A program made the translations under genes and the position numbers. Source: Cricetomys ansorgei (Eukaryota; Chordata; Mammalia; Rodentia; Nesomyidae). From it: a stretch of DNA of 64,000 nt. The notes under the pieces are model-generated. The model saw only the letters and a list, made by a program, of their open reading frames with translations, made no database searches and was not told where the DNA came from. The stretch covers positions 68,426,501 to 68,490,500 of the forward strand of contig JAMJFZ010000199.1 in NCBI GenBank assembly GCA_026225945.1. The letters are read 5' to 3'. Below, piece by piece: positions 1 through 64,000 of this stretch. Every line of letters begins with the position of its first letter. Position 1 is the stretch's first letter.

Positions 1-900
1 GTGCCTGTATCACGGCAGGCACTGAGCTGGGTGCGGCCAACACACCAGCTGCTGGTCAGGGCACTTGGCTTCAGAGAGTCAACACTACGGTAGGAAGACA
101 CGCCATCGGCTAACATCCTACGGAAGTCCCCAGGGCCAACTGCGCATAGTGAAACTTCTTACTGGGACTGGCCCTCCCTTTTCCCAGAGACCATGGCATA
201 CAAGAAAGAAACAAGGACCACCAGTGTTCACGTATCAATCATGCATACTGCATTAGAATCTTCATAAGTAGTTTTTAGACGTGTGGTTTCATGACCATAC
301 AAGATCAGTGCCACCTTCCTTTCAAGATAAAAAGCTTGGAGAAGTGTGACGGTTTTGCTCAGAGTCAATAAGCTGTAGATTCAAAATTTTTACATAAAAT
401 GCTGATCAGTTTACTTCCAAACCTTATTGTTAAAATTCGAAAATCTTAAATTTTTTTTAAATGAATCTAATAAACGCAACAACTTGGAAAAGCTCTAGCC
501 TGATAAAAGTCTCTCTTAAATGGCCTTAATGCCATGTCTATTGAGCTGAGCTGCCCCTCCCCAGCAGAAACCTTTTAAATGACAGAGGGCAAGTACAGCG
601 ATGCCTCTAGAAGGATGGCTTCTATTCGCACGCAATACCTATTACACCCTGAACCCTGATCTGAGGAGTGTACTTTCTACGTAGCTCCAAATAGGTATGT
701 CTAAGATTGGGTCATTTATTGTAACCGTCTAGAAAGAAATTGCTCCTTGGGAGAGAGGGAAGCGCAGCTGTCACACAGGGACAGTGTGGTCTAATCCATT
801 TCAGTCCCTAAGAACATTACCAGGCTGCTCAGTGTAAAATACGAATCTCGGAGGTAATTGATCTTTCAAGTCCAAGTCAGTTGAGACATATGTACACCCC
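1..900. other. Unique intron
   Basis: No gene, repeat or RNA recognised. AT-rich around 370-500. Confidence 0.6.
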
Positions 901-901
901 A

Positions 902-993
902 GAGAGGGTGGGCTGAGGGAGGGAGGGAGGAAGGGAAAGGGAGAGACATAGAGGAAGGGGGGGGAGAGGGAGGAAAGGGGAGAGAGAGAGAAT
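902..993. repeat. GGGA/GGAA-rich purine tract
   Basis: An almost unbroken purine strand of about 90 bp. It could form triplex or quadruplex structures. Confidence 0.85.
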
Positions 994-1135
994 ATCCCAC
1001 CTCTCATCTTTACTATTCTAAGGCGTTTAGGAAAACTGTTTCACTCTTCAATAATTTGGTCCTCTTCTCTCCCTGGTGAGATGGACAGAGCAGAGATGGT
1101 CTCTCAATAAGGGAGAGATAGATGGACAGGGAGGG

Positions 1136-1145
1136 ACACACACAC

Positions 1146-1188
<43 letters not shown>
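1136..1188. repeat. (CA)n microsatellite
   Basis: CA repeats with a few CATA interruptions. Confidence 0.97.
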
Positions 1189-1189
<1 letters not shown>

Positions 1190-1190
<1 letters not shown>

Positions 1191-1600
1191 CGAAACTGCA
1201 AGATCTCATGAACACATGCACATAGTAGAAGGAATCAAAGCTAGGCCTTTAGAAACATGGCTCACACAAATGTGTCCCAAAGCCACAATATGGTGCTTTC
1301 AGGCCCTGTATAGTCCCAAGCCTTGGCATGCTGATGTGCAGAACACACGCAGTGCCACCACATACTGCAAGAGGTGATGCCCACCTCCAAGGGCTCTCAG
1401 GCATGAGAACAGGATGCTGAATACAACATACTCTGAATAAAGATCATTTCTCTTTCCTCTTCCCATTCCAGAATATTGTCACATCAAAACCCACCAGTAA
1501 CAGGGGTTGCAGAGAGCACTGAAGGGTAGCAGTGCTTTCTGCACAAGCACGGCAACCTGAGCTTGGATGTTTGGATTCCATAGATGTTTAGATTCCACGT
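1190..1600. other. Unique intron
   Basis: Nothing recognised between two microsatellites. Confidence 0.6.
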
Positions 1601-1601
1601 A

Positions 1602-1680
1602 AGATGGATGGACGGATGGATAGATAGACAGATAGATAGATAGATAGATAGATAAAAGATAAAATAAATACTAATAAATA
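1602..1680. repeat. GATG/GATA microsatellite
   Basis: GATG units pass into GATA, then into A-rich aaataaata. Confidence 0.95.
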
Positions 1681-1682
1681 AA

Positions 1683-1955
1683 GCTGAGTATGCCAGTGCT
1701 CACCCCCTAACCTCGGTGTCAGGGGTCAGAGGCAGATGCAGGAGGATCTCTAGAACTTACTGGCTGCCAGTCTAGCTTCAAGTTCAGTAAAAGACTCCTT
1801 CTCTGGGGAATAAGGTAGAGTGTGATAGAACAGGTACCTGACATCCTCTTCTGGCTACTTCACATACACATGGGTACCCACATCTGCATACATGCATGCA
1901 CATATACCACATACATACATACATATATACATACACATACACACATACACACCAA
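1683..1955 (+). mobile_element. RSINE1/B4 SINE, 5'-truncated, with CA/TA tail
   Basis: gaggatctctagaacttac, then agtctagcttcaagttcag and ctgacatcctcttctggct, ending in a long CATA/CA-rich tail. Confidence 0.75.
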
Positions 1956-2169
1956 TAACAAATGCTATAGAAATAGCAGAGACAGAAATCCTGGCAAATC
2001 TGGGAGCAAATGACCCACACACATTTGCATCTAGGCTTCACAACACAACTGGCCCAACACCAAGGTGATTTTTTGACGTACTTAGCTTCTGTTAACACTA
2101 AAATCAGTTTGAGCCCCCATGAAAGCTCTGACATGCAGGTGGTCATTTAGCTGTCCAGACTATAGTCGC

Positions 2170-2350
2170 TTTGAAGTAAGGAAACCTAGATTCAACTGTC
2201 ACCAGCAAGCTGAATGAGCTGGAGAAAAACATACAGCCTCCTCCCCACCCCCAAACCCCGCTCCCCAGCCTGCCTCATCTGTAGTCCAAGTGTGTTGAGA
2301 AGGGCCTGAGTTAAAAGTGAGATGTGTAGAACTCTAGCACAGCAGGATTC
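2170..2350 (+). mobile_element. Possible MIR fragment
   Basis: aacctagattcaactgtca, then agcctgcctcatctgtagtc, resemble MIR order, with a C-rich insertion between. Confidence 0.4.
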
Positions 2351-3099
2351 TGAAAGAACAATCTTCACCTGTGAGCAAAAAGCAAGCAATGAATTTATAA
2401 TACACCACAGCATGCCACTTCAATAAGCCGCTAATGCTGAGTGTCCAAAATGCATGTTGATTCTGCTGTAGTCACTAAGGGAAATAGAACTTCGGCTTGG
2501 CTCTGATTCTGCCAGGTTTAAAACCTAGAGGGGGCCATCAATGTCTTCCACTTCCCAGGATTCTCCCACCACCTAGCACAGTGTTGAACGCAGCCTCCCA
2601 TCTCCCGTGGTAACTTCTCAGATCTCTCCCATAAAAATTAAGTGCCCTCTTTGGTTGCACACACAGTTTTATATCTGAGCTTTTTTTTTTTTTTTAAATC
2701 AAGGGATAACTTACGTGGGATGAGAGACAAAGATGGGCAAGATAGGCTGGTGAGTTCTTACACGGTCCGAACCTTGGGATAGCACCCTACTAGACACAGA
2801 CACTTCATGGAGACAGAAAGACGCTGGTCCTCTGAGGGGAACCAACGAACCTAGTCTACCTAGAACCGAGATTTTCCCTAGGGAGAGGGAGTGTCAGAGC
2901 CAAAGCCTAGGAAAACCAAGGTAGAAAGAGACTCCAATCTCTTCCCAGCTCATTTCCTCCAGCCCACTCATCTCACCCCACAATCAGCCACTGCTCAAAG
3001 CACTCTGGTGTCACTGTCTGGAACTGTACACACACACCTTGACTACCATCATTCCAGAAGCTTGTTTTGTTTGATAATATCCCCCTCCAAGGAATTGTA
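2350..3099. other. Unique intron
   Basis: A T-run sits at about 2681-2695; otherwise nothing recognised. Confidence 0.55.
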
Positions 3100-3540
3100 T
3101 CACAGATGGTTCACCCATTCTCCTGCTGACAGGTATTCAGTGTCGTTTCTGAACAATAAATGGAGTTATTGGAAGTAAAGTTGTTATATAAATTCTTGCA
3201 TGAGTCTTTTTTGTATGATATAAATTGCTTTTTTAGTTCTACAAATTAAGCATTCAGAAATGAAACTGGCAGCTCACTGCAGAGGTATGTGTTTAATAGC
3301 TCCAAGAAGAGCTAGTGGGCAATTAGGATACCCACAAATTCCAGTTCAATCACAACCTCACCAATATTTAATGCTGGCAGCATTTACTCACATTAGCCAT
3401 TCTGGAGGGTATTCAGGGATGCCTAATCATGGGTTTATTTTGTGTTCCTCTAACAATTAATGATACAAACATGTTTCAGATGGCTGTGGTATTTAAGAAA
3501 TATCTGTTCAAATGATGCTGTATATTTTATGGTGTGACTT
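3100..3540 (+). mobile_element. Ancient LINE-1 3' region
   Basis: ggttcacccattctcctgct, then aataaatggagttattgg, ttcttgcatgagtctttttt, aatcacaacctcaccaata and ttagccattctggagggt follow the order of the old L1 3' end. Confidence 0.7.
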
Positions 3541-3579
3541 GCCCTTTGGTGAGTTTGACTTGCCCTTTGCCCTTTTGTG

Positions 3580-3875
3580 ATTTATTTATTTAGAGAAGGC
3601 ACTCCGCCATGCAGCATGCCATGGCACAGAAGGTGAGGTCAGAGCACAGCTTTCAGGAGGAGCTTCTTGTCCTTCCATCTTGTTGAGGCAGAGTCTCTCC
3701 ATGTTTCTGCTGCTGTGTTGTGTACTCCAGGCTGCCGAACTCACAAGCTTCCAGCTGATTCACATGCTCCCACCTCAACGCAGGAGTGCTGGGATCACAG
3801 GCGCGATTCACGGAGTTCAGGGTTTGATTTGGTTTCCAAGGATCAAATTTAGTCATCCGGCCAGCCCAAGCATAA
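3580..3875 (-). mobile_element. Old tRNA-derived rodent SINE (B3/B4-like), reverse
   Basis: atttatttatttagagaagg, ggaggagcttcttgtccttc, ggcagagtctctcc and gagtgctgggatcacaggc follow a reverse composite SINE. The subfamily is uncertain. Confidence 0.55.
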
Positions 3876-4917
3876 GGTTTCTATTTTCATGAAATTAATT
3901 ATTTATCAACATTTCATTTTACAGTTAGCAACTTCTGAGCTCATCTAAGAAATCTCTGCTCTCAATTCAAGAAGATGCTTGCTATGTCTCCCTCGAGGAG
4001 AAAGAAAAGCGCACTGCAGTACTCCAAAAAACTAGCTTTGCATTCTGCTAAAAGTCAGTGATGGTGCACACAGGATCAGGTCTATTTGTGAACTGTCCGC
4101 TTCGATACACGGATCTCTTGTCCATGTTGGTGCCATCTTGACTATGACATCTTTACGTAAGTCATAAAAATCACACAAGTTAACTCCTCCAACTTTGTTC
4201 TCTTAGGTTAAGAAATGTTGCTCGCTCTGGTTCTGGTCTATTTCAAGATGTTTTTAACACAACTTGCCAGTTTCTGGTTTAAAATAACACTGTTAATAAA
4301 TACTGTTAGGAATGCCTTGAGTTTTTAAGTCAATACAGAGGAAAGTGGAATCTAAACAGGAACCAATTTTTCTTACCAATCAGTGCCAGCCCTTGTTCAG
4401 TTACTCAAGACTCTTCCCTGTGTTTTGACACCTTCTGGATGGAGATCACATTTTTATATATTTGCCACTGTGGTCTGTGGTTTGGTTTTATTGAAACATT
4501 ATTTTTTATCTTTTTCTTTAAATTTCCAATTGATCATTACTAATGAACAGCTGATCACTGTCAGACAAGTGGATGACAATAGTCTTTTACAACTCATTTC
4601 TTGGTTTTAGGTCTTTCATTATTTTTCACTTTTTTGAAACTTATTTGATCTGGGCAGGGTTACCAGAAGTTTAACAGAGTGCTCACAGCAGACACATTTG
4701 CCTGGCTCCTATTCATGGAGAATTGCTCAGACTTCCTCTGAGGTCACAGTAACCATACACTCCTATCCAGGCCTTTCTCCTGCTAAAAAACTTTCATAAA
4801 CCCTAGTTTAGAGAGTGTTCCCAGCTAAGTGAGAGTTGAATTTTATCCGAGAATGCCCTTCATCAATTGCCATGTTTTCCCCCTTTGCTTTGCTAATGAG
4901 ATAAATTCCAGCAGTTG
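3876..4917. other. AT-rich intron
   Basis: AT-rich; may include unrecognisable LINE debris. No gene seen. Confidence 0.5.
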
Positions 4918-6002
4918 ATTTTTCAGTGTTTAAAACTAAATGTATTTCTAGGATAAACTGGAATTGTTAGTGCTATATTACACTTTATGGATGGCTGAAG
5001 TTGACTTGTATTTTGTTTCCCAGCTCAACCTTTGAATATTTGAGGCTGCTAGTCTAACTTTTTTTTCCTTCCTGTGATGTGGTGTCTCTGGAAAACAGCA
5101 GAATGGTGAGACTGGGGTAAGCAGGGACTCCTCCCTGCCTGCTTTCTAAATGAGCTTCCTTAAAGGAGCTATGCTTGCATTCCTAAAAGCCTGAATTTCT
5201 TACTGAAGTCACCTGGGCCCACAAAATACTTCATGGGGACTTTCTAATTGAGAATGTCTATTCACATACTCTATTTCTTCTTGTGTCAGTTTTAGTACTT
5301 AGCCCACTTTGTGCCTTCAAACCATTGATCCATTTGGCCTAAGTTGTCAAATTCACTGGGATATGGTTCTTTACCATATTCTCTTACATTTCCAACATAT
5401 AACATGTACAAAACCCACAGAATGCTACACCTTCCTGCTACTGGCAATTTGTGTTTGCTCTTTTGCCCCTCATTATGATTAACTTTATTATTGATCTTTT
5501 TAAAGTATCAGCTTTTAGTTCCATTGACTCCATAAGTTCTCTTTTACACCCCATTTTACTGACATGCATTCTTCTGTATAATTTCTTCTATTCACTTTGG
5601 GAGTATTAAATTCTGCTTTGTGTGATACCAAAGCCGCATCACTGATGTCAAGCCATTCATTTCTAGGATACGCATTCACTCTTCCATAAATACAATGAGG
5701 ATGAGCTAGTAAAAAAAAAAAAAAAAAAGTCTAGGTTGGGTACAGTTTTCCCATGGGTTTTGCTTTGTCTATCTGTCATATCAGATTCTCAGGAAATAAT
5801 GTTCAAACGGTCAGCTATACCATGTAGTTATCTGTTTCTCCCTTTTGTGTGCCAGTTTTATTTTGAAATTAATGTTTTTAAGTGTATTTATATTTAGGAT
5901 TGTAATGTGCTATTGAGACCAAATTCTTCAATCATTACAATTTTTCCTACCTCTTTTCTCTTGAAAGCCCACATGTTTAATATTCATAAGTCCTTAACGG
6001 CC
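4918..6002 (-). mobile_element. Ancient LINE-1 ORF2 fragment, reverse
   Basis: Reverse L1 ORF2 landmarks appear in order: tttctaggataaactggaat, tgtggtgtctctgg, ttactgaagtcacctggg, tctatttcttcttgtgtcag and gatctttttaaagtatcagc. No frame is intact. An A-run at 5711-5728 interrupts it and the URR1 element lies at its right end. Confidence 0.75.
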
Positions 6003-6010
6003 TTCTAAAT

Positions 6011-6233
6011 CAGTGGTTCTCAATCGTCCTAATGCTGTAACCCTTCAATATAGTTCCTCATGTTGTGGTGACCCCCAAGCATAAAATGATTCTCATTGCT
6101 ACTTTATAACTATAATTTTGCTACTGTCATGAATTGTAATGTAAATATCTGACATGCAGATGGTCTTAGGCTACACCTGGGAAGTATCATTCGACCCCCA
6201 AAGGGGTCTCAACTCACAGCTTGAGAACCACTG
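6011..6233. mobile_element. URR1-type hAT-Charlie MITE
   Basis: The terminal inverted repeats are CAGTGGTTCTCAA (6011-6023) and TTGAGAACCACTG (6221-6233). The flanking 8-mers ttctaaat (6003-6010) and gtctacat (6234-6241) match at 6 of 8, as expected of an hAT 8-bp target-site duplication. The inside (tgttgtggtgacccccaag, tgaattgtaatgtaaatat) matches rodent URR1. It is non-autonomous with no transposase. Confidence 0.92.
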
Positions 6234-6750
6234 GTCTACATATTAGCGTTACATGCACTGTGCACATTTGACACTGGTTTCTTACAGGAGGCATGCACTT
6301 AGTGTCTTGCTGTCTTACGAAGCCTGACAAGCTCCACTTCCAAAGGCAGCGCTGAGTCTGCCTGCACTGGGGCAGCTCTGGACACAGACATGCGAGTCTG
6401 TGCTATTTGTCTCCTTTTCAGCCACGCCCTCCTTTTCTTTTCTCCTCCTCTTCTCCACTCCCAGCCCAGGGGGAGCTAAGGCCTTTTCTATTTATTGATT
6501 TACCTGATGTTCCACTGCTCCATCATTCCTGTGTGTAGATTTGTACTTCCATTCCATGCTAATTCTGTGTGACAAGCTCCTATCAGGCTAGTGAAAAGCA
6601 AGAAGTTGCTCTGTCTGTCCCTTTTCCCGGAGAGGCTGTACAACAGCTGGTATTTGGGGGTGCTGGCTGGGAACCGGGCAGAAGTGCTCCCAGGGATTTG
6701 ACATGTGATGTTATTAGAGGAGTGAGGAAAGCACAGGACTCAGAGAGAGA
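6234..6750. other. Intron, nothing recognised
   Basis: Lies right of the URR1 element; it may include further L1 debris, but no landmark is secure. Confidence 0.5.
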
Positions 6751-6814
6751 AACACACACGTATACGTAAACACACACGCACATGCACACGCACACACACA
6801 CATACACACACACA
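6751..6814. repeat. Imperfect (CA)n microsatellite
   Basis: CA repeats interrupted by cgtatacg and cgcacatg. Confidence 0.93.
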
Positions 6815-9336
<2,522 letters not shown>

Positions 9337-10802
9337 CTAAAAAAGTTCAAACAAATACCAAGTCAGTACCCATAAGTAGATGAGTTTCCACGTCAGGAGG
9401 CAGGCTGCATCTAGGGAGAGTCTCAAGACCCTAACATATGAAGGGATCAAATGAGTACCCCAGCCCATACTATGCATTTGGCATCATTTTTCCTGTGGTA
9501 TCAAAAGTCTTCACAGCCCTCAACTATACATGCAGGTGACAGGGGCTCCAAATCACACTATGTTGAGATACCACATTTGGCAGGGAAAACACTGATTCTG
9601 CATCAGTAGAAGGCAGGGAAGGGTGGGCTTCCATGAAGGAGGTAGAAAGCAACTTGCACTCCCAGGCTGACAGTTAAGAAGTCAGGGAAGGGCAGCAGAG
9701 GCCCTTCCAGAAAGATGGGGGCAGTGCCACTCACTGTACAAGAAGCAGGACATGGGATGAAGAGGTAGCAGACGTCATCCAAAAGGCAACAATACACCGG
9801 TGGGTGGCTAAAGCTAAATGGGATACCAATGGGGCAATACCTTCCCTTTGTTGGCTCTTCCCCAGGACCTATTACTGAGTGCTCTTACAAATGACTATGA
9901 GCGAGTTGGAGGGTAGACCCTGTCTCCCTTGATGATACAGGCATGCAAGCAGCACTCAGCCACCACACAGAGGAGGTGAGACACTGAAACTCCTGCTGAG
10001 ATCCAGTACAGCCATTCTGACCCTCTTTTCCTTTGAGATGAGATCTTGGGATGCTTGGGGAGAGAACAGTCCAGTCCAAGAGCATGAGGCATGGTAAGAT
10101 CCAGGGACACTAACAAGGTACTAAGAGGCAGAGCCCCATTCTTAGGGATGCTGAGCAAGGGCCTCACAGCATTGTTTGGAAGGCAGTACTGCTGTGGCAG
10201 GGAGAGGAGTCGTGCCCAGCACCTGCCATAACACTGGACAGTGGGTGGCTATGGTGCACGAGGAAAGAATGCTAAGAAACCCTAGGCAAGACCTAGATGT
10301 ACCACATCTTCCTGAGTCTGAAAAGGGATGAGCGTTAAGTGGTAAATCCTGCAGGTCTGTGACACCAGCTTCAAAGTCCTGCAGGAGCCATGGCCCTATG
10401 CACAGGCAGAGGAATACCCAGGACATGCATTATAGAAGAGCTGGCACCTCCCACGTTCCCCACTCAGTACGAGGCAATTCTACAGGGATCTGAAGCCTGT
10501 GGGGCACAGAGAGTAGCCATGGTAACAAGAAATCTTGGCCCAGCTAACTCCTGACTGAAATGATGGAGCCTTTCACAGCAGTGTCCTCAAACAGGTGCAA
10601 ACAACAATAGTCCATGGGGCAAACCTAGCCTCCATCTGATACTGTAGGGCTGGCAGCCAAGAGCTGCAGTATATTTCTTATAGGGAATAAGTTAAAAACA
10701 AAATAGAGACAGAGAAGGCTCTGCAGCAGAGACTTTCCATGGCTGGTCAAGTCAGAAACATTTCTTATACGGAGCTTTACATTCAGACTTTGCAGCTATT
10801 AA
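9337..10802. other. Unique intron upstream of the exon
   Basis: The branch point and pyrimidine tract of the exon lie in its first tens of bases. Nothing else recognised. Confidence 0.6.
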
Positions 10803-10990
10803 AGGCTGGAGAGATGGCTCAGCAGTTATTAGTCTATACTGCTCTTCCAGAGGACCTGAGTTCTGTTCCCAGCACCTGTGTCTGGTGACTCACATCTGCC
10901 TGTAACTCCAGCTCCAGGGAATCCAACATCCCCTTCTGGTCACAGCAGGCACCTGCATTCACATGCACAAACCCACATGTGAATACGCAC
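10803..10990 (+). mobile_element. B3/B2-type SINE
   Basis: aggctggagagatggctcag, ctcttccagaggacctgag and cctgtaactccagctccagg, with a CA-containing tail. This is the classic tRNA-derived B2/B3 layout. Confidence 0.88.
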
Positions 10991-12135
10991 AGTTATTAGT
11001 AACAAATTCTGCAGACAGAACTGTTAGAGCAAAGCAGGGAGGTGAATCTTCCTGCCTCCCAGACGTAACACCAAAAGCACAGGAGACAGATCAGAGTGTA
11101 ACGGGATGGTACCAGGGAAGTCCAAGGAAGGAAACAAGGGGATGCAGGGCCAATAATGTCCCCTGATCCATGCCATTCCATGTTAAAGAACAGAGAAGGC
11201 TCCTAGCACATCTGGCACTATCCACCCTCCTGAAGAATTTTCCAGAAGCAGCAATGAGAACAGAAGTTGGCCACTTGCTGTGTGTGAACTCTGCTATGTT
11301 GCTATGTTGGGGTGTCCAAGGACATGCTAAGGCACTGAGGTCATCGCTCACTTTCCCCTAGCCAGTGCGACAGCTCAGGGGTAGCCCTACTCTCAAATGG
11401 CTGGGCCTGCCCCATCAATCACTAATTAAGAAAATGCCCTGCAGGCTTGCCTGCAGCCATCTTATTGAGGCGTTTTCTCAATTGAGGCTCCCTCCTCTCC
11501 AATGACTCTAGCTTGGGTCAAGTCAACATAAAACTAGACAGCACAGCCCTCCTCCCTCAGATCCCACAGTCACCCCGCAAGGTGCATTCAGCCCTCACTG
11601 ACTGCTTCTCTTGACCCACTTCTTTGCAAGGAGGAGGCAGCCATAGCGATTGTGTATTTTAAAAACCAAAGGAAACTAGTTGCATACACCTCACATCAGA
11701 GACAGGACATTTTGAGGGGAGGCAGTTGGCAGAGTCTATGCAGCCTGGCAGAGTGGAGACGGAGAAGGTGGGGGTCACCAGTGAAATCTGGTTTGGCACC
11801 ATGGATCTGTGGTATGGCACCTCAGATTGCCATTTTCGGCCTCAGCCCACCAACCATTAAATGGGGACAGTAATTAACACTGGTGAATTCCCACTGTGCA
11901 ACCTTACCCATCTAGTAACCCACCAGCAACAGGGCTTAGAACAAGAAGAAATGAGCATGTATCCCATTTCTTTTATTATTTTATTTTTGAACTTGGAAGA
12001 GTCGATTTATCTGTAGTAAAACAAACAAACAAAACAAAATGACAACAACAACAAAAAACTTCTCTCAACCCAAAGGATGATTTACTGAGAGAAAATATTC
12101 CTACCATTTTAATTCTTTCAGGGCACAGGTCCTTA
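10991..12135. other. Intron, mostly unrecognised
   Basis: Contains the partial LTR listed at 11396-11545, a possible MIR trace near 11800-11880 and A-rich caaacaaacaaa-type sequence near 12020-12057. Confidence 0.5.
11396..11545 (-). mobile_element. MaLR LTR (MT-type), reverse, partial
   Basis: catcaatcactaattaagaa, aaatgccctgcaggcttgcc, cgttttctcaattgaggctc and gactctagcttgggtcaag are the 5' half of the same LTR type as 14107-14536. Confidence 0.8.
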
Positions 12136-12965
12136 GCATTGCACATCACCCTGTTGACACATGGCCACCATCGAACATCTGCAGAACCCGCTCGTCTTCC
12201 CAAAAGAAACCTCTGTATCCACTGCACGCTACCTCCCCACTTCCACCTCCCACCATCCCCCCATCTGGTCCCTGGTTACCTTCCTGCATTCACTCTCTAT
12301 GCAACTGACTACTCTGGGAGCCTTGGGCAATCAGATGGTATTTGTCCATCTACGACTGGCTTATTTCATTTAGCAAAATGCTCTTGCGGTTCACCCTGCC
12401 ACAGTTTGCAGCAGACTGCCTCCTTTTGTAAGCCTGAGTGGCACTCCACTGTGTGGCTGCACCACTGAGTGTGAGGCTTGCTCTCACCCCGTGGATCTAG
12501 TGTGGATCTAGTGGATCTGCTGTGAACAGGGGTGTACAAGTGTCACAGCCTCGCTTTCGTGTCTTTGGGACATGCAGAGGGTAAAATTTCTGCATCATAT
12601 AATTATTCTACGTTGACTTTTTTAGGGATCAGCATATCATTTCCCACAGCAATCCGCCATTTGACCCTTCAGCTAGCACACACATGTTTCTGGTTTTCTT
12701 CTCACCAATACTCATTTTCTGCTTTTGTGGTAACAGCCATCCCCGTGGAGTGAAGCTGTGCTTAACAGCAGCATAGTTTGATATGTGCCTATTCTCTTCT
12801 CTGCTTGTCAACCTATTCTGTACCTTTCTTGGAGGGATGCCCATTCAAGTCCTCAGCCCCATGTTAGTAAGTTCACTGTTTCCTCTGCACCCCAGCATTC
12901 ACACAGTCTTCATGTCCCTGTGTATGGGTGTCAGTCAAGACAGTGACACCAAAGCTACCTTCACT
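12136..12965 (+). mobile_element. Ancient LINE-1 3' region
   Basis: tgactactctgggagcct, tctacgactggcttatttca, tttagcaaaatgctctt and tgaacaggggtgtacaag occur in L1 3'-end order. It is eroded and non-coding. Confidence 0.75.
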
Positions 12966-14106
12966 GACCAACCCTCTTCATCCTCTTAAATATTATTTTT
13001 CCAGACCACCCAGGGCAATCCACACCTCTTCTTTACTACTGGGTTTAGTACTGGGTGAGATAGGTGTTTTTTCTAAACTCAACATTCATGTTTTGGCCTC
13101 ACTGAAACTCCAGATTCTCTTTCTGCTCACATCAGCGCAAAGCTCAGACCCATCAACTCCAGAAAGCCGCTAGTTTCTTACAAACACATCCTAGATCCCT
13201 GGAAATCAAACAGGGAGCTTTCTGCCAATTCTGAATCCAGCTGACTAGCCAGCTGATGAGATCTCTGTTTCATTCACCTCCTCAGAGCCTCCCATGTGGC
13301 CTCTGAATTCGAGGATCTAGGCTTGGTACAGGATGAATGTGGCCTCTGACCTCAGAAAGCTATGTGCATGGATGCAGGAACAAGCTGGTACATGAACAAA
13401 CAAGTTAAGCCATCAATCAGCAGGCATGTGGCACCTGCTTCAATCGCAGGGAACAGACAGTCTTTGTGGCATTGAAAAAACAAGGATCATGAAGCAACCA
13501 CAGGCCAAACCTAAAAAACACCTTCATAGAGGACAATAGGAGAAACCAACCAGGAGTGACAGAAAGTGCATGGGGAAATAACTGTCGAGCACCAAGGAAC
13601 AAGGAAGAAATAGCCTGTGCCCTGATTTTCTTGGAATTGGCTGCTTCTTTACTCTGTAGAGAACCAAAGAAAAGATATAATTATTGAGGGAGTAATCTAA
13701 GTTATGAAGATCAAGCACAGAAAGGGTTGTATGAAATTGAGTACTGCTGCCTTTCCTCTTAATGATTAAAAGGGGAGAAAAAAAGGAAATAAAAAGCAGC
13801 CTCAGCTTGGCAAAATTAGAATATCTTAATGAAACCATAAATCGGGTTGATGAAAAGACACAGGATGTACAGAGTGGTGGGAGGCAGAGTTGTCCTTCCT
13901 AGAGACCATACAGTCCCTGCCCAGAACTTAGTCCTCACCTTACAGAAGGCTGCAAAGAGTAAGGAACTAAAACCAAAAATGTTTCTTTTCGAAGTACAGT
14001 TCAACTGATTTTTCAATGTGGGGATCATTAAATGGCTACTTTTGTTGAGCATCTGTATATGTAAAATACTAAACTGAGTGATCTGTGCACTACACCTATA
14101 ATTAGG
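12966..14106. other. Unique intron
   Basis: Nothing recognised. Confidence 0.55.
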
Positions 14107-14536
14107 CAGTCTTGGTTTCCTCTCCTGCTGTTGTGATAAAAACACCCTGACCAAAACAACTTAAAGGAGAAGTCATTTATTTGTCTCATGATTCCATGTT
14201 ATAGTCCATCACTAAGGGAAATCAAGGCAGCAGAAACTACTAGTTGAAATCAGAAACTACTGGTTGAATCCACAGTCAAGAAGAGAAAGTCACGAATGAA
14301 TACACGCAAGCTTCTGCTCAGCTCACTTTCTCTACTCTTAAGACAGTTTAGAATCCCTTGCCCAGGGAATGGTGCCACCCACAGTGGATAAGGTCTTTAT
14401 ACCTCAATTAATACAATCAGGATAATCCTTCACAAACATACTTCCAGGCCAACTTGATCAAGACAGTATCTCACTGAGACTCTCTTTCCAAATGACTCTA
14501 GGTTGTTCAAGCTGATACTTAAAACAAGCCATTACA
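14107..14536 (-). mobile_element. MaLR LTR (MT-type), reverse, near full length
   Basis: Reverse order of MaLR landmarks: ctgttgtgataaaaacaccc, gaatggtgccacccacagtg and aatgactctaggttgttcaa, ending attaca. No internal region is attached, so it reads as a solo LTR. Confidence 0.8.
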
Positions 14537-14904
14537 GAGAGGTTCTGTGTAGTTAGGGGAGTAGCCTAGACCACAAACCCAAGACTCAACACAGAGCTAC
14601 CTAGCTGCTCACTCTACTCCCCCACCATGCAGGGAAATGACTCCGAAGAATATTCATTCACCCATCTACCATTCACTTTCTTACATAGATACATGTCCAC
14701 AATGGGCAGAGGCCATGACAGTAAAGAAGGTAAAACACACTGTTGCCCCGACGATGCTCAAGTTAGGAAATAATTGAGCCCAACGCATCTGAAATAAGCT
14801 GTTCTCTGCAGTGCCACAGCTAAGTGTCGAGATGCACAAAGCCTCCAGTGGGCAAGAGTGAGACACAAAGGATCAACAGGTTTATAAGCAGGGCAAGAAC
14901 AAAT
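14537..14904. other. Unique intron
   Basis: Nothing recognised. Confidence 0.55.
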
Positions 14905-15049
14905 AATTCTTAAGGTGGATCAGCAAGTAAACGCACTGATGCCACAGCCTCATACCTGAGTTCAGCCTACAAAGTCTGCTTGAGAGAAGAGAATTAACTC
15001 CCATAGGTTATCCTTTGACTTCCACATGCATGCTGTAGCAGGTGTGCAT

Positions 15050-15050
<1 letters not shown>
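14905..15050 (+). mobile_element. B3/B2-type SINE ending in a CT/CA microsatellite
   Basis: The eroded head ggtggatcagcaagtaaacg is followed by catacctgagttcagcc and a gagaattaactcccataggt segment, then ctttgacttccacatgcatg. The element runs into the CT/CA tract at 15051-15129. Confidence 0.7.

Positions 15051-15129
<79 letters not shown>
15051..15129. repeat. (CT)n joined to (CA)n
   Basis: About 49 bp of CT (15051-15099), then about 30 bp of CA (15099-15129), at the 3' end of a B3-type SINE. Confidence 0.97.
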
Positions 15130-15133
<4 letters not shown>

Positions 15134-15289
15134 AAAAATGGTCCCACCTTTTTTATCAGATCAATATTCCTCAAATGTTGAAATCAGAGAGTTTGTAAGA
15201 AATCCCCTGTTAAGTCCAGTATTTCTCATAAACTTAACTGTAAAAGTCCCTCATAAAGTACTAGTGAACCAAATGTGAAAGTATATAAA

Positions 15290-16060
15290 AATGCATCACA
15301 CATCATAACCGCATAAGTCTTAGTAATGCAAGGATGGTTTAATCTTTGAGCATCTATTCATGTCTGTCTCTCACTATACTAACAAATTGTTAACAGAAAG
15401 GAAAAGCAAGCCACACAACAGAAAAAAACAGATACATTTAGAACCCGTTTATTAATTTTAAAACCTTGAGCAAATCAACACATGGAAAAGTACATTTTAT
15501 GAAATGTACCAGTAAAACCTTAATGAAAAGCCACACTTAATGGTAACTGACTAAATATTTCCGCCAAACACTTAGAAATAAAGACAACATATAAGTTCAA
15601 TGTCAAGCAATCAAAGGCATATATGGAGAAGGTGTAAAACACTTCAGAGTTATCATCCTAAAAAAAAATCTTAAGAGATCTACTAGAATGCTCAGGAACT
15701 GCTGGTAGTACTGTAAAATAGCACAATAGCTTTGGGGAAGAAAAGTTAAGTAATTTCTTGTAAACTTAAATCTGCAAAACCCATATTACTATTGAGCAAT
15801 ACCACTCCCACCAAGAAAAATAAAAACATCTATCTGCATGAAGATGGGTATGAAAATTTCTGTAGAAACTTTCTTCACAGCAGCTCCAAACTGGAAATAA
15901 CCACAGGGCCTGGTAAGGAATGGGTAAATGGATAGACAGTGCGAAGTATGCCCATAAAGCAAAATACTTGCTCTGCTATGAAATGGAACGGGGAGTGGTA
16001 TCAGCAGTATGGACGATTCTTGAGATGATTATTCAGAGAGGAGGTGACCCAAGTGCACAC
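15290..16060 (+). mobile_element. Ancient LINE-1 ORF2 remnant
   Basis: taatgcaaggatggtttaat and cacttaatggtaactgact match mid-ORF2 landmarks. gagcaataccactcccacca, cacagcagctccaaactgg and atgggtaaatggatagac match the ORF2 tail. Deletions and stops are frequent. Confidence 0.7.
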
Positions 16061-16904
16061 GGGACACTAGAAAGGTCGATCTTTAGTCTCAACGAGGAGA
16101 CTAGAGTTGCTTAGGACTGAAGACAGGAGAAGAGTTGGCTGTAAAAAGGAGTCAGGAACACTTTCTGGGATATTCAGGTATCCCACATCCTTGTCCGGGG
16201 AGGGGGGTGGTTGTTGGCCACCCAGGTCGCACATTTGCCAAAACCAATCAGGCTACAGTTTCTGAGGCTACATTGAACAGAATGGAAGATATACTCAGTA
16301 AACTGGATTTTGGACACCAGTGTTATTAATAGGCACATATCATTTGTACACATTCAAACAAACCCCAAAGTCAGGATGCCAGCTAAGTTAGTGTGGGACA
16401 ATTGTAGAATATGCAAAAGTCTTAGGTGGGACCCAGAAGCCCAGGTTCCACATTAGAGAACAGAGAATGAGCCTGTGACTGGCAGTAATTAAAACCTGCA
16501 GATAACCTTGGAAAAAGGCTTTTCACTTCTCTAGTTCAATATCCTTGCTCAGAATCTGAGTGTTCTGACAGATATTGCCTGAGATTTTGATCAGCTCTTA
16601 TCGGAACTGTTATTGTTCATTTTGTATTACTAATCTAAGGTTCCACAGTCTTTAATATAACCAGAGCCATTATGAGAGAAAAACAAGCACCCTCATACAC
16701 ATCCTAGACAATTTAAAAGTATAAGCAGGTCTCTAATTTCTGAAGACCCCAATTGAACCTGTCACTGCAGATTCATCCTGTGATATGACAAAAGATCAAT
16801 AGCTGGGTTGCAGTCCACTTAGGAAGCCAAACACCCAGGACTAGCCCCCGGCTTGGGCTCATTCCTGCCACCAGACAAGCAAAGTGGTCTAGTAGAGATC
16901 AGGG
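16061..16904. other. Intron, nothing recognised
   Basis: May include more L1 debris at the left. No gene. Confidence 0.5.
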
Positions 16905-17040
16905 AAACTGACCAATAAAAGCCATACTATTAATTTCTAATTAATTAGCACCTTTGGCCAAAATCTCTCTTCAGTATTAATTATGCCTTAAAGATTCCAA
17001 GCAGCTACAAATTAAACAGCACATCCACAATAATGTAAGG
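16905..17040. other. TAAT-rich intronic segment, candidate conserved element
   Basis: It holds ttaatttctaattaattag, agtattaattatgcc and caaattaaac within about 130 bp of otherwise unique intron. Confidence 0.35.
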
Positions 17041-17363
17041 GTTGGTTTGAACAACAGCAGCCTTCAGCACAGTCCAGTTCAGGAGGCCCACATGACCAGT
17101 GGTGGCTGGGAAGAGCTAGGGTTCAGGGTCCAGAAAGAGGTAGGGGAGTGGCCAGGGGCTATCAGCGGGCCAAGAGAATATTTCAGGATGGTACCAAGCA
17201 AAGGAGAAAGATCAGAGGCTACAGACCAGACTAGTCCTCAGGCAACATGTCTGGGTGGTGAGGGGCAAAGATTATAAGGTAATGCAGGAGCTGACATCTT
17301 GGAGACCATGGTAGAGGAGATAGCAGCATCTGGGAGCCCTTCATTTCTCTAAACTTCGGGAGC

Positions 17364-17457
17364 CAGGACTGGGATGTGGCTCAGTGGTACAGCTTTTAGC
17401 AACCATGCGCAGGCCCCAGTTCCATCTGGAGTACAAGAAAGCAAAACACCATTGAAA
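17364..17457 (+). mobile_element. ID SINE
   Basis: ggactgggatgtggctcagt, then a decayed ctagcaagcg-like word, ccccagttccatctgg and an A-rich end. This is the tRNA-Ala/BC1-derived ID pattern. Confidence 0.72.
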
Positions 17458-18085
17458 GTAGGATAATTTGCCCAAATTTTGACTTTTTGATAGTGTGACA
17501 ATTAAAACACTCTCAGCTTTCCATGGCATTTCTCTCATTATGAGAACTGAGCATCTTTTTGTATATTTGGACCATTAGTGTGTCACTCTGTGAATTACTC
17601 ATTCATATTCTTCCAGCATTTCCCTTGACCTGTCTCTTCCTTAAAGACGCCTAGAAATTTTGTTATATTAAGAATGTGCTTTGCAAAGACCACGTCACTG
17701 GATAAACTCAGTCTGCTGCCTCGGTTCTAACACCGCTGCCTTTGACATTGTCTTTACTTTGTTCCTCTTATATTGACTAGGACCAGCCAATCGATGGGCG
17801 GGAATAACAACTCCAAAAATAGACCCATACTGCCACATGTAATTGGTTTGACCAAGGGCAAAGATGATCCAGTGATCAAATTAGCTTTTTGATGACGATG
17901 ATGTCCAGACACCTGGACAAAAGCTGTAAGAACAACAATCCAGGCTTCATCATCCAGGGGAGCTTCTGTCTCTACACTGGGCTAGAGCACAGGAGACAAG
18001 AGACATAGAGACATCAGGGCCACGTTGGAGTAGACAGAGGGCTCACGGAAAACATAAAAGACATTGCACACTGGTGGAAAACATC
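17458..18085. other. Unique intron
   Basis: Nothing recognised; a short gatgacgatgatg word near 17892. Confidence 0.55.
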
Positions 18086-18215
18086 TTTTTTTTTCTGTGT
18101 AGCCCTGGCTGTCCTGGAACTCACTCTGTAGACCAGGCTGGCCTTGAACTCAGAGATATGTCTGCCTCTGTCTACTGAGTGCTGGGATGTCAGGTGTGTG
18201 CCACCACACTTAGCA
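18086..18215 (-). mobile_element. B1 SINE, reverse
   Basis: Reverse B1: tgtgtagccctggctgtcct, then actctgtagaccaggctgg and gagtgctgggatgtcagg. Confidence 0.92.
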
Positions 18216-18632
18216 TCAAGAAGATGTCATTTGATTTTGTGGAAATATCAAAAGAAACAGTTTATGACCAAGCAATTAGAATACGGGAGTTGTCCATTTC
18301 ATCCAGGTTGACAACTGAATTGCCATCCCACTGTCTAGAATGTTCTCTATTTCTGTAGATCTGTGGATATGTCCCTCATTCATTCTTGGCATTGGTAACC
18401 TGTGCGCCCTGCCCCACCACCGATTTCCGTTTTCTAGATATATCTGCTGGGGACATCAACTTCATTATGTTTGAAACATTCAGGTTTTGGATTTGTTAGT
18501 TTCTGTAATGTCGGTAGCCAAACAGGATTTATCTCAAAGCAGAAGTTCAGTAAGTGTCTACTCTGTGGAAGTGAGGTTTGTTGCTGAATCATGTGAATTT
18601 TCAATAGAAGCCTGCTATATGGACAGATTGTT
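18216..18632. other. Unique intron
   Basis: Nothing recognised between two reverse B1 copies. Confidence 0.55.
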
Positions 18633-18633
18633 A

Positions 18634-18675
<42 letters not shown>
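18633..18675. repeat. (CAT)n microsatellite
   Basis: About 14 CAT units, at the tail side of a reverse B1. Confidence 0.97.
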
Positions 18676-18828
18676 TTGTTTTTTTCGAGACAGGGTGTCT
18701 CTGTTGTAACTCTGGCTGTCCTGGAACTTGCTCTGTAGACCAAGCTGGCCTCAAACTCATGGAGATTTACCTGCCTTGCCTCCCAAGTGCTGGGATTAAA
18801 GGCAAGTGCCACCAACCACCCAGCCTGG
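18676..18828 (-). mobile_element. B1 SINE, reverse, beside a CAT microsatellite
   Basis: Reverse B1 starting tttttttcgagacagggtg and ending in ccacccagcc. It shows tgttgtaactctgg, the complement of the gttacaaca variant. The A-tail side abuts a CAT microsatellite at 18633-18675. Confidence 0.92.
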
Positions 18829-18939
18829 ATTGTGACTTTTTAATGTCCACACTTCTCTACAGAATCCAAGGTCCCTCCACCACTCTACACTCCTATCTAT
18901 ATAGCACATCCCCTTGGTCACTAAGTTTTTGCATATTGC

Positions 18940-19115
18940 TCAGACCTTAGGGAGCCCTATATGACACTATAACATAAGTACTTCCCGCAATGCCTACTGC
19001 TCACAACATTGCATCATAAGGTTTGGCTCCTTTCACAGAATAAGAGCTCCCTGAGGGCAGGAGCCATGCTTGGTTCACACTGACTCAACGGCAGGTTTCC
19101 ACATATGCACGCTCA
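18940..19115 (+). mobile_element. L2 fragment
   Basis: aagagctccctgagggcagg and agccatgcttggttcac, then cacatatgcacgctcaatg, match the L2 3' end. Confidence 0.6.
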
Positions 19116-20224
19116 ATGCAAGGTAATGACTTCAACTTCACAAGGAAGCTCCCAGGAAGAAGGATGTGTTCACCATGGGCTCTTATGCTCTAGACCCTGG
19201 CAACAGTGCCACAGAAGCAACCAGTCTGATCACAAAGTTACCGAGGCATCACTATGCCCAAATGCTTATCAAGGGCTTAAAGAAATGAAGAGTCTTGCCA
19301 AGTTCAAAATATGTCTGTCTGACTCTAAAGATCTTGCTCTTCCAGCGGGGCATGTTTCCAGAAGAAGAGAAGCTGGCCAGGAGGAACAGGACCATATATG
19401 TAAAGGCTGGTGCTGTCCCAGAGAGGAGGTCTGGCCTTCGCATAGAAGGATCTAAGAAAGGTGCTGCGTACAGCTCCTGACTTGGCACTGAATGCGTGGT
19501 TTATCTCTTGTGTGTAGTTAGCTGGACGGTGGGCTAGGAAGGGAAGATAATCCATTTGACAAGATCTGAGTGTGGGAGATAGTTCAGTCAGGGGAATGCT
19601 TGCTTAGCATGCACAGAGCCCTGGGTTTGAATTCTGGGAATGTATTTCTTAAAAAGAAGGGAGAAGTCAGGGTGGGAGAGAAAGTGTCCAGGCAGTACCT
19701 ATATATAGTCCCAGCATTCAGGAGGTGGAGACAGAAGGTAAGATTTTTCTACCAGGCAGGGTGGATCGTCTGTGTGAGGGCATCTGAGGGGAAAGCAGAT
19801 GAAAGACAAGGATACCAGGCCTGCAGGACCTGGAAGACTGTCCCAGACACAGGAAATTGCAGGGAGGTGGTGTTGGGGACAGGGATAAGCTCTGGGAGGT
19901 GGCAGACAGGCAGGGCAGCCGAGCTGCTGCCCCAACGAATAGAAAGCCCAGGAGTTGTCTGTGGAGGCAGAGAACATTCTGGCACAGGGACAGGAGACAC
20001 AGAGCAAGAGGAATGAGAGAATGCAAGTTGGTGAAGTGGAACTATTCACAGGAGGCTGACAATGGGCATGAACACCAGGTCCAACACCACAGACATGTGA
20101 AGACGGATGTTAGAACTAACCAAGAGACTGGACACTAAGCGGAAAGGAACAGGGAGGAGGCTTGGGCTTATTCTAGATTTTTTCAGTGGAGAAGTTAGAA
20201 ATAAAGGGTGGAGAAAAAGAGTAG
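19116..20224. other. Intron, mostly unrecognised
   Basis: Purine-rich in parts. Contains the SINE at 19572-19750; the long open frames on both strands here lack gene-like features. Confidence 0.5.
19572..19750 (+). mobile_element. ID/RSINE1-type SINE
   Basis: gtgggagatagttcagtc and gccctgggtttgaattct form the tRNA-like half. A B1-like half follows (cagtacctatatatagtccc, then agcattcaggagg). Confidence 0.65.
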
Positions 20225-20400
20225 AGCGATTACAGATGAGTTAAAACTTCGGTTTGGGACACATCAGGTTTGAAACCCCGACAGACGTGTGGTGCAGATG
20301 GTGTGATATATGAGTTCTGGATGGGCAAGACAGTTCCCAGGCAGGGATAACTACATAGCCTAGGGGACAGAGGACGGGAGGCTCCGTGTCTGATCAACTC
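20225..20400 (+). mobile_element. Fragment of the same old repeat family as 58270-59320
   Basis: aaaacttcggtttgggacac, atcaggtttgaaacccc and gatatatgagttctggatgg resemble the distal part of that mammal-wide repeat. Confidence 0.45.
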
Positions 20401-20579
20401 TCGGGACCCTTCAGAGACAGTGCATTATATTCGCTGAAATAAACTAAAGGGATACAGTGACACATTATATGTCTTTTCAGTGTTCTTACTAAATATTAAA
20501 CATTTGTTACGTTGGGCAGTCCACAGTTTTACAAGATGCATCTTGAACAGCAGAGAGCAAAGCAGTTACTGGTCTGGGC

Positions 20580-20770
20580 CCTGGGACCAGATTGCACTGT
20601 CAGCTCAGGCCTGACTGTCAGTGCCTGCCAAGCTGCCTGGTGAGCGGTGTGATGGGCAGCTTCCTTATTTGGTTATCGGGAAGATAAGGCCAGCGGGTGT
20701 TAGAAAAGTGCCTAGAGCTGTGCCTGGCACTGGGAAGAATGCTCTAAGTGCTGGCTAATATTGCCATTAC
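20580..20770 (+). mobile_element. MIR SINE
   Basis: ggtctgggccctgggaccag, then a run resembling the MIR core, gcctagagctgtgcctggca and ctctaagtgctggctaat match the MIR layout. Confidence 0.75.
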
Positions 20771-21304
20771 TGAGGCAGTGTTTGACAGAGAGAAAGGTAA
20801 TCGGGTACTGGCACTGAAGGGTCATAAATAGAACTAACATCTGCCTCCTACATTAAAAAAAAACATTGGCCCCAGTCACCCAAATATGGACAAGACTTTA
20901 GAACAGCTGTCCTTAACCCTTCCAAATCCATGCCTGTTTGCCCATAACCAAGAGCACGCCCGTGCACACGTGTACACACACACACACACACACACGTGTG
21001 CCTTAAGCAAGCACTAAAGCTGCCAAGGCTGTCCTGCTCCATGTCACTCGCTTAGTGAAGCCATCAAGATCCAGCTTGGTCTAAAAGCACTGAGACACAC
21101 ACACACCCTCCAAACTTCCTCCACACAGCTCCCTGTCCTGGCTCAGAGACCTCACTGTGCTTTGTGCCATTGTCCCTATACGTGACTCCCTCCTGCCAAA
21201 ACAGGATGATAAGGAGGAAGATGATGATGTCATGGGGCTGTGAGGTCAACATGGGAAGGTAGACTCATGACAAGGCACAGGGGAGCTATGTCAGCATTGG
21301 TCCT
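20771..21304. other. Unique intron
   Basis: A short CA tract at about 20973-20994; nothing else. Confidence 0.55.
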
Positions 21305-21675
21305 ACATGCTTTTAGATGGCTTATACAGGTTGTCACCTTGATCACAGGAGATCACAGGAGAACAGACTCTGGACATGTCTGTGAGAGATAGCTAGATTA
21401 GACTAACTATAATGGAAGACCCCCCTAAATGTGGGCGGCACCATCCCATGCGGGATCTTAGACTGAGGAAAGGGAGAAACTGAGCTGAGCATCAGCATGC
21501 CTTGCTCCCTTCTTGCTGTCCCAGGATGCAATGTGGTCACACTCACAATCCTGCTGCTATGGCTCCTCCCTCCTCATGATGACTACAACCCAAAACTGAG
21601 CAAAAACAAATCCTCCCATCAGTGTCTTCCTGCCAGGTATTTTATTACATCACTAGAAAGGTAACTAATTCAGGT
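21305..21675 (+). mobile_element. MaLR/ERVL-type LTR, solo
   Basis: gttgtcaccttgatcacagg, atgtgggcggcaccatccca, gaaactgagctgagcatcag and ggtattttattacatcacta occur in the expected LTR order. Confidence 0.7.
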
Positions 21676-23580
21676 TTCCTTTTATTCACCTCCAAGCAGA
21701 GGAACCACATTCCCTCTGCTACTTAGAGTAGGGCCTGATGCCCGCAGGCTTGAGTCGGGCTGGGCATCTTTCTAGGTCCTCATTGTGGAGGAGGCGAGGA
21801 AAGCATCATGGGAACATCTCACTCATCCCAGGGTCACTAAGAGCCAACATGGCTTCTCCAGCAACAACAAACAGTACAGAGTGTATGTGGGTAGATGTGT
21901 GACCCTCGTTTCTCCCACTGTTCCCTGAAGGACTTATCGGACACACTGAAGCAAAGTACACAAAATTGATTCAAGGCAGGTAGCCTGTCTTCATTCAGCA
22001 GCCCCTGGGGTAGGCGTGACAGTGCCAGGGTCTGGGTGAGAGTGAAGAACTGTGGAGGGAGAGAAGAGGATGAGTTGGTCCCCTTGGCAGGATCTAGAAT
22101 GTGCCCAAAGGGTTCCCACCTTTGGGGCCAGGTGATGAGCATCCTCTTCAGTGGTACGCAGCAGGCTGTGCTCTCTCCACAGGGCCCACATCCCTGCTTC
22201 TGGATGCCCAGCCCCATCATAGCCTCTGTTCCCACAGAGGCGGGTACACACAGTTTAATCCTTGGACCCAGCATCTAGGGCTTGCCAGGAGCTCATTCCC
22301 ATGTCTTGGAATCCCAGCCTGTTGCAAAGCCATCAGCCAGATCCCACCCAGAATGAAAGCCTTAGGGACAAAGCTGCTCATGTCTCAATAGCTCACAGAC
22401 CTCCTGAGGCCAGTGGCCTTCATTGAGTCTCTGACACCCTAGCCTTGGAGTCTGGAAACACAGCCAACCACCTCCATCACACACTGCCTCTTGGGCAGAC
22501 TCTGGACCGCACGGTGTGTCAGCCAGGTTGGAAGCCAGGTAAGATGTGGTTATGACCTGACCCAAGAGATGTGTACGTATTGGGAAGGCTTCCTTTTCAG
22601 AGAAAGACGCTGTCTTCTTAAGGAGGTATGAGCAAGCACTGGAGTTCTGTTTTAGGAGCTGTAGGTTACTGATACACAGGGGAAGGCCTTCAATACACCA
22701 AGTCCTTCTCTAAATTGTGTAAGCTTTTCAAACGTAATGAAATATATCACCATCAGCCACTTTTTATAGGAAAGAAAATGACTCAATGCACTCAATAGTT
22801 AGATAGCAAATATGTCCCCTATATTTAAATCTTCACTTGGTTTCTAGCCATTAAACCACAGAACATACTTGATTTCTTCCCTAATTTATGGAGGGATAGA
22901 TGTCCTGTGTGAATGGAAAGCTCAGACTTGGGCCCTATGTCTCTCAGCGGTCCACAGCAGAGGCTCTACAAGACTCCTCTGTGTGGAGGGAGCTCCGCCT
23001 CAGCCCTGCCCCCTTGCCAGGCCCAACCCTTCTGGCCCTGACTCCTCCAGGTGTGGAGCAGTTAAGCTGCCTCAGCCAGCCATGAGCTGCTTCTTGGTGG
23101 GCCCTGTAGGTAGTCATGGCAGCAGGCAAACACAAGGTGAGAACTTGGCTGCTGACTGCCTGCTCCTGGCACAAAATGGCACCTCACTGCTATCTATGTT
23201 GCTGACTTTTCCCAGAAGTCTAAACCCTCCTGCTGCTAGTTGCCATTTGAGGCTGCTGCTTGACTCCTTTGTCACCCTGCTGGGGACCCCAGGGCCCTGG
23301 ACACCACCCCTTGTGCCCACCATGAGCCCCAAATGGTTCTGAGGATCATTGGGGAGCCAACATATTTTCCCTTTGAGGCAGTCTGGCTCTGCAAGGCCAT
23401 GGAACTCTGGGACTTGAGGAACCCCCATAAGAAAGCTCCCCCTAGGACTATCAGGGACCCTATTCCCAGCCAGTTGCAGGGTCCCCCACCCCAGCAGAAC
23501 AACACAGATGTGGCCCCAACTAGCACACATGGCCCTAAGCTGGGCCCTTCAACTCTCTCCAGACTTGCCAAATAAGGGCA
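21676..23580. other. Unique, moderately GC-rich intron
   Basis: Several overlapping open frames on both strands, none with a recognisable family or splice context. Confidence 0.55.
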
Positions 23581-23960
23581 AAAAAATCCCATCAATCACA
23601 GGCCACCCTGGGAGGTTCCGCCCCCTCAGGGGGCACTATATAAAGAGCAGTCTTCTGGACTCTGCTCATAGTGGGTAGGGAGCGCAGCTTCAACTGCTGC
23701 CTTCCACCAAAGTGTAGGCAGCCACTGAGAGAAGAAGCAAGAAGAACACCTCAGTTCTGCCAGGAACATTTCCTTTCAGAGCTGCAACATTAGGAACATC
23801 TTCCCCACCTCAGGACTGCGTGGTTCCTGGGCTCCTGACTGCCAGGGCACCTTTCTGTCAGCACTGTGTGGTTCCTGGACTCCCGAATGTCAGGCCACTT
23901 TTCCATCTCTCTTTGAGCTGAATAAAAAACACCAATAATGAGGTACCTGGGGCCACAACT
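23581..23960 (+). mobile_element. Candidate solo LTR (TATA box and poly(A) signal), family unknown
   Basis: TATATAAAG lies at 23638-23646, with AATAAA at 23921-23926 about 280 bp downstream, the spacing of an LTR. Between them, 23813-23860 and 23861-23908 are two diverged 48-bp tandem copies sharing gtggttcctgg. I do not recognise the family and could not place the ends. A decayed cellular promoter is the alternative. Confidence 0.4.
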
Positions 23961-26034
23961 ATTTTCAGTTCCAGAAAGTTGGCTGTGGAGTCCCCGGTGT
24001 CATCTATTTTGGTGTCTTTGTTCATATCTTGAATACCTTCATGATCTGCAGGCTTCAAAATGATCCCACCCATGGCAACTCCTGAGAGACAGTCAAGGCT
24101 GGACACGGGAACACACAGATCAGTGGAAAGCCCATGTACATTTCCCCAGGACAGGAACCCATTAGCGTCACATGGTGTTGTCCATGATGAAGGTGCTATG
24201 AATTCCACAGCAACCTTGAGAACATAGAGACTGAGCTAAGGAGTTGTCACCTCTTCTTTGTTTCATGGATATAAAGTGAAGGAAGAATGCAGACATGAAA
24301 GATCTTCAAGATCTTCAAAGATGCCCAGTCTACCTTCAACTGCTCCTCACCTTAACCCTCCATCCCACAAACTATCTATAACAGTTCAGGCCAGGCAGAG
24401 AGACTGCCAACCATAATAAATGGCAATGGTACTTCTGGGGTGCTAAGTGAGTTCTCTGGCAAAATACAACATGACAGCCTTGTATCTCTGCACCCCTAGA
24501 ACCCAAGGTCAAGTGGCAAAGTCATTTCTGGGTTAGTGAGAGAATATTCGCAAGGCCGTCTGTGTCTCTACACCCAACATATCTAATCAGGGACCCAACC
24601 CACCATCTAGAGGAAGCCATCTCTGATTATATTCTAAGCATTAAAGGGCTCTGTGGAAGGTATTGCAGGCTACAAGGAAGACCAGGTTTGCTGAAATGAT
24701 CAGACATCCACTCATAGACAGGAATCTTTGATGCCAAGAATAGCCTCGTTTTCAACAGCTGTCAAGCTAAGAATATAAGTTTGGTGACAAGTACATGCTA
24801 GACCTCACGGGCAGCACAGACTGCAATGATGACCAGCTGCAGACAAAGGAAGATGAGCCCTCAGCCACAAAGGGTCCCTGAGACACTGCCATCACAACAC
24901 ATCCCAAAGCCCATCTCCAACAGTGTCCATGCCCGGACCTTGAAGAGGGGAGGTCAGCAGAGCCACAGATCATCAACATTCATTTATTCTACCTAGAAGG
25001 CAAAAGACATACATATTTGTGGTCAAATGTGCAGATAGTGCAGTGAGGGACCTACAGTGCGGGTGTTCTCTAACAGCCCTCAGCTGTCAGAACAGCACTG
25101 GTGGGGGCTGGGGCGGGGGCTCTCAAACTCTTTATCCAACATCACAGATTAAATTACCTGGCTCCCAGCTAGCAACGTTGCTCCTCAGTTGCTTAAAACC
25201 AAGGCACAGAAAAGAAGAGACAACAGCCTTGGACCCAGAACCCAGGCTACTGCCCACATCCGGCCACTTCCATCATACCAGGCCCACGTGAGGGGATGAG
25301 CAGGCCGTGGAGCACCAGCCACCCTGAGAGGCCTCAGTTGGCCAATCAGACAAAAAACAAATGGAGCAAGCGGGTCTTAATGAACAGCACTAGGAGAAAG
25401 AGGTGAGCACCGTCACCAGACAGACAAGATATCAGCGACTAGAGGTTTGGGAGCAATCGGTTAATGAGTAGAATGGGTGTTGGATAACATTCTCATAGCA
25501 ATGTCAAGGTTCAAGGGTATGGTGGTGGTAATTTCAGAAAATGCCACCTGCTTTCGGGCAAAACTCTCCAAGTGACTTTCAAAAGGAGAGAAGAAAGAAT
25601 GGCGTGGAGTTTCACTAGACTATTCTTTCAAGTTCACATTGGAAGCATTTCAAAATAAACCTGGGGAAGTCATTAGTAAAACGAGTGTGCTCAGGCCTTG
25701 ACTTTAAAAATAGCCACAAACGCATGTGGCGTGTAGAGGAACTGCCTTGGGGACATGTGTGCGCCAAGGACGGTCTGACTGCCTTTTCTGAGGAGTTCTA
25801 CTCTTTCCGAGAAAGCCCAAGCATGGGTCCAAGGACCCCTTTGTGGTTACACTTAGCTGGGGCTTAGCCTGTGCTAAGTAACTAACAGCCAGACACAGGG
25901 CCTTTGAATCTATCGGCTTGCTGTAATCCCACATCCGCCCATCTAAAGCTCCACCAATGGACAGCCAAAGCCTAGGTCAGTTCCAGGCCTACTCCTCAGA
26001 GCTCCTCCAAGGCACAGTGCTAACCCCATCCCAC
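23961..26034. other. Unique intron
   Basis: Nothing secure. An open frame on the minus strand at 23858-24208 is discussed under rejected items. Confidence 0.5.
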
Positions 26035-26110
26035 CCCCAGTGCTAAGCAAAGAGCCTGGCACACAGCCCAGTAGAGAAGGCTGATCAACACTCACTGAGT
26101 AAGTGAAGGA
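26035..26110 (+). mobile_element. MIR/L2 3'-end fragment
   Basis: aaagagcctggcacacagcc, then agtagagaaggctgatcaac, match the common 3' end shared by MIR and L2. Confidence 0.5.
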
Positions 26111-26641
26111 TCAAAAGAAACACCTTCAGCATTGGTAGTCACGGCTTTGAGTGGATTACAGTTTCTAGCTTTGGGGAGAATGGTCCTTATTATAAACAGG
26201 AACTTTATAGTCCTGCAGATGCTGCCTTTTTTTTTTAATGCACAGCTGTGAAGGAGAAAAAATATCCCTTGTGTGCCAAATATGCATTTCTAATTACATT
26301 CACCTAAGACAGATTTACTCTGAAGACTAAGAATAGCTAATAACGTAAGTTACAAAAGAGTGAGATTGAATGTCAGCTGAAAACACTAAGCCGAAGGTAA
26401 GCTAGGATTAGTGATGAGTTGGTAAGTCATCCCAAGAGACCAAAACTAACACTAAATGAGACGCAGACGAAGGCATAGCTTGATCTATACTGGAAAAGGG
26501 ACTCATGGTGTGTCAAACCTAACTTCCGCCCAAGGCAGAGCTGGCTCTGGCTTGGACTAGCCACACCTCCAATGGTCATGCTTGGTACCCTTCCCTTTCT
26601 TCCTAGAAGGGAGAGCTTGTCTTCTGGTCCCTCACTGACAT

Positions 26642-26700
<59 letters not shown>

Positions 26701-27082
26701 CACATATATACATAAACACACAAGATAGGATACATACTGCCCAACTGTCAGGATATTAAGAGAATTTTATTCCTGGGAGTGGAGATTAATCAATGCCTAT
26801 CCCCTCTTCATGAAATCCCAGTGACAAGCCAAAGTCCACCCTGGGAACCACTAAGTTTATTAGGCTTGCTTACAGAGCATGGGTAAGCCTAAAGTGGCAT
26901 TACTGGAAGGTCTATGCATGGATGAGGCCTTCCCCAGGGCTGAGCAGGTGGAGCCCCTCTCCGTTGTCTTCCCAGACTATACACTTTAGCACCTCCTCTA
27001 CACCCAGGTCTTGTGCAATTGGGGCAAATTTTACATTGTAATTTCTTGGAGGTATAGGTGAAACTGGAAATTAGGGTCCAAA
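26111..27082. other. Intron with GATA microsatellite
   Basis: Apart from the tract at 26641-26701 nothing is recognised. Confidence 0.5.
26641..26701. repeat. (GATA)n microsatellite
   Basis: About 15 GATA units, then a CA/TA-rich edge. Confidence 0.97.
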
Positions 27083-27086
27083 CACA

Positions 27087-27127
<41 letters not shown>

Positions 27128-27140
27128 ACACACATATTCT

Positions 27141-27175
<35 letters not shown>

Positions 27176-27178
27176 TCT
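27083..27178. repeat. (CA)n joined to (CT)n
   Basis: CA repeats to about 27135 with CATA breaks, then CT to about 27176. Confidence 0.95.
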
Positions 27179-28650
27179 GGGAGGGAATATAAACAGTCCA
27201 CAGGCCTGATTGTGATGGACTCTCATAAGCAACACAGCTGATCTCATGAAGACAGCCACAGTTTGGCTCAGAGAATAGTCCCTTCAACACAAGAAAAGAC
27301 AAAGAGCCTGGCATGACCCAAACTTGGGTTTTGTGTTGGCAACAAGACTGGAGATGGGCAAGATAGGCTGACCATACCTGTGCTCTGAGCTCTTCAAAGC
27401 CACTAGGCCAGTCTTTCCTCACCTCCTTCTTTATGAAGATGGAACTCTAGAGGCAGTCCAGAATGCCCACTGCCTTGGAAGACCTCTCTCTCTCATCAGC
27501 TCCGAGAAGGGCCTGGCAACCGCATATCCCCACCCACCAAAAGCAAGAAAGCTGCCATTTACGTTTTCACCTAGGAGTAGAGAGTAGGGGCTTATACAGT
27601 GACCCTCCCACACACACACACACCTTTCTACGTTATCAGGGCCTAACTTGTACCTACTAGGCATAATTTAAAGAATGCATACTCAGTTCAGAGTTCAGGC
27701 CCAAGTTCCACATGGGACAAACATGAGCACATATTGTTCCCCTCTCTGGGCCTCAGTTTCTGTCTTATGTTTTTGTTTTTTGCTTTTTCATCTTCAAAAT
27801 GAGAGACACATTCACAAGGCCTGTTCTCAGGAGGAAAATATATACCAAAAAGCCTAGTAAATAGCTCTGAAGTGGCCAGAACAGGTCTGTGCTACTGTCT
27901 GTGTCTGTAACCAGAGAGAGACCTGGGATTTCCCACAGCAAGCAGGCTGCTACCCATCCTGCACCAGACTAACAGTGTTTCTCCCTGCTCAGATCTCAGA
28001 CAAGTATGTGGAGAAGCTAGATCTAGTTCCTGGGGCCCTGGAGGTGAGCAGACATGGCATCTCTTGCAGCATTTCTCCCCAGCATGCACGCACAAGCATC
28101 CAAGCTCCCGGGTGCTGCAGGCTACTTCCAGAATGACGACACTGACCCTCAGTACATCCACTTCCAGCACACAGGGGAAGTCTCACATTTCAATGTGCTA
28201 AGAATAGCCCTGGATGGAACGAGACTGGAAATGTGAAGGACACCACCACTCATCCTTCAAGGAGGCAGGACTGGCTTGGGAGAGCCAAACATCTCCCCTT
28301 GAAGGGGGTGTCGGGGGAGCTGGGGTACACAGGTCTAGAGGAGAGGCTGGGAAGAAGAAAACAAGAATTGCCTTTGGAGAAGGAAAAAGAAGACGCATCA
28401 CGCTTGAAGAAAGGAACAGGATGAGCTCCAGAGACACGAACCTAATCTTCTCAGTTCTCTGCACACCAGCTTCAGCATAGATAAGGCCAGCATAGAGAAA
28501 CCCCAAGAACCTGCCAGGGATGGGTAGCAGATGTGGAGGGAGCTGGTCTGGGGCAGCTGAGCAGGTGCACCACAGAGAAAAGCCAGATGTGAGCAGGCAA
28601 CTGGGCTCCTTCACCAGCTTCTGCCCAAAGTGGAATCAGATATCAAAAGT
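27179..28650. other. Unique intron with one MIR fragment
   Basis: A MIR trace lies at 27700-27850; otherwise nothing recognised. Confidence 0.5.
27700..27850 (+). mobile_element. MIR SINE fragment
   Basis: cctctctgggcctcagtttc and tttttcatcttcaaaatgag are the MIR core words, split by a short T-rich insertion. Confidence 0.6.
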
Positions 28651-28668
28651 AAAAATAGTACAAACTCC

Positions 28669-28947
28669 AGCTGGGCTGTGATGGCACACACTGTTAATCC
28701 CAGCACAAGGAGGCAGAGGCAGGTGGGTCACTGTGAATTTGAGGCCAGCCTGGTCTACAGAGTGAGTTCCAGGACAGCCAGAGTTACAACAAAGGAACCC
28801 TGTCTTGAGAGAAAGAGAGAGAGACAGAGAGACAGAGAGACAGAGAGAGAAGGAAGGAAGGAAGGAAGGAAGGAAGGAAGGAAGGAAGGAAGGAAGGAAA
28901 AAGGGGGGAAGGGGAGGGAGAGAACGGAGAGAGGAAGGGAGGGAAAG
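28669..28947 (+). mobile_element. B1 SINE with GGAA-rich tail and 15-bp target-site duplication
   Basis: The B1 body runs 28669-28808 and is followed by GAGA/CAGA and a GGAA tract. The 15-mer aaaaatagtacaaac is present at 28651-28665 and again at 28948-28962, an exact target-site duplication. The microsatellite therefore arose inside the insertion. Confidence 0.95.
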
Positions 28948-28962
28948 AAAAATAGTACAAAC

Positions 28963-29324
28963 CCATTATCCATTTCCCAGAATAAGGTGGGGAGTAAGGA
29001 AAGGTCAGAAAACAAGGGGCCATCAGGGGCCAGGGACACACATGATCAGCAACACTAGATCTAGCCCAAATCATGGGCTCCACCAGATCTTGGACAGAAG
29101 CCATACACAGCAACAACAGCTGGAGCAGGTGATGCATCTTCAAAGGGCAAGGCTTCAGAAGGAGCTCCAACAAGAGGTCTCCTTGGCTCCCCTCCTGAAA
29201 GTCCTGCCTTTGGCTGTGATCATGTATATGCTGTGGCCTGGACACACGGCCCCAAAGTGCCCATTTGCTAAACCCATGGTCCCCAACATGGTACTGTCAG
29301 GAAGTGGCAGCAACTTTTAAGAGT
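28963..29324. other. Unique intron
   Basis: Nothing recognised. Confidence 0.55.
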
Positions 29325-29530
29325 TGAAGCTTAGCAGGGTGGTTCAGGTCATCAAAGATATACCCTTAAAGGGGATGTGGGGACTCATCGGTTTCTCTCT
29401 CTGCTTCTTGGATGTGGGGGGCGGTGGGAACAGTTTCAATTCTACCACATTCTCTGGCCACCAATGAGCTGCTTCATCACAGGCCCAGTGGATAACAGGC
29501 TGAAATGTACAAAACTGGGGCCTGGACCTG
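29325..29530 (+). mobile_element. Ancient MaLR LTR fragment
   Basis: gcagggtggttcaggtcatc, aaagatatacccttaaaggg and ttctctctctgcttcttgg resemble old MST/MLT-type LTRs. The call is tentative. Confidence 0.45.
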
Positions 29531-29534
29531 ACTC

Positions 29535-29700
29535 ACTGAGCTAGGTTGACTGGTCAGGAAGTCCCACAGATCTTCCTGCCTCTGCCCCGCCAGGGCTGGA
29601 GTTCAAAGGGCACCACCATATCTGGCTTTGTACATGGGTGCCCCTTGCTAGTAAAGTAAGCACTTTATAGGCCAAGCCGCCTCCCCATCCCTTCCCCATC
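29535..29700 (-). mobile_element. RSINE1/B4 SINE, reverse
   Basis: cttcctgcctctgccccgcc, gctggagttcaaagggca, tttgtacatgggtgcc and gtaagcactttatagg follow the reverse RSINE1 order, although eroded. Confidence 0.65.
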
Positions 29701-30020
29701 GGTTTTCTGTCTGGATGTTATCCTTTATTAAAAGTGGGATGTTGAAGCTTCTTGGTATCATCGCACTGCTGCATAGCCCTTCGACTTGCCACATTTGCAT
29801 GGCACACGAGGTGTGCCGATGTTGGGTGTGTGTGTATTCACTGAGGTTATACCTTCCTTCAGACTCCTCTGGTGCTATAGCATGAACTTCTTACTCACAC
29901 AGACGCTTTAGATCTGTGGTCTATTTTGTCTGATGTTTGGATTGCCTTCTTTGGATTGCCATTTACGGAACATATCTTCATCTATCTTCCCACCTTTAGC
30001 CTTCTTCTCCGTTTTCTAAT
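29700..30020 (-). mobile_element. Ancient LINE-1 ORF2 fragment, reverse
   Basis: ttttctgtctggatgttatc, attaaaagtgggatgttgaa and ctattttgtctgatgtttgg follow reverse ORF2 order. Confidence 0.65.
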
Positions 30021-30114
30021 CTGGACAACGGGAATCAATGAAACAACCTATCATGTGGAGGACGGGTAAATGTTAGCCATGCTGCCATCGTTCCTTGTTC
30101 ACGATTAAAATTGT

Positions 30115-30430
30115 GTAAGCTCTAGTTTCTTGAGAAAATTTCAGATTCTCATGGAAGAAGCAGTGAAAGGAACGTCTGCGTGCCTGCCCCTAGCTTCTCC
30201 AGATGTTAATGGCCTTCCTAACCATTGAAAAGTTGAAAAGCAGGAAATCAACATTACTGTGCTTCTGCTGATGAATGACAAGTCTTATTCAAGTTTTCCC
30301 AGTTGTCTGACTAACGTCCACTTTCTGGGTCAGACCCCTGCTAGGGACTCACAGTGCATATTTATTTGTCTCCTTTATTCAAGCTTCCTTTGTCTCATGA
30401 TGCTGGCATCTTGAAGAAAACTGGCCAGGG
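30115..30430 (+). mobile_element. Ancient LINE-1 3' UTR fragment
   Basis: tagcttctccagatgttaat, aaagcaggaaatcaacatta-type wording, caagttttcccagttgtctg and tatttgtctcctttattcaa resemble the 3' UTR of old L1 families. Confidence 0.6.
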
Positions 30431-31235
30431 CTCTCTTAAAATGTCTCTCAGTGAGAGGCTGACGATCATCACCTCGTAGCTTCACAGAAGAGCTCGGGGT
30501 GGCATCTGCTCTACTCGGTCTCATTTTGGCCTATCGAGACAAGTTCCTGATGACAGTCACTGTGCTGCTCAGGCGGCTTCCTCAGCTCCATCGCTGAGAC
30601 ATGGCTAGATTTCCTTTTGTAAATGTGGCAAAGCTTAATGGTAGATAGAGAAAGCTGGAAAGGCCCCTCTACTAGCAGTTCCTGGTGGTTGTGGGAGGGG
30701 CTCCTTTTCTTCAAAGGTATAACCACAAGTAAGCTGTCCTTGCTGCATTAAACATGCTCCCAACTGTGCTCAGGCAAGTAACTGTTACTCAGCTCAGTGG
30801 CTGCAAACAAATAGGGCACAAAGGTAGAAGGGGGACTTAATGAGAAAGCTTCCATCAGGAGAGGGAAAGGAGGGAGGGAAGGAGGGAAGAGAATGAAAGA
30901 AGGGAGTAAGAGCATGAAAATTACTAAAATTCTCCACGTAAACCTGTGAGACCCTGAAACAATTTTAAAGACGATAAAGAGCTTATACGGCAATCAACAA
31001 ATCGAAATTTTGGGAAACGCATACTAATGCATGATGATGGGGAAAAAAACTAGTGTTTTCCTGGTGCGGTGTATGGGGGCAACACAGGGCAGACCACAAA
31101 GAAGCACCAGCAAAGTTAAGGTAGAGAAGAGAATGCTGATGTACTTGGTGACAGAGTACACGTATGCGTACATGTACATTGTGATGGCTGCTCCTGGTGT
31201 CGCGTTGACTACATCTGCACTTAGCTAAAGCGGCT
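30431..31235. other. Unique intron with purine tract
   Basis: GGGA/GGAA-rich at 30858-30907; nothing else. Confidence 0.55.
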
Positions 31236-31578
31236 GGGTATTTTCCTTATTAAATCATTTGAAGAAGGAAGAACCACCTTTAATCTAGATCTTCTGAGGT
31301 GGAAAGATCCACCTTTAATCTGGACCACACCTTTTGCTGGCATAAAGGACATGGAAGAATAAAGCTTTTGCTCTTTGCCTGCTTGCTCTCATTCTGTGGC
31401 AAATCCATTCCTTTGGCATTAAAGCCTGCTTCTTCAGGATTTCAGTATATATTGAAGACAATGTGAGACATCAACCTCTAGATTTTTTGAACTTTCCATT
31501 GGTAGACAGCCACTGTTAGGCTAGTAGGACCATAGCCTGTAAGCCATTATATAAATCCCCTTTCTATTGCAGATAGAT

Positions 31579-31638
<60 letters not shown>

Positions 31639-31690
31639 TAGATTGATTCATTCTATCAGTTCTGTTTCTCTAGAGAACCCTAACACATGG
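31236..31690 (+). mobile_element. ERVL/MaLR-like LTR carrying a GATA microsatellite
   Basis: cacctttaatctggaccaca, ctctttgcctgcttgctctc, ataaatcccctttctattgc and ctctagagaaccctaacaca are landmarks of a common rodent LTR. The GATA run at 31571-31636 splits its 3' end. Confidence 0.65.
31571..31636. repeat. (GATA)n microsatellite inside an LTR
   Basis: About 16 GATA units, flanked on both sides by LTR sequence. Confidence 0.95.
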
Positions 31691-32130
31691 GTCAAAGCTG
31701 TATATTCTAAACATGCATGGCTCATTGTGCCAATTACATCTCAATCAGGCTATTCTAAAATGCAAACAAAAAAGGACAGCCTACCAGATGCTACAACATG
31801 GCTGAACCCTAAGAACATGAAGCCTAGTAAATGGGAGTGCCAAACAGAAGGACAGATACTGTCTGATTTACACATTTACATATGAATATAAAACAGCAAA
31901 CGCCACAGAAGCAGAGAGCAAAATGGTGGCTCCCAGGAGCTGGAGAGGGCCAATTGGGCTGCTATTAACCAAGCCTGCATACTTTAGTCATGTAAGTTGA
32001 GAACAAACAGTAGAGTCCACGTACAGTATTACACTGCAGACATTTTATGGCCTACAGTTAACAATACTGTATCACACAGTGAAAGTTTTGTAAAGAAAGT
32101 ATGTCTCATGACAATGTTCTAACCAAAATG
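31690..32130 (+). mobile_element. Ancient LINE-1 3' end
   Basis: acaacatggctgaaccctaa, gaaggacagatactgtctga and gcaaaatggtggctcccagg match the tail of old L1 copies. Confidence 0.68.
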
Positions 32131-33129
32131 AAAGACACGGACGCAGACCCCTCAACGCACGGCTAGCAAACTGGTGTCTGGTGAAGTAGACATGGAGTGG
32201 ACAAGGGGGTCGTTTCCCCGGGAGTCACTCTGCCTTAAGCTGGGCTCTATCTCCCTTACCTAGGACCATTTGCTCTTCAGGGCATATGTGTACAGGACAT
32301 GTATACAAGCACTCCTGATTTCTGGGAGACTGTTTACTCTGGTTTTAGATGATTTCTGAGTCAGTCCTTAAATGAGCTAAGATCCAAACCAGTGACAACA
32401 GGGATTAATTTCCTTTCTCACAGTCAATGCTTGAAATCTTTCATACGTAAGGTGCTGGAGGTGGGGTATGGGGCCACGGGTCGTGTGGTGTCACGAACAG
32501 TGAGTTCCAAAACGTTCTCTTTGTAAAAATCCACTGGGTTTTGGTGTCAACTTAGCAGCCTATAAATGAGTATTAACCCACTGTAGAAACCATGTTGAAA
32601 CCCCTGCCCCGTTTTCCTCGAATGGGGCCCTCGAGTCCCCAAGCTCTTACTACAGGGCTTCTTCTGTAGATGGCTCGCCAAGCATGTGCTTAGCCACTCA
32701 GCTCCTCACACCCACACACCCCCACCTGTGCCCAGAAGGCTCTCACCATGAGAGAGAACCTCTAGAGACGAGGGCCAGCTAGGCAAGGGGTGCCTGAGTA
32801 GACAGGTGGATGGGGTGGTCAGATCCGAAGGGAGGAAAAAGTAGGGTGCAGAAGAAAGGCATGGTGGGCAAGCAGAACAGGCTTGGACATGGAGTCGAAA
32901 ATGTGACATCTTATTCAGGGAGCCTCGTGCAAGCCCACACACGGGGGCCCTGGCCAGGGTGGGGAGGGAGGGGCACTGAGGCTTCGGAGAGAGATGGAAA
33001 GTCAAGGGGTGTGGGAATCTAGCTGGGAGTCAGAAGCTTCGACACAACTGATACCATCAGAGTCGCCTACAGATAATGCTTATTTTCCTAAAGACATCTC
33101 AAACGTGAACGTTAAAGACAACAAACAAA
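32131..33129. other. Unique intron
   Basis: Nothing recognised. Confidence 0.55.
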
Positions 33130-33265
33130 CTCTAGTCTGTTGATGCCAGAGTACTTGAGAACTTGGGTTTAGACACACCAGCACTCCTCTGCGAGCTCCA
33201 ATCTTAGCAGTGCACCTCACTGAGCCGCCTTACAACCCCATCTGCAAAAGGAAAGTCTTTAAGAG
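33130..33265 (+). mobile_element. MIR-like fragment
   Basis: gcacctcactgagccgcctt and acaaccccatctgcaaaagg resemble the MIR core in eroded form. Confidence 0.5.
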
Positions 33266-33299
33266 AAACAAATAAACCAGCACATGATTTTTTTTTCTT

Positions 33300-33710
33300 T
33301 TTGCTTGAATTATAAACTTCACTTTTCCAAGAAGGCTTCCTGTCACCACCCCTTCCCCATGACCCATCCTCAACCCCTAGCCTATGTCCAGCTGCTCTTT
33401 CTCCCTCTCTCTACATCTGCCCTTTGAGTCTGTGTTACTCACTGAGGCTCGGCTTTGACAGGACTTCCCCAGAGACATTCGCACTGCCTCCTGTGAGCCT
33501 CACTTATGGACAACCTGTCACCCTGGTCACGGATATCATGGTCCTTGGCACTGATTGTTTTCTCATATGTGTTTACTTCCTGCCTTCCCTCCAACCCCAC
33601 AGGAACCTCGTTCCCAGCATACAGTGGCCCTGGATGCAGAGTGGTCACTCGGTGAATATACCTAACAGCACTTGGCACCCAGAGGTGTTCAATCAACACA
33701 CTTAGTGCCC
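33300..33710 (+). mobile_element. L2 fragment
   Basis: ttttccaagaaggcttcctg at the left and a cacttggcacccagaggtgt-ttcaatcaac end at the right match the L2 3' region. The middle is eroded. Confidence 0.55.
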
Positions 33711-34281
33711 TTTTGCCCTCCTGGGTTCATGTTTCACGCGCTCCTCTCCATACCACACAAGTTCACAGCTCACCTGTGTCCCTCTTCCCTAGATAGAGCC
33801 ATGCCTGACAATCCTGAAGACGCTAACCCCTCTTTCCCACCAGCTATACCCGTCCTGTCCTCTGAGGCCCACAGAACAACAGCCCTTCCAAAAGTCTTTT
33901 AGGGGAGATAAATCCTTTCTTTCCATGGGGCCTCAGGATTCAGTCAACATCCGTCTTCTGGGGCTTTTATGGATTGTTCATTAAGGAATGGTACCTTTCT
34001 TCAGTGACATATGCAATTAATTAATTTTCATAACTCAACTGCTGCATTTGGCAGGAGGGACAAATTCCTACGCCAATTACACACTAACCCACATGACTGC
34101 TTCCTGAGAAACGTGACGCCCAGCTTTGTGCTTGTACACTACTGGGTTGTGGGAAACCAGCAACTTTCTTCCATGTTCTTATTTTACAAAGTGATATTCA
34201 TTGGTGTGCATCTAGACTTTTGTGTAGTATCAGTTAAGAATGCAACTCTAGGCTAAGAACAACAACAACATCAAAAAAAAA

Positions 34282-34324
<43 letters not shown>

Positions 34325-35914
34325 ATAATGAGGCATTTTGAAACTGGTAAGACAGACTGGTTAAAAGGTAGTAGAATGTCCCCGCCCCTTTGGCAGCTCA
34401 GGTGTAATCTGCAAGCTAGGGACTCCTGGAAGGCAGGAGGCATGCACAGATCACCCTTGAAATTCCCCTGTGCTCAGCATTGAGTTTCCCAGCCACAGAG
34501 AGTTGATAGGTGCAGGATAAATTGACACATATACCCTGGAGGCCTTAAGACTGGAAGCTGGGGAGAAGGGGAGAAGCCAGAGAGAACTATGAAGGGGGAA
34601 AAAAATCACTTTGAGATTCTTACTTTGGAAGTTTGGTAGACACTGAGCCAGGTAAATTCTAGCCACAGTCTGAGCAGGCAGCACTGGAATTCATAGAGGG
34701 CACTTCTCTGGGGCCAGGGCTATTCTAGACTAATAGAGGAGAAAGAACACAGCATTATGGCCCAGATGGCTCAACACACAGAAAACTTTCCTGTTTGCTG
34801 CAGAATAGTGAAGGCCTCTGCCCAGGAGTCTCCGAAAGAGGCATCTGTGGGCAGCTTCCTACACCAGGAGGAAAGTGCCCATTGTATTTATGAACCATAG
34901 CTCTCCTTTCTGTGTGCACAGATGGCATTTCTCCTGATGAAAAGGAAGAATCTGCAGACAGGTGGCTAATACAGCATTCATCACTTCGTCTGGCCACTTG
35001 TTGGCTTGCTGGGGTATCTCAGTACTAAATTCTCATCTCCTCTACCCACTGAAAATCTACTCAAAACTAAGGTACCAGCTGGTTCCAAAACAGCACTGTG
35101 TTCTGGGAAACCAGAACCTGCCAAAGTTCTGTGTTTGGTTAAGAGACAAGTCACTAGCTACTGATCCACTACCTCATCCTCCTGACCTCTGAACTGCAGC
35201 AAGTGAATTGGTGGCAAAGAGAGGCCTTTGCTGTGTCCACCCCATCTTCAGTACCAGCTTCTGCAGCTCTTCTCCTAGGGACCTCTCCCTGGCCCATGGG
35301 CATGGTGCTGAAGTCAGTGTGCATACCACTGGGCCAGGTTCGTGTCTGCAGCAACCTGGATTTCTCCCTGGGAGTCCAGCACTCTTCCCGTCCCATAATG
35401 TACAGTCTTGGTAGTGATCAGACCCTTGTCTGATAAAGCCTACGCTGGCACAGAGGGGAGGCATGAAGACAGTAGGGGGGTAGAGACATCAAAAGATCAC
35501 TCCTTAGATCACAGGAGACCTGGGCCAAAGTGAGGATGGATGTGGAAGGTACAGGGACAGTTATCAGATGGCTGTGGGCTCCACAGAACAGCGATGATGC
35601 CTCATTTCATATGATTTCCCCGTGGTCAGCCAGTAAACAGCCCTTGAAATGCCCTGAATTGAAACTGCACAAGTGGACATATGCTCAAAGAAGACCTTTG
35701 AGCTCCCAACAGCAGGCAAAGCAGGATTGCCCCCTGTACCAAATGACTCTCCGAATTTTTAATTGGATTTGCTCTAAATTACAGTTTGTAAATAGGTCAC
35801 AGGAAAGAAATTAACTAGGAAGTAATTACATGGAGGATAAAAGTATCAAGAGTTTACTTAACACCTACGATATGTTGTGCCTAGGTAAAAACCAGCACCT
35901 CAGGAACACATGGG

Positions 35915-35916
<2 letters not shown>
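33711..35916. other. Unique intron
   Basis: Contains the A/CA tract at 34273-34320. aattaattaatttt near 34015 is a small TAAT cluster. No gene. Confidence 0.5.
34273..34320. repeat. A-run plus (CA)n
   Basis: About 13 A, then CA repeats to 34320. Confidence 0.96.

Positions 35917-35966
<50 letters not shown>
35917..35966. repeat. (GT)n microsatellite
   Basis: About 25 pure GT units. Confidence 0.97.
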
Positions 35967-35968
<2 letters not shown>

Positions 35969-36511
35969 GTATCTAAACAACATGGCCTAAAGAATACCAG
36001 CATCATGTCTCAGAGAATCTAGCTGTGGTACAAAATATCCGGGAGGGTTGTGCATGCTGCATGCAATAGAACATTTTGTTGTATGAGAGGCTTAGACATC
36101 TGTGGACGTGATACTCCAGGGCATGCTGGAACCAATCCTGCATAAGGGCAGAGGGAAACTTTACTTAACGGAAGGGTCAGTAGCGTAGGTATGACTGGTT
36201 CCTAGGACTTGTGACAAAGTTGCTTGTAGTAGAGGGGATTCAATTGTTCTCATGAAGCACCTGCAGAGAGAGGCACCGGCCCATGAACACTTCACACATA
36301 CGCCTGCACATGAAGTCTAGACACAGCTCTGTCTAGATATGCCTAAATATGGCTCCACGTGCATATTTGGGGAGCACATCTGGCCCCACATCTCAAATGT
36401 CCAAGAAGGAACATCTTGATTGTACAGGAGGAAGAGTTTCTCCCTGAGCACAAAAGACATGGGAGTGTGCATTTGTTAATTTAACCTTCCTGCTTCTAGA
36501 TATCTGACCAC

Positions 36512-36579
<68 letters not shown>

Positions 36580-36753
36580 GACCTTCAGTAGGGACTGCCA
36601 ATCCCTTTGCATGTCCAAGTTCCTAGCCAGCAATGATGAAGACAGCTTGGTTTTCAGATCCCCAATGCTGGCCATGGTACTTAGGGGCAGAAGAAAACTG
36701 CCTGGGAAAATCAGAGAGGTAGCCTGGGGAGCTACTTCAGAGAAAAATACAGG
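35967..36753. other. Unique intron
   Basis: Nothing beyond the GT tract at 36518-36575. Confidence 0.55.
36518..36575. repeat. (GT)n microsatellite
   Basis: About 29 pure GT units, 550 bp from the previous GT tract. Confidence 0.97.
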
Positions 36754-37036
36754 GGCTGGGTTAATAGCTCAGTGGTTAAAGTATTGGCCTTGCTGGCATG
36801 AGGAACTGAGTCAATGCCCAGCACTTATGTAAAAGACCAAGTATGGTGGTATGTACTTGAAATCCCAGTGTTAGGGAGGCAGGGTCAGGAGGATCCCTAG
36901 GACTCATGACCCAGCCAGTCAAGTCTGCCCCAAACTCCAGTAGAAGCCTTACCTAAAGATAAATAAATAATAAACGTGCAGCTCCTGAGGAAGTTCTGGC
37001 ATCCACACACACACACGCACATACACATTTTTAAAA
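36754..37036 (+). mobile_element. RSINE1/B4 SINE
   Basis: A tRNA-like head (ggggctgggttaatagctca) is joined to a B1-like segment (gaaatcccagtgttaggg), then the B4 tail with catgacccagccagtcaag and a CA-rich end. It directly precedes the MaLR element. Confidence 0.8.
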
Positions 37037-37115
37037 AGCAACTGGGGCTAAGAGAGGCTAACAGAAGAGAAGAGAAGGCTTCGCCTTCTGCTGTGATCAG
37101 CCCTGAGGCTACCTG

Positions 37116-37490
37116 TGTGGATTCAAATGAGAATGGCCCCCAAAGGCTCATATATTTGAATGTTTGGTCCCTAGTTGGTAGACTATTATGGGAAGGATTA
37201 GGAGGCGTGGCCTCATTGGAGGAGGTGTGCCACCAGGAGTGGGCTTCAAAGTTTCAAAATCCCACACCTGACCCAGTCTCTTTTTCTCTGCCTCCTGCTT
37301 ATGGGCCAAGATGTGAGTTCTCAGCTAGTGCTCCAGAACACGCCTGCCAGACTGCTACTATGCTCCCTACCACGATGGTCATGGGCTCGCCCTCTGAAAC
37401 TGTAAGCAGACACCCAGCAGCTAAATATTTTTTTTTATAGGTTGCTTTGGCCATGTGTCTCTTCATGGCAATAGAAAAGTAACTAAGAAA
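37116..37490 (+). mobile_element. 5' LTR of MaLR (MT/ORR1-type) element
   Basis: It begins tgtggattcaaatgag, has the MaLR landmarks ggattaggaggcgtggcc and ctctgaaactgtaagcag, and ends caatagaaaagtaactaag. It aligns along its length with 38972-39333. MaLRs are non-autonomous ERVL-related LTR elements. Confidence 0.85.
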
Positions 37491-38971
37491 GAAATTGGTA
37501 CCAGGGACTGGGGCATTGTTGTGACAGGCCTGACTGTGCTGGTTTTTGGAGAAATACAGAAGACATTGGCACTTTGGACTAGGAAAGCAGTTGAATGCTG
37601 TAAGTGGGGTTTAATGGGCTGTCTTCCTAGGAGCACAGAAGACAAATGTGCTGGGGATGATGTGAACTATGGATGCCAAGCTCAAGAGGTTTCAAAATGT
37701 TAGCAGGTGGCCGAGAGACAGCTCTTGTGATATTCTGGAAAAGGATGTAGCCGCTTTTCACCCTGGTCCTAAGAATCTGCCTGAGGCTAGACTGAGTTTT
37801 GTTCTAATTTCATTGGTAGAGGAGATGTCAAGACAATCTAGCATTGATTGTGTCATGTGGTTATTACTGATCACTCTTGTGCAGACCTACGGTGAGAAAA
37901 GGGCAAGCAGGGCAAAGAGAAACAAAATATAGAGTTTGAAGAGAAATGAAACACCCGGGAAAATAGTCCTGTGCTCAAGGAGATGAGAAGCTTCAAAAAA
38001 GATCTGATGATGGATGGCATAAAGGGAGTGGTGCCATCCGGGCAAGACCACACCCAGCCAATCCTGCAAACTGTGAAAGGCTTGAAGGATTTCCTCCACC
38101 TAAAAAGTAACTACAAACCAGGTGGTGGTGGCGGCAGGGGCAGCGGCGGTGGCGCACACCTTTGATCCCAGCACTCAGGAGGCAGAGGCAGGCAGATCTC
38201 CATGGGTTCGAGGCCAGCCTGGTCTACAGAGTGAGTTTCAGGACAGCCAGAGTTACAACAGAGAAACCCTGTCTCAAAGGAAAGTTTATGCAACTGAAAC
38301 TCAAGGCGGGGTGGGTATCAGGTCCAGCCCCAGCAGACAACTGAACTTGGCAGAATTGATCATATGGTTCTGGATTTAGAGTCAAGAGGGATACAGTGGT
38401 AAAGGAGTTGTGGAATCTTCCTTTGCAGTTAAGGAAGATCTCCAGGTCAAGCCTGTATCAGGGAAGTCCCTTGATGGAGGCCTGGAGAGGCCACTGACTG
38501 AAGCTGTAAAAGTGAAGCCTGGAATGCACTGGAGACCCCAAGCTGCTGGAGATACCAGAACCTTAGGATGCCTTCTGAGGAGAGCTGCATACAGATTTTG
38601 AAATCTGCCCAAGGGAGAGAAGTGTGTTACAGTCAACAAAGCTGGAAGGAGTGGCAGATCCAAAGTGCCACCCGTGTCAGGATTTGACGTTTACCCTGCT
38701 GGGTTTCAGTCTTACTTTGCTCCAGTATTCTCTCACTAAGTTCCTTTTCCTCCCTTGTGGAATGGTAATATATATTCTCTGCAACTGTATGCTGGAAGTA
38801 TGCAATTTGTTTTTGTTTTGTTTTGTTTTTTTTAACTAGGGGTTACAGTTAAAGAGATTGCCTTGAGTATCAGAAGAGGATTTGGACTTTTAAATAGTCT
38901 TGAGACTCTTAAAGACTATGGAGACTACAGACTGATTTTGTATTTTGCATTATGATATGGCTATAAGCCTC
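37491..38971 (+). mobile_element. MaLR internal region, non-coding, with inserted B1
   Basis: It starts with tggtaccagggactgggg (37496-37513), which fits the leucine-tRNA primer-binding site typical of ERVL/MaLR elements. Near its end, gcattatgatatggctat (38946-38963) is a usual MaLR-internal landmark. No intact gag or pol frame is visible, as expected for MaLRs. A B1 interrupts it at 38117-38283. Confidence 0.85.
38117..38283 (+). mobile_element. B1 SINE inserted in MaLR
   Basis: The 7SL-derived body has tttgatcccagcactcagg, gaggccagcctggtctac and gaaaccctgtctc. The 5' end has an expanded ggtggtggtggcggc-like stretch. It carries the gttacaaca variant shared with other B1 copies in the window. 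Confidence 0.92.
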
Positions 38972-39333
38972 TGGGGGTTTGAATGAGAGCTACCCCCAAA
39001 GCCCATACATTTGAATGCTTAGTCCTTAGTTGATGGAACAGTTTTATAAAGGATTAAGAAGTGTGGCCTTGTTGGAGGGGGGTGTGTCACTTTGAGGTTT
39101 CAAAAGCCTATACCAGCCTCTCCCACGCAGGCCCTCTCTCTGCCTTGTGCTAGTGAATCAGATGTAAGCTCCTAGCTACTGCTCCAGTGCTAGGCCTTAC
39201 CTGCCTGCTGCCATGCTTCCCACAGTGATGGTCACAGACTCACCGTCTGAAACTGTAAGCAATTAAATGCTTTTTTTTTTTTTTAAGTTGCCTAGGTCAT
39301 GGTGTTCACAGCAATAGAAAAGTCACTAAGAAA
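38972..39333 (+). mobile_element. 3' LTR of the same MaLR element
   Basis: It aligns with the 5' LTR, including the shared phrases ctgaaactgtaagca and gcaatagaaaagt. The first few bases appear lost. I could not confirm a target-site duplication for the whole element. Confidence 0.82.
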
Positions 39334-39419
39334 CGGCCAGTGCTACACGCCACACAAAAACTGATGCAGGCGGCTGAAGGGGAAGGATCCTTTCCGTTTG
39401 CAGGGTGAACTTGGGAATC

Positions 39420-39870
39420 TTATTCACTGATGAACTAGTTTTTAGTTTTAAAGACATCGTTGTTATTCACGTTCATCATTCCAAAGGACAATTCTAACCC
39501 AACCTCCTGGTGAACTTGCATGCTGGGCGAAGCCAAAATGGGTGATCACCTATATTATAAAATTCTTAGATCAAAATCACTTAATTAGTCCATTTGTATT
39601 TTGTAGGTAGCAATCAAAGCCTAATTAGTTTACCACAAACGGCACCATGCTGGACGCTTGTTCAAGCCTCATTCGTAACAGCGCTTCACTTGGCGCTACA
39701 ATCTAGCTTCACCTAATAAATTAAATCAGTGAGTCTTAACTACCTGAATTATGCATGAACCCTTCGGTGTCAATGCAAGTTTGATTATTTAATTTGTGTT
39801 ACTATATTGAGTAATTCACCCTTGAGTTTCCCTTGCATACACAATATATTGGGAATAAAGAACATTAGAA
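39420..39870. other. Unique TAAT-rich intronic segment, candidate conserved element
   Basis: No repeat is recognised. Homeodomain-type cores are clustered: cttaattagtcc, cctaattagttta, acctaataaattaaatc, gattatttaattt and gagtaattc, plus ttatgcatgaac, an octamer-like word. Enhancer function is inference. Confidence 0.4.
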
Positions 39871-41639
39871 GGAAAACAGGATTTTAAAAACGATACTGAG
39901 AAAATCACTTTCTGAAATGCAGGAACTAATTAGCTGTGCCGCACTCCCTGGCACAAACAAGTGTCTGCCCGGCCCCCAGCTCTGAGTAGACACACCTATG
40001 AGCAAAGAGAAATGCTGATGTCCTCCATCCTGAGAACGCTGAGCTCATGGAGCCGCCCAAGAGTTTAAGTGTAATGGCAGAACTCAGGGCCTATTGTCAG
40101 GGAAGCAACTCTGCCCTGTTCCACCACTGGTCTGACACAGCCCAGGGTAGTGACAGTGATGTAAATGGGCTCCAACTCAGAGGGTAGGTTGGCTCAACCT
40201 TCAGAGTTGGCACAAGCTGCTCAGACCCTCAGCAGCTAGAGTAGGCAAGGTCTCTACAGAGTAATGGGGATGGGACTCTCCCTTAAGTCATCGGGGTTGG
40301 GGCACATGTGGTGAACACAGGCAAAACAACTGGAGATGAGTGCTCTGAAGAGGTCTAAGAGCCTCTTTATGTCTTTACTGGGGACAGTCCCTGGGCCTAG
40401 TCCACTTGCACACAAATCAGAGACAGTCATATTGCTGAACTCAGATAACACAGATACATATGGCATCTGTCACGGCTTGGGTGTGCTGTCCCCCAAGTTC
40501 ACAGGCTCGAAGTGCAGAGTGGCAGTGGAAGCTTTGGGAGCTGATTAGACCGTGGAGATTCCACCAGCCTGAGTGAGGGAGTGCTGGTCTCCTGAAGTGA
40601 GACCATGCAGGATTGAGATCAGCTCTCTCTGTCACAAAGCAAGGAGACTGCACATGTTTGGCTCCTTCTGCACATGACCACTGCGCTCTCTGTTAAGTGA
40701 TCCAACCTTGAGTATTTTACTAAAGCAACACAAAACAGACAAAGACATCTTCTAAGGAATTCAAAATGTATCCTTATCCAAATGAGCCACATGCCACACC
40801 AAAAACAACATCAAAACAAAAAAACGACAAAAAAGTTCATTTTAATTGGCATTTTAATTTGCTCCAATCTTTGAGAAGAATCTTCATGTAGGCCTTCTTC
40901 CTTCTCTTTTGAATTATTTTAAATGGAGGCAAATGATGTCAGTACAGCGCAGGTGGTCATCCTAAGGGACTGGACCAGATTACACTGGCAGCAGAAACTT
41001 AAATGTATTGGTCTCCATGCACCTTAACCAGTAATGGCTTACCATAAAATAAGCTCATCCATGCATATACATGAATATGCAATATACACAATCACGTATA
41101 ATGGTAGTTTAAAGTAATGTAAGATTTTCTTTGAATAATAGCTAGTTAGCAATTACCATGAAAAAAAAAAAATTCAGATAAGCCCGACCATTCTTGTTTC
41201 ACAGTGAAACAGAGGATACAGGCTGACTGAAGGCAACGTGTTGACCCCTGAGGCCCTGGTCCCCTTGGCGTCTGCCTCTGGGTGTTTGGCGGTCAGGTTG
41301 ACTATGCACACAGTACACCTAGCACTCTGGGCTACTCTGAACAATGCAGATACCTCACTCGGGTTCCTGGAAGGATTCAGAGAATGAGATATGGTGCTCT
41401 GCACAAAATCATTCTGACAAAAGTAGTAAAGATATTTCAAAGTCTATACGCCAGGTCAGTGACCAACGGGGGACAGGAAAAAACAAAGTATCACAGTGAA
41501 GGGCTTCAGGCAACCTCTGCAGCACATGACCAAAGTAAGGATGGTCCTTACGTCCTCTCAAGAGATGCAGAAGCATCATAATGGGAAAGGTGCAGGAATG
41601 ACAGGGCTCAGGAGGGAGGTCCGGCTGCCTGGAATGACT
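39871..41639. other. Unique intron
   Basis: Contains the tentative LTR fragment at 40470-40580 and an A-run near 41160-41172. No gene. Confidence 0.5.
40470..40580 (+). mobile_element. Ancient MLT1/MST-like LTR fragment
   Basis: ggtgtgctgtcccccaagtt, cacaggctcgaagtgcag and agctttgggagctgattaga resemble the start of an MLT1-type LTR. Confidence 0.45.
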
Positions 41640-42890
41640 TTGTTGATGTGGTCACAGATAGGACTTTGTCAAAACTCACAAAACCAAGCACTGCCAAGAT
41701 TTAACAGGTGAGATTACCTGAAATTAAAAAGCTCTGTACAGAAGAGAAAACCATGAGCAGAGAAGAAGTCTTTGTCAAACTATACATCTGACGGGAGGTT
41801 AATATAGAGAATCTGTAAAGAACTCACAGAGTTAAATGCAAGACAAGTAAGTCATTTAATCAATAAATGGGCAAATTAACAGAGCGCTCAAAATTAAAAA
41901 ATGCAAATGGCCAGAAAATACATAAAATGTTCAACATCCCCATCCGTCAGGGAAATGTAAATTAAAACTGCACTGAGATTCCATCCCATTCTCGTAAGTA
42001 TGGCTATCAGCAAGAAAACAAATGACAGCAAGCACTGGTGAGGGTGCAGGTGGGAAGGAAGCCTCACTCCCTGGTGGTGGGAACAGAAACAGGAGCAGCC
42101 GCCACGGAAACCCATGTGGAACTTTCTCAAAAATCTAAAAACAGAGCCATCTTATGATCCAGCTATACCACTTCCCCATACGGACCCAACAGACTCTATG
42201 TCAGCACACCAAAAACACCTGCGCATTCATTTTTATTCCTGCACTACTCACAGGAGCCAAGATACAGGACTAGCTAAGTGTCCATCAACAGCTGTGCAGA
42301 TAAAGATGCGGTGTGTATCTACCAGGGAGTTCTAAACAGCTGCCGCAGGAATGAAATAGTCGTTTCCAGGAGATGGAATTAGAGATCATCGTGCTTAGTG
42401 AAATAAGCCAGACTAGAAAGACAAATATCACATGTTTCCCTCATTTTAATACATGAAAGCAGAAGAGGGTCTATGTGGGGACAGGAAGAGGTCTAAAGGA
42501 AAAAGGAAGGAAACAAGAGAGAGAGTTGAGTAATGAGGGTGGTATAAAATACAACATAGCACATTTTCTCTCATACGCAAATTTGGATTTAACAGCATAT
42601 ATTCTATATATGTATATGTATACATGTTCAATGGCCACTATAATACTGGTACACCCACATGTGTGCACGCACACACACACACACATACACATGCACACAC
42701 ACACACTAACAATGAAAGCAAAGGAGAACTACTCAAGAAAGGAAGGGGCTAAAAAGAAAGGGAGAAAAGAGGAAAGAGAAAGGGTAATGGGGAGGGTGAA
42801 TGCCAACACAGGTAATTATAAATACATGAAAAGTCACAATGAAATCCATTGTTTTACATACCAGCTAAAAACTAATGAGTGATAGAAAAT
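41640..42890 (+). mobile_element. LINE-1 (Lx-like) ORF2 tail and 3' UTR
   Basis: Better preserved than the other L1 pieces. catctgacgggaggttaata, gtcagggaaatgtaaatta, tatgatccagctataccact, tgcttagtgaaataagccag and tatcacatgtttccctcatt are ORF2-tail landmarks. They are followed by a TA/CA-rich 3' UTR and agtcacaatgaaatccattg. The reading frame is broken by stops. Confidence 0.85.
42665..42710. repeat. Imperfect (CA)n in L1 3' UTR
   Basis: CA repeats with CATA/CATG breaks inside the L1 3' UTR. Confidence 0.9.
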
Positions 42891-43139
42891 AAAATTTACA
42901 AAACCATACATCAAAATGAGTGAACTTAAAATGCAAGCAAAACTCACTTGGGCAAATCTGTTAATAAAGAAGCAAGCCAGACAGGAGAGGTAGCTATCTG
43001 CAGTGCGCATGTGTGTGCACGTGTATGTGTGAGTGCATGTGTGTGAATGCACATGACAACATGCAAACATATATGTACAAGTAGTACGTGTAACCTCACA
43101 ATATATAGGATAAATAATTTAGATTTAGAACTTCTAAAG

Positions 43140-43505
43140 GTCTCATATAACTGAGCAATAAAATGCAAACAACTCCAAAAAATAGGCAAAATGCTTGAAG
43201 AGATGCTTCAGAAAGGAAACATTTGAGTGGCCAATGAGCCCATTAAAAAGTGCTCACAGCACTTTTACATTACGCTGAAATGTAAGGTGAGGTAACCCCC
43301 GGATGGAGTGGCACCTGCCACTCTCCCATATGACCAGGTAAAACGGAATGCTGAGGCTACTTGCAACTTAACACATGACCAGCAATTCCCAATAATGCCA
43401 CTCTTAGACAAATACTAGTGTTTCTCTATTACCGATATTCCCCCTCCAAAAAAAATCCTGCCAATACAATTATTTATGAAATAGTGTTCATAGCAATCGT
43501 ATTTA
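43140..43505 (+). mobile_element. Ancient LINE-1 ORF2 tail fragment
   Basis: gagtggccaatgagcccat, attaaaaagtgctcacagc and gaccagcaattcccaataat follow the L1 ORF2 end in eroded form. It is a second, older copy behind the one at 41640. Confidence 0.6.
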
Positions 43506-46009
43506 ATGATAGCTGGACACAGTCGGGGAGGAGGTCTGATGGAAAGGGAGAGGTAAGGAAACAAAATCAAAACCTCACCACAGGTGAGTGCACTGAGTGT
43601 GGTGTGCCTGTGAATGCACTATTGATTCAGTATCAGAAAGAAGTACAGACTCAACATGAATGAGCCTCATGAGCTTGGCGTGTTCACAGAAACAGCATGG
43701 CGCCTGCTCCCTGGCTTTCCTAAATGGACACTGGTGAACGAATCAAAGGGGCAGTCCTCTCGTACTCGGTATAGCGACTGAGAGAGGGGAAATGAGGGTT
43801 CTTCCGGGGAAAACCTGGAGGTGGAGATGGACTCGACCACGTGAAAGATTAAGCGTTCCCACCATCAACACCTTAGCATTGAGATTCCCACGCCTGTTCA
43901 ACTTGAAAACAGGTGACTAGAAATGACTATTGTCATCCTTGCCCATGTGCTTGTTGAGAAGGAGATGGAGTGGGTGGAGAATAACCAAGCATTGACAACT
44001 GCAGACGCCACCAGAAGGACAGGGGGGACTCATTGCACAGTTCTGTTTCTTTCTATAACTTCCAAGTTTTATGCTTTAAACAGTTATAATCTTAATCACC
44101 TACCAGGTCCCAGACATACACTTCCCTTTCTGTTATCTCATTATATCTTCCTGTGAGGCAAGCTCATCATGCAGATGGAGAGAACAGAATAGCTGCCATT
44201 ATTTGGCTAAGGAGCCCTGATGTCCCTCCCCTTTGTCCCTACTGCCCCCATGCAAATGAAGGGCTCAGTACCAGGGACTCAGACCAAGGAGAAGGTACAA
44301 CACATGAGAGAAAAGTAGTGACGAGGTGTCCTGGGGTAGAGTGGATGGGCAGGCAGTGCACTTCCCCAGAACTGACCTCCCTGTTATCCCTCTAGCCTGA
44401 GTTTACACCTGGAAAAGGCAGGCAGGGCCTGCTCTCTTCCTCCAGAGCCTGGCATCCCCAATCTACACCCAGTAATATGCTTAGCTTCTGTTGCCCTGTG
44501 AAATGTGGGGAGGGCTGTCCCTGAAGACCAGTGTCCCTGGAGAGTAGAGTCATAGAAAAGCCATCACTTGTGGCTACGGGGCAGGTGTGTAGCTTCCTCC
44601 ACAACACCCCAAGGCCCTGCACAGTGGGAGAACGGAGCCTCAAGGAGAAAAATGTTGGGATTATTTGGTGTGCACCACCAGGGTTGGCTCCCTGTATGTT
44701 TCATAACCAATTTCTTCTTTAAGGAAAAAGTCCTCCAGGCCACAGAACACCCTCACCACCAAAACTCGGTTTTGTGAGTTTCCTAGGGGGACAAGTGGCA
44801 GCTCCTGGAGCTGAGGAGCTGCTAGGGCAACTGCTCTCTAGAAACCGGGCACAGGGCATCCTGGCTCGTCTCACTGGTTCTGTCTTTGCAGTAACTGATT
44901 AGGAAGAACTAACTGTAGGAACAGAATCTCTTGTGGGAACCACTTCTAATGCAGTGATCAAAAGGGTTCCAGCACCCTAGGAAGATACTGTCTCTGCTTA
45001 GAGACAAGCATGGGCTTGGCCAACACCTCTGACCTCACCCAAATCTCTGCTCAGTGACCTGTAGCATTGGAACAGGATGCGAGTGCAGGGATTGGCTGAG
45101 AAGGGGGAATGAAGGCCTGGACAAAGCATGCACTGTAAAGCCAAAGGGTGGTCGGATCCAGGAATCGCACCCCCTGAGAGATAAGGCAGCCCAGAGCCTG
45201 TTAAGGTGTCCATCCAGGTTCACAGGAGGCAAAGCCCCATCAGAACTGGGGTGAAAATACGTTGGATATTGTAAATCCATGTTTGATTCCTCTGTAAGGC
45301 ATATACACAGCCTCTTATGAAGCGGGAACCAGGGCCATGTTCTTTCTGGTGGGGGTAGAGGTGGGAAATCTTACGTGTGTTTAGTTCACTGTATGTTTCT
45401 CACTGCATGACATCCTCGTGGGAGCCCAGAGGAGGAGCTGCGATCAGGACTCAGCAAACACTCTGCCCTCGTGCCTGTCGCACAGCAGCCTGCCCTCCTC
45501 TGACTACTAGCACAGGCCCCAGCACTCTCTGCATATAGCATGCCCTCAAATAAGCCTGGGGATCCAATCAAACTGGAGAGTCCTTAACAAGAAAGGGATG
45601 TCATTGGTAGGAGAAAAAGCTTGAAAGGATTCTAATCCATTTCTCCGTTATCTGAAATTTGAGTTCTTATCCAGCCCGCGTGAGAGCCCACGTTCCTGTT
45701 ATCAGGGCCGACAGCCACCTGAGAGCAGCATGTTTTGATGACCTGGGCTGAGTAGCAAATTTTTGCAAAGAGAGGAAGAAAGAATCTAAAACATCTCATT
45801 AGACAGCAGTGCATCTTGCAAGGAGGAAGGCACGCTGAATTGCTGGTGACTCAAGGCTTCCTCCACACAATGGAACCCCATCGGTGCTTGCCTGGCGCTG
45901 GCAGATTTGAGACAGCCCCAGCCCCAGAGCTCAAACAGACAGGGCATTCTCATCTCCCAAATAACAAAGGCAGGTGAAAGAGGGACCCATCAGCACAGCC
46001 TGATATTTC
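43506..46009. other. Unique intron
   Basis: One MIR fragment at 44095-44205; a MIR/L2-like word near 45505-45560. No gene. Confidence 0.5.
44095..44205 (-). mobile_element. MIR SINE fragment, reverse
   Basis: gttatctcattatatcttcc and tgaggcaagctcatcatgc, followed by agatggagagaacaga, match reverse MIR. Confidence 0.6.
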
Positions 46010-46265
46010 TGTGCATTTTAACAATCTAATTAACATTACAGCCGTGACAGATGCGTGAAAGGGGCCGAGACGCTAAGGATTACTGAGTATTGGATTTGAA
46101 AATACCGCTTCAAATAGCCCAGCCCTTGACTAAATGCCATTAATTTGTATTTTTTGTTTACCCGATATTCAGATTAATTTTCCTGCTTAAAAAAATTGCA
46201 AAGGATAAGCCATTCACACGCACATACTTTTATTTTAAAAAAGAAATCTAAATGTTCTTATAGCT
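46010..46265. other. Unique TAAT-rich intronic segment, candidate conserved element
   Basis: It holds tctaattaacatta, gccattaatttg and cagattaattttc in unique sequence. Candidate enhancer by composition only. Confidence 0.35.
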
Positions 46266-46359
46266 CAAGACTACAAAATTATATATTTTCAGCTAAGTCC
46301 ACATAGACCGGAGGTTTTAACAAGAATGTCCACTGCTGTGGAGGAAAGGGAATGAGTGT

Positions 46360-46720
46360 ATTCAGGCACAGCTGGTGGTGCTGGCTAGGGACGGCTCTTC
46401 AGGAAAGCAATGTGACAGCAGGTACCCAAGGACTTGAGATGTTTGGAACTTCTGACTAAGCCATTATACCTCTGAGAATACTCAGAAGACAATCTGGAAT
46501 TGAGTCAAGATATTTCCACTGGGGCGAACTGTGTTTATCACAACAGAGTTTATAAAAATTAGTGAGAAAGGGAACAGTAGCTGAAAGCCCCACATTTGAG
46601 AGAAGAAAAAAAGAAGGTGTAGATTGTTCTCATGACAATTACAGTGAGGATGAATGTCAAATGAAACAAAGAAATATGGCCATCCACAGGAGACAAAAAA
46701 CAGAACAGCATTTATATCAC
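46360..46720 (+). mobile_element. Ancient LINE-1 tail fragment
   Basis: gctggtggtgctggctaggg, caggaaagcaatgtgacagc and cattatacctctgagaat, then tttatcacaacagagtttat, follow old L1 ORF2-tail order. Confidence 0.55.
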
Positions 46721-49429
46721 AGTGAGCTTGAAAAAGCTGGACTCTGCCCTGGGAAGGCAAGCCTTGCGTTGTACCCACTGTAAGATCTTGCAAACCGCTT
46801 CCCTCTCTGGTCTTCCATTTCTGCAGGAGGCAGACAGGGAAAGAGCCACCATAAGGACTATTTTCACCAAAATCCTGGAATGATACCTACAGTGGAATCC
46901 ATACTCCAAAGTGTGTAGTAAAAAAAAGTATACAGACATGCAAAACCATGGCTGTTTTTGTGTTTTGTTTTGTCTTCCTCCAACATGTTTTAATATCTTC
47001 TATACAAAACACGTTACGCTGCTGTAATAGAGATGGATCTAACAAAGTGGAGATGTTATCAGATGGGACCCAGCTGTTCTTAATCCACAGGTAAGAGCTA
47101 CTTCCATGACATCTGTGCTGAGGATGGCCCTCATCTGGTTAAGTGGCTTCTGCGTTGCTAGAGATTAATACCCAAACTCCGCACAAAGCATAGGGCCTGT
47201 ATCCAAGACCTAGCCCTAAACCTGTCTTTCCAGAGGGCCAGCATCAAACAGGGAGGTGGCATCAGTGTGAGCTGTGCCTACTCCCAGGGCAGAGCTGCTC
47301 TCCCTTGCAGATCAGATGAAGTCGCCAAGACCCTTAGCAGTGAGCAGTGACTAACACACCTTATCGATGGCCACAAGATACATCTGTCTGTGCATCCTGG
47401 TTCTGGGATCAAAACTTTAGAGGATGAGATACCCAACATCCTTTCCTGCCTTGGTGAGGTTTATCAAGCACCAGAAAGCGTCACACATAGAACTAAGCTG
47501 GCCTAGCACCTTCTATTTCATCCCGTGTAAAGCATCCTGGAAGCAGGCATGTCATGACTCTCGTCCCAGAGGAAGGAAACTGGTATGTGGGGTGGTATGC
47601 AAACTTCTCCAGCATGAAGGCTGGAGTGGCAGCTAGGGTGAGCCCAGAGCCTGGGTCTTGGCCCATCACTCTGCTAACTCTCTACCTGGGTTGTCTGTGG
47701 CCAAAGCACTTGGTGTAGGTGTCGATATAGATGTAGATGTAGCATACTGAGGTGTCACTACAGACACAGAAAGGGAAAGCTATATCCCATCCTTGGTGGG
47801 TGGAACACTCTCTAGGGAACAGCAGAGACCATGTGACTAAGACTCCAAGCACCCAAGGGCCTACTTCCAGCAATGCGATGCCACACATGACTGTGTCACA
47901 CGTTGCAACACCACACATGATTGTGTCACACAATGGGTTCTCTTCATGGTTTTGTGTATAGAAAAAAAAATGCTGTCAAAATAACAACCACCACCACCTT
48001 GGAACCCCTGGAGTAAAAAAGACAAATTTCAACCTTTTCTATGTTTATCATATGGATAAAACATCTCTTTTTAATGCAGAAGAATGTCTTCCTTAAAGGA
48101 GAAGCACCAAATGCTCTCTTGAATAGAGAAAGATGCAGGGACAGGTGCTGGACCCAAGTGTGAGCACTCTGGATGCCAGCAGAGGCGTGTGGAGATTTGG
48201 ATTCCAGTAGATTACCCATCTGCTATTTCAAAGAAAGCGTCTTGCTCTTGTTCTGCCCTACCCCCAGCTGCCACTCACAGAGGGAAGGGCCACACTATTG
48301 ACCACAAGCAGGTCTGCCTCCATCCTTCCAAGAGCGCTGTGAGCTGGTACACTTGGCTGACCATACTCTGATGCTGTGCGCCAGGGTGAAGCCAGGATCT
48401 TCAGCATACTACCTATCCATCCCCCATCCGCCATGAAATCTGGGCCTTCCTTCTGGCAAAGCCTGGCAGGACTCTCTTCTAGGTCCAAGGCCTTGAAATT
48501 TTCATCCCCCACTTCTCCTCCTCTTGGGACCTTTGGCACCTCTTAGAAGGGAAGGACAGTAGAAAGGAGATGGTACTGAAGATGGTCAGGCTTCAGGACA
48601 CTCGGCTAAGAGGATGGGCGTGGCTTTCCCTGACTGAAGAGTAAAGCAGCCTACTGCCACACCTTCCCTCTAAGAAAATACAGATGGACTGGAAACAGCT
48701 AGCCATGGCTGAGGTCGTGAGTCACGGAGGGATGTGGCACAGGTGGAAGACACAAGTTCGAGGAACAAGGAAGAGGTGGGGAGGGGGAGGAGAGGCAGTG
48801 GACATCAGCTCAGAGTGGATGACCAAACGGCCTCTCTCTCCTGGTCAGGAAGAGCTACCCCTCAGAGCCTTCTTGGAGAACTCAATAGAAGCCACTCTTA
48901 GGTCTCACCTTCCCTTGAACCCTGTTCCCCAATGCTGGGTGGCTCCCAGTCTCTCCCGTGCTTAACAGTTTCCAGGCATACACCACCCACCTAACGCATG
49001 TGGTCCCCTCCACATCCAACCCCTCCAGCCAGTGTCTCCTCTGTTCTTTGCTGTGGAACCTTCTATGGCCAGAGAGCTCCTGTGGATTCCCAACACAGCC
49101 ACCCAACAGGGCCTGTGCTCTTGCCCACAGCCAACAATGGCTCTTCTGGCTTTTCTTCTAGCACCTGTAGGAACTCTCTGCCTGCTTCCCTGCTCACACA
49201 GTGGCTTCTCCTCAGACTGCTGCATCATCTCGGTCTCCTGGGCCCAGCCTACTTGGCCTAGGCCAGGTGCCCATTGTTCTCCATCTGCCCCCATCACATC
49301 CCCTGGCTGTACCATTCCACTCTTCCCTGCCCACCCACAGCATCACACCATAGACTCAAGAGCAAGCACGCCATTCAGGGTCTTCTGTGACTTCCCCAAT
49401 ATGCAAGCCTTGACTTCCCAGCTTCTTTG
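46721..49429. other. Unique intron
   Basis: Minisatellite at 47870-47940. GC-rich open frames near 48.9-49.4 kb show no family or splice support. Confidence 0.5.
47870..47940. repeat. Two-copy 30-bp minisatellite
   Basis: ccacacatgactgtgtcaca at 47881 recurs at 47911 with one change over 21 bp. Confidence 0.85.
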
Positions 49430-49740
49430 AGAATGCCAGGACCCGTGTAATGCCTGGGCCCTTGCACAGCTGTCATTTCTGCCTGGGAGATTTATGCTCA
49501 ACTGTCCTAGTGAAACTAGGCCTTGGCGGAGCTACGTGCCTACCTCTCTTCCTGGAATGCTGTGCTTGGCAATCACTTTCCTGTGTTTGTTCACCCTCAT
49601 CACTTTCCCTCTCCCACTAAGCTAGCTGAGAGTCTGTGATCACAGGATTCTGTTTGTCTTGAACATCGAGTTCCATGCTCAATGCCTCAAAACCTGGCAC
49701 ACGGCGGTCACCAGTTACCATTCGGTGGCTCATTCATTGT
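49430..49740 (+). mobile_element. L2-like fragment
   Basis: tcttcctggaatgctgtgct, cactttccctctcccacta, tagctgagagtctgtgatca and aaaacctggcacacggcggt resemble the L2 3' region. Confidence 0.55.
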
Positions 49741-50383
49741 ATAGGAAACGCAGAAATTTGCCCCCTAACAGGCAGCTGCCCTCAAACAAAAGCGCTCTTA
49801 GCGATAATTGAATGGGCACTTAGAGGGCTGTGTTTGCTAGGAACCGCCAGCTCCTCGCTCAGGCACACGGGTAACCGCACACAGGGTAACAGCTTGGCCT
49901 CTCTACCTATATTCTGAGTCTGTCTCCTTTATTTTGGGTCACCTGGCAGGCAGGTCAGCATGTTAGCATTTGAGTGTCTGTCTAATCTATCTCAGCCCTT
50001 TTCGAGACTGAAGGCACAGAGATAGATCATTGCCCTAAACCTGCAGTCACACAGCCTCAGAGGACAGACTACCCACCAACCAGGGCAGCTGTCCACAAGG
50101 GCAAGGCTGCACTGGAGAACAGGAACACCTGCTGAAGACCAGTTTGTCCCAGCAGCGATAAGGACTTCAGACCATATCTCAGGACCTGACCTGAAACAGG
50201 CATGGAAGGAACACTGTTTAATTTACCTCTTGCCTCTGTTTAAATCAAAAGTTCACGTCAATACCACAAAGACAGACTTGGGGATCACTGGACCTCTTGG
50301 TCTGCTCCTCTTCCCAATATGGTCACACTGAATACACCTCTCTGCTTTTCACTATCATTTGTGTCTTTAATCGGCCTATTAGA
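49741..50383. other. Unique intron
   Basis: Nothing recognised. Confidence 0.55.
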
Positions 50384-50394
50384 AGAGATGACCA

Positions 50395-50606
50395 TGCTGG
50401 GTGGGGTGGTGCACTCCTTTGATCCCAGCACTCCCAAAGCAGAGCAGAGGCAGGCAGATCTCTGAGTGTGAGGCCAGCCTGGTCTACAGAGCAAGATCCA
50501 GGATAGCCAGGGCTACACAGAGAAACCCTGTCTCAAAAACCACCAAAGAGAGAGAGAGAGAGAGACAGAGAAAGAGAGAGAGAGAGAGAGGCAGAGAGAG
50601 AGAGAG
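50395..50606 (+). mobile_element. B1 SINE with GA-rich tail and target-site duplication
   Basis: The B1 body ends gaaaccctgtctcaaaaacc and then has a GA-rich tail. The word agagatgacca occurs at 50384-50394 and again at 50607-50617, a target-site duplication, so the GA microsatellite grew from the B1 tail. Confidence 0.9.
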
Positions 50607-50885
50607 AGAGATGACCAAGCCTAGCCTGTTGGGACTTCTGCAGCCTTTTCCTCTAAAATTCCAGTTACAGTAAGATTCACACACTCAGAAAGATTAGCAA
50701 CCTCACGAATGGACACATATGCTAAGGGCAGGCTGTGAGTGCCTCTTCACTAAGAAAGGAGGCCAGAGATCTTGTGAAATCATGAATTCAGAACGCCATC
50801 AATGTCATAGCAGAGACAAGGTGAGGTAGAAGGGAGGAAGATGGGAAGAGCAGCCTTGTTTTTCCAAATAAGAATTAATTTGGGG

Positions 50886-51125
50886 TTGGGGAGCTGGCGA
50901 GACAGCTCCATGGTTAAGATGGTTTAGAGCGCATATTCTAGCAGGGGACCTGAGTTCTGGAGTTTGGTTCTCAGCACTCAGCTCAGGCAGCTTATAACTA
51001 TAACATCAGTCCCGGGGGGATCCAATGCCTCTGACCTCCTCAGGCACTTATACTCACATGCACATATTCATATATAGATAGACATACAGACAGACACACA
51101 CATTTTTTTAAAAAATACAATAAAT
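50886..51125 (+). mobile_element. B3/B2-type SINE
   Basis: The tRNA-like start ggggagctggcgagacagc is followed by ggacctgagttctgg, then a gatccaatgcctctgacc segment, a CA/TA tail and A-rich end. Confidence 0.75.
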
Positions 51126-51145
51126 ATATTCTTTTAAAGATTTAA

Positions 51146-51645
51146 CCAAGGGATTGGGGAGATTGAGTTCAGACAGCAAGGTGCCTTTGCTGCACGAAGA
51201 CTTGAGCTCAATTCCCAGTACCCAGAAAAAAAAAAAACAAACAGATGTTGGTAGCAGTGCTTGTAATCTCTGCACTAGAGAGCCAGAGATAGGCCAACGC
51301 CTAGGGCTAGCCTCGGATCCCAGTGAGCAACCCTGACTCGGGGGGCGGGGGAGACACTGTCTCAGCAGGTAAAGGCATTTGGTGCCACACCTAATGACCT
51401 GAATTCCATCCGTGGAGCACACATGGTGGCGGGAGAAAAAGGACCTCCCCATAGGCAAAGCACACATGCACCGTGCACAAATGTGCCCACACATACATGA
51501 CATAATAACAGCTAAAAAAATTTAATAGGGGATGGTATCTGAGGAAGATACCCGAGGCTCACATATACTTGTGCATACATGCATGTACGCCTGTACGCGC
51601 GCATGTGCATGCACGTGCGCGCACACACACACCCCTATCCATTAC
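51146..51645 (+). mobile_element. RSINE1/B4 SINE split by a B3-type SINE
   Basis: The B4 head runs 51146-51355 (ggattggggagattgag through gagccagagataggcc). A B2/B3-type segment follows at about 51360-51525 (tctcagcaggtaaaggcat, cacacatggtggcgggag). The B4 tail resumes at about 51530-51645 (ctgaggaagatacccgag plus an alternating purine-pyrimidine tail). The younger element appears inserted in the older one. Confidence 0.7.
51582..51632. repeat. Alternating purine-pyrimidine tract
   Basis: Nearly unbroken R-Y alternation with cgcgc and gtgcatgcac, ending in CA repeats. It is a strong Z-DNA candidate and near-palindromic. It forms the tail of the B4 element. Confidence 0.8.
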
Positions 51646-51959
51646 CTGGAACACTGAAACACATGGTTAAATTATGAAGCGTAACTATGGTACTTCTTTG
51701 GGCTCTTCCCTCTTTCTTCACCTTCAGACCTCCTCACAGGGAATGATTTTTCTCGTAAATAAACACACCAGAAGTGCAACTGGCCCATAAATTTTACTAC
51801 CAGTCTTTCTCCTTGGTTATATTGAGGTAAAAGTACCTTGTAAACTTTTATTTAAATGAATATGGCTTGACATCACACTGTGGCCGACATAATGGTAATA
51901 ACTGTTGTCCCTGAGAACTAGGGTTGGTTGCTTTCTTCTGTTTGTCTTTCTCTAGGGCT

Positions 51960-52745
51960 CATATTTTTTATTATTTTTGATAGGCATACAAGGATAACAG
52001 ACTTATGAGATACAAGGCAATGTTTGGGTTCAAACAAACATTCAGCAAGGATCAGAGACTTGGCACCTCCATCACCCTGGGTTCCTGCTGCATCGAACTT
52101 CCAGTCCCTGCTTCTGATTACTCTGAGAGACACCGCATTATTCTTAGCAATGTCGACCCTATCGTGTGACCTATTTCTCCTAATTGTAACTTCTCAGCTG
52201 TCAGCTTATTCCAGTGCCGTGACCACCACAATCTACCCTCCATGCTGTGAGATCAACTTTAGAATCCACATACAAGTGAGATCATGCAGTGTTTGTCAGT
52301 CTATGCCTGGCTGACTGCACATAACACAGTGTAAACCAGATCCTCGATATCACACATGCCAGGATTATACGCTCTTCATTGGCTGCATAGTATTCCACTG
52401 TGTGCATATTACACAGGACGCTTATCCTGTGAGGAACATTTAGGTTGCTTTCACACCAGGCCTTTGTGAACAGTGCTGTGACCAGCACAGGTGTGCAGGT
52501 ATCTCCTTCATGTTCAAGTTTCCTTTGGGCGTGCACCTGCTGGATCATAAAGTAGTTCTATTTTTAGTTTTGCACAACAACCACAGTAATGCACTTCCCA
52601 GCCACAGTGTAAGGAGCACCCTTAGCATTCTTGCCAGCATCTCTGACATCTTGTCATTGATGATGGCCATTCTGATGGTATGAAAGTTGTCTTCCCACAA
52701 TTTTGACTCACACCTCCTTGAGGACTAGTGAGGTTCAGCATTTAA
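51960..52745 (+). mobile_element. Ancient LINE-1 3' region
   Basis: tatttttgataggcatacaa, acaagtgagatcatgcagtg, gctgcatagtattccactgt and gaacagtgctgtgaccag occur in the old L1 3' order. Confidence 0.75.
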
Positions 52746-53774
52746 AAACAGAAACCCTGTAACAACAGTGCACCCACCACACCCCACCCCACCCCGCACC
52801 CCTGGTCAATGGCAAGTAAATCCTCTCTGCACTATGGTGGCACAGCTGCCAAGTTCAGTGTTTTTCCTCCTGCTGACTCGGCCTAACTCAGAAGCCACTT
52901 GCTCCCCACTGCCTTCTCTGATACAGCCCCTGGCTAGTGCTTCACCTCTTCCCTCCACATCAAGCTCCCTAGGTCAAAACTCAGAGCTCATATGGCATTC
53001 AGGAGACCAGGTGCTCTTCAGGGGCCAGAAAGGCCTGGGGTGCACCATATACCAGGGCACACAGCAATCAGACCCACAATGTGTCAGTGACATGTATAAA
53101 TAGTCCCACTCAGTGGAATTGAGGTGCACCCTAACTGGCCTCCTGTGGGTGTCTGTCAGGCTGCATGGAAGGAGCTTGATACTATATCCACAGTGAAGCC
53201 TTTTTCCTGGGAGCTTTCTGTGTTTAGAACAAGCAAAGACTGTGGTGTCAGAGCTGCCTTCAGATCTGCTCCCTAGGGAGGCTGAGCAACTAGGAACAAA
53301 ATAGATAACTGAGTGACATAGTGGACCTGCACACAAGAGGAATTCAATGTGTGATGGACAAGGAGGCCAGGAGACTTGAGACCTCATACTTAGAAACATA
53401 CCCCGTTATACCATCAGGCCAGGACAGGGAAACTACTGTTCAGCACTGGTACCCACACAGGTTGGCAGGGTTTGAAGTCCACCACGCACTGCTGTATGAA
53501 CATTGGTTCTGCCCTGTACACCACATCCGTATCAGCACTCTGCTGCCTGCCCCCTTCAGCATCTCTGACAGCAGGTTTCCTGCTGGGGTGACATCTGCTC
53601 AGAGCCAAGGCAAGGGGCTCATGGGGTGGTTCTGTGTTGACAGTAAACCTACTGCTGCTGTTGCTGCTGCTTTTCTTCTTGTCTTCTCTTTTCTTCTTCT
53701 TCATCTTCTTTTCTTCTTCTCCTGTTCCTTCTCCTTCTTCTTTTGCCTGACATTAAACAGCTGACACTTTAAAT

Positions 53775-53831
<57 letters not shown>

Positions 53832-55382
53832 CTTCATGATTTTATCTCTGCTGGCTGCATCACCAGGTGACTCATTTCCAGTTACTCCAGGAGACCAGGG
53901 GATTGGAGTTAATCCAAATAATTCCTTGTTTATGGGACATCCAGGCTGTGCAAGCCCAGTACTAGGACCCTTGCACGCTTCATCACTGGTCCTGAAAACT
54001 GCCATTCCCCTTCTTCAGGTGACCTGTTCTCCCCCAAAGCAAAAGGTACCAGATCAGTCCAAGCCAGGGTGGGCAAACGAACATGGTCCCACTGACCCCA
54101 GGCTACACACAGTAGCGACCCCGTGCCCACAAGGAGATGGCTAGTCAGGGACAGAGCACAGGAGATTCTGTTCCTAGAACAGACTGAACTTGTATGACTG
54201 TTATAGAGACACACAGACTGGGTTCTAGGAGAAGGAATGGTCAGGGCCTAAAACACCAAAGCCCAGCCTATAGGGGCTGGCAGATACTCTGAACAGAGAA
54301 AGAGAAGGACCCCTGAGCAGGAGAGCAAATCCTAGCAAATGCTAGATAGGAGTCAAGCCCATTTTCCATGAAAAACTGATCCAGATGAAATTTAAGCCCA
54401 CAGCCAGGCAATTCATCTCCCTTACCCATAACCCATCCATCCATACTAGGCTCTCCCCTTCCTGTCCCTTGCTCCCCATGGTTCCCTAGAAAACCTGCCT
54501 CCTGTGTCAGCTGTGGCTGGCTTCTCTACACTTTCTCTATCCCAGGGCTGAACTGGGGCCTGATATGCATAAATCCCTAACAGAAGTAAGAGATGGCCAG
54601 GGGAAGGATGGACCAACTGCTGTGATTCTTCCATGCTCTTGGGGGAGACTGATGAAGGCCTCCAGAGCCCCAGATACATTCCAGCACTGCCAGGAGAGGT
54701 GGCTCCCGTGCAACAACTCTGCGCACCACACCCAGATGAGTAGCCACTCTGATGCCTCTACTTTTGGGGTGCCAAAATCTTACTGCCAGAGGTGTTTCCT
54801 ACAGAAACCACAAGGTTCTCCTGGAGAAGTGATATGGCCTCCTCATCAAGAAGTTAGGAGGAGAGAGAGCTAATATTGGGGAAAATAATTAACTGTAGTG
54901 ATCTAGATAAGAACCCAGATGAAAGACATAGAAAGTGGGGGTGGGGCACAGTGACAGCACCGGGCCTCTGAAGTTGGCTTCAAAGGCTTCTGATCTGCTA
55001 TTCTGCCCAGAGTGACAAAAATAACAGAACTGAAAACTCAGGGCTAGAACTGCCCCACCCAGCAGTCTCAGTCAACTGCCAGTGACTAGGGAAAAAATCC
55101 TAGCTCAGCTTCCAAGGCTTTCCAAGGCACTGCCCCATCCCACTTCTGATGACCCACCTCCAGCCAGCCCTACGATCCTATCCCAGAACCCTGACCAGCC
55201 CCAATTCAGGTCTCCATGGCTCCCACAACCCAGAGCCTTCTTTCCTGCTGGCCAGCTCTAGACTTTCCACACAGCTTCTCCCCACGACACTCACGGAAGC
55301 TTCCATTGATGGAACACACACTCTGCCTACAGGCAGCACCCAATTTCCATGGCCTTCAGAATTTGGAGCTCTCTGTGCACTC
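52746..55382. other. Unique intron
   Basis: Short CCCCA tract at 52771-52800 and the pyrimidine/CA tract at 53650-53827. No gene. Confidence 0.5.
53650..53827. repeat. CTG/CTT pyrimidine tract followed by (CA)n
   Basis: A CTG-rich start and TTC/CTT-rich tract to about 53745, a gap, then about 25 CA units at 53777-53827. Confidence 0.93.
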
Positions 55383-55475
55383 CTTTTCTTATTTTACAAA
55401 GGAGGAAAGTGCCATCAGAAGGGGGTTCAAGTGACCTACCTACCAGCTAGTGAATCCAGAACCAGGGGCCATCTG
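55383..55475 (-). mobile_element. MIR SINE fragment, reverse
   Basis: tcttattttacaaaggagga, aagtgacctacctaccagct and agtgaatccagaaccagggg are the reverse MIR core. Confidence 0.72.
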
Positions 55476-55655
55476 TGCTCAAATCACCCCCTTTTCTGGT
55501 CCCTTCCTGCTGTGCATTGCAACTGAAGGTACCACTGCCTAAGTACGGCTAAAAACTAAGGAGGGGAGAATCTCAAAGCAGGTTTATCTGTGAGTGGTGG
55601 GATCAGCGGAGAGGTTTGGCAGACCTCTGGCCCTCCCGTGATTCGTGATACGCCT

Positions 55656-55830
55656 ACAGTGCAGGGTTAAGAGGATGGACTGTGAGTCAGAATGCTCCAG
55701 AGTGGTGGCTCTGCGGCTCAGCAGCCGTGAGAACCTGGACTACTCGAGTCCCTTACCAATCCGCCCAATGACAGTATCCGTTACTTCATGATTACAACAG
55801 AAGCGGCACTTGGCACACAGACTGAGCTTC
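55656..55830 (+). mobile_element. MIR SINE
   Basis: ttaagaggatggactgtgag, tcagaatgctccagagtgg, tggctctgcggctcagc and gtgagaacctggactactcg follow the MIR 5' half and core. Confidence 0.72.
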
Positions 55831-57818
55831 AGTCCTCACTGCTGTGTCCTGTGAGAATCCCCACTCATGGGTCAACACCAACTTGTGCACACACCACACT
55901 CAGTTCTCTACCAAGTCTGAACCAACCGAGCCCCTCTGGAATCTGGGATGGTGACCTACTCCTAGCTCTCTTCTAGCACGCATCTCTGATTACACATCCC
56001 CTGCAGGTGGGTTCCTTGCCGGAGGGTACCACTGAGTTCCCAGCAGACTTGGTTATCAATCATGTCCTGCTTGTCCAATCTTGGGGAGGGCAAGTGATGT
56101 CCAGCAATTGTGCCCTCCATGACAAACACTTCAGATTCAACAGAGAGAAGTAAGGCCAGAGACAGGAGCCCTCGGTGGATCATGTGTGAAGCTGAGAGAC
56201 ATGTGAAGGTCACACCAGGACCTCGTGAGATGGGCAGAGATGGAATGAATCCCAAGACATGGGCGCCTGCCTGAGGATACCATGAGGCTAGGATTAAAAA
56301 CCAATTGCAGCTGCCAGTCTGAGTTCCCCGGTCCTTTTTCAGCCATATGTTCTTGCTTGCAGATTTTCCCTCAGGCACGCACTTACAAAAACTATGAAGA
56401 GCCCTCTGGAGCATCCCAGCTAGCCATGGCAAGTTCTAAAATGAGCTTCTGTGTTCCTTTCACCCCATGAAAGGCTCAGGAGCCAAGAGATAGCCCCACA
56501 TGGCCTTTCTCCATTGCCACCATGAGATGCTCTGCCTAACACTCTCTTGACCACCTATTCCCTGGGAATCCGCTTGCACTTCTGAGCTTAGACCTACTGC
56601 ATTCCTGACACAAGACCAGTGAGAGGCGCAGTTTCCTGACAAGCGCACCTGCAGGGGGCTGACCATCCATGTAAGATGGGGGACAGTCACCTTCCACTCC
56701 AGGAATGACTAAGCTCATACCTGGGTTTCCACCAACGTTATCAGTCAGCCCAGTCGGCATGTTTGGATGCAAAGGCGTGAGCAGGTCAGGTTGACTCCTG
56801 AGGCCATGAAATAGCACTCTGTACCACACTTAGTACCCTCGTGGCTCCCATCCACCACCACTCAGGTTGGACACAACCAAAGAATGGGTTAGAAAGGGAA
56901 ACGCAGAGCCTTGAATACCAGTTAGCAAGACACTGGACACCACCCTCTTTACTCTGAACTGAAGCGGTCAACATGGTGGGTACCAGCCGATGGCCCAGCA
57001 GGTATGTGGGAAGGAACAGGAAAATCACAAAAGTAGAGCTCAGCCAGTGGGGGAGGGAGCCCTTAAGAACAAGGACCTTGTTAACAAGCAAGCCTGTGCA
57101 TTCTACCAAGGGGCTGAAGCTTGGCCCACAGGACGGCGATCAGCGCCATGACTCCATGTACAGCCTATCTCTAGCCCCAAAGCCTGGTGGGTGGCGGCTT
57201 TCTACATCTCCTGGGTTTTAGTCCCCACCAGCCCCAGCCTCACAAACTGGGCTCATGAATCTTCACCAGCTCCCTGTCAAGCTATCACATGAGGACATCT
57301 TTCACTCATGGTAGGCACCTTAACAGAAGCTGACAGGTGACCAACAGACGCACAGCCCTAAGCACAGCATTTAAACAGGCTCCGCTGGAGTCAGACTGCC
57401 GGAAGCCCAATCTAGTGCTCACCTCACAATGGAGGTCTTCTCTTTTGAGATGCCAAACTCCTATGTCCCTTTTCATAGTTGTACATCATGCTATACACAC
57501 AGGCAGCAAGGACATCATGAGCATTAGAGACATGATCTACCTGCAGTTGTCTGACGGGAGGCCTAAGCAGCTCTTCGACACGAGGAACACACATAAACGC
57601 TAACTCCGGGTAGTAAACTGACCCAACGAGGTGACAGTCTCTAAATATGCATCTGTCAGCCTCCCAGCTAATGATATGAAGAACTTCCTTGGGTTGGGAC
57701 TGAGAGCAGCCACCCATGTGTACTAGAATGAGACTCTTTCACCTTTGCAACCAGCTCTATGTGAGACTGGCCAGAAACCGGTGAGTGGTTGAAATCTTGA
57801 AGCAGATATACAATTAAG
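55831..57818. other. Unique intron
   Basis: Nothing recognised. If Peg13 is transcribed leftward from the CpG island, part of its exon could reach here. Confidence 0.45.
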
Positions 57819-57832
57819 AATTGCATCTTGAG

Positions 57833-58062
57833 GGCCAGATAATGGCGAAGCCTGTAAAGTGCTTGCCCAAGAAGCAGGAGGACCCGAGTTCAATCCCCAA
57901 AATCCACAGGAAAAAAAAAAGCTGGATACGGCAGCATGTACATATAATCTCAGTACTAGAGAGGCAGCTATGGGAGGATCCTCAGGGGGCTCCCTGGCCA
58001 GCCTTGTCGCCACGGGCACACTCACATGCACGCACACGTGCACATGCACACACACAGCACAC
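57833..58062 (+). mobile_element. RSINE1/B4 SINE
   Basis: Head agataatggcgaagcctgta, then ggaggacccgagttcaatcc, a B1-like middle and a CA-rich tail. The flanks aattgcatcttgag (57819-57832) and aactgcatcttcag (58063-58076) match at 12 of 14, a decayed target-site duplication. Confidence 0.85.
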
Positions 58063-58269
58063 AACTGCATCTTCAGCAAGCAACAGTTCACAAAGACAGC
58101 AAGTTGGAGCAATACGGGAGGTGAGAAAGGAGCAGGAGGTCACACTCCTCCTAAGCGCAGTGTGGGTCTCTGGCCTCCAGACAAGACCCAGGGAAAACGC
58201 CCTGCCCCATAGTGCAGGGAAGAACCTAACCTCCAAATAACTTCCCCATGCTCCTCAGGAGGCACACTC

Positions 58270-59320
58270 ACAAAATTTATTTATTGAAGATACAATATAA
58301 CAAACACTTAGAACACGTCAAGGAACCAAACACAGGCCCCTCCACCGGAAGCTTACCTTAAGCAAGAGAGAAAGACCACAAGCAAAAGACAGTATTATAA
58401 GCATATTGTGTGGTGTGAGAAAGTCGGGGAACCGGAACGGGGTGCTGGGAGAAAGGGTGCAGCTGTAATACATGCTTGCTGCTGCACTGACGAGGATATA
58501 CAGCAAAGACCTGATGGAGGGGAGGAGGCAGCCTCATAGCTACCTTGGGAAAAGCATCTCAGGAGGGTTTCCACAGAGACAATAAGGGGGACATGTACCC
58601 ATATATCCCTTCAACCTATTTGGCTCGGAGTAGCTAGAGCTGAGTGCCAGAGATAGGGAAGGAGTAGGATTCAATGTGGGGGCAGGAGGAGGAACTGGGG
58701 ACAGGCCAGAAACAGCTTTCCAGGCCATTGTAAGGACTGTGGGTTTTTATTGAGTAGCTAGAGGCACAGCTGGGAAGTCTCACTTTGGTTTGGATGGGAT
58801 TACACTGAGATCTATAAACAGACTATTAGGGAAAACACTGGAAACTAGTTAGGGAGCTGTGGCAGCCCATCCAACTTAATTGTCCTGGAAGGGAGGAACG
58901 TGGCTGCCATGCATGCCTTTGCACTGTGTTAACAAGGTTATAGTCCAGCAAAGACCAGGGGAGTGGAGGAGGCAGCCTTGTAGCTATCTGGGGGAAAGCA
59001 CTTCAGAAGGAATAGCTTTCACAAAGATAATAAAATGAGCGTGTACACGTCTATTCCTTAAACCTGTTCAGCGAGGTTGGGATACGGATAGTGCCAGAGG
59101 GAGAGAAGGGATGTTAAAGGCACCAGGGTAGGGGTGGAGGTGGGGTAGGAGTGGGGGTGGGGGTGAATTCGAAGCTGCTGGACAGTGGGTGCATTAAGGA
59201 GGCAGAGAAAGCAGAAGTCACTAGAGTATTAAGCATAAAGGGTAAAGAGAAGAGTTAAACGTGATTCCAAGATAGCCAGTCTGAGCGACTGGAAGTTGGA
59301 GTTCCTGTTTTCGGATCCTG
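58270..59320 (+). mobile_element. Ancient mammal-wide repeat with an internal local duplication
   Basis: Phrases such as tccaggccattgtaaggact, gggtttttattgagt and gattccaagatagccagtct followed by gagcgactgg resemble a widespread old mammalian repeat; I do not recall its name. Two segments, about 58446-58686 and 58896-59117, align with each other at an offset of about 445 bp (both contain cagcaaagacc, then gaggaggcagcc). Confidence 0.5.
59126..59164 (+). other. G-rich tract with quadruplex potential
   Basis: Several runs of three to five G occur within 39 bp, with short linkers containing T, A and single bases. It sits within 0.5 kb left of the tandem array. Confidence 0.6.
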
Positions 59321-59649
59321 AGAAAACTGGAGTGGAACCTGGTCGAGTTCTAAAGTGACTGGGTACAGGAGAGGATCTGCACGCTGGAGAGCAGGCTTGT
59401 CCGAACCCTTGGAGTCCCAGCAATGCAGAAGTCTCCTCCTCCAGTCAGTACTGAAAGCCATGAGTGCTCGGCAGGGCAAAGAGGACTGGGCAGCTCCCAT
59501 TGGAGGGAACCCAGAACCTCACTGCTTATAAGCAGCAGCTACCACCGTGAACTCAAGATAATAAAAAAAAAAAAAACAATGCCTCCCAGATTCTCCCCGA
59601 GTGAGATGATCAAGACTGCTGTTATCCTCAGGGTTTGACGGGAGACCTG
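59321..59649. other. Unique intron between old repeat and tandem array
   Basis: Apart from an A-run near 59560-59576, nothing is recognised. The array boundary is gradual and was placed by eye. Confidence 0.5.
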
Positions 59650-62619
59650 TTGCAATACAAAGAGAATCACTGTCCAGCCACAATCCGATGAATGCGTTTG
59701 GCAGGGTTAGAAAACCTGCCTGGGTCTTCAGTAAACACCTCAAAGTAAACCACTCTTCGCTGGGTAAGAATACCCAACCAGTTCCTTGGAGCTGTAGCAT
59801 CCATGCTAAAATCCACAGCATGAAGAGAGCCAACTGGTTTATGGATCTGCAGGTTCCCTGTGCCACCATCCGCTGTGGGCATCAACACAGGAACTCAGTG
59901 CACAGCTACTGCTATTCACACTCAGCTCCATTCTGCCCCAGCAGCCATGCAAGGACATCTGCCCAGCCACTCCCACACGGCCATGAGCAGCATGAAGACC
60001 CCAGCTGGATGATCAGTGTGTAGCTCTGCAGTTTCATCACCATCTTCAGGGCAAGGACACCTGCCAAAGTGATCAATTGGTGACGCTCACAACCATCTGC
60101 AAGGTAATGACATCAGACTATGCTATTCCCTTGTAAGATAAGGATTGCTGGCCAGGTCCTCGCTCCACCATTGAACACAGGGTAAAACCATCCACCAGCA
60201 TCCTTGGTGTTCATTCAAAGCAGTGCTGCTGTCACAGAGAACAGAAATCCACCTACATTTTCAATGGGATGCAACATGGTTTCCTGAGAGCACAGAAGCC
60301 CTCATGGTTCCTCTGGATGTAGTAGCAACCAGACAGAAACTTGGCTGGGTTTGTACACACCTTCTCTGTGCCGCCCAAGTCCTCTTGGTGCCTATGACAC
60401 CAGTACAGCTTCCTGGAAGGTGAGATGCCCTACTGGGTTATCATCACCTAGTGCAAAACTGTATAGACCCCAGAGCGAAGATGTCGTCCCTCCATCTTGA
60501 GGGTAGCTGTGCCAATGCAGCTTCTCAGTCACGTATAGTAAGCTCCACAGAGTGACCATCTGCAGTGTAGAAACACTAAGCCAGACTTTGGATGCCTGAA
60601 TGCAGCTGTGACACAGTCTGTGTGGCTACAGAGCCTGTCCAGGTCCTCAGCATGCCACCCCGAGCGGCTATCCACAGGGCAGAGACTTCGCTGGGTTATA
60701 TCGCAGCCCTCAAAACAAAGGCATCCACCCAGCTCCCTGCTGTGAGGCGTTCTGTGGAAGTAGACTGCCCTGATCCTCACGTACAAATGCATCTGTGACA
60801 CAGGTTGGAGGGTTGGAAAGCCCACCCAGGTTCTTAGAGCATGGCCCCAAGAATGCAACTATTCACAGAATTAAGAGCAATCCAGTGGATTGCCAGCACA
60901 GGGCTCCATGGTGACACGGTGCACAAAGCTGAGGTCGTCCATCCAGATTCCAGCTGTGCCTCCGCCTACATACAGATCTGCCCAGATCCTGGGTGTGCAA
61001 ATGTAGCTGTGACACAGCCTTACAGAACCCAGATCTTAATGCGCAGCTGCAACAATTACAATTATCAGGGTGAGGGCGCTCTGCTGTACCACCATCCCCA
61101 ACATAAGGATATCTGCTACATTCTTAGTGCGCAGATGCCACAATGCGACAGTGAGAGGATGATTTTCGCTGTACCACCAGCTCCAGAAAAACATCAGCCC
61201 GGATCCTTAATGCCCAGCCACTGCACTGCATATATCCACATGGTAAGGGTGCTCGGTCGTCCCACCATCCTCAACCTTAGTGGGCATCTGTGGCCAAAAG
61301 CTGCCCGTTAGTTCTAAACACTCCACTATACCTCCATCCCCAGGATTAGATCCTCTTCGATCCGTAGAACACAGCCACCACGCTGCAGCTGCCCACAGAG
61401 AAAGCAAGGAAGGACGTTCCACAGTGCCCCTCGCCCTAGGACAAAAATCAGCCCAGCTCTTTAGTGTGCAGCAGTCGTGATGCGATTAAGAGCAGCAGGG
61501 CAAAGACACTCGAAAACAACACCATCCCCAGGATAAGATCCTCTTAGACCTTTCAAAAACGCAGCTGCCATGACGCAGTTATCCACAAGGTAAGGGCGTT
61601 CTGCTGTACCAACATCCCCAGGATAAGATCCACTCGGGCATTTGATGCGCAGGCATCCCCAAGGTAGTACCGACTCGGTTAAGCCACCATCCACAAAAAA
61701 AAGGACATCCACTTAATTCCTTAGTGCGCAAGCAGCGGCGCTCTGGAGTTATCTGTGCACAGCTCTGCTGCGCCACCATTCGCGGGAGAAAAAAAATACC
61801 ACGCAGAACATTAGTGCGCCACCAAAACCATTCAAGCTCTCCACACCGTAAGGACGCTATGCTGGATATCCGCGTCTGGTTCCGCTGTGCCTCTATCCTC
61901 CGGGTAAGGACATCCGTTCAGTCATTGAAGTGTAGCCATAAATATGTGTAGTTCCCCAGGATTAAGATGACAAACAGCTGTGCAGGTGTTGGCTGGGTAA
62001 GAGCATACGCCCAAGTCCCAGCCAAAGGGCTGGAAAGCCTCCCTTGATCATCATTGTGTGACGACCACAGCGCTCCGATCCACAGGGTGAGGGCGAGCCT
62101 GTGTACCAGCGTCTCCAGGGTGAAAAGATCGGCCAAGCTCCCGGTCGCATGGCAAGCTCCAGGGTCCTGAGCTCTCAATTTCCTCAGAGCCGCCCACGCA
62201 CGTGCTGCACCAACACAGGCATACGGGTTTCTTCTGCGCCGCCTCCTGCCCATTTCTCGATTCCATCGGTGCGAGAGATCTCAAGCTAAAGACTCGCGGC
62301 TCCGCAGTTTTGTGCCGCAGCTCTTCGACCCAATCTTCCTCAGGGTAAAGGGCTCAGATCTTCCCGGAGAGCCGCAGCGCTGTGCAGATACATACTAACT
62401 CAGGAGCTCAGCTGGGCTATCACACACACTCTAGCATCGCAATAGGGTATGATAAGGACAGCCACTAGATTGTCCTCGGTTCGTGGCCGCAGAGCCGTGG
62501 TAAAGCGGTCCGCTCAGCTCCAAGCCGTGCCGCAGTCTGCAGAGTCGGAGACGTCTGCCGCGGTCTGGTGCGCAGGCAGCTGTGACGCAGTCTGCAGGGC
62601 GAGCCAGCCCAGATCTCAG

Positions 62620-62630
62620 TGCGCAGGCGC
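62620..62630 (-). promoter_or_regulatory. NRF1-type motif
   Basis: TGCGCAGGCGC is the reverse complement of GCGCCTGCGCA, a standard NRF1 binding form. It recurs identically at 62898-62908. NRF1 binds CpG-island promoters and is methylation sensitive, which would suit an allele-specifically methylated promoter. Binding is not shown by sequence alone. Confidence 0.6.
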
Positions 62631-62667
62631 GGCAATGCGGCAGTCTGCAGGGTAGGGACACGTTCTG

Positions 62668-62683
62668 TGGCGCCATCTACCGG
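62668..62683 (-). promoter_or_regulatory. Candidate CTCF or YY1 site
   Basis: The sequence tggcgccatctaccgg fits a degenerate reverse CTCF core (GCGCC-nYCT-RnYGG). Its AGATGGCG complement is the YY1 core octamer. Both factors are known at imprinted DMRs and both are methylation sensitive. A weight-matrix score would be needed to choose. Confidence 0.45.
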
Positions 62684-62897
62684 ATGAGAGAGAGAGTCCA
62701 GGTCCTCGGTGCGCGGGCACAGAAGCCGGCAGTCCACACTGAGGCCACACAGGTTATCAGCGCCACTCCACGGTGCCAGCATCTTCAGGGTATCGGTGCG
62801 TGGCCGCGCTGCGCAGAGGTCTGCAGTCGAGAGACGCTCCTTCGGCAGGGAAGGTTATCGCCGCGGCAGTCGCAGCTAAGCGGCCAGTCCGTCTCAG

Positions 62898-62908
62898 TGC
62901 GCAGGCGC
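62898..62908 (-). promoter_or_regulatory. NRF1-type motif, second copy
   Basis: Identical TGCGCAGGCGC in the second well-preserved array unit. Weaker relatives such as tgcgcagctgc, tgcgcagatgcc and tgcgcaagcagc occur in older units. Confidence 0.6.
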
Positions 62909-62945
62909 GGCAATGCGGCATTCCGCGAGGTAAGAACACGTTCTG

Positions 62946-62961
62946 GGACGCCATCTAGCGG
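62946..62961 (-). promoter_or_regulatory. Candidate CTCF or YY1 site, second copy
   Basis: The sequence ggacgccatctagcgg repeats the motif of 62668-62683, with the same CGCCATCT octamer and a tagcgg end closer to the CTCF form. Confidence 0.45.
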
Positions 62962-63042
62962 TTCGGAATGATGGCCCGCGTTCTTGGTGAGGGAGCACAG
63001 AGTCCCTGAGACAAGAGCCTTCTCCACTGGTGATCGGCGTGT

Positions 63043-63061
63043 GCCCCCTCCCCCCCCCCCC
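63043..63061. repeat. C-rich tract
   Basis: gccccctc is followed by a run of about 13 C, between the array core and the inverted repeat. It is prone to length variation. Confidence 0.85.
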
Positions 63062-63094
63062 GGCAGCATCTACGTGGTGTCCCACAGGGTGGAG

Positions 63095-63138
63095 ACCCTC
63101 ATCCTAAGGATGCCCTGCTAGGTCCTCAGGATGAGGGT
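63095..63138. repeat. Inverted repeat, 16-bp arms
   Basis: Arms at 63095-63110 and 63123-63138 pair at 15 of 16 positions, with a 12-nt loop. The arms include the array word aggatgagggt in both orientations. This sits at the CpG-poor right flank of the array. Confidence 0.75.
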
Positions 63139-63604
63139 GTCCATGCAGTAAGGGTACCACACAAATGAATGCCCCACTGAGTATACAGGGTGAGGGTGTC
63201 CAAGTATGCAAGTATGCGGTAACATTCAGCATTAGCAAACCGAAGGTACGAAGCCGGATCCGCCGCGGAGCAACGGGAACATCAGGCCCTGCCCACAGCT
63301 CTCCCTTCTTGTCCCCTCTTTCAGGGGATTCGGTCTCCTTTGCTGTAGTGCACACTCACTCTGGGGCGCCATGGACTATGCTTTTGCAGCGTAACCTGGC
63401 CGGTGTACCCCTACCCGGCTGCCGAACCAATGCTTTAAACCCCGACTCATGCGCGGTCTGCAGAACCACAAGAGGGACCACGTCCTCAAAGGCGAGCTTC
63501 TGGGATGTATTACGGGGAAGGCCTAGCAACGGGGTTTCCGAGAGGCTCACCAGAGGGCAATCTGTGACGCACTAATAATTTCTAACCAAAAGATAACATT
63601 TAAG

Positions 63605-63616
63605 AGCGCCATCTTT
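63605..63616 (-). promoter_or_regulatory. Candidate YY1 site
   Basis: Read on the minus strand, this is AAAGATGGCGCT, close to the YY1 consensus AANATGGCGNC. It lies at the right border of the CpG island, outside the tandem array. Confidence 0.5.
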
Positions 63617-63660
63617 TTCTATTTCTATATAGTCCAGCAATGAAGCGTCTTATGGCGGGG

Positions 63661-64000
63661 AAGCTGTAAGACAAAGTATTTTTCATCTTATTTGTTGACC
63701 GCGCTGGGGAATCATACCGGAGACTTTGGTGCCATTAGAGATGCCCCCCGCCCCGCGAAGAGCCCCTGTGTCCTGGATGTGCTGGCTTATTCTTCGGTAT
63801 TCATGGAGGAGGACCTGTTGTTAGTCGGGTTTACACATGAGGAAACAGAAGCTAGGGATGGTAGCAGAACCTTCGGGCAATAAATTGGGTGTGTATTTCA
63901 TGGTTCTGTCTGTTTCCTTTTCTGATGTGTGTGGGTGTGGGGGTAATTTTATGTGACTATGTAAGGAGAGACTTGGGGCCTGTAACAATAATTGTTGGGC
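63661..64000. other. Right flank of CpG island
   Basis: CpG drops after about 63660, with a small patch at 63700-63765. Around 63825-63870, acatgaggaaacagaagcta resembles a reverse MIR fragment. AATAAA at 63879-63884 is followed by GT-rich sequence at 63926-63950, so a plus-strand poly(A) site is possible but weak. Confidence 0.4.

What the first reader, a model, noticed from the sequence alone, without database searches (positions are those of the whole stretch)
59650..63660. Candidate Peg13 imprinting control region in the TRAPPC9 intron
A CpG island grown out of a decayed tandem array lies in the TRAPPC9 intron upstream of the exon at 9194-9336. Peg13 is known to sit in this part of Trappc9/TRAPPC9, with a maternally methylated tandem-repeat DMR that binds CTCF-cohesin and blocks enhancers. 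The sequence shows location, repetition and CpG density; the imprinting role is inference.
Basis: partly seen in the sequence, partly recalled or inferred. Interest (0 to 1): 0.92.

Follow-up and report, generated by a model that had tools for sequence, protein, structure and literature searches.

The report
Rodent Peg13 imprinting control island
A CpG-rich island built on an old tandem repeat sits in intron 17 of a rodent TRAPPC9 gene, the same intron as mouse Peg13, and matches published primers for the mouse Peg13 control region; it would likely keep one parent's copy silent and so set which parental copy of neighbouring brain genes is used.

Summary
A 2.6-kb CpG island (61294-63901) overlaps a decayed tandem array (about 59.7-63.0 kb, spacing near 88 bp) and is the largest island in 264 kb of contiguous DNA. 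Mouse Peg13-DMR bisulfite primers from a paper align colinearly to 62408-62776 better than anywhere else in 264 kb (17.9; best of 100 shuffled sets 15.4). The island holds 8 of 17 ZFP57-type 7-mers, the second-best CTCF match and 2 of 3 NRF1-type sites of those 264 kb; most sit in a 110-bp cassette present twice. So this is most likely a rodent Peg13 promoter and imprinting control region: a new member of a known kind. Maternal methylation, CTCF binding and the Peg13 transcript are predicted, not shown. Kcnk9, Chrac1 and Ago2 were not placed; the genome search machine was busy.

The parts
9194..9336 (-). TRAPPC9 exon 18 (codons 951-997 of the 1246-aa form plus two bases; starts at c.2851), end of the host intron
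   Evidence: translation and splice sites; 95.7% identity to a recalled human TRAPPC9; numbering from published variants
9337..64000 (-). 3' part of TRAPPC9 intron 17, 137,903 bp in all; its 5' end lies outside the window, exon 17 being at extended coordinates about 147240-147364
   Evidence: tblastn on window plus L002-L021
59701..63001 (.). decayed tandem array, spacing near 88 bp with sub-spacing near 53 bp; 23 cores of 48 nt found by profile at 59701-62712, and a further 110-bp copy at 62892-63001
61294..63901 (.). CpG island, predicted Peg13 promoter and germline DMR
62408..62776 (+). stretch colinear with mouse Peg13-DMR1 and DMR2 amplicon primers (the reverse primer of DMR2 matches weakly, 19 of 28)
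   Evidence: primers from PMC6981138
62313..62920 (.). cluster of 8 ZFP57-type TGCCGC sites
   Evidence: 0 of 200 shuffles reach 8; 8 of 17 7-mers in 264 kb; enrichment per CpG, odds ratio 21.7, p 1.3e-7
62614..62723 (.). cassette copy 1: NRF1-type site 62621-62630, ZFP57-type sites 62629 and 62637, CTCF-type site 62668-62686 (minus strand, 16.6 bits)
62892..63001 (.). cassette copy 2, 78% identical to copy 1, with the same order of sites: NRF1-type 62899-62908, ZFP57-type 62907 and 62915, CTCF-type 62946-62964 (minus strand, 11.6 bits)
58276..63241 (-). predicted extent of the unspliced Peg13 transcript: start about 62.95-63.24 kb, AATAAA signals at 58746 and 58276
   Evidence: inference from mouse amplicon position +195 to +833, mouse length 4.7 kb and direction, hexamer scan

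Best explanation
The island at 61294-63901 lies in TRAPPC9 intron 17 and matches mouse Peg13-DMR primer sequences, so it is most likely this rodent's Peg13 promoter and imprinting control region. Inferred working: the island would be methylated in the oocyte, probably because host-gene transcription passes through it. ZFP57 bound to the methylated TGCCGC sites would keep that mark on the maternal copy after fertilisation. On the unmethylated paternal copy NRF1 would help start Peg13, an unspliced RNA running in the host direction through the repeat array, and CTCF would bind the cassette sites and, with cohesin, hold a loop that keeps the shared brain enhancer working for Peg13 rather than for Kcnk9. 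Shown here: location, primer-level match to mouse, island, array, and the motif clusters. Not shown: methylation, binding, transcription, allelic bias.
For: Intron identity: exons 14-18 located in order on the minus strand at 187.6, 183.2, 169.1, 147.4 and 9.3 kb with no codon gap between them. Published exon numbers fit: V764 exon 14, H806 exon 15, a splice mutation before exon 18, which I read as the c.2851-2A>C; R1035 exon 19 (exon 19 itself was not located). The exon here starts at c.2851 exactly. Mouse homology: best chain of four Peg13-DMR primers in 264 kb, both strands, is at 62561, score 17.87, against a maximum of 15.40 in 100 shuffled sets and, on the window, 17.82 against 14.94 in 300 sets and 13.2 for reversed primers; the first amplicon spans 176 bp here and 175 bp in mouse. 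Motifs: ZFP57-type 8 of 17 in 264 kb; CTCF 16.6 bits, second of 28 matches above 11 bits in 264 kb; NRF1-type 2 of 3 in 264 kb. Mouse facts from passages: ZFP57 on the maternal allele, CTCF on the paternal, DNMT3L dependence (PMC10869267); same direction as Trappc9 (PMC9596773).
Against: No methylation, ChIP or RNA data for this genome. The mouse comparison rests on about 106 primer bases read with C and T equated, not on the full mouse sequence. Taken singly only the middle primer stands above the 95% point of its shuffles (21 against 20, maximum 21); the DMR1 forward and DMR2 sequencing primers tie with other places in the window and do not, and the DMR2 reverse and DMR1 sequencing primers do not match convincingly. 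The third-best CTCF match in the island (63544, 11.4 bits) points the other way, whereas the mouse sites are said to share one orientation. Island CTCF enrichment over shuffles is modest (4 sites of 10 bits or more, reached by 2 of 100 shuffles; 1 site of 12 bits or more, reached by 20 of 100). PMC10869267 found enhancer-Kcnk9 contacts on both alleles, against a simple blocking model. Motif columns of the two cassette copies are not significantly more alike than the rest (37 of 43 against 49 of 67, p 0.16).
Confidence: 0.9

Rival explanations
1. The island is the Peg13 promoter by descent but has lost imprinting in this species: it is unmethylated on both alleles and acts as an ordinary CpG-island promoter or CTCF boundary.
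For: No methylation data exist here; CpG retention (o/e 0.77) would also follow from lack of methylation in both germlines.
Against: ZFP57-type sites stay clustered (8 of 17 in 264 kb), which an unimprinted island would not need (inference); the Peg13 gDMR is kept between mouse and human (PMC8375499 passage).
Confidence: 0.07
2. The island is a CTCF-bearing intronic repeat unrelated to Peg13 by descent, in the same intron by chance, and the real Peg13 lies elsewhere in intron 17.
For: Human and mouse PEG13 were reported to share no sequence similarity despite the same intron (PMC3986935), so position alone is weak evidence.
Against: The primer chain has its best place in 264 kb here; within the intron the only other stretch over 400 bp passing the island rule is 404 bp with 17 CpG (117652-118055).
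Confidence: 0.02
3. The island is a retrogene or coding CpG island.
For: Several maternally methylated imprinted genes in introns are retrogenes (recalled).
Against: The longest ATG/GTG/TTG frame lying wholly in the island is 136 aa, and frames of 80 aa or more lie on both strands without pattern; no Rfam family reaches its gathering score in the window; the stretch is repeat. No protein-family search was made on these frames.
Confidence: 0.01

Closest known systems
Mouse Peg13 promoter DMR (imprinting control region of the Peg13-Kcnk9 domain)
   Same: Intron 17 of Trappc9, CpG island, colinear primer matches with nearly equal amplicon length (176 against 175 bp); ZFP57-type and CTCF-type sites here where mouse has the bound proteins.
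   Different: The primers differ from the window at several positions, so it is not the same sequence. The island here has 151 CpG in two calls, the mouse one is labelled CpG44 in PMC3986935 (island rules may differ). Methylation and expression not tested here.
Human PEG13-DMR
   Same: Intron 17, CpG island over degenerate tandem repeats, CTCF motifs; human repeats are 4.7 copies of 96 bp and 43.5 copies of 15 bp (PMC3986935).
   Different: Spacing here is near 88 bp; the human sequence was not compared, and human and mouse were reported dissimilar.
H19/Igf2 imprinting control region
   Same: CTCF sites proposed to bind only the unmethylated allele and steer a shared enhancer (comparison drawn in PMC3986935).
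   Different: The H19 region is paternally methylated and intergenic (recalled); this one would be maternally methylated and is intronic. Works-like comparison only.

Membership tests
Peg13/PEG13 DMR (ICR) | lies in intron 17 of TRAPPC9 | tested here: met
   with published exon numbers
Peg13/PEG13 DMR (ICR) | CpG island, the main one of the intron | tested here: met
Peg13/PEG13 DMR (ICR) | sequence homology with mouse Peg13-DMR | tested here: met
   joint primer chain; primers only, not full sequence, and most single primers are not significant alone
Peg13/PEG13 DMR (ICR) | degenerate tandem repeats (human feature) | tested here: met
Peg13/PEG13 DMR (ICR) | CTCF motifs in the DMR | tested here: met
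   recalled JASPAR matrix; 16.6 and 11.6 bits; enrichment over shuffles modest
Peg13/PEG13 DMR (ICR) | CTCF motifs all in one orientation (mouse) | tested here: inconclusive
   62668, 62946 and 62234 on minus; 63544 (11.4 bits) on plus
Peg13/PEG13 DMR (ICR) | ZFP57 bound on the maternal allele (mouse) | tested here: inconclusive
   recalled target motif enriched; binding not testable
Peg13/PEG13 DMR (ICR) | maternal germline methylation, about 50% in somatic tissue | not testable with these tools
   no methylation data
Peg13/PEG13 DMR (ICR) | paternal, unspliced ncRNA of about 4.7 kb in the host direction | not testable with these tools
   no RNA data; AATAAA at 58276 would give 4.7-5.0 kb, which chance could also give
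Peg13/PEG13 DMR (ICR) | neighbours Kcnk9, Chrac1 and Ago2 in the domain | not tested
   KCNK9 search did not complete; Chrac1 and Ago2 were never asked for

The most novel reading that the evidence does not exclude
The rodent Peg13 control region was built by amplifying a short repeat whose unit already carried the makings of an imprinting switch: a one-way CTCF-like core and a ZFP57 hexamer site. Selection then kept two copies as a 110-bp NRF1-ZFP57-CTCF cassette while the other units lost their CpGs by deamination. Imprinting control would thus be a property of a repeat unit rather than of a unique conserved sequence, which would explain why human and mouse PEG13 share place, repeats and CTCF but no alignable sequence.
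Probability: 0.3. Interest if true: 0.68.

Novelty: new member of a known kind. Interest (0 to 1): 0.45.

Why it matters
The Peg13 DMR is thought to control parent-specific use of Kcnk9 in brain; mutations of the maternal KCNK9 allele cause Birk-Barel syndrome. The control region diverges so fast that human and mouse were called dissimilar. A rodent copy that is still recognisable from mouse primers, with its motif-bearing cassette marked out, suggests which parts persist and gives exact places (62614-62723 and 62892-63001) for methylation, CTCF and deletion tests. It also makes it testable whether imprinting control regions arise from tandem repeat units.

Tried and rejected
Tandem Repeats Finder for the array: no call in 59.6-63.6 kb, so the array was shown by k-mer spacing and an iterated profile instead. 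Exon 18 against the PDB and Pfam: no match. Variant residues of exon 18 in print: none found. Exon number: I first took the published codon numbers for 1148-aa numbering, which would have put the island in another intron (15); this was dropped once PMC8068822 showed that NM_031466 is the 1246-aa form and the exon chain agreed. Of 9 residues checked against the recalled protein with a shift of 98, 8 match and one (E689) does not; R475 in that list is recalled, the other 8 are from papers. Human PEG13 sequence: in the passages seen of the last paper allowed (PMC8656495) no primers inside the PEG13 DMR are printed, so no human comparison was made. CTCF core in every repeat unit: the aligned units score well above other array positions (median -1.7 against -17.7 bits), but this is partly circular, since homologous copies of a CTCF site resemble it; only 3 of 20 units exceed 6 bits. 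Deamination of the left half: TG fits, but CA is also 1.47 in 62.0-63.05 kb, so the dinucleotide evidence is partial. Selection on the cassette motifs: not significant. YY1-type site at 63607: 1 site, reached by 9 of 200 shuffles. Rfam at gathering scores: 0 families in the window. 15 papers were opened, none read whole: PMC3986935 as abstract, passages and sections 8 and 9; PMC9596773 as passages and section 12; the others as passages. No supplements were read.
Full report
The observation. The window is from a 2.53-Gb assembly (G000, contig C1096:68426501-68490500). A CpG island fills 61294-63123 and 63137-63901 (116 and 35 CpG; o/e 0.77 and 0.69; window 0.24). No larger stretch passes the same rule in 264 kb. 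The decayed array under it runs from about 59.7 to 63.0 kb: too diverged for Tandem Repeats Finder, but 8-mer pairs at 20-500 bp number 207 against 38 in shuffles, with peaks near 53, 88-92 and 278 bp, and a 48-nt core profile finds 23 copies of 10 bits or more in 264 kb, all there and all on one strand. The left half of the array is CpG-poor (o/e 0.16-0.33) with TG o/e 1.6 against 1.0-1.15 in the island, as expected if those units lost CpGs by deamination while the right units stayed unmethylated in at least one germline (inference). CA does not separate the halves as cleanly: 1.5 on the left, but also 1.47 at 62.0-63.05 kb.

Which intron. The exon at 9194-9336 (minus strand) is 143 bp, phase 0 at its start, and 95.7% identical to a TRAPPC9 stretch that I recalled. 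To number it I used published variants. NM_031466 is the 1246-aa form (PMC8068822 figure legend); c.2288dup/V764 is in exon 14 (PMC9644490), H806 in exon 15 (PMC6396715), a splice site before exon 18 is mutated in TRAPPC9 (PMC4094338), given as c.2851-2A>C in PMC6396715 (that the two are the same variant is my reading), and R1035 is in exon 19 (PMC8683625). After fetching 200 kb upstream, tblastn placed the exons in order: V764 exon at 187.6 kb, H806 exon at 183.2 kb, next 169.1 kb, next 147.4 kb, then the exon at 9.3 kb, which starts at c.2851. So 147.4 kb is exon 17, 9.3 kb is exon 18, and intron 17 is 137,903 bp with the island inside, about 53 kb from exon 18 and 85 kb from exon 17. Mouse Peg13 and human PEG13 are both in intron 17 (PMC3986935; PMC9596773). 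Eight of nine residue checks of the recalled protein agree, E689 does not. Exons 19-23 were not located.

Homology to mouse Peg13. PMC6981138 prints bisulfite primers for two amplicons of the mouse Peg13-DMR, located from +195 to +833 relative to the transcript's 5' end; the reverse primer of the first is the complement of the forward primer of the second, so they adjoin. Read with C and T equated, this shared middle primer has its best match in the whole window at 62561-62585 (21 of 25; 200 shuffles: 95% point 20, maximum 21). The first forward primer matches at 62408 (21 of 29) and the second sequencing primer at 62639 (18 of 24), both on the plus strand; each ties with another place in the window and neither exceeds its shuffles alone. 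The first amplicon would be 176 bp, mouse 175 bp. The DMR1 sequencing primer has no good match here and the DMR2 reverse primer only 19 of 28. A chain score over four pieces at mouse spacing, the DMR1 sequencing primer being left out, peaks at 62561 with 17.82 in the window (300 shuffled sets: maximum 14.94; reversed primers 13.2) and 17.87 in 264 kb on both strands (100 shuffled sets: maximum 15.40). The evidence is thus the joint, colinear placement. I take the mouse sequence as homologous, though only primer letters were compared.

Anatomy of the switch. The consensus motifs here are recalled. TGCCGC sites of ZFP57 type: 8 in the island, against a mean of 2.1 in 200 shuffles with none reaching 8; with the 7-mer form 8 of 17 in 264 kb, odds ratio 21.7 per CpG. 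CTCF-type sites: 62668 (16.6 bits, second of 28 above 11 bits in 264 kb) and 62946 (11.6), both minus; 62234 (10.3, minus); 63544 (11.4, plus). Counts of 10 bits or more in the island are 4, reached by 2 of 100 shuffles, and of 12 bits or more 1, reached by 20 of 100, so enrichment as such is modest. NRF1-type sites at 62621 and 62899, one other in 264 kb. One NRF1-type site, two ZFP57-type sites and one CTCF-type site stand in that order within 110 bp at 62614-62723, and again at 62892-63001, 78% identical, with the first 29 bases identical. The motif columns are not significantly more conserved than the rest (p 0.16). A YY1-type site lies at 63607 (1 site, reached by 9 of 200 shuffles).

How it likely works. 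In mouse ES cells the Peg13 promoter carries ZFP57 and H3K9me3 on the methylated maternal allele and active marks on the paternal one; embryos of Dnmt3l-null mothers lose Kcnk9 expression (PMC10869267 passages); CTCF binds the paternal allele (PMC9596773 and PMC10869267 passages); a human PEG13-DMR fragment blocks an enhancer in an assay (PMC3986935 section 9). Peg13 is unspliced and runs in the Trappc9 direction, here the minus strand. From the amplicon position the start would be near 62.95-63.24 kb and a 4.7-kb RNA would end near 58.3-58.5 kb; AATAAA occurs on that strand at 58746 and 58276 and nowhere else from 56001 to 63700, ATTAAA not at all, which is compatible but weak. I commit to: oocyte methylation by host transcription (recalled general mechanism), ZFP57 upkeep on the maternal copy, NRF1-aided Peg13 start and CTCF-cohesin loop on the paternal copy that favours Peg13 over Kcnk9. 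Each of these steps is inferred for this species. The mouse 4C data show enhancer-Kcnk9 contacts on both alleles, so competition within a loop is likelier than plain blocking (PMC10869267).

Novelty. This is most likely an orthologue of a known control region: new member of a known kind. What I did not find in the passages I read or in the listings is a description of the twice-present NRF1-ZFP57-CTCF cassette or of a roughly 88-bp unit at rodent Peg13; no paper search asked for NRF1 or for the unit itself, those searches cover open-licence PMC papers only, and supplements were not read.

Noticed in passing
window 58516-58566 and 58960-59010: Direct duplicate of 51 nt, 82% identical, 444 bp apart, just left of the array on the side where the predicted Peg13 transcript would end.
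   Followed up: no
L007:3652-4055 (extended coordinates 117652-118055, same intron): Weak 404-bp CpG-rich stretch (17 CpG, o/e 0.61) with a CTCF-type match (13.2 bits, plus) inside it, in intron 17 upstream of the island; a possible distal element.
   Followed up: no
L020:5072-5120 (extended coordinates 249072-249120): Two ZFP57-type 7-mers 17 bp apart and the best CTCF-type match of 264 kb (17.2 bits, minus), between 5' exons of TRAPPC9. Mouse has a CTCF-bound loop partner in the 5' part of Trappc9; whether this is the same place is unknown.
   Followed up: no
L013:3697, L016:6262, L021:8780 (extended coordinates 177697, 210262, 262780): Three CTCF-type matches of 14.6-16.3 bits with nearly the same letters, which recall of B2 repeats suggests are SINE-borne.
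   Followed up: no
window 52500-55900: As many short repeated words as the array (210 8-mer pairs against 46 in shuffles), in part probably from the microsatellites at 53670-53827.
   Followed up: partly
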